Source of the DNA: Chloroflexota bacterium
GTDB lineage: Bacteria; Chloroflexota; Anaerolineae; B4-G1; DUEL01
Length of the DNA: 34,878 nt
Reading direction: 5' to 3'
Assembly (NCBI GenBank): GCA_011388675.1
Contig: DROW01000074.1
Coordinates: 1 to 34,878, forward strand
Shown: in pieces, positions 1 through 34,878 of the stretch
Numbering within the stretch: position 1 is the stretch's first letter
Layout: every line of letters starts with the position of its first letter
Notes under the pieces: model-generated
Told to the model about the DNA's origin: nothing
Database searches by the model: none
Seen by the model: only the letters and a program-made list of their open reading frames with translations
Translations under genes and position numbers: made by a program

Positions 1-2
1 GG

Positions 3-389
3 CTGTTCGCCTTCGCCGCCTGGCTCCCCCCAGATCCGACGTGGCCGCTGCAGCGGGAGTTCGCCGCCATCCTCACCCCGGTCTGGCGCATCGTCATCGC
101 CTCCATCGTCGCCGAGGTCGCCGCCGAGTTCACCGACACGGAGATCTACCACCTCTGGGTTACCCGTGTCACCCGTCGATTCCAGTGGGCTCGGGTGCTC
201 ACCAGCAACGCCATCAGCGTCCCACTGGACAGTCTCATCTTCTGTTGGGGAGCCTTCGGAGGGGTCCTCCCCTCCGCCACCGTCTGGTCCATCTTCTGGG
301 CCAACGTCCTGCTGAAAGGGGCGGTGACGCTGGTGAGCCTGCCAGGGATCTATGTGGTGAAGGAGCCATCCCTGGCCCCCGGCGAATAG
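3..389 (+). CDS. VUT/YhhQ-family queuosine precursor transporter, 3' part
   Basis: The gene enters from the left edge, so the N-terminus is missing; about 128 residues remain. The family consists of integral membrane proteins that import queuosine precursors (preQ0/preQ1) for tRNA modification. The visible part has hydrophobic stretches separated by the acidic segment AEFTDTEIYHLW, then a segment with SNAISVPLDSLIFCWGAFGG (conserved Asn, Ser, Asp and Phe of the family), and a last helix FWANVLLKGAVTLVSLPGIY. The short hydrophilic end suits a complete C-terminus. The call rests on the E-D-Y pattern followed by the S-x-x-D-S-L-x-F pattern. There is no start to judge. A 60-bp gap separates it from the AIM24-type gene, with no visible terminator. 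Confidence 0.75.
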   Translation: MFAFAAWLPPDPTWPLQREFAAILTPVWRIVIASIVAEVAAEFTDTEIYHLWVTRVTRRFQWARVLTSNAISVPLDSLIFCWGAFGGVLPSATVWSIFWANVLLKGAVTLVSLPGIYVVKEPSLAPGE

Positions 390-449
390 AGAGGAACCTG
401 CGCCCTCCGCCCTTCCGCGATAGACAACTTTTAGGAAAGGAGTAGACCA

Positions 450-1127
450 GTGGAAGTCGAAATCCTGTATCGCCCGTCCTATTCCCTCGGCGTCCTCCAC
501 CTGGGCCCCAACGAGGAGGTTCGGGTGGAAAGCGGCGCAATGGTAAGTATGTCCCAGGGCATCTCCGTACAGACCAAAGCGGCAGGAGGGATCCTGAAAT
601 CGCTGGCCCGTTCTTTCCTGGCCAACGAGAGTTTCTTCCAGAACATCTACCGCGCCCCCGCCTCCGGCGGAGAACTGACCGTCGCACCGGCTCTCCCTGG
701 CGACCTCTTCCTGCTCGACCTCAAGGACGAGACCGTCCTGGTCCAGTCCGGGTCCTACGTAGCCTCCGAGATGGGGGTCTCGCTGGACACCAAGTGGGGC
801 GGCGCGAAGACGTTCTTCGCCTCCGAAGGCCTGATCATGCTGCGGGCTTCGGGCACCGGCAAACTGCTCCTCTCCTCCTTCGGCGCGATCCACGAGGTGA
901 ACCTGGAACGGGGCCAGACCTACACCGTGGATACAGGCCACCTGGTCGCCTTCAGCGAAGGAATCGGCTTTAAGGTCCGTCGGATCGGCGGCCTGAAATC
1001 CACCTTCTTCAGCGGGGAGGGACTGGTGGTGGATCTCACCGGGCCGGGCCGCGTCCTGCTTCAGAGTCGCTCTACCGACGCTTTCCTGGCCTGGCTGATC
1101 CCGTACCTGCCCAAGTCGAGAGAGTAG
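450..1127 (+). CDS. AIM24 / TIGR00266 family protein
   Basis: 225 residues, the usual length for this family. It starts at a GTG with a strong ribosome site (AGGAAAGGAG, 433-442). The Gly-rich beta-strand pattern, VRVESGAMVSMSQGI near residues 26-40, GLIMLRASGTGKLLLSSFG near 127-145, and the closing FFSGEGLVVDLTGPGRVLLQSR mark the double beta-sandwich AIM24 fold. I see no signal peptide or membrane segment, so it is probably cytoplasmic or peripherally membrane bound. The molecular role of bacterial members is not established; yeast AIM24 is mitochondrial. It lies 19 bp upstream of a secreted phosphoesterase gene and may be co-transcribed with it. The family call is firm, the function unknown. 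Confidence 0.88.
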   Translation: MEVEILYRPSYSLGVLHLGPNEEVRVESGAMVSMSQGISVQTKAAGGILKSLARSFLANESFFQNIYRAPASGGELTVAPALPGDLFLLDLKDETVLVQSGSYVASEMGVSLDTKWGGAKTFFASEGLIMLRASGTGKLLLSSFGAIHEVNLERGQTYTVDTGHLVAFSEGIGFKVRRIGGLKSTFFSGEGLVVDLTGPGRVLLQSRSTDAFLAWLIPYLPKSRE

Positions 1128-1146
1128 CGGACGGTCGGAGGGGACC

Positions 1147-2235
1147 GTGGGGCGTGCCCGAAGACCCATTTGCTGGCTGGTCCTGCTGGTGCTCCTCGCT
1201 GGCGGAGCGTGTCGTTCGGGCCGCCCCACCGCAATGCCCACCTCCCCTCCTTCCACCCCCTCGCCTTACCTCACCGTCCCCTCTCCGCTTCCCTCTCCTT
1301 CGCCTTCCTCTTCTCCACCTCCCCTTTCCCCACTTCCTTCTCCCACCTCTTCTGTCCTTTCCTCCTCTTTCACCTTCGCCGTCGCCGCCGATATGCGGAA
1401 CTATGCCGGGCCCGGCCCGTTCGACTCCCCCCGCTACTTCCGGGGGGTATGCGAGACCATCGCTGAGCAGGGCGACGTCGCCTTTATGGTCAGCCCTGGG
1501 GACCTCGACCCACCACAGGATGCGTGGTGGACCATCCAGCAGACCCTGGGGCCGGATTTCAGGTGGTATCCGGTGGTGGGGAACCACGACACGGAGAGCG
1601 GGGACGACCTGGCCTGGCTCCGCACCTACGATTACGGCCCGGTAAACCCCGGCCCGTCCGGTTGCCCGACCACCACGTACTCCTTCGATTATCGGAACGC
1701 CCACTTCGTCGTCCTCAACGTTTACTGCGATGCGGACGGCGACGCCGTCACCGACGGGGACGTGCCGGACCATCTGTACGAGTGGCTGGCGGCGGATCTA
1801 GAGGCCACGGATCAGACCCACGTCTTCGTCTTCGGCCACGAGCCGGCCTACCCCCAGCCGGACGCGGACAGCGGGCGGACCCGCCACGTCGGCGACAGCC
1901 TGGATGCCCATCCGGAGCATCGGGACCGGTTCTGGAACCTGCTGGCGGATCGTGGCGTGGTCGCCTACATCTGTGGTCACACCCACAACTACAGCGCGAT
2001 CCGGATCGACGGGGTGTGGCAACTGGACGCCGGGCATGCCCGGGGGATGGGCGATTCCGGAGCGCGCAGCACGTTCTTGCTCATCCGGGTGGAAGGCGAC
2101 GCGGTTGTACTGGAGACGTATCGGGACGACGGAGCGGGCGGGCCGTACACCCTCGTAGAGCGGGTCCCCCTCGCCGGAGGTGCTGCGCTGCATCTGCCGC
2201 TCGTCACCCGCCTTGCGCTGGTGTCCGATGGTTGA
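1147..2235 (+). CDS. Secreted metallophosphoesterase with Pro/Ser/Thr linker
   Basis: 362 residues from a GTG start with GGAGG just upstream (1137-1141). Residues 8-21 form a hydrophobic export signal ending in LAGGAC; Cys22 could be lipidated, although the lipobox is imperfect (Gly at -3). Residues about 26-78 are a Pro/Ser/Thr-rich linker encoded by a pyrimidine-rich tract. The calcineurin-like domain follows: AADMRN (first metal site, Arg where DxH has His), SPGDLD, GNHD at 145-148, GHEPAYP, and GHTH at 277-280. It should be a metal-dependent phosphoesterase outside the membrane; the substrate is unknown. The C-terminus carries LHLPLVTR, with LPLV at 350-353, like the end of the FG-GAP protein encoded at 22059-26354. 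The changed first motif may alter metal binding. Confidence 0.82.
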   Translation: MGRARRPICWLVLLVLLAGGACRSGRPTAMPTSPPSTPSPYLTVPSPLPSPSPSSSPPPLSPLPSPTSSVLSSSFTFAVAADMRNYAGPGPFDSPRYFRGVCETIAEQGDVAFMVSPGDLDPPQDAWWTIQQTLGPDFRWYPVVGNHDTESGDDLAWLRTYDYGPVNPGPSGCPTTTYSFDYRNAHFVVLNVYCDADGDAVTDGDVPDHLYEWLAADLEATDQTHVFVFGHEPAYPQPDADSGRTRHVGDSLDAHPEHRDRFWNLLADRGVVAYICGHTHNYSAIRIDGVWQLDAGHARGMGDSGARSTFLLIRVEGDAVVLETYRDDGAGGPYTLVERVPLAGGAALHLPLVTRLALVSDG

Positions 2236-2281
2236 TGTTCGGTGTTCGGCGTTTGGCCCAATCGCTCACAGGTGACCAATT

Positions 2282-3220
2282 ATGACGACCGAAAACGAGT
2301 TTTACGACCTGGAGGCTGTTCCCCCCGGCCATAAGTCCGGTTTCGTCGCCGTCATCGGCCGGCCCAACGTGGGGAAGTCCACCCTGATGAACCAGTTCCT
2401 GGGGCACAAGGTAGCCATCGTCTCTCCCAAGCCTCAGACCACCCGTACCCGCATCCGGGGGATCCTGACGCGGGAGACCTACCAGATCATCTTCATCGAC
2501 ACGCCGGGGTTGCACAAGCCCTTCCACAAATTGGGGGAGGTGATGGTCGCCACCGCGGCCCGCGCCATCCCGGGGTCGGACGTCATCCTCTTCGTGGTCG
2601 ATGTGTCGGTGCTGCCGCGGGAGGAGGACCGGATGATCGCGCGGATGATCCGGGAGCGGACCCAGAACCCGGTCATCCTGGTGCTCAACAAGATGGACCT
2701 CTTACCGCCGGATCGGGTCAAGTCGCATACCGAGGCCTACTGGGAACTGATGCCCGATCACGCCGGGTGGATGATGACCGTCGCCACCGAGGCGGTCAAC
2801 CTGGACAAACTGCTGGAGATGATCGTCGAGCACCTGCCGGAGGGGCCGAGGTACTACCCGAGCGATCAGATCACCGATCAGACGGAGCGGGAGATCGCCG
2901 CCGAGTTGATCCGCGAGCAGATCCTCCGCCTCACCCGCGACGAGGTGCCTCACTCCGTCGCCGTGCTGGTGGAGGAGTTCCAGGAGCGGGAGAACGGGGT
3001 GGTCTACATCGCCGCCAACATCTATGTGGAACGGGAATCCCAGAAGGGAATCCTGATCGGCAAGGGGGGACGGATGCTCCGGCGGATCGGCACTGCCGCC
3101 CGCCAGGAGATCGAGCGGATGGTCGGCGGGCGGGTGTATCTCGACCTGTGGGTGAAGGTGAGCAAGAACTGGCGGAAGGACCTGGCACGGATCCGCTGGA
3201 TGGGATACCGGCCCGACTAG
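2282..3220 (+). CDS. era: GTPase Era (ribosome small-subunit assembly)
   Basis: 312 residues, standard length for Era. GTPase motifs are in order: G1 GRPNVGKST at 26-34, a Thr-rich switch I (TTRTRIRG), G3 DTPG at 73-76, and G4 NKMD at 136-139. The C-terminal KH RNA-binding domain contains GKGG at 260-263 followed by RMLRRIG. Era binds the 3' end of 16S rRNA and acts in 30S maturation. The ATG at 2282 gives a slightly long N-terminus (about 15 extra residues before the GTPase domain), with no strong Shine-Dalgarno sequence directly upstream. A GTG or TTG further in cannot be excluded. It is the one classical housekeeping gene of the window and marks the left part as core chromosome. Confidence 0.97.
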   Translation: MTTENEFYDLEAVPPGHKSGFVAVIGRPNVGKSTLMNQFLGHKVAIVSPKPQTTRTRIRGILTRETYQIIFIDTPGLHKPFHKLGEVMVATAARAIPGSDVILFVVDVSVLPREEDRMIARMIRERTQNPVILVLNKMDLLPPDRVKSHTEAYWELMPDHAGWMMTVATEAVNLDKLLEMIVEHLPEGPRYYPSDQITDQTEREIAAELIREQILRLTRDEVPHSVAVLVEEFQERENGVVYIAANIYVERESQKGILIGKGGRMLRRIGTAARQEIERMVGGRVYLDLWVKVSKNWRKDLARIRWMGYRPD

Positions 3221-3226
3221 GGGTTC

Positions 3227-3298
3227 GCTACAGAGGCACGAAGGGCACAGGGGGGCAGACGGTTTGGGAATCTTCCGCGCTCTCTGCGTCTCTGCAGT
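3227..3298. repeat. Degenerate dispersed inverted repeat (CACAGAG family)
   Basis: The left arm at 3227-3250 (gctacagaggcacgaaggg...) and right arm at 3280-3298 (ctctctgcgtctctgcagt) are imperfect inverse complements (about 12 of 18 positions). They resemble the better copy at 32802-32878. The element fills most of the gap between era and the coiled-coil gene. I read it as a decayed copy of a short non-coding repeat. Confidence 0.5.
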
Positions 3299-3325
3299 TT
3301 CCAACACAGGCGGAGGGAGAAGCCG

Positions 3326-4255
3326 ATGACCTCGACGGACAACGTTCGGACGGCCAGGATCCGTCGCGCTGCGCGGATGGCCCGGATCATCGATCGGCTG
3401 GAACGGCTGGACGACGGGACGCTGGAGGAGTTGGACCGGCTGACCCGGCAGGCGGTATCCGGGTCGGCGACGGTCCCTCAGAGGACCACCCGACGGGGCT
3501 TCCTGAGGGCCGCGGTCGCAGGGGGAGCCATCGTGGCCGCGACGGGAGGGCTGGCCGTCTGGCAGATGGGGTACGGCCGTCTGATGAGGGAGACGAGCCA
3601 ACTGCAGGAGATCGTCTCCCTCTATGAGACGATGGAGGAAAGCGGGCTGGACGAGCGGCTGGAGCAGGTGATGGAACGGCTGGACGAACTGATCGGGGGC
3701 CTGCAGGAGGAGGCCGAGGCCCTTCGCTCCGGTCTGGAATCCGGTCGGACCACGCTGCGCGAGTTCGAGTCCCGCTTCCCCTCCCTCCGGTCCGCCTTCC
3801 AGTGGCTCCGGCAGACCCTCGCCACCCTCTCCCAGCGGATGCTGGCGCTGGAGAACAGCGTCAACGACCTGCTGGAACTCACCGGCCCGCTGACGGAGAC
3901 GATGGGCGGCTTCCTGCGCTGGATCCTGGACCACCTGCCGGGTCGTGCTGCCGACCAGGTGCAGGACGGACTGGAGCGTCTCGGCGAGGTCGTGGCGATG
4001 TTGCCGGATCTGGTCGAGGGGCTCCATCAGCGGATTCTGGAACCGATGGACGGGTGGTTCAGTTCCAGTGCCTCCAACGGTCTGGAAGCGACGTTGGTTC
4101 AACCCCTCCTCTCCCACGTTTTCGACCCCGCCGAATCCTCCCTCGACCGGGTCGTCGAATTGGCGGCGGCCTGGAACGAAGCCCGCAGCGCGCTCCAGCA
4201 AGCGCTGGAACGGCGAAAGGAGATCCGGGGGCAGATCCAATCCGTCCAGGGGTGA
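3326..4255 (+). CDS. Coiled-coil protein with internal twin-arginine motif
   Basis: 309 residues, start ATG with GGAGGGAG upstream (about 3311-3318). I do not recognise a named family. Residues 1-52 are charged and helical. TTRRGFLR (Arg56-Arg57) followed by a Gly/Ala hydrophobic run (62-78) looks like a Tat signal or single membrane anchor set unusually far in. Residues about 85-300 are nearly all amphipathic helix with many Leu/Glu heptads, suggesting a long coiled coil outside the membrane. There is no enzyme motif. A cytoplasmic N-tail, one membrane pass and an extracellular coiled coil is a reasonable topology. It might be a structural or scaffold protein, but its role cannot be told. 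It stands alone between era and the response regulator. Confidence 0.7.
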   Translation: MTSTDNVRTARIRRAARMARIIDRLERLDDGTLEELDRLTRQAVSGSATVPQRTTRRGFLRAAVAGGAIVAATGGLAVWQMGYGRLMRETSQLQEIVSLYETMEESGLDERLEQVMERLDELIGGLQEEAEALRSGLESGRTTLREFESRFPSLRSAFQWLRQTLATLSQRMLALENSVNDLLELTGPLTETMGGFLRWILDHLPGRAADQVQDGLERLGEVVAMLPDLVEGLHQRILEPMDGWFSSSASNGLEATLVQPLLSHVFDPAESSLDRVVELAAAWNEARSALQQALERRKEIRGQIQSVQG

Positions 4256-4420
4256 GATTCGTACACGGCGCTGTTCCGGGGTGTGGACTCCGTGCTGGCT
4301 GGTGGGTGGCGCTGCTTCCCCCTCACCCGCCTGCGGAGGCAACAGGAGGGATGCGGAGGCACCGCCCTCCTTTCGCTTCGACCTACAAAATCGATGCAGG
4401 CCCCCGAAGCGCGAAAAAGT
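4256..4420. other. Intergenic stretch with degenerate repeat-like sequence
   Basis: The segment has no gene-like reading frame. It contains a pyrimidine-rich stretch (ccccctcacccgcctgcgg around 4319) of the dispersed-repeat type, then an A-rich run leading to the promoter at 4421. I see no clear terminator for the upstream gene. Confidence 0.4.
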
Positions 4421-4449
4421 TTGACACCCCTTTGTACCTGTGGTAAATT
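4421..4449 (+). promoter_or_regulatory. Sigma-70-type promoter for response regulator 1
   Basis: A perfect -35 TTGACA at 4421-4426 is followed after exactly 17 nt by TAAATT at 4444-4449 (five of six to TATAAT). The site sits in the AT-richest patch of the region, 46 nt upstream of the GTG start at 4495. A ribosome site GGGGAGG is at 4482-4488. Confidence 0.6.
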
Positions 4450-4494
4450 TATGTAGAGGCAATCGCCGCGGGAAGAGGTGAGGGGAGGAGCGAA

Positions 4495-5199
4495 GTGCGT
4501 CGACGGTTCCGCGTCCTCGCGATCGATGACGAACCGGACGTTCTGAAGATGTTCAAGGTGATCCTGGGCGCGGAAGGCTTGGAGATCCTGACGGCCCAGG
4601 ACGCGCTCTCCGGCCTGCGGATGGCCTACCAGCACCACCCCGACGTCATCCTCCTCGATGTGGTTATGCCGGAGGTGGACGGCTTCGAGGTCTGTCGGCG
4701 GCTGCGGGAAATGACCGACGTCCCCATCATCTTCGTCACCGCCCGGGGCACCATTGAGGACGTCGTCCGTGGCTTCTCCCTCGGGGCGGACGACTACATC
4801 GTCAAGCCGTTCGACCGCTCGGAACTGATCAGCCGCCTCTTCGCCTGTCTGCGCCGCGCTGGCGAACGGGAGGACCGGCAACTGGAGGTCCTCTTCCCCG
4901 CCGCCTCCGTGATGCTGGATTGCGGCCGCCACGAACTGGTCATCGGCAACCGAACGGTGTACCTGACCCCTAAGGAGTTCGAAGTCCTGCGCCTCCTTAT
5001 CCAGCACGCTGGCCGGGTCCTGAGCCCGGACGCCATCCTGACGCGCGTGTGGGGGCCGGAGCGGATCGGCGAGCCGGATCTGGTGAAGCAGTACATCTAC
5101 CGGCTACGGCGCAAGATCGAGCCGGACCCCCGCTCCCCTCGCTACATCCGCACCGTCCGTGGTAGCGGCTATTTCTTCGACTCGGAGGATCTGCTCTAG
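4495..5199 (+). CDS. OmpR/PhoB-family response regulator 1 (orphan)
   Basis: 234 residues, GTG start with GGGGAGGAG upstream. The receiver domain (1-120) has the acidic pair Asp11/Asp12, phospho-acceptor Asp55 in LLDVVMPEVDG, Thr in FVTARG, and Lys104 in VKPF, so it looks phosphorylatable. The winged-helix DNA-binding domain (about 135-232) contains LTPKEFEVLRLL, a recognition region around LVKQYIYRLRRKIEPDP, and the wing RTVRGSGYFF. It should bind DNA when phosphorylated. No histidine kinase is adjacent, so its partner is elsewhere. It has its own promoter and is followed by two hairpins, so it is probably monocistronic. It is a clear relative of regulator 2, with the same architecture and many shared segments such as MPE-x-DG. 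Confidence 0.95.
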   Translation: MRRRFRVLAIDDEPDVLKMFKVILGAEGLEILTAQDALSGLRMAYQHHPDVILLDVVMPEVDGFEVCRRLREMTDVPIIFVTARGTIEDVVRGFSLGADDYIVKPFDRSELISRLFACLRRAGEREDRQLEVLFPAASVMLDCGRHELVIGNRTVYLTPKEFEVLRLLIQHAGRVLSPDAILTRVWGPERIGEPDLVKQYIYRLRRKIEPDPRSPRYIRTVRGSGYFFDSEDLL

Positions 5200-5210
5200 C
5201 CTTCCCGTCG

Positions 5211-5251
5211 GCCCTCGCCCCCCCACCCGGGCCGGGGAGGGGGGTGAGGGC
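5211..5251. repeat. GC-rich hairpin, dispersed-repeat type
   Basis: The arms at 5211-5228 and 5234-5251 (gccctcgccccccc... / ...ggggtgagggc) pair almost completely around a 5-nt loop, 11 nt after the stop codon of regulator 1. No T-run follows, so by itself it is not a canonical intrinsic terminator. Together with the hairpin at 5322-5345 it looks like two ends of one short repeat element. Confidence 0.55.
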
Positions 5252-5321
5252 GTTCGGGTCCTTCTCAACCTCCCCCTATTCTGAAGCGCACCCCAGCCTT
5301 CCCTCCCCAGCACTGCCCCTG

Positions 5322-5358
5322 AACCCCTCCCACGGGGGAGGGGTTTTCGTCGTTTTTT
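5322..5358 (+). terminator. Rho-independent terminator after response regulator 1
   Basis: A 10-bp stem AACCCCTCCC (5322-5331) / GGGAGGGGTT (5336-5345) with a 4-nt loop is followed by T-rich sequence TTTTCGTCGTTTTTT (5344-5358). It separates the transcript of regulator 1 from regulator 2. The last Ts run into a possible -35 box of the next promoter. Confidence 0.75.
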
Positions 5359-5399
5359 GACCTTTCTTTCACCTAACACATACGACATTCTGGTATTTT
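5357..5399 (+). promoter_or_regulatory. Possible promoter region for regulator 2 / Wzz-like gene
   Basis: TTGACC at 5357-5362 is a near-consensus -35, but the hexamers 17-18 nt on (atacga/tacgac) are poor. Alternatively TGGTATTTT at 5391-5399 could be an extended -10 with a weak -35. The patch is AT-rich and lies directly after a terminator and before a gene, so a promoter is expected here; the exact boxes are uncertain. Confidence 0.35.
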
Positions 5400-5432
5400 A
5401 AGAATTGGTGTCTGGAGTTCGGAGGAGGGAAT

Positions 5433-6152
5433 ATGAAGGATACGGTGCTGGTGATCGACGATGACCCCCAGTTGCTGAGATTGCTGCAACTGACCCTGGA
5501 ACGGGAGGGATTTCGCGTCGTCACCGCAGTGGATGGCGAGGAGGGGCTTCGCCGTGCGTATGAGACGCGCCCCGACATCATCGTCCTCGACATTATGATG
5601 CCGGAGATGGACGGCTGGACCGTTTGTCGGCGTCTGCGGGACGTGTGCGACGTCCCCATCCTGATCCTCTCCGCACGGACAGAGACCGAATCGGTCATCA
5701 AGGGGCTTTCCCTCGGCGCTGACGACTATTTGACCAAGCCGTGTAGCCTCAAGGAACTGGTCTTCCGCATCCGAGCCATCCTTCGCCGCGCGCGGACGAG
5801 CGCGAAAGAAACCTGGCAAGAGGTGTACGACGACGGCAACCTGTTCATCGACCTGACCAGTGGGACTGTCAAGCGCCAGGGGGTCCCCATCCACCTCACC
5901 CCCACCGAGCAACGCCTCTTCCTGTATCTGGTCCGCCAGGAGGGCCGGGTGGTACCTCACAGAGAACTGCTCACCAGCGTCTGGGGCCCGGAATACGCGG
6001 AGGAGGTCGGATATCTGAGTGTCTACATCCGCTACCTGCGGCGGAAAATCGAGGCCGATCCATCGGAGCCTCGCTATATTCGGACGAGGTGGGGGGTCGG
6101 TTATTACTTCGCAGGGGATCATCTCCCGGACGGGAAGGAGCAGGCAGAATGA
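5433..6152 (+). CDS. OmpR/PhoB-family response regulator 2, coupled to Wzz-like gene
   Basis: 239 residues, ATG start with GGAGGAGGG upstream. The receiver has the acidic cluster IDDDP, phospho-acceptor Asp53 in VLDIMMPEMDG, Ser in LSART, and Lys102 in TKPC. The winged helix spans about 140-232, with LTPTEQRLFLYLV and a wing TRWGVGYYF. All residues needed for phosphorylation are present. No histidine kinase lies nearby. The stop codon overlaps the ATG of the Wzz/BY-kinase-like gene (ATGA), so the two are almost certainly translated together. This suggests that the regulator and the chain-length-control protein act on the same process, plausibly expression of the glycan operon downstream. The target is inferred from position only. 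Confidence 0.95.
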   Translation: MKDTVLVIDDDPQLLRLLQLTLEREGFRVVTAVDGEEGLRRAYETRPDIIVLDIMMPEMDGWTVCRRLRDVCDVPILILSARTETESVIKGLSLGADDYLTKPCSLKELVFRIRAILRRARTSAKETWQEVYDDGNLFIDLTSGTVKRQGVPIHLTPTEQRLFLYLVRQEGRVVPHRELLTSVWGPEYAEEVGYLSVYIRYLRRKIEADPSEPRYIRTRWGVGYYFAGDHLPDGKEQAE

Positions 6153-7948
6153 GCAGACGCTTCTGGTGGTATTTGGGGATCTTTCGTCGTTGGGGATGGT
6201 TGCTGGCGCTCAGTGTGCTGATTCCCGCGCTGATCACGAGCGTCCTCGTAGCCCGCCAGCCCAACTTCTATCGGGCAAAGGCCACGCTGATGGTCGGAAC
6301 CAGCCTGCAGACCCCTGATCCCGATCCCTGGCAACTGACCATCGCCAACAACCTGGCCAACGCCTACGCCCGGCTGGCGCAGGAAGGGCCGGTGACTCAG
6401 GCGGTCATCGAACGGCTGAACCTCGACCGGAGCCCGGGCGAACTGGCGTCCCAGATCACGACCCGGGTCTACCCGGAGGCCCAACTGCTGGAGATCCAGG
6501 TGGTGGATCAGGACCCGCAACTGGCGGCGGCCATCGCCAACGCCATCGCCGAAGAATTGGTCCGGCGCAGCCCGGTATCTCAGGAGGAGGAGCAAACACG
6601 ACAGCAGTTCATCCGTGCCCAACTGGACGACCTGGAGGCGCGAATCGAGCGGCTGGACGGGGAGATCACCGAACTGCAGGACACGCTGCCCGAATTGACC
6701 TCCGCAGCGGAACTGGAGGAAGCGCAGCGCCGTCTGGAGCAATTGGAGACGCTGCGCACCAACTATCAAGCGACCTACGCCGACCTGCTCGACTCGCTGC
6801 GCGTGGAGGCCCCTAACGCCCTCTCCATCTTCGAGCGCGCTGCGCCACCCACGGTGCCCCTCCCCCACCGGGCGGGGATGGCGACGGGGGCGGCGGCCCT
6901 CGCGGGGCTGGCGCTGGCGGTCGCCGGTATGCTGATCGTCGAGCGATTGGACGATTCGGTGCGCTGGGAGGCCGTAGAGGAGGGGACATTCCTGAACTAT
7001 CCGGTGCTGGGGGCGCTCCCTCGCCTCAGGGTGAAACGCGATCGAGTGATCTCCGCCCTCTCCCTCCGGCCAACCGACCTGGAAGCCCTGCGGAACCTGC
7101 GGGCCGCCCTGATGATGGAAATAGAAGAACACTGGCCTGCGGCCGTGCTGGTCGCCGGGGCGGAGGCCGGGGTGGGGAGGACCCTCCTCACAGCAAGCCT
7201 GGGAAAGATCCTGGCGGAGGCTGGCCTGCGTACCCTCCTGATCGACGGGGATCTGCGCGCCCCTTCGCTCCACGAATGGTTCGACCAGCCCAACGTGGAG
7301 GGCCTGGGCGAACTCCTGCGGGGGAGCAGGGACGCCTCCGCCGCCTGGAGCCTCATCGAGCGGACCCCGACCGGCGTGGACCATCTGTACCTGCTGACCG
7401 CCGGGCGCCCCGTCGCCGATCCGACGATCCTGTTCGTCGGCGAGCGCTGGGGGATGCTGCTGAGGGAACTGAAGCAGGGGGTCGACGTCATCCTCGTCGA
7501 CAGCCCGCCGGGCCTTACGTCCCCCGAGGTCCTCCTCGCCGCGCGGGAGTGCGACGGCGTGCTGACGCTCTGTGGACACCGGCGGACACAGACCGTTTCC
7601 CTCCTCCAGATGCTGAGGTCGCTAGCCGAGCACAGTCCGGGTGTGCCTGTGTGGCTGGCGTTCAACCGGGTGCCCCGGGGGCAACTGCGCCTGCACCCGA
7701 CACCGGAGTGGACCGTAGAGCAGGCCCCGCTGACCGAACGGCCTACACTGACCGTCGGCGAGGCCGCACAGGTCCTGGGGGTACGTCCCGCCGTGGTCCG
7801 CCGCTGGTGCCGCACCGGCCGACTGAAGGCGGAGCGCGTCCATTGGCGCTGGATCATCCGGCGGGAGGACCTGGAGAAGTTCCTGCCGTCCGTGGAGGTC
7901 GCAGAGGTCGAGAGTCCCTCTCAAAGAGAGCCAGCCCCGTTGAGTTGA
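6149..7948 (+). CDS. Wzz/BY-kinase-like copolymerase with C-terminal excisionase-type HTH
   Basis: 599 residues; the ATG at 6149 overlaps the preceding stop and has AAGGAG at 6134-6139. The order is a membrane helix (15-35), an external Wzz domain with coiled coil (about 148-214), a Pro-rich stretch and second helix (about 243-265), then a cytoplasmic BY-kinase-like P-loop domain. In that domain Walker A reads AEAGVGRT with Arg344 where Lys is expected, Walker A' is intact (IDGDLR, 365-370), and Walker B is VILVDSPP (447-454). I see no tyrosine after about residue 460, so the usual autophosphorylated Tyr tail is absent. In its place residues 534-580 form a helix-turn-helix of the excisionase/MerR-like type (LTVGEAAQVLGV ... 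VVRRWCRTGRLKA ... IIRREDLEKFL). Known Wzz/BY-kinase proteins control chain length. Here kinase activity is doubtful and DNA or protein binding by the tail is inferred. Confidence 0.88.
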   Translation: MSRRFWWYLGIFRRWGWLLALSVLIPALITSVLVARQPNFYRAKATLMVGTSLQTPDPDPWQLTIANNLANAYARLAQEGPVTQAVIERLNLDRSPGELASQITTRVYPEAQLLEIQVVDQDPQLAAAIANAIAEELVRRSPVSQEEEQTRQQFIRAQLDDLEARIERLDGEITELQDTLPELTSAAELEEAQRRLEQLETLRTNYQATYADLLDSLRVEAPNALSIFERAAPPTVPLPHRAGMATGAAALAGLALAVAGMLIVERLDDSVRWEAVEEGTFLNYPVLGALPRLRVKRDRVISALSLRPTDLEALRNLRAALMMEIEEHWPAAVLVAGAEAGVGRTLLTASLGKILAEAGLRTLLIDGDLRAPSLHEWFDQPNVEGLGELLRGSRDASAAWSLIERTPTGVDHLYLLTAGRPVADPTILFVGERWGMLLRELKQGVDVILVDSPPGLTSPEVLLAARECDGVLTLCGHRRTQTVSLLQMLRSLAEHSPGVPVWLAFNRVPRGQLRLHPTPEWTVEQAPLTERPTLTVGEAAQVLGVRPAVVRRWCRTGRLKAERVHWRWIIRREDLEKFLPSVEVAEVESPSQREPAPLS

Positions 7949-8045
7949 AGACCAACCGCCCGGGCCCTGATGGGCTGTGACGGCGATGATGCGCACACGT
8001 TGGATGCCATCGTCTCCTCCGGGCGGTTCGTGATGGGAGGTGAGT
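7949..8045 (+). promoter_or_regulatory. Leader of the export operon with 10-bp inverted repeat
   Basis: This 97-bp gap is the largest one downstream of regulator 2. It carries a perfect inverted repeat AACCGCCCGG (7954-7963) / CCGGGCGGTT (8019-8028) with 55 nt between the arms, ending just before the ribosome site of the permease (GGAGG, 8036-8040). It could fold as a long-range hairpin in the mRNA or serve as a two-site operator. I see no convincing promoter boxes in it. Confidence 0.35.
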
Positions 8046-8828
8046 GTGATCGCTTATGTTCGCGAGTTGGCAGCCTATAGAGAACTCCTCTGGAGTTGGG
8101 TGGGCCGCGAGGTGAAGGTCCGCTACAAACAGTCGTTGCTGGGCGCGGCGTGGGCCATCCTCCAGCCGCTCTCGGCCACGATCATCATGGCCCTCGTCTT
8201 CGCTTACTTCGTCCGCCTCCCTACCGGTGGGATCCCTTACCCCATCTTCTACTATTCCGCCCTCCTGCCGTGGACCTTCACCGTCACGTCGATCACCCTG
8301 GGTACGGAGAGCCTGGTGCGCAATATGCACCTGGTGACCAAGATCTATTTCCCGCGGGAAATCCTTCCCCTAGCCTCCGTCCTCGCCGGCCTGGTGGATC
8401 TCTCCATCGCCTCCGTGGTCTTCGTCTTGATGATGCTCTTCTACCGTTTCCCGCTGGGCCCGACCTTTCTCCTCGTCCCCCTTCTCCTCCTGATTCAGGT
8501 GCTGCTTACAAGCGGGGTGGTCCTCTTCTCCTCCGCGCTCAACGTCTTCTACCGGGACGTCCGGTTCATCGTCCCTCTGGGGGTCCAGTTGTGGATGTAT
8601 CTCACCCCCATCATCTACCCCGTGGACCTGGTTCCGGACCGGTTCCGTGCCATCTATATGCTGAACCCGATGGCGGTGTTGATCGACGGCTACCGGCGGG
8701 CGATCCTCTACCAGGAGTGGCCGGACCCCACGCAGTTGCTGGTAGCAACGGCGGTCTCTCTCCTGGTCTTCGTGCTGGCCTACGCCTACTTCAAGCGGGC
8801 GGAGGCGGTATTCGCGGATGTCATTTAG
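8046..8828 (+). CDS. wzm: ABC-2 type polysaccharide exporter permease (Wzm/TagG type)
   Basis: 260 residues with about six membrane helices. The N-terminus has the family's amphipathic start (ELLWSWVGREVKVRYKQS) followed by LLGAAWAILQPL, and the C-terminus has the typical NPMAVLIDGYRRAIL and the ending KRAEAVFADVI. With the ATPase encoded next it should form the channel that moves a lipid-linked glycan across the cytoplasmic membrane. I prefer the GTG at 8046, because GGAGG at 8036-8040 is 5 nt away; the GTG at 8040 lies inside that ribosome site and would add two residues. The 13-nt gap to the ATPase gene fits a two-gene exporter unit. Confidence 0.93.
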   Translation: MIAYVRELAAYRELLWSWVGREVKVRYKQSLLGAAWAILQPLSATIIMALVFAYFVRLPTGGIPYPIFYYSALLPWTFTVTSITLGTESLVRNMHLVTKIYFPREILPLASVLAGLVDLSIASVVFVLMMLFYRFPLGPTFLLVPLLLLIQVLLTSGVVLFSSALNVFYRDVRFIVPLGVQLWMYLTPIIYPVDLVPDRFRAIYMLNPMAVLIDGYRRAILYQEWPDPTQLLVATAVSLLVFVLAYAYFKRAEAVFADVI

Positions 8829-8841
8829 GGGAGGGCACCGA

Positions 8842-10101
8842 ATGGCCGCGATTGAGTTCGAGAACGTGCGGAAGGCCTACCGTCGCCGATTCGGGCGCGG
8901 AAGTCTGCGGGATGCGCTGCCCACCCTGCTGGGTAAAGTGGTCGGACGGGACGGGAAGGACCACGGGGACTTGCTCTGGGCGCTGGACGGGGTGAGTTTC
9001 GAGGTCGAAAAAGGAGAGGTGCTGGGGATCATCGGCCCCAACGGGGCGGGGAAAACGACCATCCTGAAGTTGCTCTCCCGGGTCACCCGTCCCACCAGCG
9101 GCCGGATCACCGTGCGCGGGCGGGTCTCGGCCCTCATCGAACTGGGCGCAGGCTTCCACCCCGACCTGAGCGGGCGGGAGAACATCTACCTCAACGGCGC
9201 TATCCTGGGGCTGAAACGAAGGGAGATCGACGAGAAGTTCGACAGCATCGTCGCCTTTTCCGAACTGGAGGAGTTCATCGACATGCCGGTCAAGCGGTAC
9301 TCCTCCGGCATGTTCGTCCGCCTGGGCTTCGCCGTGGCGGTCCACGTCGATCCGGACGTGCTGCTCATCGACGAGGTGCTTGCGGTCGGAGACTACCTCT
9401 TCCGCGACAAATGCGTCCGGCGGATCCAGGAGTTCCGGGACGCCGGCAAGACGATGGTCATCGTCTCCCACAACAAGGAGATGATTCAAAAACTGTGCGA
9501 CCGGGCCCTGTTCCTCTACAAGGGCAAGGTGATGTTCCTGGGGGAGACGCAGAAGGCGCTGGACCTTTACCACACCGGCTTTGCGGGCGAAGCGCTGCGG
9601 CGGGAGATGGAGAGGGAGGGAAACGCTGGCCGGGAGATGGAGATCACGCGGGTGGAACTGCTGGATGGAGAGGGAAAGCCACGCAACTCGTTCCTCACGA
9701 CCGAGCCGATGCGCGTGCGCATCCACTTCCGCGCCAACGCGCCGGTGGACAACCCTGTCTTCTACTCCCGCATCCGTCAGGGGTACCGCATCCTCCACGG
9801 CACCACGACGGCCCGGTTCGACATCCAGGGCCACTTCGAGCCGGGGGACGAGGGCGTCGCTGAGGTCTTCTACGAAAGCCTGAACCTCCTCAACGGGGAA
9901 TACAACATCAACGTCGGCATCAAGCGGGACCACTTCTCCCCGCTGACCTACGACCAGATCGACGGAGCGGTCCACTTCGTGGTCGGTTCCCGATTCGACC
10001 AGGGCGGAGCGCTGGTATATCTGCCGCACTGGTGGGAGGTGGAGAAGGTGGGGGGCAAGGAGCAAGAGAGCAAGGGAGCAGGGGAGCAGGGGGACGGATG
10101 A
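8842..10101 (+). CDS. wzt: Polysaccharide ABC exporter ATPase with C-terminal glycan-binding domain (Wzt type)
   Basis: 419 residues. The ATPase part (1-250) has Walker A GPNGAGKTT (65-73), signature YSSGM (153-157), Walker B VLLIDE (173-178) and the switch His in IVSHN. Residues about 267-393 are an added beta-sandwich domain (MEITRVELLDGEGK ... VHFVVGSRF). In Wzt proteins this domain recognises the modified end of the finished glycan, so the exporter is probably substrate-selective. The ATG at 8842 has GGGGAGGG at 8828-8834; an upstream ATG at 8818 overlaps the permease end but lacks a ribosome site. The last 15 or so residues (KEQESKGAGEQGDG) are encoded by an 8-nt tandem repeat and are unlikely to belong to the fold. 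The stop overlaps the next start (ATGA). Confidence 0.95.
   Translation: MAAIEFENVRKAYRRRFGRGSLRDALPTLLGKVVGRDGKDHGDLLWALDGVSFEVEKGEVLGIIGPNGAGKTTILKLLSRVTRPTSGRITVRGRVSALIELGAGFHPDLSGRENIYLNGAILGLKRREIDEKFDSIVAFSELEEFIDMPVKRYSSGMFVRLGFAVAVHVDPDVLLIDEVLAVGDYLFRDKCVRRIQEFRDAGKTMVIVSHNKEMIQKLCDRALFLYKGKVMFLGETQKALDLYHTGFAGEALRREMEREGNAGREMEITRVELLDGEGKPRNSFLTTEPMRVRIHFRANAPVDNPVFYSRIRQGYRILHGTTTARFDIQGHFEPGDEGVAEVFYESLNLLNGEYNINVGIKRDHFSPLTYDQIDGAVHFVVGSRFDQGGALVYLPHWWEVEKVGGKEQESKGAGEQGDG
10058..10097 (+). repeat. 8-nt tandem array at the wzt 3' end
   Basis: Five successive 8-nt units (aggagcaa, gagagcaa, gggagcag, gggagcag, gggggacg) encode the C-terminal tail of the ATPase and end at the base before the next ATG (10098). 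The purine-rich units probably provide the ribosome-binding sequence of the downstream gene. Confidence 0.7.
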
Positions 10102-11738
10102 GGAAGACGTTGGTGCTGAGTATCGACAGCGGCTGTTGGGAGTACATCGATCCGCTGCTGGCGGCGGGGCGGATGCCGAACGTCGCCCGCCTGATCGAGA
10201 GGGGCGCGCGGGGCGTCCTGGAATCCACGATGCCCCCGATCACGCCGGTGGCCTTCTCCTCCTTTCTCACGGGCGTCAACCCGGGGAAACACGGCATCTT
10301 CGACTGGTCGCTGCGCCGGGAGGACGGCCGGGGCGGGATGGTCAACGCGGGTGCCCTGAAGGCCCCCCCCTTCTGGACCTACCTGAACCAGCATAGGGTC
10401 CGGGTCGGCCTGTTTAACGTACCGCTCACCTACCCCCCGCAACCCATCGATGGATTCATCGTGCCGGGGATCCCGGTCCCCCGCACCGCCCGCCGGTTCA
10501 CTTACCCGCCGGAGGCGCTGGACCGGATCGAGGAGCGATTTGGCCCATACCGAGTGGACGTCCCCCGCGATCTCCTGACCGAGGGGGTCGACGCCTACGT
10601 CCAGGCGTGGATCGAGTACGAGACGATGCAGACCGAGGCCGCGATGGCACTGGCGGAGGCCTACGGGGTCGACCTCCTGGTCTTCAACTACGCCTCGCTG
10701 GATCGGGTCAACCACTTCGCGCCGGGGATGGAGCACATCGCGCAGGTGCTGGTCAACGTGGATACGCAGATCGGTCGCTGGATGGAGCGGTTCCCGGAGG
10801 CGAACTTCGTCCTGATGTCCGACCACGGCTCCCGGCGTATCCGCACCGCCTTCCTGCTGGGCCCGTGGCTGGTCCAGCACGGGTACGCCGCCTACGGCGA
10901 ACACTCGCTGGACATTCCTCCCCACGAGGCCAACTTCGCCCTGGCCCGTTTTCTGCGCGAGAAAGGGATGCAGGGCAGGAAGGAGAAACTCGTGCGGGCA
11001 GGGCTTCGCCTCTTGCTTAGAGGGATGCCCGCCCCGCTGCGCCGCCGCTTCTGGGAGCGCGCATACCGGTCCGCACCGGAAGCGCTGGCCTACCGGTTCA
11101 CCGAGCGACTGGACTGGGCCCGGACGAAGGTCTTTGCGATGTCCAACAGTGGCCCGCTTCTGATCAACACGGGAGCGGGCGACGGCAGGGGGGCCGTGGG
11201 GCCCGACGAGTACGAACGGATCCGAGACGCATTGATCCGCGACCTCCTGTCTGTCCGGGACCCCCAGGGGCGTCCCGTTTTCTCCCGGGTGTACCGACGA
11301 GAGGAGATCTACCACGGCCCCGCCCTCGCCGACGCGCCCGACCTGATCGCCGATCACTACGAGTCGGATTGCGACATCGTGGTGGACAACAAACCCGGCC
11401 TGTTCTGCTTCGTCGACCGGCTCGGCCGGTTCGGCGACCATTCCCGCAGGGGAATCCTGGTGGCAAGCGGCCCAGACTTCGCCTCCCGTCCCCCGTCCGA
11501 TCCGGTCTACGCCTCCATCCTCGACCTGCCGGCGACCCTGCTCCACCTCTACGGCGCGCCGCTGCCGCGAGATTGGGATGGGCAGGTCCTGCGAAACCTG
11601 CTGGCGACGCCTCTCGCCGAGCGGGAGGTCGTCTACGCGGACACAACCGCGCCGGAGACGGGGACGCCGGGGGAAGGGTACAGCGCAGACGAGGAGGTCC
11701 AGGTGATGGAACATCTGCGCGACCTGGGATACCTGTAG
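10098..11738 (+). CDS. Alkaline-phosphatase-superfamily phosphodiesterase 1
   Basis: 546 residues, type I phosphodiesterase/nucleotide pyrophosphatase fold. Metal and catalytic positions visible are Asp10 in SIDSG, candidate nucleophile Thr49 in PPITPVAF, the segment FLTGVNPGKHGIFD, then SLDRVNH, SDHGS, and a late His in FGDHSRRG. There is no export signal or membrane helix, so it should work in the cytoplasm. Related proteins are common in glycan loci and may cleave or transfer phosphodiester-linked groups or act on nucleotide-sugars; the substrate here is unknown. The C-terminus ends EHLRDLGYL, much like the second family member at 32900 (REKLRRLGYIE). The start overlaps the wzt stop. Confidence 0.85.
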   Translation: MRKTLVLSIDSGCWEYIDPLLAAGRMPNVARLIERGARGVLESTMPPITPVAFSSFLTGVNPGKHGIFDWSLRREDGRGGMVNAGALKAPPFWTYLNQHRVRVGLFNVPLTYPPQPIDGFIVPGIPVPRTARRFTYPPEALDRIEERFGPYRVDVPRDLLTEGVDAYVQAWIEYETMQTEAAMALAEAYGVDLLVFNYASLDRVNHFAPGMEHIAQVLVNVDTQIGRWMERFPEANFVLMSDHGSRRIRTAFLLGPWLVQHGYAAYGEHSLDIPPHEANFALARFLREKGMQGRKEKLVRAGLRLLLRGMPAPLRRRFWERAYRSAPEALAYRFTERLDWARTKVFAMSNSGPLLINTGAGDGRGAVGPDEYERIRDALIRDLLSVRDPQGRPVFSRVYRREEIYHGPALADAPDLIADHYESDCDIVVDNKPGLFCFVDRLGRFGDHSRRGILVASGPDFASRPPSDPVYASILDLPATLLHLYGAPLPRDWDGQVLRNLLATPLAEREVVYADTTAPETGTPGEGYSADEEVQVMEHLRDLGYL

Positions 11739-11751
11739 TATGGGAGGAGCG

Positions 11752-13008
11752 ATGCGCCATCTATTGATCACCCACACTTTCCCTCCCCGCGTCGGCGGCC
11801 GGGAGGCTCACCTCTACCAGTTCTTCACCCGGCTGAACCCAACAGAGGTGGTAGTGGTGACACCGGATCGGGAGGGGGATTGGAGGACGTTTGACCGGAA
11901 TGCGCCCTTCCCGATTGTGCGGGTCTCCCCCGCCGGGCCGGATTGGTTCTTCCGGGGCGGACGAAAACGACGGTTACGCTGGTTTACCTATATGAGCACC
12001 CTCTGCCTACGGCACCGAGTCGGGATGGTTCACTGCGCCGTCGCCTTGCCGGATGGGATGACGGGGTTGCTGCTTAAGCGGACGCTGGGCCTTCCCTACG
12101 TTCAATACGTTTTCGGGTTGGAGATCGCCCGCCCGGCACTGAAGCCGTGGACGCGCGCGCGGGTGGAAGAGGTGCTCCGAAATGCCGATCAGGTGATCGC
12201 CAACAGCGATGCTACTGCCCGCATAGCCACCCGTCTGGGAGCCGCACCCGAACGGACGGTCACGATCCACCCCGGCGTAGATACTACGATCTACCATCCT
12301 GATCCGAAAGCGGGGGCGCGGATCCGGCGGCGGCACGGGTTGGAGGACCGGAAAGTCATCCTCACCCTCGGGCGGCTGGTCCCCCGCAAGGGGCAGGACC
12401 TGGTGATCCGCGCGTTGCCCGCTGTGCTGGAGGCGGTGCCGGAGACGGTCTACCTCATCGTCGGGGATGGGCCGGATCGACAGCGGCTGGAGGCGCTGGC
12501 AGGGGAAGTCGGCGTGGCGGATCGGGTCATCTTCGCCGGGCGGGTGCCGGACGAGGAGGTGGTGGCCTACTACAACTGCGCCGACGTGATGGCGATGCCC
12601 AGCCGGGAAGAGCCGGAGACGGGGGACGTGGAAGGGTTCGGGATCGTCTTCCTGGAGGCCAACGCCTGCGGCAAGCCGGTCGTCGGCGGACGGTCGGGTG
12701 GTGTGGTGGACGCCGTCGCCGACGGGGTGAGTGGCTTCCTGGTGGACCCCCACGATCCGGCCGACCTGGCCTCGCGGCTGATCGCGCTGTTGCAGGACCC
12801 CGATCTGGCCCGGCGGATGGGAAAAGCGGGGCGGGAGCGGGCAGCCCGGGAGTTCACGTGGGACCGGTCGGCGGAGCGGCTTCGGGAAGCGCTGGAGGGC
12901 CTGGGCGACGTCCAGGCAGGCGGAGTGGCCTGGGCGCGGTCCCTCCTGCGGGGCTGGAGGACACTTCTCGCCGCACAGATCGAGGCGCGAAAGGCGACAG
13001 GGGCGTAG
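11752..13008 (+). CDS. GT4-type glycosyltransferase A
   Basis: 418 residues, GT-B fold. The N-terminal domain starts HLLITHTFPPRVGG, the Gly-rich acceptor-side loop. The C-terminal nucleotide-sugar domain has LTLGRLVPRKGQDLVI and the E-x7-E type motif in EGFGIVFLEANACGKPVVGG. The latter stretch is typical of the PimB/GT4 mannosyltransferase branch, so a mannose or glucose donor is plausible but unproven. It probably acts at the inner membrane face. The ATG at 11752 is preferred: GGGAGGAG is at 11742-11749, and the ATG at 11740 would adjoin that site. The C-terminal 50 residues are basic and amphipathic and may help membrane attachment. Confidence 0.92.
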   Translation: MRHLLITHTFPPRVGGREAHLYQFFTRLNPTEVVVVTPDREGDWRTFDRNAPFPIVRVSPAGPDWFFRGGRKRRLRWFTYMSTLCLRHRVGMVHCAVALPDGMTGLLLKRTLGLPYVQYVFGLEIARPALKPWTRARVEEVLRNADQVIANSDATARIATRLGAAPERTVTIHPGVDTTIYHPDPKAGARIRRRHGLEDRKVILTLGRLVPRKGQDLVIRALPAVLEAVPETVYLIVGDGPDRQRLEALAGEVGVADRVIFAGRVPDEEVVAYYNCADVMAMPSREEPETGDVEGFGIVFLEANACGKPVVGGRSGGVVDAVADGVSGFLVDPHDPADLASRLIALLQDPDLARRMGKAGRERAAREFTWDRSAERLREALEGLGDVQAGGVAWARSLLRGWRTLLAAQIEARKATGA

Positions 13009-13024
13009 GGAAGGAGGACACGCG

Positions 13025-13735
13025 GTGACGAGAAAAAGACGTCGAGTAACGAGCCCCTCGGAAAAGGGTCCAACGCAGGGAAAACCGAGGAGGGAAAGGC
13101 CCCACGGCCGCCTATCCCTTTCTTTCAAATGGCGCCATCTTCTGGTGCGAGAACTCCGTCTCGATCGCGACCCGATCTCCATTAAACCACGGGTCCCGGC
13201 CGTCATCCGCTGGATCAGGCCCGAAGAATGGGGCGACGTGATCGCGTTGCGCCCCTTTCTGACCGAGGAGGTGATCCGACTGCGCCTGGCCAACGGGCAC
13301 CGGTTCTGCGGGGTAGAGGTGGACGGGCGGATCGTGCACGTGCGTGTCGTGGCCGTGGAAAAAGCGTTCAATGGATACCTCGACATCGTCTTTCCCCTCT
13401 CCCCCCGCGAGGTTTACTTCTACGAGGCCTACACCCTCCCCGAATATCGGGGGAAGCGCATCAGCCCCGCCGCCTCCCTGTGGGTGGCCGCCGAGATGCG
13501 CAAAGCCGGCTACGAACGGGTGCTGGCCTTCATCTACCCGCACAACCGCCCTGCCATCCAGGCCAACGTCCGGGGAGGGTTCCGGCAGGTAGGCCACATC
13601 GGTTACGTGGAGGTGCTCGGCGTGCGGCGGTACTTCTACTGGAGCCGTGGCGGCGGGTTCGAGTGTTTGCCCCACCGGATCTTCGTCCGCAAACAGCGGC
13701 TGGTGCCGATGGACATTCAAGGGACGATCTGGTGA
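13025..13735 (+). CDS. GNAT-family N-acyltransferase
   Basis: 236 residues, GTG start with GGAGGAC at 13013-13018. Residues 1-45 are very basic (MTRKRRRV...) and may contact membrane phospholipid or nucleic acid. The acetyl-CoA-binding part is near 140-190: YTLPEYRGKRISPAASLW (the R-G-K-R-x-S form of motif A), then YERVLAFIYPHNRPAIQANV and GGFRQVG, the typical GNAT end. The likely reaction is transfer of an acyl group to an amine, perhaps an amino sugar of the glycan, given the genes around it. It lies 8 bp upstream of the asparagine-synthetase homologue, so the pair could make and acylate an amino or amide group. That link is inference. Confidence 0.82.
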   Translation: MTRKRRRVTSPSEKGPTQGKPRRERPHGRLSLSFKWRHLLVRELRLDRDPISIKPRVPAVIRWIRPEEWGDVIALRPFLTEEVIRLRLANGHRFCGVEVDGRIVHVRVVAVEKAFNGYLDIVFPLSPREVYFYEAYTLPEYRGKRISPAASLWVAAEMRKAGYERVLAFIYPHNRPAIQANVRGGFRQVGHIGYVEVLGVRRYFYWSRGGGFECLPHRIFVRKQRLVPMDIQGTIW

Positions 13736-13743
13736 GGTCGGAG

Positions 13744-15600
13744 ATGGCGGGGCTGGTGGGATTCGTCGGCGAAGTTTCCCCTGCGGAGGGGGAACGGCGA
13801 CTCCGCGAGATGGCGCAGCGGCTGATCGCACAGGGCGCGGAACGGATCGACCTGTACCTCGAAGCGGGGGTCGGCCTGGCGCACGTCGCGCTGGACGCGG
13901 CCGCCCGGGAGAACCAGCCGATCTGGAACGAGGACCGCTCCCTCTGCATCCTGATGGAAGGGGAGGTTTACGACTGCGCCGACGAGAAACGCCGCCTGGT
14001 CGAGAAGGGGCACCGGTTCCGCACCGATAGCGACGCCGAATATCTGCTCCACCTGTACGAGGAGTTGGGTGAGGATTTCGCCCTTCGGCTCAACGGCCCC
14101 TTCGTAGCGGCGATCTGGTCGCCGGAGAGACGGCGGCTGCTGGTGGTCAACGACCGATGGGGGCTGCAACCCCTTTTCTACGCCCAGGTCGACGGACGGT
14201 TTCTCCTGGCCAGCGGCGCGCGGGCCATCCTGGCCGATCCGGCCTATACGCCGCGGGTGGACCTGATCGGGCTCTCGGAGTTCCTGACTTTTGAGCACGC
14301 GCTGGAGGACCGGACCCTCTTCGAGGGTATCCGGCTCCTGCCTCCCGCCTCGGTGCTGACCGTTGAGGGGGATGCGCTGACGGTTCGGTCGTACTGGGAG
14401 TTCCGGTTTGTCGAGGAGTACGAGGACCATCCCGAAGCGTGGTACATTGAGGGGTTGGTCCACCATCTCCGCCAGGCTGTCCGCCGGTGCCGACGGGGGG
14501 ACGGTCCGGAGGGGGTGTTGCTCAGCGGCGGGCTCGATTCGCGCGCGGTGCTGGCAGCGATGGACGGGGCAGGGGGAGGGGCCCACACCTTCACCTTCGG
14601 CATCCCCGGCTGCGACGACGCCCGGCTGGCGCAGGAGGTGGCGAAGAGGGCGAGGACTCGCCATCACTTCGTCCCGCTGCGGCCGGAGGACTTGCCCCGG
14701 ATGGTGGACGAGGGGGTATGGCTCGGCGACGGGCTGAACAGCGCGGTCCATATGCACATCCTCACCGCCCTCCCCGAAGCCGCCCGCCACGTGCGGGTCG
14801 TGTACACCGGCTCGCTGGGGGACTCGATTATGGGGCAGCACCTCCGCCGCCCGCTGGTAGCGATCTACCCGGAAGACGTGCTGGCCCGGATGCTCTTCCG
14901 ACACTACAACACGGGCTTCTCGGAGCCGGAACTGGCGAGGCTACTGCACCCCTCGCTGTACCGGAGGGTTCGGGGAAGGCCCTTTGAAGCGTTCCGTCGG
15001 ACGCTGGCGGAATCCCGCGCCATCCTTGCCGCCAACCGGCGAGAGCACTACTCCATCCGGCAGAACGAACGCCGGTGGATCCTGGAGGGACAGAGGTTGT
15101 TGCGGAGCCGTTTGGTGGTGCGCACGCCGTTCTATGACAACGACCTGGTGGACTTTATGGTCCGGGTGCCGCCGGGTCTGCGGCTGGAGGGATACCTGTA
15201 CCGGCGGGCCTTCGCCGCCGCCTTCCCTCACCTGGCGAAAATCCCGTGGGCGGCGACCGGGGAGCCGCTGACCTCCTCGACGCGGGGTACGCTCATCCGT
15301 CTTGGTCGCCAACTGCGCTGGCGGCTGCGCTCGGCCGGGTTGCGCTTCCTGCCCCCGCCGCGCCGCCGCCCCTACGCCGACTACGCAGGGTGGCTGCGCA
15401 CGGTACTGCGGCCGTGGGTCGAGGAGGTGCTGCTGGGCGAGCGGGCGTTGAACCGGGGATTCTTCGACCCTGACGCCGTCCGCGCCCTGGTGGAAGAACA
15501 CGTGGCCGGGGCGGACCACACGCGGAAACTCGGCGTGCTCATCACCTTCGAACTGTGGTGTCGGTACTTCCTGGACGGAGAGGGAGGGAAGGAGGGATGA
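13744..15600 (+). CDS. Asparagine-synthetase homologue lacking the Cys nucleophile
   Basis: 618 residues, full length for the AsnB family. The N-terminal glutaminase-type domain is present but begins MAGLVGF; the catalytic Cys2 of true amidotransferases is replaced by Ala, so ammonia cannot be drawn from glutamine in the usual way. The synthetase domain has the ATP-pyrophosphatase loop LSGGLDS at 260-266, followed by TFTFGIPGCDDARLAQEVA and YTGSLGDSIMG. Members of this kind in glycan clusters (WbpS-like) amidate uronic acids. Here free ammonia or another nucleophile would be needed. The start could also be the GTG at 13732, which overlaps the preceding stop, but that would still not give a Cys at position 2. 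The stop overlaps the next ATG. The gene end is purine-rich (GGAGAGGGAGGG). Confidence 0.88.
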   Translation: MAGLVGFVGEVSPAEGERRLREMAQRLIAQGAERIDLYLEAGVGLAHVALDAAARENQPIWNEDRSLCILMEGEVYDCADEKRRLVEKGHRFRTDSDAEYLLHLYEELGEDFALRLNGPFVAAIWSPERRRLLVVNDRWGLQPLFYAQVDGRFLLASGARAILADPAYTPRVDLIGLSEFLTFEHALEDRTLFEGIRLLPPASVLTVEGDALTVRSYWEFRFVEEYEDHPEAWYIEGLVHHLRQAVRRCRRGDGPEGVLLSGGLDSRAVLAAMDGAGGGAHTFTFGIPGCDDARLAQEVAKRARTRHHFVPLRPEDLPRMVDEGVWLGDGLNSAVHMHILTALPEAARHVRVVYTGSLGDSIMGQHLRRPLVAIYPEDVLARMLFRHYNTGFSEPELARLLHPSLYRRVRGRPFEAFRRTLAESRAILAANRREHYSIRQNERRWILEGQRLLRSRLVVRTPFYDNDLVDFMVRVPPGLRLEGYLYRRAFAAAFPHLAKIPWAATGEPLTSSTRGTLIRLGRQLRWRLRSAGLRFLPPPRRRPYADYAGWLRTVLRPWVEEVLLGERALNRGFFDPDAVRALVEEHVAGADHTRKLGVLITFELWCRYFLDGEGGKEG

Positions 15601-16595
15601 TCATCTCACGCACGCCTCTGCGGATCAGTTTCGTCGGCGGAGGATCGGACCTGCCGGCCTTCTACGAGCGGGAGCCCGGCGCGGTCGTCAGCACGGCGAT
15701 CAACAAGTACATCTACATCACCGTCAACCGGAAGTTCGACCACAAGATCCGCGCCAGTTACTCCCGCACCGAGATCGTGGACAGCGTGGACGAACTACAG
15801 CACGAATTGATCCGGGAGGCCCTGAAGGTGACGGGCATCGAACGGGCCATCGAGATCACCTCCATCTCCGACATCCCCTCTCGGGGGACGGGGCTGGGCT
15901 CCTCCAGCACCTACACCGTCGGTCTCCTGAACGCACTCTACGCCTACAAAGGACGGATGGCGGGCGCGGAACGATTGGCCAGGGAAGCCTGCGAGATCGA
16001 GATCGAACGGTGCGGTAAGCCGATCGGCAAGCAGGATCAGTACATCGCAGCCTACGGAGGGCTGAAGTACATCCGTTTCTATCCCGACGGCGAAGTGGAC
16101 GTCGTGCCCATCCTTTGCGCCCCTCAGACCCGTCGGGAACTGCAGCGGCGGCTGCTGCTGCTCTACACCGGTCTCACCCGCCGCGCCGACGACATCCTGG
16201 CTGAGCAATCCCGCAACTGCGCGATGGACGAGACGAAGCGGGCCAGCCTCCGCCGGATGGTCCGCCTCGCCGAGCAGATGGTGGAAGCGCTCGGTCGGAA
16301 CGAACTGGACGGCTTCGGCGAGGTGCTGCACGCCAACTGGCTGGAAAAGCGGCGGCTCGCCAGTGGGATCACCAACCCGGACATCGACCGCTGGTACGAG
16401 ACGGCACGAGCGCACGGGGCCATCGGAGGGAAGATCCTGGGTGCGGGCGGTGGCGGCTTCCTACTGCTGTACGCCCCCCCGGAACGGCACGAGGAGATCT
16501 GCCGCGCCCTCCCCGAACTGCGGCCGGTCCCCTTCCGCTTCGAGCCCCAGGGCAGCCGGATCATCTACGTGGAGGAGAACGGGTATGTCTCCTAG
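15597..16595 (+). CDS. hddA: GHMP kinase, D-glycero-D-manno-heptose-7-phosphate kinase type
   Basis: 332 residues. GHMP motifs: N-terminal SRTPLRISFVGGGSDLP (3-19), the ATP loop IPSRGTGLGSSST near 97-109, and the C-terminal GGKILGAGGGGFLLLY near 278-293. This pattern matches HddA-type kinases, which phosphorylate heptose-7-phosphate at C1 on the way to GDP-heptose; related fucose and other sugar kinases look similar, so the exact sugar is uncertain. It is cytoplasmic. No isomerase (GmhA), phosphatase (GmhB) or nucleotidyltransferase (HddC) gene is in the window, so any pathway must be completed elsewhere. The start overlaps the preceding stop, and the end overlaps the next gene by 11 bp. Confidence 0.85.
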   Translation: MIISRTPLRISFVGGGSDLPAFYEREPGAVVSTAINKYIYITVNRKFDHKIRASYSRTEIVDSVDELQHELIREALKVTGIERAIEITSISDIPSRGTGLGSSSTYTVGLLNALYAYKGRMAGAERLAREACEIEIERCGKPIGKQDQYIAAYGGLKYIRFYPDGEVDVVPILCAPQTRRELQRRLLLLYTGLTRRADDILAEQSRNCAMDETKRASLRRMVRLAEQMVEALGRNELDGFGEVLHANWLEKRRLASGITNPDIDRWYETARAHGAIGGKILGAGGGGFLLLYAPPERHEEICRALPELRPVPFRFEPQGSRIIYVEENGYVS

Positions 16596-17826
16596 GGGGT
16601 ATCGCCTCCTCTACCTCTCGGGCTACGGATGGGGGAACCTGGGCCGTCGGAAGGTGCGGCTGGCCTGGGAACTCGCCCGGAAATCCGAGGTGAGCGGCGT
16701 CCTCTACGTGGAACCGCCCACGGCGACCAGCCTCATCGACCTGGTGCGGGGCCGTTTCGGGCCGGACCATCTCCCACCGACCCGCCGCGCCCACCTGAAC
16801 GCTCTCCTGGGCCGCCCGCGCCGCGCCGACGGAAAGGTGCAGGTCCTCACCGGCTCCGACAAGATCGTCCCCCTCACCCGCTTTGAGACGATCCGGCGGT
16901 GGAGGGCTCTCCAGCGGATCAATCGGGCTCTGTACGCCAGCCAGATCCGCGCCGCACTGCGAAAACTGGGCCCAGGGCCGATCATCCTTTGGCTCACCTA
17001 CCCCCTCCAGGCCTGGGCGCTGGACACGTTCCGGGGACGTGCTTTGTGCTGTTACGACTGGACCGACGACTGGACCGCCTTCGACGTGCTGCCGGTGGCA
17101 GACCGTGAGGAACTGGAGCGCCTCAATAGACGGGTCCTTCAGGAGGCGGATCTCGTCTTCGCCGTCTCCGAAAGCCTCTTCCAACGTGCCCGGACGGCGA
17201 ACCCCAACACCTATCGAGCGCCCAACGCGACCGATCTGACCGTGGTCGGGAGGGCGGCTGAGCCCGGCCCGGTCGCGCCGGAATTGCGGCACCTCCCTCG
17301 CCCTATCGTCGGCTACGTCGGCCAGATCGCCGACAAGATCGACTACGACCTGCTGGCGTCGCTGGTCGACGCTCGCCCCGGCTGGTCCTTCGTCTTCGTC
17401 GGCAACGTCTGGGACAACCATCGCCATCAGGTGGCGGCGCTGAGCGAACGGCCCAACGTCCACTTCCTGGGGCCACGGGACTTTGAGCGCCTTCCGGCTT
17501 ATCTCCGCGGTTTCGACGTCTGTATCCTTCCCCACCGCGTCACTCCCCTCACGCGGAGCATGGACCCGATCAAGTTGTACGACTACCTGGCGACGGGGAA
17601 GCCCATCGTCAGCACGCCGGTGGCGGGGGTGGAGCGGTTCGCCGATGTAGTTTACGTCGCCGACGGGGCGGAGGCGTTCGCAACCGCGCTGGAGGCGGCG
17701 CTGCAGGAGAACCCCGAACTCCGTCGCCGTCGGCTGGCCTACGCCCGAGAGAACACCTGGACGCGGCGAGGAGAGGAGATCTGGACCGTGATCTGCTCAC
17801 GTCTCAAGGAGCGAGCCTATGCCTAA
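16585..17826 (+). CDS. GT-B-fold glycosyltransferase (TuaH-like)
   Basis: 413 residues; ATG at 16585 with GGAGGAG at 16571-16577 inside the kinase gene. The N-terminal part (YLSGYGWGNLGRRKVRLAW ... VLYVEPP) and the central CCYDWTDDW and ADLVFAVSESLF segments resemble TuaH-like glycosyltransferases. The C-terminal nucleotide-binding half has GYVGQIADKIDYDLL, FVFVGNVW and DPIKLYDYLATGKPIVSTP, the equivalent of the GT4 donor motif. It probably adds a sugar to the growing glycan at the cytoplasmic face; donor and acceptor are not evident. It overlaps both neighbours, which argues for tightly coupled translation. Confidence 0.85.
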   Translation: MSPRGYRLLYLSGYGWGNLGRRKVRLAWELARKSEVSGVLYVEPPTATSLIDLVRGRFGPDHLPPTRRAHLNALLGRPRRADGKVQVLTGSDKIVPLTRFETIRRWRALQRINRALYASQIRAALRKLGPGPIILWLTYPLQAWALDTFRGRALCCYDWTDDWTAFDVLPVADREELERLNRRVLQEADLVFAVSESLFQRARTANPNTYRAPNATDLTVVGRAAEPGPVAPELRHLPRPIVGYVGQIADKIDYDLLASLVDARPGWSFVFVGNVWDNHRHQVAALSERPNVHFLGPRDFERLPAYLRGFDVCILPHRVTPLTRSMDPIKLYDYLATGKPIVSTPVAGVERFADVVYVADGAEAFATALEAALQENPELRRRRLAYARENTWTRRGEEIWTVICSRLKERAYA

Positions 17827-18916
17827 GGTCAGCATCGTCATCCCCACTTACAACCGAGCGACGATGGTCTGCGAGGCCATCGACAGCGTGCTCGGGCAGA
17901 CCTACACCGACTTCGAGATCCTGGTCGTGGACGACGGCTCCACCGACGGGACCGGCGAGATGCTGCAGAGCCGGTATGGCGCTCCGGTTCGCTACTTCTA
18001 TCAGGAAAACCAGGGCCGGGCTGTGGCCCGCAACCAGGGGATCCGGCTGTCGGAAGGTGAGTACCTGGTCTTCTTAGATTCCGACGATTGGCTTCTCCCC
18101 CGCGCTCTGGAGGTGCAGGTCGATTTCCTCGACCGCCACCCGGACGTAGATGTAGTCTACGGTGACGGCTATTACTGCGACGCGGCGGGGCGACGGCTCC
18201 AGCGGATCGCGGAGGAGCGGCCGCCGATCCCGGAAGAGGGGTTGCTGTCCGTGATGGTCCTGCACAACGTGGTGGTGGCGACCCACTCAGCGATGGTGCG
18301 GCGGCGGGCGTTGGACCTGCTGGGCGATCCCTGGTTCGACGAGCATCTGCGCGGCACGGAGGACGCCGACCTGTGGCTGCGGTTGGCGGCGGCGGGGGCC
18401 CGCTTCGCCTCCCACGACGAACCGGTCTGTATGTACCGGCTGCACGGGGAGAACGCCTCCTCCCGCTCACACCCGCAGTGGGCACGCCGCTGGCGGTCGG
18501 TGCAGCGGTTCAAACGGAAGACTTTCGAGGCCGACTTTTTCCCCGCGCTCCCCCTCTGGTCCCGACGGGAGTTCATCCGCCAGATGCTGCTGATCTTCTT
18601 CGACGGCGAGCCGGAGGAGCAGGAGGCGATCGTGACGTCGGATCGGTTCCGGTCGTTGCCGCGGGAGGATCAGGCGGCGCTGCTGTATCGGCTGGGGGTG
18701 GAGGCGGTAGCCCGGCATCGGAACCTGGAGTGGGGACGGCGGTGGCTGGCCCAGGCGGTGGCCGAATCGTCCCGCTGGAAGTACCGCCTGGCCCGCGCGC
18801 TCACCCTCGGCGGCGGGCTTCCCCTCCGCGCTCTGGTCGACCTGCGGCAGCGGCTCACCCCACGGCGTCCGGACAAGAGCCTGGCGCCCCACTGGCAGAA
18901 CGCGACGGGAGGATGA
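17819..18916 (+). CDS. GT2-family glycosyltransferase A
   Basis: 365 residues, start ATG overlapping the preceding gene by 8 bp. The GT-A fold is clear: VSIVIPTYNRATMV at 4-17, VVDDGSTDGT near 38-47, GEYLVFLDSDDWLLPRA near 80-96 with the DSDD metal site, and TEDADLWLRL near 181-190, the ED of the catalytic base region. Residues 225-365 form a helical C-terminal region not typical of short GT2 enzymes, ending with basic segments. There is no membrane helix, so it is a soluble or peripheral glycosyltransferase. Sugar and linkage cannot be told. Confidence 0.93.
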   Translation: MPKVSIVIPTYNRATMVCEAIDSVLGQTYTDFEILVVDDGSTDGTGEMLQSRYGAPVRYFYQENQGRAVARNQGIRLSEGEYLVFLDSDDWLLPRALEVQVDFLDRHPDVDVVYGDGYYCDAAGRRLQRIAEERPPIPEEGLLSVMVLHNVVVATHSAMVRRRALDLLGDPWFDEHLRGTEDADLWLRLAAAGARFASHDEPVCMYRLHGENASSRSHPQWARRWRSVQRFKRKTFEADFFPALPLWSRREFIRQMLLIFFDGEPEEQEAIVTSDRFRSLPREDQAALLYRLGVEAVARHRNLEWGRRWLAQAVAESSRWKYRLARALTLGGGLPLRALVDLRQRLTPRRPDKSLAPHWQNATGG

Positions 18917-18918
18917 GG

Positions 18919-20148
18919 ATGCGCATCGCGGTCTACCACAACCTCCACTCCGGCGGTGCGCTGCGCACCCTCACCGAGCAGGTGCGGCGGCTGTCCGCCC
19001 GCCACGACCTGTCCCTCTTTGCGCTCGCCACGGCCGCGCCGGTGGAAACGGAGGGGGTGAAAGCGCGGGTCTTCCCCTTCCACCCCGGACCGGAACTGCG
19101 CCGTCCCTTCGGCCGGCTCAACCGGGCCGCGCGGGCGGCCGACCTGATCCGGCTGGCGCGGGTGAATCGAGCGGTGGCGCGGGCCATCGACGGGGGCGGC
19201 TTCGACGTGGTGCTGGTCCACCCCTGCCAGTTCAGCCAGGCCCCCTCCCTGCTCCAGCACCTGCGAACCCCTTCGGTCTATTACTGCCACGAGCCGCCGC
19301 GTCGGCTGTACGAGCCGCCGATCCCCCGTCCCTACCTGCGTCGCTCCTCGCTACGGGGCGTGCTGGATCGGGTGGACCCGGCGTTACGTTTCCACCGTGC
19401 CCTCCTGCGGAGAATCGACCGGGGGGCGACGCGGGCGGCCACGCGGGTCCTGGTCAACTCCCGCTTCACCCAGGCCAACGTCCGCCGCATTTACGGCGTC
19501 GCGGCCCACGTGTGCCGCCACGGGGTTGACGCGGACCGCTTCCGGCCCCTGGGACTGAGGCGGGACCGCTTCGTCCTTTCCGTGGGCGCGCTGACCCCCT
19601 ACAAGGGGTTCGACCTGCTGATCGAGGGGCTGGGCCGGCTGCCTGAGGCAGCCCGTCCGCCGTTGCGCCTCATCTGCAACTACGTCGAGCCGCAGGAGCG
19701 GGCCTACTTGGAGAACCTGGCGCAGGAGCGAGGAGTGAGCCTGGAGATCGAGGTGGGGGTGAGCGACGAAAATCTGATAAGGGCTTACAACCGCGCTGCG
19801 TTGGTCGCCTACACCCCCCACCGAGAGCCGCTGGGGCTGGTGCCGCTGGAGGCGATGGCCTGTGAGACGCCTGTGGTGGGAGTGGACGAGGGAGGGGTCC
19901 AGGAGACGATCCTGCACGGCCGAACGGGCCTGCGGGTTCCCCGCGATCCCCACGCCCTGGCCGAAGCGATCGGCGACCTGCTGGAATATCCGGAGCGAGC
20001 GCGGGCGATGGGCCAGGCAGGCCGCCGCTGGGTGCTCGATGCGTGGGATTGGGAAGGAGCGGTCCAGGGGTTGGTCGCTCATCTGGAAGAAGCGGCACGA
20101 ACGCAGAACACAGAACGTAGAACACAGAACGCAGAACGTGAAACGTGA
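18919..20148 (+). CDS. GT4-type glycosyltransferase B
   Basis: 409 residues. The N-terminus MRIAVYHNLHSGGALRT has the Gly-Gly acceptor-side loop; VLSVGALTPYKGFDLLIEGL and EPLGLVPLEAMACETPVVGV mark the nucleotide-sugar domain with the E-x7-E pair. The middle contains CHEPPRRLYEPPIPRPYLR, seen in a subset of GT4 enzymes. I choose ATG 18919 because GGGAGG (18907-18912) is 6 nt upstream; the ATG at 18913 directly touches that site and would add two residues while overlapping the previous stop. The last 16 residues (RTQNTERRTQNAERET) are encoded by a 7-nt tandem repeat that runs up to and includes the stop codon. Confidence 0.92.
   Translation: MRIAVYHNLHSGGALRTLTEQVRRLSARHDLSLFALATAAPVETEGVKARVFPFHPGPELRRPFGRLNRAARAADLIRLARVNRAVARAIDGGGFDVVLVHPCQFSQAPSLLQHLRTPSVYYCHEPPRRLYEPPIPRPYLRRSSLRGVLDRVDPALRFHRALLRRIDRGATRAATRVLVNSRFTQANVRRIYGVAAHVCRHGVDADRFRPLGLRRDRFVLSVGALTPYKGFDLLIEGLGRLPEAARPPLRLICNYVEPQERAYLENLAQERGVSLEIEVGVSDENLIRAYNRAALVAYTPHREPLGLVPLEAMACETPVVGVDEGGVQETILHGRTGLRVPRDPHALAEAIGDLLEYPERARAMGQAGRRWVLDAWDWEGAVQGLVAHLEEAARTQNTERRTQNAERET
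20100..20148 (+). repeat. 7-nt tandem array, seven units, at a gene 3' end
   Basis: Seven consecutive 7-nt units of the form AACRYAG/AACGTGA (aacgcag, aacacag, aacgtag, aacacag, aacgcag, aacgtga, aacgtga) occupy 49 bp and end exactly with the TGA stop of the GT4 gene. Three units equal seven codons, which produces the RTQNTER/RTQNAER peptide pattern. Confidence 0.85.
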
Positions 20149-20169
20149 TGAGTGAGCGGAGGTGAATGG

Positions 20170-20799
20170 ATGGCGCAATCGATGGACCTGACTACAGAAA
20201 GACCGACAGAACCGGATGTACTGCCGTACACGCACTTCTGGCGCAAGTTCTGGCGCAACATGCCCCCCCGCGACAAGGTGATCGCGGCGCTGGGGGTCCT
20301 GCGGTGGATGCTGCGCTTCTACCAGTTCGACTCCCGTGAGCCGTTCATCATCGAGCGCAGGGTCCAGGTCTTGAAGTGGAAAGGGGGACGGATCGAGGTC
20401 GGACGGGGGGCCCGGCTGGCGATGGGGAGCAAGATCGTCTGCGGAGGGCACCTGGTCATCGGCCCACGGACCATCATCGGCAACAACAACGTGATTATGT
20501 GCGCTACCGAGGTCAAGATCGGCGCGCGCTGTATGATCAGTTGGAACTGCAGCATCTTCGACTCCATCGGCCACAAGATGTGGCTGGAACATACCGGCGA
20601 GGCGGAGATGGAGGCCCCCATCACCATCGGCAACGACGTTTGGATCGGTCCGTACTCCATCATTATGAAGGGCGTGACCATCGGCGATAACTGCATCATC
20701 GGCGCGGGGTCGGTGGTGCGGCGGGACGTGCCGCCCAACTCGCTGGTCTACGGCAACCCGGCCCGACGGGCGGGAACGGTCGTGCGATGGGAGCGGTAG
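20170..20799 (+). CDS. Left-handed beta-helix acyltransferase 1
   Basis: 209 residues; ATG 20170 is chosen over the GTG at 20152 because GGAGGTGA lies at 20157-20164. Residues 1-65 form a helical, basic N-terminal extension. Hexapeptide repeats run from about 68 to 200 (for example IGPRTIIGNNNVIM, APITIGNDVWIGPYSIIMKGVTIGDNCIIGAGSVV, closing VYGNPARRAG). A candidate catalytic His lies in FDSIGHKMW. The family forms trimers and moves acetyl from acetyl-CoA to a sugar hydroxyl or amine. It is a paralogue of the protein encoded at 27329. The SGNH protein encoded next could cooperate in O-acetylation outside, but that is inference. Confidence 0.9.
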   Translation: MAQSMDLTTERPTEPDVLPYTHFWRKFWRNMPPRDKVIAALGVLRWMLRFYQFDSREPFIIERRVQVLKWKGGRIEVGRGARLAMGSKIVCGGHLVIGPRTIIGNNNVIMCATEVKIGARCMISWNCSIFDSIGHKMWLEHTGEAEMEAPITIGNDVWIGPYSIIMKGVTIGDNCIIGAGSVVRRDVPPNSLVYGNPARRAGTVVRWER

Positions 20800-20800
20800 G

Positions 20801-22015
20801 ATGAGAAAGGTCGGAACCGTCTTCGGCGTGGGCTTGCTGGTCGGCCTACTCCTCCTGATCGGCCTGGAGGCGGCCGCCCGGATCCTCCACTGGTGGCCCG
20901 ACCCCTTCTTCCAGCCCGACGAGCGGTTCGGCGTCTTCCACATCCCCAACGCCGAGGGGTGGTGGGTCAACATCGACGCGCCCGACGAGTTCCAGACCTA
21001 CGTCCGCATCAACTCCAAGGGGCTACGGGACCGCGAATACCCCTACGAGAAGCCGCCGGGAACGTTCCGCATCCTGGTCCTGGGCGATTCCTACGCCGAC
21101 GCGCTGGAGGTGCCGCTCGAGGATTCGTTCCAGGAAGTGCTGGAGGCCCGGCTGAACGAACAAATGGACCAGCCCGTCGAGGTGATCAACGGGGGAGTAT
21201 GGGGCTACGGCAACGATCAGGAACTCCTGTTCTACCGACTGGAGGGACGGAAATATCAGCCCGATCTCGTCCTCCTCGCCTTCCAGCCCAACAGCGACGT
21301 GCTGGAGAACCACCGGGAGATGGAGACCCGCTACATGGGGCGGGAGTACAAGCCGTTCTTCGTGCTCGACGAGGAAGGGGAACTGGAATTGGTCAACTTT
21401 CCTTTCCGTGTCGAGCCGGAACCGCCCCCACGGAACCTTCTGGAACGGGTCAAACGGTTCCTCGCCGCCAACTCCCGCGCCTACCCGGTGGTCGGTCGAT
21501 ACGTCAAGTCGCGGATGAAGGGGATCACCGAGTGGCTTCAGCAAGCGGGAGTGATGGAGCCGATCCCAGGGGAGACGGTCTCCGAGGGGATCCCGATGGG
21601 AATGTACCTCTACGCCGCGGACTACCCGCCCGAATGGGAGGAGGCCTGGTCCGTCACAAAGGCCATCATCGCCCAACTGAAACGGGAGGTGGAGGCCGAC
21701 GGGGCCCGCCTGGTGGTGGTCATCCTCCCCGACCGCCACCTGGTGGAGGGCGACTACCTGGCCTGGGCGCTACGCACTTACCCGGCGATGCAGGGAAGGG
21801 AGTGGGACCTGGACAAACCCAATCGAATCATGCGGGACTTCCTCACCGAGCAGGGGATTCCCTATCTGGAGATGGTCGATGAGTTCCGCCAGCACGCTGA
21901 GGAGACCGGGCGACCTCTCTACTACCCCAGGGACGGACACTGGAACGTCGAGGGGCATCGGCTGGGGGGCGAACTGATCGCTAGGTGGCTCTTGGAGCAG
22001 GGGCTGGTGAGGTGA
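20801..22015 (+). CDS. Membrane-anchored SGNH/GDSL-type protein
   Basis: 404 residues. Residues 6-27 form an N-terminal membrane helix (VGTVFGVGLLVGLLLLIGLEAAA), so the domain faces outside. SGNH blocks: LVLGDSYADAL with Ser97, the Gly in NGGVWGYGNDQE, Asn in AFQPNSD, and DGHWNVEGH with Asp378 and His380. All four catalytic positions therefore appear present. Known members are esterases or O-acetyltransferases acting on sugars (AlgX/AlgJ and OAT-type relatives). The position one base after an acyltransferase gene suggests editing or transfer of acyl groups on the glycan, although plain hydrolysis is equally possible. The start directly follows the preceding stop, and ribosome-site sequence is weak (tagg), pointing to translational coupling. 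Confidence 0.85.
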   Translation: MRKVGTVFGVGLLVGLLLLIGLEAAARILHWWPDPFFQPDERFGVFHIPNAEGWWVNIDAPDEFQTYVRINSKGLRDREYPYEKPPGTFRILVLGDSYADALEVPLEDSFQEVLEARLNEQMDQPVEVINGGVWGYGNDQELLFYRLEGRKYQPDLVLLAFQPNSDVLENHREMETRYMGREYKPFFVLDEEGELELVNFPFRVEPEPPPRNLLERVKRFLAANSRAYPVVGRYVKSRMKGITEWLQQAGVMEPIPGETVSEGIPMGMYLYAADYPPEWEEAWSVTKAIIAQLKREVEADGARLVVVILPDRHLVEGDYLAWALRTYPAMQGREWDLDKPNRIMRDFLTEQGIPYLEMVDEFRQHAEETGRPLYYPRDGHWNVEGHRLGGELIARWLLEQGLVR

Positions 22016-22016
22016 T

Positions 22017-22045
22017 GGGGGACTGGGGGACTGGGGGACAGGGGG
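22017..22045 (+). repeat. 8-nt array forming a perfect four-run G-quadruplex motif
   Basis: Four runs of five Gs at 22017-22021, 22025-22029, 22033-22037 and 22041-22045 are separated by the 3-nt loops act, act and aca (unit gggggact). The array lies on the mRNA-like strand, begins one base after the stop of the SGNH gene, and ends 3 nt before the ribosome site (GGAGG, 22049-22053) of the FG-GAP gene. Confidence 0.85.
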
Positions 22046-22058
22046 ATTGGAGGAGAGG

Positions 22059-25000
22059 ATGGAGAGGACAAAAGGGTGGATGGTGCTGGGAGCGCTGGGG
22101 GGAGGAGTGGCGGTGGTCGCTCTCCTGCTGGGCCTGTTGAGCGCCTCGCCGACGGTGCGTGCCTCGCCGCCCGTGGAGGGGAATCCCCTCTCGTTCGACA
22201 CCGCCGAGCCTCTGTTCGCGCCGGACGAGGACGTGCTGGGGCTTGCCGTGGCAGACCTGGACCGCGACGGTGATCCGGACCTGGCCTTCGCCCCCGGTGC
22301 GACGGTGCGCATCGCCGCAGGGGAGGGGTTCGCCACCTCGACCGACGTGGGAACCTGCGCCGGGACGGTGAACAGATTGGCAGTGGCCGACCTCGACCGG
22401 GACGGCAGAATCGACCTGATCGCTTTCTGCGACGGCGAGGTCCGCCTGTGGCGAAACCCCGGCGATCCCTTCACCATGCCCTGGACGGAAACCGGCGCGG
22501 TGACCGCGTCCGCCGTGCTGACCTACCCGGCGGGGACCGTGGCCGACCTGGATCAGGACGGCGCGCCCGACCTGGTCGGCGCGGGAAGCGACGGAAGGAT
22601 CTACCTCTGGCGCAATCCGATGGACCTCGGTGGCCCCTTCACCGCCGACTGGGGGCCTCCGACCCCGATGGACCCCGCCGACGGGCCGGTCCACGCCGTC
22701 GCCCTGGCCGATATGAATTGGGACGGTCGGCCGGATCTGCTGGCGGCGGTCGGTGGGGAGATGCGCGTCTACCAGAACCCCAGCGCGCCGTTCTCCTCCC
22801 CGTGGTCCGTCTCCCAGGCCTGGGCCGGGGCCGGGAGCGATCTTCTCTCCATCGTCACGGCCGATTTCGACCGGGACGGCCTCCCGGACCTCGCGGCAGG
22901 CGATGCGGCAGGCCGCATCCTGGGCTGGTCGAATCCCTTCACGCCGGGGCAGCCCTTCGGTGGCATGCCGCCCTCGGCGACGATCCTGGGCACGCTGGGC
23001 GGCCCGGCCTTCGCGCTCACCGCGGCCGATCTCGACCACGACGGCAAACCGGACCTGGCCGCTGCTGGGGGCGGGGCAACCCCCAGCCTCCACGTCTGGC
23101 GGAACGCCGACGGGCTGGGTGCGCCGTGGGATGGGGGGCAGGTGGGGACGTGGGGCGACGCGCTGCGCGCGCTGGCGACGGCGGATCTGGACGGGGACGG
23201 GGACGACGACCTGATCGCCGGAAGTGAGAGCAGCGCGGCCGCCGAGGTCGTCCGTTGGTCCAACGCCATCCTCCATCGTAACGCGCTCTTCCCCGAGAAG
23301 GCCACCCCCATCGAAAGCCGCCCCGCCGACGTGCAGGCACTGGCCGCTGGCGACCTGAACCGGGACGGCATACCCGACCTAGTCGGCGGCGACAGCCTGG
23401 GCTACGTCCTCATCTGGGAAAGCGGCGGCTCGCCCACCACGGCTCTCTGGACCGAGTACGTCGTCGGGCGGATCGGTGAGGTGAAGGCGGTCGCTCTGGG
23501 CGACCTGGACGGAGACGGCGACCTGGAGATCGTCACCGGACACGACGACCCGCCCCGCCTGCTGGTCTGGCGGAACGAGGGAACCGGCCTGGAGGGACCG
23601 TGGCGGGACACCGTCGTCGGCGCCCCCCCCGATCCGGTGGCGACCATCGCGGTGGCCGACCTGGACCGGGACGGTCATCCCGACCTGGTCACCGGCTTGG
23701 GGGAGCATTCCCTCAACCCGCACCCGGACCCCGACGCCACGGTCGTCCTCTGGCGCAACGACGGCACCCCCTTCGACACCCCCTGGCCCTCCACCAATGC
23801 CGCCGTCCTCACCTACAGCGTCAACAGCGTGGCGGTGGGGGACCTGGACGGGGACGGGTGGCCGGACATCGTGGCCGGGACCGACCACGGAGAGCCGCTG
23901 GGGGACGCGGACAACCCGGTGCCCCGCGCCCAGTGGGCCGACCTCTTCCAACTGCTCGCCCTCCGCAACCCCGGCACCCCCTTCGCAGGGCCGTGGACCG
24001 TCGCCATCGTGGGGCGGGACCCGGCGACGGTCACCCTGGGGCCAGAGGACAACCCCAGCCACTACCACGGCTTCTGGGGCGCGACCGTCAACGCCGTCGC
24101 CCTGGGTGATCTGGACCGGGACGGCGACCTGGATATCGTCTCCGGCGACGGGGTCGAGGCGGACTACCAGTTGAAGGTGTGGGAGAACGACGGCACCCCC
24201 TTCGATGGGCAACCGGCCTCGTTCCACTGGACTTGGCAGCCCACGGCGGTCTGGTACGGCACGCCCCCCAGCCCTCCCTGGATGGGCGGCGCGGTGGTGG
24301 CGCTGACGGTGGCGGACTTCAACCGAGATGGCTGGCCGGACATCGCGCCGGGGATCACCCGCTGGCTGCGGATGTGGTTCGAGAACACCGGCACGCCGTT
24401 CGGAAGTTCCATCACCGACACCCACTGGATCGCCCACACCATCGTCCCCAACCAGGAGATCGTCCGCGCCGTCGTGGCGGCGGACTTCGATCGGGACGGC
24501 GACGCCGACCTCGCCACCGGCAGCGAGCGATGGGACGGCCCGGAACTCACCTACTGGCACAACGACGGGGGCCACATCTGCGAGATCGCCGCGTCGACCG
24601 ATGCGCCACCGATCCAGCACCTGGAGACGGACGACGTCCTGGCGATCAGAGTAAGCCACGAGGGCCAGGACAGCGAAGAGCAGGCCCGCCTGGTCCGCTG
24701 GCGGCTCCGCTTCACCGGGCCGGACGGTACGCCGTTGACCAGCGAGCAGGCCAACGACCTGATCGATACGCTCTGGATCTACCGGGACGGTGGGAACCAA
24801 CGGTGGACCACGGGGGATACGCCCGTCCTCACGACGACCACGATGAGCCTGGACAGCGAGGGGTATCAGACGTTGACCTTCGCCCTTGGAGACCCTCTGA
24901 TGGTCCTCTCGCCGGGGGAGACGGTCTACTACTTCGTCGTCGTGCGCATCGCCGACGGGGCGATGAGCGCCACGCCCAACGAGTTCCAGGTCTGGTTCGA

Positions 25001-26354
25001 CGCCGACGCCGACTCGCTGGCAGAGGGCGTCGACAGCGGAGCCAGCCTCTTCATCGGCGATACCGATCCCGTCGGCTCCGGCATCGTGGCGGCGGTCGGT
25101 CCACCCGCCTCCATCGGCGTGGAAAGTCGAGGGGATGGGAAGGGGACCGAGGTGGAGACGTGGGAGATCGCCTCCGGCTATTTCTACGACTTCCACGCCG
25201 TCGCCCGCGATGCGCTGGGCCACTTCGTCCAGGCCGAACCGGCCACGTGGACGTTGGTGCCGGTGAGCGGTGGAGTCGTTCCGGGCGACCTGTCGGTAGG
25301 CCCCGACGGGACCTGGGCCCGCTTCTCCGGCCACCTGACCGGCACGGCGCGCCTGGTGATCACCCACACCACGCTAGGGACCGACACGACGGGCCTGATC
25401 CGCGTGACGCCCCCGCCGACCCAGATGGTCCTGGAAGCCGACCCGCCGGAGATGGTCGCCGATGGGACCTCCAGCATCACCCTGCGGGCCTACCTGTGGG
25501 ACGGCCCGGGAGATCCGGTGGCGGACCACGTGCCGGTGACCTTCACGGTGGTCGGCGGCGAGGCATCGGCCCATCTTCCTGCCGACCCCTTCGTCACGAC
25601 GACGTTGGGCGGCGTCGCCTCCGCCCCTCTCCTGGCCGACATCCGCACCGGCCAGGTCCGGGTGCGGGCGGAGACGGGCAGGGTGACGGACGTGGTCACC
25701 GTAACCCTCCGGCCCGGCCCGCTCGACCGCTTCCGGGTGAAAGGTTACTCCACGGTGGTCTACGCCGGCGAGCACCTGTTCACGGGACCGGAGGTTACCG
25801 CCCTCGACCTGTACGGCAACGTGAAGACCGACTACACCGGCGCTGTCTACTTCCTCTCCAGCGACCCCCAGGCGACCCTTTCGTACACCCTCGGCTCCCC
25901 GTACACCTTCACCCCCGCCGATGGAGGCGTGCACTGGTTTACGGGGACTGCCTTCGTGCTGAGAACGGCGGGGATGCAGACGATCACCGTGACCGATGGG
26001 ACGGTCGCCGAGCCCTTCGGCCCGATCGAGGTCCGCCACGCCTTTGCGGTGGGCCGGATCGAGTTGCATATGGCCCCCGCTGTGATCACCGCCGGGGAAC
26101 GGACCACCGCCGTCGTCGAAGGGTTCGACCTTTACGGCAATCCGATGGGAGAACTGGACCCCATTATGTGCAAATACACGATCGACGCGGAGGCCGGCGG
26201 CGAATGGGTGGGGAACGTGTACACGACGGAACGGTTCGGAACGTGGACGGTCGTAGCCACGACGCGCACGGACCCGCCCCACAGCGACTCCGCGACCCTC
26301 TGGGTGCTGCCCACGGCGCGGATCTTCCTGCCGCTGGTCCTGGCAGAACGATAG
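22059..26354 (+). CDS. Large secreted FG-GAP/VCBS beta-propeller and Ig-like surface protein
   Basis: 1431 residues from ATG 22059 (GGAGG at 22049-22053; a TTG at 22047 is a weaker option). A signal sequence spans 7-30, with a possible cleavage after VRA35. Between about residues 60 and 815 I count 14 FG-GAP repeats with calcium-loop signatures such as DLDRDGDPDLA, DLDQDGAPDLV and DFNRDGWPDIA; fourteen fits two seven-bladed propellers. Residues about 838-1014 form a separate beta-rich domain. Three Ig/BIg-like domains follow (about 1121-1221, 1223-1327, 1329-1419), two with the LDLYGN/FDLYGN motif. The C-terminus is ARIFLPLVLAER. It should be a calcium-binding surface or matrix protein, perhaps binding the glycan made by the operon. 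There is no LPXTG motif and no C-terminal membrane helix. Confidence 0.9.
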   Translation: MERTKGWMVLGALGGGVAVVALLLGLLSASPTVRASPPVEGNPLSFDTAEPLFAPDEDVLGLAVADLDRDGDPDLAFAPGATVRIAAGEGFATSTDVGTCAGTVNRLAVADLDRDGRIDLIAFCDGEVRLWRNPGDPFTMPWTETGAVTASAVLTYPAGTVADLDQDGAPDLVGAGSDGRIYLWRNPMDLGGPFTADWGPPTPMDPADGPVHAVALADMNWDGRPDLLAAVGGEMRVYQNPSAPFSSPWSVSQAWAGAGSDLLSIVTADFDRDGLPDLAAGDAAGRILGWSNPFTPGQPFGGMPPSATILGTLGGPAFALTAADLDHDGKPDLAAAGGGATPSLHVWRNADGLGAPWDGGQVGTWGDALRALATADLDGDGDDDLIAGSESSAAAEVVRWSNAILHRNALFPEKATPIESRPADVQALAAGDLNRDGIPDLVGGDSLGYVLIWESGGSPTTALWTEYVVGRIGEVKAVALGDLDGDGDLEIVTGHDDPPRLLVWRNEGTGLEGPWRDTVVGAPPDPVATIAVADLDRDGHPDLVTGLGEHSLNPHPDPDATVVLWRNDGTPFDTPWPSTNAAVLTYSVNSVAVGDLDGDGWPDIVAGTDHGEPLGDADNPVPRAQWADLFQLLALRNPGTPFAGPWTVAIVGRDPATVTLGPEDNPSHYHGFWGATVNAVALGDLDRDGDLDIVSGDGVEADYQLKVWENDGTPFDGQPASFHWTWQPTAVWYGTPPSPPWMGGAVVALTVADFNRDGWPDIAPGITRWLRMWFENTGTPFGSSITDTHWIAHTIVPNQEIVRAVVAADFDRDGDADLATGSERWDGPELTYWHNDGGHICEIAASTDAPPIQHLETDDVLAIRVSHEGQDSEEQARLVRWRLRFTGPDGTPLTSEQANDLIDTLWIYRDGGNQRWTTGDTPVLTTTTMSLDSEGYQTLTFALGDPLMVLSPGETVYYFVVVRIADGAMSATPNEFQVWFDADADSLAEGVDSGASLFIGDTDPVGSGIVAAVGPPASIGVESRGDGKGTEVETWEIASGYFYDFHAVARDALGHFVQAEPATWTLVPVSGGVVPGDLSVGPDGTWARFSGHLTGTARLVITHTTLGTDTTGLIRVTPPPTQMVLEADPPEMVADGTSSITLRAYLWDGPGDPVADHVPVTFTVVGGEASAHLPADPFVTTTLGGVASAPLLADIRTGQVRVRAETGRVTDVVTVTLRPGPLDRFRVKGYSTVVYAGEHLFTGPEVTALDLYGNVKTDYTGAVYFLSSDPQATLSYTLGSPYTFTPADGGVHWFTGTAFVLRTAGMQTITVTDGTVAEPFGPIEVRHAFAVGRIELHMAPAVITAGERTTAVVEGFDLYGNPMGELDPIMCKYTIDAEAGGEWVGNVYTTERFGTWTVVATTRTDPPHSDSATLWVLPTARIFLPLVLAER

Positions 26355-26364
26355 GGGAAAGCGG

Positions 26365-27312
26365 ATGGCACTTCCACCGGTAAGCATCGTCATCCTCAAC
26401 TGGAACGGCCTGGAAGACACCGCCGCCTGCCTGGCCTCGCTGGCGGCTGTGGACTACCCGGCGCTGGAGGTCGTGGTGGTGGACAACGGCTCTACCGACG
26501 GCTCCCCGACCATCCTCCAGCAACGATTCCCCGGCCTAATCCTCCTGGAGACGGGGGAGAACCTGGGGTACGCAGGCGGCAACAACGTGGGGCTGCGCTA
26601 CGCGCTGGAGCGAGGGGCGGAGTACGTCCTGCTCCTGAACAACGACACGGAGGTCGCCCCCGACTTCCTCCGTCGGATGGTGGAGGTGGCCGAGGCGGAC
26701 GAGCGGGTGGGTGCGGTCGGCCCGATGATCTACTATCACAGCCGCCCCGATGTGATCTGGTCGGCCGGAGGGGCCATCGACTGGCGGCGAGGGCGAACCC
26801 GTATGGTGGGAGTGGACGAGCCGGATCGAGGGCAGTTCGGCACGGCACCGCGGGAGGTGGATTTCGTCACCGGCTGCGCCATGCTGGTGCGGCGGGAGGC
26901 GACGGAGCGGGCCGGCCTGCTGGACGAACGGTTCTTCCTCTACTACGAAGAGGTCGAATGGTGCGTGCGCATCCGCCGGGCCGGTTTCCGCATCCTCCAC
27001 GTCCCCACCGCCCGCGTCTGGCACAAGATCCCCTTCGACGGACGGGAGGCCTCGCCGATGGTGCACTACTATATGACCCGCAACCGGCTCCTGTTCCTCA
27101 AACTGACCGGCGCGGGATGGCTGGCCTGGACCCACACGCTGCTGATGGAGTACGTCCGCCGCTTCCTCAGCTGGTCGATACGGCCGAAGTGGTGGGGGAA
27201 ACAGGCACAGCGACGCGCCCTCTGGCAGGGAGTGATCGACTATTTTCAGGGAAGATGGGGACGGATGGAATGGAGGAGGACCGCCGGGCGCCATTCCACG
27301 CTCCAGCAGTGA
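26365..27312 (+). CDS. GT2-family glycosyltransferase B (rhamnosyltransferase-like)
   Basis: 315 residues, start ATG with AGGGGAAAG upstream. Motifs: VSIVILNWNG at 6-15, VVVDNGSTDGS near 37-47, ENLGYAGGNNVGL near 64-76, LLLNNDTEV near 89-97 (metal-binding Asp), VTGCAMLVRRE, and FFLYYEEVEWCVRIR near 191-205. The NWNG, DNGS and NND set is typical of the WbbL/RfbF rhamnosyltransferase-like branch. The C-terminal part (TRNRLLFLKLTGAGWLAW) is hydrophobic and probably associates with the membrane. It has a clear paralogue at 30652. The sugar is not determined. Confidence 0.93.
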   Translation: MALPPVSIVILNWNGLEDTAACLASLAAVDYPALEVVVVDNGSTDGSPTILQQRFPGLILLETGENLGYAGGNNVGLRYALERGAEYVLLLNNDTEVAPDFLRRMVEVAEADERVGAVGPMIYYHSRPDVIWSAGGAIDWRRGRTRMVGVDEPDRGQFGTAPREVDFVTGCAMLVRREATERAGLLDERFFLYYEEVEWCVRIRRAGFRILHVPTARVWHKIPFDGREASPMVHYYMTRNRLLFLKLTGAGWLAWTHTLLMEYVRRFLSWSIRPKWWGKQAQRRALWQGVIDYFQGRWGRMEWRRTAGRHSTLQQ

Positions 27313-27328
27313 GGGGAGGTAGGGGAGT

Positions 27329-28009
27329 GTGAACGGATTGGACGCTCTGCTCAACAGGATGGTTGGCCTGCTGGGGCCGGACGGGAAGGGAGAGGCGCTG
27401 ATCGCAGGCTTTATGCGGCTGCCGCTGCGGGACAAACTGGCGCTGATGGTGAAGTTCGGCCGAGGTCTGTGGGTGGCCCGCAAGTTCGACACCCGTGGGC
27501 TGATCGAAGCAGGCCCCGGGATCCGCATCATCAAACGGAACGGTGAGATCCATATGACCCGACTTTGTCGGCTGCAGGAGAACGTCCACATCGCCGTCGT
27601 GGGCAAACGGCAGAAGGCGGTCCTCCGCCTGGGCTACGATGTGGGGATCGCCGCCCGCACGCGGATCAATGTGGGGCTCTCAGTCTCCATCGGGAGCGGG
27701 TGCCGCATCGGCTGGGACTGCGACATCATGGACGGCAGTTTTCACCGCATCCTCTGGCTCGACCGTCCCCCCAACCCAGTCTTCGAACCCGTGGTGATCG
27801 AGGACAAGGTGTGGATCGGCTCGCGGACCATCGTCCTGCAGGGCGTGACCATCGGGGCGAACTCGGTCATCGGCGCTGGCTCGGTGGTCACGAAGGACAT
27901 CCCCCCCAACGTCTTCGCCGCCGGATGCCCGGCCCGGGTCATCCGCGAGATCGCCGGATGGGATCCGAGGGCCTACCCCGAGGACGAACCGGAGGCTGCT
28001 TCCCGATGA
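27329..28009 (+). CDS. Left-handed beta-helix acyltransferase 2
   Basis: 226 residues, GTG start with GAGGGGAGG upstream. After an N-terminal helical region (1-55) come hexapeptide repeats (GYDVGIAARTRINVGL ... VVIEDKVWIGSRTIVLQGVTIGANSVIGAGSVV), ending in AAGCPARVI. A candidate catalytic His is in DGSFHRILW. The closing half closely parallels the acyltransferase encoded at 20170 (both run VWIG...GVTIG...IIGAGSVV-like), so the two are probably duplicates with different acceptors. The likely job is O- or N-acetylation of a sugar. The stop overlaps the next ATG (ATGA). Confidence 0.9.
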   Translation: MNGLDALLNRMVGLLGPDGKGEALIAGFMRLPLRDKLALMVKFGRGLWVARKFDTRGLIEAGPGIRIIKRNGEIHMTRLCRLQENVHIAVVGKRQKAVLRLGYDVGIAARTRINVGLSVSIGSGCRIGWDCDIMDGSFHRILWLDRPPNPVFEPVVIEDKVWIGSRTIVLQGVTIGANSVIGAGSVVTKDIPPNVFAAGCPARVIREIAGWDPRAYPEDEPEAASR

Positions 28010-29226
28010 GGATCCTGGTCGTCTCTCAGTGGTTCCCATACCCGCCGGACAACGGGGCGCGGCTCCGCACCTATCATCTCCTGAAGCAACTGGCCCGCCA
28101 TCACGAGATCGCGCTTCTCTCCTTCGCCCAACGGGAGGTGAAGCCCGAACATCTGGACGCGATGCGTGCCTACTGCACGACGGTGGAGGCGGTGCCTTTC
28201 CGCCCCTTCCATCCCACCCGCCTGCGCGCCCTGGTGGGCCTCCTCCTCCCCCGGCCTCGCGCCCTGACCGACACCTTCAGCCCACGGATGGAAGCGCGGG
28301 TGCGGGAGACCCTGCGGCGGGAGCGGTTCGACCTGGTGCTGGCCTCCACCATCGGGCCGACCGCCACGACCGCGATGCACGTCCGCGGGCACCGGACCGT
28401 GCCGAGGGTGCTGGAGGATCTGGAACTCTCGATCATCCTCGACCGGGTGCAAAACGAGCAGGCCTGGTTGGCCCGACAACGGCTCCGGCTGACCTGGTGG
28501 AAACTGCGCCGGTTTATGGTCGGGTTGCTGCGGGACCTAGACGGGTGTACGGTGGCCTCGGAGCGGGAGCGGGACCTGGTGCAGCGGCTCGTCCCCGGCT
28601 ACCGCCACCTGACCGTGGTGCCCAACGGCCTGGAGCCGGAGCGGTACGAGGGGGACTTCGGCCCGGTGGAGCCGGACACGCTGGTCTTCCCCGGCGCGCT
28701 GACCTACATCGCCAACCTCCTGGCGATGGAGTTCTTTCTGAAAGAAGTGATGCCCCGCATCGTGGCCCGGCGGCCGGGGGTGCGCCTCTACATCACCGGC
28801 CGAACGGATGGGGTCGATCTGGCCCGCCTCCCCCTCTCCGACAACGTGGTCCTCACCGGCTACCTGGACGACGTCCGCCCTCGTATCGCCCGCAGCCAGG
28901 TCTGCGTGGTCCCGATGACCGTCGGCGGTGGTACACGGCTGAAGATACTGGAGGCGATGGCGCTGGGCGTGCCGGTGGTCGCCACACCGAAGGGAGCCGA
29001 AGGGCTGGCGGTCCGCCCCGGCGAGGACGTCCTGCTCGCCGACGATCCGGAGGCCCTCGCCGCCCACGTGGTGCGGCTGCTGGAGGAGCCCGCGCTGCGC
29101 GCCCGGCTGGCGGAGAACGGGCGTCGGCTGGTGCGGGAGCGGTACGACTGGCGCATCATCGGTGAGCGGTTCAACGCGTTTCTCGAACGAGTGGTGATGG
29201 AGTGGAACCATGTATCGGTTGATTGA
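28006..29226 (+). CDS. GT4-type glycosyltransferase C
   Basis: 406 residues; the start overlaps the preceding stop. The N-terminus MRILVVSQWFPYPPDNGARLRTYHLL and the C-terminal GGGTRLKILEAMALGVPVVAT, with donor-binding Glu316, mark the GT-B family related to the Stp1/TIGR03087-type sugar transferases. VFPGALTYIANLLAMEFF is the usual start of the nucleotide-sugar domain. It is a paralogue of the enzyme encoded at 31581. The last 17 bp overlap the O-antigen ligase gene, so the two are translationally coupled. Confidence 0.92.
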   Translation: MRILVVSQWFPYPPDNGARLRTYHLLKQLARHHEIALLSFAQREVKPEHLDAMRAYCTTVEAVPFRPFHPTRLRALVGLLLPRPRALTDTFSPRMEARVRETLRRERFDLVLASTIGPTATTAMHVRGHRTVPRVLEDLELSIILDRVQNEQAWLARQRLRLTWWKLRRFMVGLLRDLDGCTVASERERDLVQRLVPGYRHLTVVPNGLEPERYEGDFGPVEPDTLVFPGALTYIANLLAMEFFLKEVMPRIVARRPGVRLYITGRTDGVDLARLPLSDNVVLTGYLDDVRPRIARSQVCVVPMTVGGGTRLKILEAMALGVPVVATPKGAEGLAVRPGEDVLLADDPEALAAHVVRLLEEPALRARLAENGRRLVRERYDWRIIGERFNAFLERVVMEWNHVSVD

Positions 29227-30655
29227 ACGGCGTCTCCCCACGCTCCGGATCACGCTGCTGCGAGCCGGGCTCGTCCTCGGCGTGCTGGTCATCGGGGTGC
29301 TGACCGGCTGGCTGGGAGGGATGATGGCCCGCCCGTGGCTCATGTTGCCCTTCTCCTTCCTGGTCCTCCTGCTCTCCGTGGGATTCGGCCTCGGCGAGGC
29401 GAGGCTGGAGCACGGGGTCGTCGGCGTCGTCGCCGTCGCCGCCCTCGTCCGCTACACGCTTCCCACCGGCACCCGTAGCCGTATCCCCCTCAGCCTGGTG
29501 CTGGCCGGGGCGGTCGCTGTGTGGTGGATCGCGAGCCAGTGGTTGGAGGACCGGCGGGTCCGGCTGAAGCCTGCCCCGACCAATCTCCCCCTTCTCGGTT
29601 TCATCGCCGCGTCCATCATCTCCCTGCCCTGGAGCATCGCCTTCCGCGACGTACTGGTCCAGCCCTGGTCCACCTGGCCGTTCGTCCAACTGGGGGGGCT
29701 GGCCGTGATGGTGCTGCTGCCCGGGATCTTCCTGGTGGCTGCCCAGCAGGCGAAGGACGTGAGATGGATCCAGTGGCTGGCGGGCATCATCCTCGTCGTC
29801 GGGGCGGCGGCCATCGTGGGTTACTACTACCATCTGCCCTTCCTGGCCTTCCTCCAGGTCCGTCCCCTCTTCCCCACCTGGTTCATCTGCCTCGCCCTTG
29901 CCCTGGCCCTGTTCGACCGGCGACTGCCGCTGCCGGTCCGCCTGGGGCTCATCGCGCTGGCTGGCGCGTGGTTCTACCGGGTCTTCGTCGATCAGTTCCG
30001 CTGGCTCTCCTCCTGGCTCCCGGCCCTGGTGGCGGTGGGAGCGATCGGCCTGGTGCGGTCGCGGAAACTGCTGGTCGTGATGGCGATCCTCCTGGCAGTC
30101 TACGTCGTGCTCAACCTCCCCGTCGTCGAGGCCCGCATCAATCAGGAGTTCGCCGCCAGCGGGATCACCCGGCTGCACGCTTGGGCCAACAACTGGCGCA
30201 TCACCGGCAAGCACTGGCTCTTCGGCGTCGGACCGGCGGGATACGCGGTTTACTATATGAATTACTTCCCGCTGGAGGCGATGGCGAGCCACAGCACGTA
30301 CATCGACATCCTCTCCCAGACAGGGGTGGTGGGCCTCTTCTTCTTCCTGTGGTTCTGGGTGGCGACAGGGGTGGTCCTCCGGCGGTTGTATCGGCGCGTG
30401 AAGGGACGGCGGGATTTCGCAGAAGCGTTCACACTGGCCGCGATCGGGGGATATGTCGGCGCGCTGGTGGCGATGGCGCTGGGGGATTGGATCATCCCCT
30501 TCGTCTACACCCAGACCATCGCCGGGTTCGACTACGCCGCTTACACCTGGGTGCTGCTGGGGGCGGCGCAGGCGTTGCTTCTCAGGGAGCAGAGGAGCAG
30601 AGGAGCAGGGGGGCCGGAAGGCGAGGAGGCGAGGAAGCGGGGAAGCGAGGGATGA
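29210..30655 (+). CDS. O-antigen ligase/polymerase family membrane protein (Wzy_C)
   Basis: 481 residues with roughly 10-12 membrane helices. The diagnostic external loop is GVGPAGYAVYYMN ... ASHSTYIDILSQTGVVGLFFF near 344-382, with the conserved His-Ser-x-Tyr-x-Asp and Thr-Gly of WaaL/Wzy proteins. It should either polymerise repeat units or attach the exported glycan to an acceptor outside. With Wzm/Wzt in the same operon, ligation is the simpler reading, but the acceptor in a probable monoderm cell is unknown. Residues 117-125 (VRLKPAPTN) look like an in-frame dispersed-repeat fragment between two helices. The C-terminal tail of about 23 charged residues (REQRSRGAGG...) comes from an 8-nt array and overlaps the next start. 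Confidence 0.88.
   Translation: MYRLIERRLPTLRITLLRAGLVLGVLVIGVLTGWLGGMMARPWLMLPFSFLVLLLSVGFGLGEARLEHGVVGVVAVAALVRYTLPTGTRSRIPLSLVLAGAVAVWWIASQWLEDRRVRLKPAPTNLPLLGFIAASIISLPWSIAFRDVLVQPWSTWPFVQLGGLAVMVLLPGIFLVAAQQAKDVRWIQWLAGIILVVGAAAIVGYYYHLPFLAFLQVRPLFPTWFICLALALALFDRRLPLPVRLGLIALAGAWFYRVFVDQFRWLSSWLPALVAVGAIGLVRSRKLLVVMAILLAVYVVLNLPVVEARINQEFAASGITRLHAWANNWRITGKHWLFGVGPAGYAVYYMNYFPLEAMASHSTYIDILSQTGVVGLFFFLWFWVATGVVLRRLYRRVKGRRDFAEAFTLAAIGGYVGALVAMALGDWIIPFVYTQTIAGFDYAAYTWVLLGAAQALLLREQRSRGAGGPEGEEARKRGSEG
29558..29584 (+). repeat. Possible in-frame dispersed-repeat fragment inside the ligase gene
   Basis: The codons for VRLKPAPTN (residues 117-125) read on the opposite strand as LVGAGFSRT. 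I recall both peptides as products of a short palindromic repeat widespread in intergenic DNA of environmental bacteria. The segment lies in a loop between two predicted membrane helices, where an insertion would be tolerated. The identification rests on memory of the peptide pattern. Confidence 0.4.
30585..30651 (+). repeat. 8-nt purine-rich array at the ligase 3' end
   Basis: Successive units gggagcag, aggagcag, aggagcag, then a second series with the same period (gaggcgag, gaagcggg, gaagcgag) fill the last 67 bp before the ATG at 30652. They encode the tail RSRGAGGPEGEEARKRGSEG of the ligase and supply the purine-rich ribosome site of the next gene. Confidence 0.65.
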
Positions 30656-31584
30656 GGGTGGACGTCTCGGTCATTGTGGTCAGTTGGAATACACGGAGAT
30701 TGCTGGAACAGTGCCTGCGGTCTGTCTACGAGACGGCGGAGGACCTGGCGGTGGAGGTCATCGTGGTGGACAACGGCTCCTCCGACGGAAGCGTGGAGGC
30801 AGTGCGGGATCGGTTCCCCGAGGCCCGGTTGATCGTCAATTCCGAGAACGTGGGGTTCGCTCGGGCCAACAACCAGGCGATGGAGGTCGCTCGCGGGCGG
30901 TACTTCCTGCTCCTGAACAGCGACGCTGTGCTGCGGCCCGGCGCGCTGAAGGCACTGGTGGGCTGCCTGGAGGCCCACCCCCGGGCGGGGATCGTGGGAG
31001 GGCGGCTGGTGAACCCCGACGGGAGTTTCCAGGCCTCGTATATGGACTTTCCCACGCTTTGGGGGGAAATCTTGCTGATGCTCAAACTGCACCCCTTGTT
31101 CCACTCCCCTTACTTCCCCAGCCGGCCGCCGGAGAAAAGCGGGGTTGTGCGAGAGGCAGGCTGGGTCCCTGGGGCCTGCCTGCTGGTGCGGCGGGAGGTG
31201 TGGGAGGAGATCGGCGGGCTGGATGAGACCTACTTTATGTACTCCGAGGAAGTGGATTGGTGCTGGCGAGCCCGGCAGGCAGGCTGGAGGGTGTACTACA
31301 CACCCGAAGCGGAGATCGTCCACTGGGGCGGACAGAGCATCGGCCAGGTGCCGCTGGAGAAGCGGGCGTGGGTGTATCGAGGGAAGTGGCTCTTCTTCCG
31401 ACGACACCGGGGGAGACGGACGGCCACGCTGTTCCGCCTGGCCCTGCTCGGAACGACAGTGCTGAAGATGGGGGCGTGGCTCCCGCTGCTGGCCGCACCA
31501 GCCCGGGCGACGCGCGACCGCGCCCGACGGAACCTCCGGTCCTACCGCAGGCTGATCAGCGCGATGGGAGGGCTGACGGGATGA
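30652..31584 (+). CDS. GT2-family glycosyltransferase C (rhamnosyltransferase-like)
   Basis: 310 residues; ATG overlaps the preceding stop (ATGA). GT-A motifs: VSVIVVSWNTRRLL at 5-18, VVDNGSSDGS near 40-49, ENVGFARANNQAM, YFLLLNSDAVLRPGA near 84-98, WVPGACLLVRREVW and YFMYSEEVDWCWRAR near 199-213. The order and wording parallel the protein encoded at 26365, so the two are paralogues. The C-terminal part has a hydrophobic segment (LALLGTTVLKMGAWLPLLAAPA) that probably anchors it at the membrane. Donor and linkage are unknown; a rhamnosyltransferase-like role is the usual reading of this branch. Confidence 0.93.
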   Translation: MRVDVSVIVVSWNTRRLLEQCLRSVYETAEDLAVEVIVVDNGSSDGSVEAVRDRFPEARLIVNSENVGFARANNQAMEVARGRYFLLLNSDAVLRPGALKALVGCLEAHPRAGIVGGRLVNPDGSFQASYMDFPTLWGEILLMLKLHPLFHSPYFPSRPPEKSGVVREAGWVPGACLLVRREVWEEIGGLDETYFMYSEEVDWCWRARQAGWRVYYTPEAEIVHWGGQSIGQVPLEKRAWVYRGKWLFFRRHRGRRTATLFRLALLGTTVLKMGAWLPLLAAPARATRDRARRNLRSYRRLISAMGGLTG

Positions 31585-32879
31585 GGCGACCGTTGCGCGT
31601 CCTGTTCATCGCCCAGGTCTTCCCCTACCCTCTGGACAGCGGCCCCAAGATCCGGGCTTACTACGTCCTCCGCTATCTGGCTTCCCGCCACCGGGTGACG
31701 CTGGTGGCTTTCGTCACCCACCCCCGGGAACTGCAGTTCGTGGACCACCTGGCCTCCTTCTGCGAAGCGGTCTATCCGGTGCAACGGCCCCGCTCCCTCT
31801 GGCGGGAGGGGCTGGCGATGGCCCGCAGTCTCTTCACCGGCCGCCCCTTCATGATCGAGCGCCACTTCGACCGGGGGATGGCCCGCCTGGTGAAGGACCT
31901 GGCTGCGAGGGAACGGTTCGACCTGATCCACGTGGACCAGATCAAGGTGGCCCAGTACGGCCTGCGGATCAAGGGGGTCCCCCGCGTCATCGACAAGCAC
32001 AACGCCTACGCGCTGGTGCTGAAGGGCGTGGCCCAGACCGACCCCTCCCCGCTGCGGCGGCTGGTGGCCCGGCTGGACTGGCGCCGGATGGCCCGGTACG
32101 AGGGAATGGTCTGCCGCGTCTTCGACGGGGTGGTCGCCGTTACAGAGATGGATCGAGACGCACTGCTCCGGTTTTCCGGCAACGGGCGGGAGATCCCCGT
32201 GATCCCCATCGCCACCGACTGCGGGGCCGTCCGGCCGGTCCGCCGCCGGACCGACGCACGGGACATCCTGATCCTGGGCTCCCTCTTCTACCCCCCCAAC
32301 GTCGATGGGGCGGTCTGGTTCACCCGGGAGATCTTTCCCCGGGTGCGGGCGGAGGTGCCGGACGCGCGGCTGCTCCTGGTCGGCGGGCGACCCGCGCCGG
32401 AGGTGGTCGCCCTGGGGCGGGAGGACGGGGTGGAGGTCACGGGCTACGTGGAGGACCTGCAACCCTATCTGGAGCGGACGGCGGTGATGGCGGTGCCGCT
32501 CCGCTTCGGCAGCGGGATGCGGGTGAAGATCCTGGACGGCCTGGCCTGGGGTCTGCCGATGGTCTCCACCTCCGTCGGCTGCGAGGGGATCGACGTGACG
32601 CCTGGACAGGACATCCTGCTGGCCGACGCGCCGGAGACCTTCGCCGCCCAGGTGGTGCGGGTATTGCAGGATCGGCACTTGGCCGATGCGCTCTCCGCCA
32701 ACGGACGCCGCTTGGCGGAACAGCGGTACGACTGGCGGGTCCTCTACCCCCGTTGGGACGAGGTCTACGCCAGTGTGCTGGGAGATGGTGAGATAACCAA
32801 ACACCACAGAGGCACAGAGAACACGGAGAAATCTCAAGAAAACAGAGAAACCTCTGTGTCCTCTGCGCCTCTGTGGTGA
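31581..32879 (+). CDS. GT4-type glycosyltransferase D with repeat-derived tail
   Basis: 432 residues; ATG overlaps the preceding stop. The N-terminus RVLFIAQVFPYPLDSGPKIR and the C-terminal domain (LILGSLFYPPNVDGAVWF, GSGMRVKILDGLAWGLPMVST) make it a close paralogue of the enzyme encoded at 28006, of Stp1/TIGR03087 type. At the donor-binding position it has Asp319 where its paralogue has Glu316. From about residue 407 to the stop the protein reads KHHRGTENTEKSQENRETSV..., which comes from the inverted repeat at 32802-32878. The original stop was probably destroyed or displaced by that element. The enzyme domain is complete without this tail. Confidence 0.92.
   Translation: MRRPLRVLFIAQVFPYPLDSGPKIRAYYVLRYLASRHRVTLVAFVTHPRELQFVDHLASFCEAVYPVQRPRSLWREGLAMARSLFTGRPFMIERHFDRGMARLVKDLAARERFDLIHVDQIKVAQYGLRIKGVPRVIDKHNAYALVLKGVAQTDPSPLRRLVARLDWRRMARYEGMVCRVFDGVVAVTEMDRDALLRFSGNGREIPVIPIATDCGAVRPVRRRTDARDILILGSLFYPPNVDGAVWFTREIFPRVRAEVPDARLLLVGGRPAPEVVALGREDGVEVTGYVEDLQPYLERTAVMAVPLRFGSGMRVKILDGLAWGLPMVSTSVGCEGIDVTPGQDILLADAPETFAAQVVRVLQDRHLADALSANGRRLAEQRYDWRVLYPRWDEVYASVLGDGEITKHHRGTENTEKSQENRETSVSSAPLW
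32802..32878. repeat. Dispersed inverted repeat (CACCACAGAGGC family) at a gene junction
   Basis: The left arm at 32802-32828 and right arm at 32852-32878 match as inverse complements at 24 of 27 positions around a 23-nt AT-richer loop. The arms begin caccacagaggc and end gcctctgtggtg. The element encodes the tail of the GT4 enzyme, contains most of its stop codon and ends 21 bp before the next start. A decayed relative lies at 3227-3298. The transcript could fold into a strong hairpin, but no T-run follows. Confidence 0.85.
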
Positions 32880-32899
32880 AGAAACTTGGGAGGAACATT

Positions 32900-34570
32900 G
32901 TGGGGAAAAACGGACGTTGTTTGGTCATCGGGCTGGACGGCGGCTCGCCGGATCTGATCCGACGGTGGGCCAACGAGGGAAGGTTGCCCAACCTGGCCCG
33001 TCTCATTGAGGAGGGTGCCTTCGGACCTCTACGGTCCACCTACCCGCCCATCTCCGCCGCTGCCTGGGTGACTTTTCTGACGGGGCAGGAACCGGGGCAG
33101 CACGGCATCTTCGACTTCCGCAACTACGACCCTACCCGGTACACCTGCACCGACGAGGCGATCGTCAACTCGACCGCCTTCGCCGGACGGACGATGTTGG
33201 ACGTGGCGGGGGCCTACGGCCGACGGGTGGGAGCGGTCACGGTCCCCATCACCTATCCGACCTGGCCGGTCAACGGCGCGATGGTCGCCGGCTACCCGAC
33301 CCCCGACGCGAAGCGGGCCTTCACCTACCCGCCGGAACTGGGGGAACGGCTGGGCTCACTGACGGAGGACTCCGCCTTCTTCCGCTCCCGCGCCCCCGAA
33401 GAGGTGGCCCGGGAACTGATTCGGCTGGTGCAGGACCGGGCGGAGGCGGCCCGGTGGATGCTCCAAGACGACGACTACGACCTCTTCATCGTCGTCTTCG
33501 GAGCCACCGACCGGGCGCAGCACGACTTCTGGCACCACTTCGACCCCGATTTCCCCACCCACGACCCGGCGGAGGCGGAACGGTTCGGCTCGGTGATCCT
33601 GGAGGTCTACCAGGAGGCGGACCGAGCGATCGGACAACTGCTGGAGACAATGCCGGAGGACACGACCGTGCTGGTGATGTCCGACCACGGCGCGGGCCCG
33701 CGGGCCACCCGACAGGTCCACTTCAACGCCTGGCTGGCGCAGGAGGGGCTGTTGCAGATGCGGCAGGGAGGTGGGTCGCCGCTGCGGTGGGCGCGCCCCC
33801 TCTACCGGGCCTTCAAGGCCCGCTTCCCCTATCAGGAACAGGTCTACCGCCGACTGCCCCCAGCCCTGAAACGGCTGGCCTCCCGCGTCGATTCTGACGC
33901 CGAACTGGGGATCGGCGACGTGGACTGGGGGCGGACGGTGGCCTATCGCTTTCCGATGTATCCCCCTGTGGAGGGCATCGTGATCAATCTGCGCGGGCGG
34001 CAGCCGGAGGGGATCGTCGAGCCGGGAGCCGAATACGAACGACTGCGGGATGAGATCATCGAGCACCTCCAGGGCCTGACCGACCCGGAGACCGGCACGC
34101 CGATCGTGGAGGTCGCCCTCCGACGGGAGGAACTCTATCGGGGCGACCATCTGGAGCGAGTGCCGGACATCGTGGTGGTGATGGCGGAGGGGTATGAGGG
34201 CGGATCGGCCCTCTCCGGCCCCTTCGTCACCCCGATCCCTCTGGACGACCTGCGTCGGCTCAGCGGGGCGCACCGGATGGACGGGGTGCTCATCGCCCGC
34301 GGGCCGGGGGTCCGGCAGGGGGAAAGGGTCGAGGGAGCCCGGATCGTCGACCTCGCACCGACCATCCTGTACACGCTGGGGGTGCCGGTCCCGCGCCAGA
34401 TGGACGGCCGCGTGCTCGCGGACCTCTTCGAGCCGGGGCACGTGGCCGCCCGACCCGTGGAACGGGTGGACTGGACGGGCGAGAGGGTTGGGTTGGAGGA
34501 AAGCGGACTCTCCGAGGAGGAGGAGAGCGTCATTCGGGAGAAACTGCGCCGATTGGGGTATATCGAGTGA
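32900..34570 (+). CDS. Alkaline-phosphatase-superfamily phosphodiesterase 2
   Basis: 556 residues from GTG 32900, chosen because GGGAGG (32886-32891) is 8 nt upstream; the GTG at 32873 lies inside the inverted repeat. Catalytic pattern: Asp13 in GLDGG, candidate nucleophile Ser52 in PPISAAAW, FLTGQEPGQHGIFDF, ATDRAQHDFWHHFD, SDHGAGPR, and a late His in SGAHRMDG. There is no signal peptide, so it is cytoplasmic. It resembles the protein encoded at 10098 in order of motifs and in its C-terminus (REKLRRLGYIE), but has Ser instead of Thr as presumed nucleophile and a fuller His set. Such proteins probably act on phosphodiester or nucleotide-sugar substrates; the true substrate is unknown. Confidence 0.88.
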   Translation: MGKNGRCLVIGLDGGSPDLIRRWANEGRLPNLARLIEEGAFGPLRSTYPPISAAAWVTFLTGQEPGQHGIFDFRNYDPTRYTCTDEAIVNSTAFAGRTMLDVAGAYGRRVGAVTVPITYPTWPVNGAMVAGYPTPDAKRAFTYPPELGERLGSLTEDSAFFRSRAPEEVARELIRLVQDRAEAARWMLQDDDYDLFIVVFGATDRAQHDFWHHFDPDFPTHDPAEAERFGSVILEVYQEADRAIGQLLETMPEDTTVLVMSDHGAGPRATRQVHFNAWLAQEGLLQMRQGGGSPLRWARPLYRAFKARFPYQEQVYRRLPPALKRLASRVDSDAELGIGDVDWGRTVAYRFPMYPPVEGIVINLRGRQPEGIVEPGAEYERLRDEIIEHLQGLTDPETGTPIVEVALRREELYRGDHLERVPDIVVVMAEGYEGGSALSGPFVTPIPLDDLRRLSGAHRMDGVLIARGPGVRQGERVEGARIVDLAPTILYTLGVPVPRQMDGRVLADLFEPGHVAARPVERVDWTGERVGLEESGLSEEEESVIREKLRRLGYIE

Positions 34571-34583
34571 GCAGGACGGGAAG

Positions 34584-34878
34584 ATGAGACGGGCTGCATT
34601 GCTTTTCCTGATCCTTTTGATCTGCTACGCCTACTTCCTCCCCCGCTGGGCGGAGTGGAACCAGAACTCGCGGATGGACCTGACGATGGCCCTCGTCGAG
34701 CAGGGGACCTTCGTCATCGACGACTATTACGAGAACACGGGGGACTACGCCGTTTACGGCGGCCACGTCTACACCGACAAGGCCCCCGGCACCTCGTTCG
34801 TCGGCGTGCCCGCCTACGCGGCGTTCCGCGCGCTGGCCCGGCTGCCGGTCGTGGAGCGACTCCTGCAGCGAGCAAGCC
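34584..34878 (+). CDS. GT39/ArnT-like multispan membrane protein, 5' part
   Basis: The gene runs off the right edge after about 98 codons. The N-terminus is MRRAALLFLILLICYAYFLP, a membrane helix, followed by an external loop with NQNSRMDLTMALVEQGTFVI, DDYYENTGDYA and YTDKAPGTSFVGVPAYAAF. This loop pattern (N-x-R-x-D, then GDYA, then DKAPG) is one I associate with large membrane proteins of the GT-C/GT39 type that take sugars from polyprenyl-phosphate carriers. The C-terminal parts that would settle it are missing. It begins 13 nt after the phosphodiesterase gene and continues the operon. Confidence 0.6.
   Translation, partial: MRRAALLFLILLICYAYFLPRWAEWNQNSRMDLTMALVEQGTFVIDDYYENTGDYAVYGGHVYTDKAPGTSFVGVPAYAAFRALARLPVVERLLQRAS

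Follow-up and report, generated by a model that had tools for sequence, protein, structure and literature searches.

Helix-turn-helix tails on Chloroflexota co-polymerase/BY-kinase proteins suggest that surface-sugar assembly may be coupled directly to DNA

Many systems for capsule and exopolysaccharide synthesis have a BY-kinase as their master regulator and, to our knowledge, little is understood of the way in which the state of polymer assembly reaches the chromosome or the expression of genes. In the case of Wzc, the K540M variant is unphosphorylated and octameric, and phosphorylation of the tail takes the octamer apart (PMC8285477). The Streptococcus pneumoniae BY-kinase CpsD binds the partition protein ParB, the mobility of which changes with CpsD phosphorylation, with no DNA binding by CpsD itself (PMC4574921). 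Finally, the small regulator BldC touches DNA via Arg30, Trp31 and Lys33 together with a basic wing, and direct repeats are bound head-to-tail (PMC5859096).

The window analysed here is a stretch of 34,878 nucleotides from a Chloroflexota bacterium of the class Anaerolineae, order B4-G1 (contig DROW01000074.1, positions 1 to 34,878). Its plus strand harbors an open reading frame (6149-7948) encoding a Wzz/BY-kinase-type membrane protein of 599 amino acid residues with a C-terminal winged helix-turn-helix (HTH), the ATG of which overlaps the stop of an upstream response-regulator gene, RR-B, by 4 bp (ATGA). The initial annotation of this DNA had described two membrane helices, intact Walker A' and Walker B motifs, an Arg in place of the Walker A Lys, no tyrosine after about residue 460 and a C-terminal HTH; all of these features were recovered, the last tyrosine lying even earlier, at residue 414, and no C-terminal Tyr cluster was found in the window protein. 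The features along the protein are as follows.

6197-6256, plus strand: first membrane helix, residues ~17-36 (Kyte-Doolittle peak 2.37)
6599-6799, plus strand: external coiled-coil region, residues ~151-217 (weak matches to several coiled-coil models, over 148-217)
6884-6940, plus strand: second membrane helix, residues ~246-264 (Kyte-Doolittle peak 2.14)
7154-7186, plus strand: Walker A region GAEAGVGRT, with R344 for Lys (aligned to Wzc K540; family alignment)
7235-7258, plus strand: Walker A' LLIDGDLR, residues 363-370, intact
7484-7510, plus strand: Walker B DVILVDSPP, residues 446-454, intact
7661-7741, plus strand: Tyr-free linker, residues 505-531, where the Tyr cluster of the relatives is situated
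7748-7885, plus strand: HTH_17/MerR-like winged HTH, residues 534-579 (Pfam, 44.7 bits; AlphaFold2)

Residues 18-135 matched the chain-length model NCBIfam TIGR01006 at an E value of 1e-12, under the curated cut-off, and matches of the relatives to the Wzz Pfam family were all sub-threshold. Residues 301-490 matched TIGR03029, TIGR01007 and Wzc models (E ~1e-20, all under curated cut-offs), while solved BY-kinases and BY-kinase models matched the protein at E values of ~1e-19 to 1e-20. The kinase domain of the window protein shares common descent with the BY-kinase domain and is nested in the tree among relatives bearing the Walker Lys and Tyr cluster. Apart from the window protein, the same genome has a canonical split pair of co-polymerase and BY-kinase on another contig (C146; L002 and L003), with GEGKS intact and a short YY at its end.

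A frameshift, a gene fusion or an assembly artefact, for which the fragmented state of the source genome (268 contigs, 81% complete) might speak and for which no positive support was found, is practically ruled out, because the same uninterrupted ORF is present in independent genomes. In the congener Thermoflexia bacterium isolate J88 (L035/G192) a full-length orthologue is 77% identical end to end, and a profile search of 396 genomes of the class brought the HTH-tailed loci to 20 in nine family-level groups. Six further members of the order show the whole architecture, with 39-48% identity over the alignment, and one partial copy was also detected (G305). Beyond the order, HTH-tailed members occur in families f88, f110, f94, f118, f114 and f12, the f12 pair being divergent and on a long branch. 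The domain order for which the initial annotation had suggested a search is thereby real, and it is both ancient and conserved.

In the phylogenetic tree constructed from 101 Wzz+kinase cores with the tails removed, the HTH forms lie within one well-supported clade of 39 rows and require five label changes (three forced), a degree of clustering that none of 500 shuffles equalled (0/500 as low). This clade also includes several lineages devoid of the tail. The pattern fits one early HTH gain followed by several losses, though there may have been more than one gain. No HTH was seen in the inspected tails of the long members f10, f23 and f92. Samples of 301 and 161 genomes of the phylum gave, among their matches beyond the class, no convincing HTH tail; one match reaching query position 561 (G230) was rejected, as it crosses a stop codon and its ORF contains no HTH. 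Of 247 plasmid records that match BY-kinases, not one reaches 80% coverage of the query. The literature searched yielded no HTH-fused BY-kinase, in Chloroflexi or elsewhere; the parts are known, and their combination appears to be undescribed there.

The residue R344 occupies the position of Lys540 of the E. coli K-12 Wzc, and the catalytic Walker A Lys is therefore absent; the congener has Arg at the same position. In every HTH-tailed relative outside the window genus the Walker Lys is present, and in most of them a Tyr cluster adjoins the HTH on its N-terminal side (YGYLYGYGYY in L085/L086, YGYYYYSYG in L087 and YGYGYYY in L101). The statement of the initial annotation that the HTH stands in place of the tyrosine tail consequently fits the window genus alone, and replacement of the tail by the HTH is ruled out: because relatives carry Lys, Tyr cluster and HTH together, the HTH was added behind the tyrosine tail. 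Across the 101 relatives the Walker Lys and the tyrosine tail vanish together: the Lys proteins (n=86) have a mean of 5.8 Tyr in the tail segment, with at least three in 77 of them, and the Arg proteins (n=15) have a mean of 0.4 and never as many as three, figures that are not independent counts because the 15 Arg proteins come from about three separate lineages (the f23/f59/f62 clade, f92 and the window genus), over which the coupled loss still repeats. Since the Lys-to-Arg exchange and the loss of the tyrosine tail are coupled, and the relatives keep both Lys and tail, the protein of the window genus is very probably a derived, secondary pseudokinase that retains its HTH, and it is predicted to lack autophosphorylation. 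The co-polymerases of f92 (L102/L129, L126) and f23 (L019-L028, L033) also have Lys exchanged for Arg in Walker A and no tyrosine tail; these pseudokinases end in unrelated C-terminal tails without HTH. Pseudokinases thus recur among Chloroflexota co-polymerases, with Arg every time.

Such losses raise the question of whether the protein could be an ordinary co-polymerase with a dispensable passenger domain, kinase and HTH both decaying in the window genus. The lineages of the clade without a tail are compatible with this explanation, as is the D to N exchange in the Walker A' of the congener. It is nevertheless very unlikely, given that the HTH persists over an evolutionary distance as deep as a bacterial class and is 83% identical between the two congeners, with the contact residues kept in both. 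In this pair, dN/dS amounts to 0.11 in the N-terminal part and 0.25 in the kinase domain; the HTH, at ~0.22, is under purifying selection between the congeners.

The match of residues 534-579 to HTH_17 (Pfam E 1.6e-11) lies well above the cut-off of 27 bits and above chance, the concern on which the initial annotation had made its HTH assignment depend; TIGR01764 "excise" also matches the tail (31.6 bits, cut-off 28.8). All eight full-length order members score above the HTH_17 cut-off (39.7-56.5 bits), and only one other HTH_17 match is present in the source genome. The AlphaFold2 model of the domain (pLDDT 81.7) has a winged fold with a helix-helix-strand-strand-helix topology (H-H-E-E-H), and its nearest PDB folds are Xis (4j2n), BldC-DNA (6ama, 6amk) and RacA-DNA (5i44), the same three proteins being retrieved by a sequence profile search. 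Foldseek comparison with BldC and Xis gave TM values of 0.73-0.76 at probability 1.00, with E values of only ~4e-3 for this short domain. The whole cytoplasmic part (residues 282-599, two sequences) was modelled at pLDDT 36, and therefore no arrangement of the HTH on the kinase is claimed.

The residues R552, W553 and R555 of the window protein are the equivalents of Arg30, Trp31 and Lys33 of BldC. The Arg30 equivalent is present in 14 and the Trp31 equivalent in all 18 of the 18 family members, whereas at the position of Lys33 a basic residue (Arg, Lys or His) is found in the order, and Glu or Gln in f94, f118, f114 and f110. The net charge of residues 531-582 is +7, and it is lower in the distant members f94, f118 and f114. 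Judging from the predicted fold and these contact residues, the HTH tail may well bind DNA. None of the outcomes that the initial annotation had named as speaking against its reading came about.

The surroundings of the gene, which bear on what the HTH might contact, comprise the following features.

4495-5199, plus strand: RR-A, second OmpR-type response regulator (domain matches; locus comparison)
5322-5353, plus strand: terminator-like hairpin AACCCCTCCC/GGGAGGGGTT and T-rich run, before the RR-B promoter
5357-5374, plus strand: direct repeat TTGACCT-N4-TTCACCT, then extended -10-like TGGTATTTT; promoter of RR-B and the HTH-tailed gene
5433-6152, plus strand: RR-B, OmpR-type response regulator (Response_reg and Trans_reg_C), directly upstream
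7951-8031, plus strand: inverted repeat AACCGCCCGG/CCGGGCGGTT between the HTH-tailed gene and the ABC-2 transporter gene, kept in the congener (L035, 9798-9893)
8040-10101, plus strand: Wzm/Wzt-like ABC polysaccharide exporter with Wzt C-terminal domain

At each of the seven full-length order loci the gene immediately upstream is RR-B (63-87% identity). It is adjacent only in the order; in f88 it is located a few kb away, and in the other families it was not seen in the stretches examined. RR-A is near RR-B in most order loci, on the opposite strand in L089, and the terminator-like hairpin stands between RR-A and the RR-B promoter. An HTH fold may also be put to use in binding other proteins, and the constant pairing with RR-B within the order would suit an HTH that serves as a protein-interaction module, docking for instance the OmpR-type regulator or another protein of the cluster, with no DNA binding. 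The lower charge of distant members and their lack of a basic residue equivalent to Lys33 would agree with such a role. This explanation is nonetheless improbable: the recognition-helix Arg, the invariant Trp and the basic wing are retained in the order, and the tail persists in families where an adjacent RR-B was not seen.

Within positions 5340-5415, about 55 bp are almost unchanged in the congener, whereas the flanking intergenic DNA differs. The direct repeat with its 11-bp phase is conserved in 7/8 order loci, aligned without gaps in seven, and three repeats are present in L085/L086; by chance it arises in at most 0.5% of shuffles per locus, and none of 2000 shuffled sets had it at more than one locus. 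The exact pattern occurs once in the genome. A direct repeat with an 11-bp phase at -35 is the classic box of OmpR/PhoB-type regulators. The initial annotation had proposed 5340-5430 as a site for the tail, and a conserved repeat does exist there, but it cannot be credited to the HTH, because its phase and position fit an OmpR-type regulator and the next gene encodes one. As an element of the HTH the repeat was thus not accepted, RR-B explaining it at least as well, and it is provisionally regarded as a candidate RR-B site. The second region proposed for the tail, 7949-8045, contains the inverted repeat, the arms of which are kept in both congeners around a diverged loop and which folds as a strong RNA hairpin (z -2.7 and -2.6).

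Downstream of the window gene are situated the exporter, glycosyltransferases and other polysaccharide genes; these downstream genes vary between loci, while the pair with RR-B is constant. From this gene cluster context, the window protein may control polymer chain length. The same polysaccharide cluster also encodes a 1435-residue protein with many FG-GAP repeats (22047-26354) and two related type I phosphodiesterase/nucleotide pyrophosphatase-like proteins (10032-11738 and 32873-34570). A GHMP kinase 69-75% identical to that of the window (15555-16595) lies directly upstream of the HTH-tailed kinase in the distant families f118 and f114 (L146, L147, L148, L149, L150) and may mark a shared sugar pathway.

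The main rival to a regulatory role is a chromosome tether, in which the HTH would anchor nucleoid DNA at polysaccharide assembly sites in a RacA-like manner and coordinate envelope and chromosome, with no part in transcription. BY-kinases have a ParA/MinD-like fold, the nearest solved HTHs include that of RacA, which anchors the chromosome and is linked to the membrane, and a kinase that itself carries a DNA-binding domain would shorten the route to DNA which, for CpsD, runs via ParB (PMC4574921). We consider tethering unlikely, since no repeated candidate binding site was found in the genome, and the partners of the gene are a response regulator and a polysaccharide cluster rather than par or division genes.

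Taking together the observed domain order, its conservation, the coupled loss of Lys and tyrosines, the linkage to RR-B and the conserved promoter with the predicted HTH fold and contacts, the proposal that a class-wide Chloroflexota family of co-polymerase/BY-kinases with a MerR/BldC-like HTH tail feeds its assembly state back to DNA through oligomer-controlled binding is, in our estimation, evenly poised. Counted against it are the promoter repeat, for which RR-B accounts at least as well, the adjacency of RR-B in the order alone, the less basic distant members and the tail-less lineages in the clade. In the mechanism that we infer, which extends to DNA binding, its target, oligomerisation and the direction of regulation, the ancestral form would comprise a Wzz-type membrane part, a BY-kinase domain with the Walker Lys, the Tyr cluster and the HTH. 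The unphosphorylated protein, as in Wzc, would form a ring-like oligomer through its Wzz and kinase parts during polymer assembly, clustering several HTHs at the membrane and so enabling DNA binding; phosphorylation of the tyrosines just before the HTH would break up the oligomer and weaken binding. The assembly state would thereby be reported to DNA, most plausibly to the protein's own polysaccharide cluster, alongside RR-B. In the window genus the HTH would be controlled by oligomerisation, nucleotide or glycan state alone; by analogy to Wzc, which without this Lys is an unphosphorylated octamer, the window protein could be locked in the assembled state.

A bolder reading, which we advance only tentatively, is that a bacterial tyrosine kinase acts as a membrane-tethered transcription regulator, its ring gathering the HTH tails on promoter repeats during polymer synthesis and tail autophosphorylation freeing them, and that the window genus keeps this DNA-binding output after loss of the kinase. 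If it were true, chain-length control, tyrosine phosphorylation and transcription would be joined in one protein. A kinase whose phosphorylated tail runs into a DNA-binding domain makes the link from assembly to DNA testable in a single protein, and the forms that nature provides (Lys, Tyr cluster and HTH; Arg and HTH without Tyr; Arg without Tyr or HTH) tell the roles of kinase, scaffold and DNA binding apart.

Among known systems, CpsC/CpsD of S. pneumoniae is likewise a co-polymerase/BY-kinase tied to DNA machinery, there through ParB; unlike the window protein, it consists of two chains without HTH, and direct DNA binding by CpsD was not detected (PMC4574921). E. coli Wzc, a PCP-2a BY-kinase, shares with the window protein two membrane helices, an external domain and a ParA/MinD-like cytoplasmic kinase domain, all on a single chain, and the two are 25% identical over 162-501, with Walker A' and B kept; the window protein differs in R344 for K540, the absence of a C-terminal Tyr cluster, the added winged HTH and a shorter external domain. 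Streptomyces BldC shares the predicted winged-HTH fold, the contact Arg, Trp and basic residue and the lack of a MerR dimerisation coil, but it is a free soluble protein of 68 residues, whereas the HTH of the window protein is tethered to a membrane protein. Bacillus subtilis RacA has a MerR-like HTH in a protein joining DNA to the cell envelope, as the window protein may do, yet it is neither a kinase nor a glycan-assembly protein and has a different architecture. Finally, one-component regulators of the CadC/ToxR type combine an external sensing part and a cytoplasmic DNA-binding domain in one membrane protein; they belong to unrelated families, with an N-terminal OmpR-type HTH and no P-loop kinase domain, and their working principle is like that proposed here for the window protein.

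Follow-up and report, generated by a model that had tools for sequence, protein, structure and literature searches.

The G-quadruplex motif found at a gene junction of the window (i.e., the whole stretch of 34,878 nucleotides analysed here, from a Chloroflexota bacterium) lies within a tandem array belonging to a dispersed, mostly intergenic family of octanucleotide repeats, TGGGKGAY. The array sits between the stop codon of one gene and the start of the next, and a related species keeps it at the same place without its tracts of five Gs. The window motif is probably a simple sequence repeat with the dynamics of replication slippage, whose all-G copy would be quadruplex-prone as a by-product. 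What looks attractive in isolation, a perfect quadruplex by a ribosome site, is thereby corrected to an extreme variant of a dispersed repeat, and the octamer family itself is more interesting than the quadruplex.

The junction and its G-rich array

The two genes at the junction are co-directional and part of a run of glycan genes (Table 1). The letters between them read TGA (22013-22015) T GGGGG ACT GGGGG ACT GGGGG ACA GGGGG ATT GGAGG AGAGG ATG (22059), where 22017-22045 is (GGGGGACT)2GGGGGACAGGGGG. The sequence-only reading, made earlier, had described four G5 tracts with 3-nt loops on the mRNA strand, separated by 1 nt from the upstream TGA and by 3 nt from the ribosome site (GGAGG), ahead of an FG-GAP open reading frame of 1431 codons, all of which is borne out here; the loops number three. 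The span it gave to the motif, 22017-22058, is right at the left end only, as the motif itself stops at 22045 and the rest is the Shine-Dalgarno region.

Table 1. Features at the junction, in coordinates of the window.
Feature	Position	Strand	Basis
Upstream gene, 404 aa, AlgX-like SGNH hydrolase domain, TGA stop	20801..22015	+	Orthologue in G001, 88% identical as protein
Octamer tandem array, four units TGGGGGAC TGGGGGAC TGGGGGAC AGGGGGAT	22016..22047	+	Sequence read, Tandem Repeats Finder, family members elsewhere
Potential quadruplex (G5N3)3G5 within the octamer array	22017..22045	+	Sequence, pattern search, modelled fold
Degenerate fifth unit TGGAGGAG, in register, holding the Shine-Dalgarno GGAGG (22049-22053)	22048..22055	+	Sequence; array end at 22054 according to Tandem Repeats Finder
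Downstream gene, 1431 aa, FG-GAP repeats and Big_1 domain	22059..26354	+	

Run on the window, Tandem Repeats Finder reports 22016-22054 as a repeat of period 8 with 4.9 copies of the unit TGGGGGAC. When up to three mismatches are allowed, (G5N3)3G5 has five matches in the window, four of them being registers of the junction array, whilst dinucleotide shuffles of the window yield a mean of 0.40 such near-matches and none of 100 shuffles reaches the observed five. The junction motif exceeds base-composition chance, but shuffled sequence is not the appropriate null when the motif is a tandem repeat. In its perfect form, the motif has the junction copy as its sole match in the window's own genome (G000) and the one genome of the same genus compared with it (G001). 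An assembly artefact was considered and rejected, given that the array is in the middle of its contig and that the G001 orthologue also has an array. A scan of limited reach over 20500-22600 found neither a promoter nor an intrinsic terminator. The FG-GAP gene itself contains a further G-rich stretch (23133-23155), in which at least four Gs in a row occur three times.

The octamer family in two genomes

Three consecutive TGGGKGAY units, with one mismatch at most, are matched 106 times in G000 (at least 28 arrays) and 14 times in G001 (nine arrays), and the same pattern read backwards has no match in either genome. A looser array rule added two more G001 arrays, one of which is the orthologue of the window array, bringing the total to 39 (28 in G000, a lower bound, and 11 in G001). 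These arrays are dispersed, largely intergenic and mostly located between co-directional genes of unrelated functions, those downstream including phosphoglycerate kinase, a class-V aminotransferase and a phosphatidylethanolamine-binding protein. Genes at the array loci were called by a purpose-made codon model trained on nine window genes, not by a published caller, and 18 of the 20 flanking proteins tried have Pfam matches on the predicted strand. Exceptions to the intergenic location are one array at the 3′ end of a gene (L069) and three of the eight antisense arrays, which lie in or over coding frames and encode repeats such as PVTQSPSP or protein starts: L049 (7433-7520) is in a PMT-family glycosyltransferase with a PVPQSPSPPVTQSPSP repeat running to the contig end, whilst L068 (3013-3044) and L060 (3028-3059) are in proteins starting MTQSPSHP or MAITQSPGHPVT.

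Elsewhere in G000 the units are mostly TGGGTGAC or TGGGTGAT, the usual form being TGGGTGAY. At position 5 of the 239 units T is found in 186 and G in 51, and the window array alone among the 39 has G there in every unit, which is what gives it its G5 tracts. The G5 quadruplex is therefore one end of the range of T/G variants of a single octamer repeat. No earlier account of the TGGGKGAY family was found in the literature searched by octamer strings and by heptameric or octameric intergenic repeats of Chloroflexi.

Conservation of place in the sister species

A search of 48 genomes from the order located the upstream gene in G000 and G001, and the remaining ones yielded no other orthologue of it, hence none of the junction, so that the window junction is compared with one related species only. 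The latter has TGGGTGGC TGGGTGGC AGGGTGAC, then AAAGGAG, then ATG. The sequence-only reading had suggested looking for the motif at the same place in relatives; what G001 keeps there is the octamer array, with no G5 tract. Both flanks of six of the 28 G000 arrays are present in the compared G001 DNA, and in all six the place is kept whilst the unit number or sequence differs, the counterparts being three arrays of at least three called units, one degenerate run, one remnant of about one unit (L055) and one that is unrecognisable (L061). The G001 junction orthologous to that of L057 has an array (L072, 2277-2324) that passes, still in phase, to another octamer, TCGCTGAT TCGCCGAT TCGCTGAC, and the array of L073 is likewise followed by a second octamer of a similar kind.

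This pattern is probably the product of replication slippage, which would let arrays grow, shrink and change where their length is harmless, i.e., from a stop codon to the next Shine-Dalgarno, and a T-to-G variant at position 5 of the unit probably became fixed in all four window units, giving rise to the four tracts. What counts against slippage of an entirely neutral kind is the conservation of place between species whose proteins are about 88% identical, together with the orientation of the arrays discussed below (31 of 39 in the sense of their neighbours); a repeat under no selection would require neither.

Quadruplex potential

In the fold model, 22001-22070 reaches -51.1 kcal/mol with the quadruplex term and -4.8 without it, whereas at the G001 junction the two values are -12.4 and -11.3, the quadruplex predicted there being marginal. 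Four tracts of at least three Gs (G3 pattern) are present in 33 of the 39 arrays, and four tracts of at least four Gs (G4+ pattern) in two. Upstream of starts such patterns are rare, with three of the G3 type and one of the G4+ type among 209 sampled in G000. A close relative of the window motif, the DNA (GGGGACT)3GGGG, is reported to form K+-stabilised quadruplexes that melt above 95 C (Rehm et al. 2015, PMC4692102). As for effects on translation, Lee et al. 2024 (PMC11087576) cite earlier work where it was lowered by a quadruplex lying 20 bp ahead of the start, whilst their own, at 46 bp upstream of the Shine-Dalgarno, raised it. Going by these analogies, folding of the window quadruplex as a physical event is likely and inhibition so near the FG-GAP start codon is plausible; if the junction is transcribed, its RNA probably folds in this way and may somewhat lower initiation of the FG-GAP gene.

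The part of the sequence-only reading whereby folding could reduce re-initiation by ribosomes is in keeping with the strong modelled fold and with literature precedent. A further step, a dedicated RNA quadruplex that limits re-initiation or pauses the polymerase, keeping the FG-GAP protein below, or separate from, the upstream glycan enzymes, is unlikely. It would draw on the gap between the two fold energies, the uniqueness of the perfect motif in both genomes, its rarity near starts, the inhibition reported near start codons (PMC11087576) and the stability of nearly identical heptamer folds (PMC4692102). A dedicated regulator, however, is at odds with the lack of G5 tracts and the marginal modelled fold at the G001 junction, and the motif is already accounted for by its place in the octamer family, among whose 39 arrays it is an atypical one, GGGTG being what the usual unit has. 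The window quadruplex is thus probably a lineage-specific by-product, rather than a conserved regulator or a dedicated switch.

Orientation, stops and register

Thirty-one of the 39 arrays have their G-rich sequence on the mRNA strand of neighbouring genes (two-sided p = 2.9e-4), sense or antisense having been assigned by hand from the gene lists for ambiguous ones. The bias holds after dropping one of each of four orthologous pairs (27/35, p = 0.0019), three of which were recognised by both flanks and the fourth, L042 with L071, by visual comparison of the flank. The upstream stop is inside the array in 12 of the 31 sense arrays, and inside or within one unit of it in 19, of which 16 have it in the register of the repeat. 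Register is automatic for a TGA stop inside a sense array; among the stops that precede the called array, 8 of 13 are in register as opposed to the expected one in eight (p = 4e-5), which means that the upstream gene's 3′ end is often covered by degenerate units. Stops in all three frames are found on the G-rich strand of 31 of the 39 arrays, the C-rich strand has none in 30, and a Shine-Dalgarno core is found within 16 nt after 11 of the 31 sense arrays.

It could be argued from these figures that the family has a function in the RNA, as a stop cassette and spacer between cistrons, which would terminate the upstream gene, prevent read-through whatever the frame and provide the gap before the next Shine-Dalgarno. 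The TGA of the usual unit, which a period of 8 nt repeats in three frames, the difference between the two strands, the sense orientation and the register of the stops all suit such a role. Yet register comes automatically whenever a reading frame enters a sense array, and the window array has stops in no frame, for which reason the cassette was rejected as an account of that array specifically. With the evidence from other lineages given below, we regard it as rather improbable for the family as a whole. A broader version, in which the octamer has been recruited in this genus as a standard part of operon junctions, would have sense arrays supply the upstream stop, the stops in all frames and the spacer before the Shine-Dalgarno, whilst unit number and T/G variants, up to the quadruplex, tune translation of the downstream gene; this too we consider improbable.

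Descent of the arrays from duplicated Shine-Dalgarno segments, or their use as ribosome standby sites, is very improbable. GGGTGAT can pair with the 3′ end of 16S rRNA, and the fifth window unit is itself a Shine-Dalgarno site. For pairing with a 16S tail that may differ from the one in this genome, TGGGTGAT is placed among the two best of the 35 rotation classes that share its composition, but TGGGTGAC ranks 16 of 105 and the window unit TGGGGGAC 31 of 42. In addition, the core has no preferred phase relative to the repeat in the 11 arrays with a Shine-Dalgarno nearby (phases 3,3,3,5,5,5,2,2,4,0,6). Duplication of the Shine-Dalgarno as the origin of the arrays was rejected on account of these phases and of the poor pairing of the window unit.

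The octamer beyond the genus

An exact triple unit occurs in five of 400 sampled genomes of the phylum, and G000 is the only one where it is numerous. A scan of a collection of species genomes gave at least 104 stretches with the octamer from many phyla (L075-L178). For the 104 loci listed, the codon model was trained anew at each locus, which makes it rougher, and two loci were too short, leaving 102 classed arrays. Of these, among the matches listed, 16 sense and 24 antisense ones are between co-directional genes (p = 0.27), 14 are between convergent and eight between divergent genes, and 23 are at contig edges; without L152, a G001 array already counted above, the co-directional tally is 15 against 24 (p = 0.20). 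The sense bias is thus seen in this genus only, whilst the octamer itself recurs elsewhere; a universal sense rule was rejected on these counts, and orientation is no general requirement, which speaks against a stop cassette. Arrays in coding frames of other phyla, among the matches listed, are antisense in 17 cases and sense in none, but the TGA in the sense unit is by itself enough to keep that form out of coding frames. Among the matches listed, 39 arrays are sense to their upstream gene (L152 left out); ten of them begin at most 2 nt from its stop or over it, nine of the ten in register.

Relation to known repeats

The closest resemblance is to the G-rich heptamers that Rehm et al. 2015 (PMC4692102) describe as GGGGA(C/T)T in Nostoc and GGGAATC in Xanthomonas. 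Like the octamers, they are short G-rich tandem repeats, dispersed, mostly between genes and variable in unit number, and their place is often kept between related species next to unrelated genes; the window unit, GGGGGA(C/T)T, is the Nostoc unit plus one G. The differences are in the period (8 as opposed to 7), in the usual unit, here GGGTGA(C/T)T, and in the strand, since the heptamers located shortly upstream of open reading frames have their G-rich side mostly on the non-coding strand according to that report (PMC4692102), whereas the octamers of this genus, where neighbouring genes are co-directional, prefer the mRNA strand. The second comparison is with the stop-bearing TAACTGA direct repeats ahead of start codons in Beggiatoaceae (MacGregor 2015, PMC4679880), which are also short, run forward towards the next start, in part overlap the end of the upstream reading frame and are patchily distributed across phyla. 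Judged by the traits that define those repeats, the octamers share the forward orientation, and the upstream stop falls inside a good part of the sense arrays (12/31). The TAACTGA unit, however, has a period of 7 and is neither G-rich nor possessed of G-tracts, and it is described as mostly without a ribosome site (PMC4679880), as opposed to the 11/31 sense arrays followed by a Shine-Dalgarno core. The octamer family thus has traits of both heptamer systems, its period and unit being different from those of both and its strand preference from that of Nostoc and Xanthomonas.

The quadruplexes of Lee et al. 2024 in E. coli 5′ UTRs (PMC11087576) resemble the window motif in that four G-tracts precede a ribosome site on the mRNA strand. 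The one reported there is engineered, activating and 46 bp upstream of the Shine-Dalgarno, whilst the one predicted in the window is natural and 3 nt from it. The effect of such repeats between genes is a question left by the accounts of both heptamer systems (PMC4692102, PMC4679880), and the octamers, with T/G content, unit number and neighbours varying at matched junctions, form a natural series that could serve to measure it.

Other repeats in the same genomes

Other slippage-type families of period 7-8 are found between genes in G000 and G001, including period-7 units such as GAACGTC, TGAGGCG and GATGCGT. In the window, a heptamer array of GAACGCA/GAACACA (20099-20138) encodes the last residues of a glycosyltransferase at the 3′ end of its gene (18919-20148). 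An imperfect inverted repeat with CTCTGTG/CACAGAG units is located at 32798-32879; its right arm ends in GGTGA, which gives the stop codon of the gene at 31581-32879, and is widely dispersed, with 101 matches in G000 and 208 in G001 at up to two mismatches, as opposed to none for the reversed pattern.
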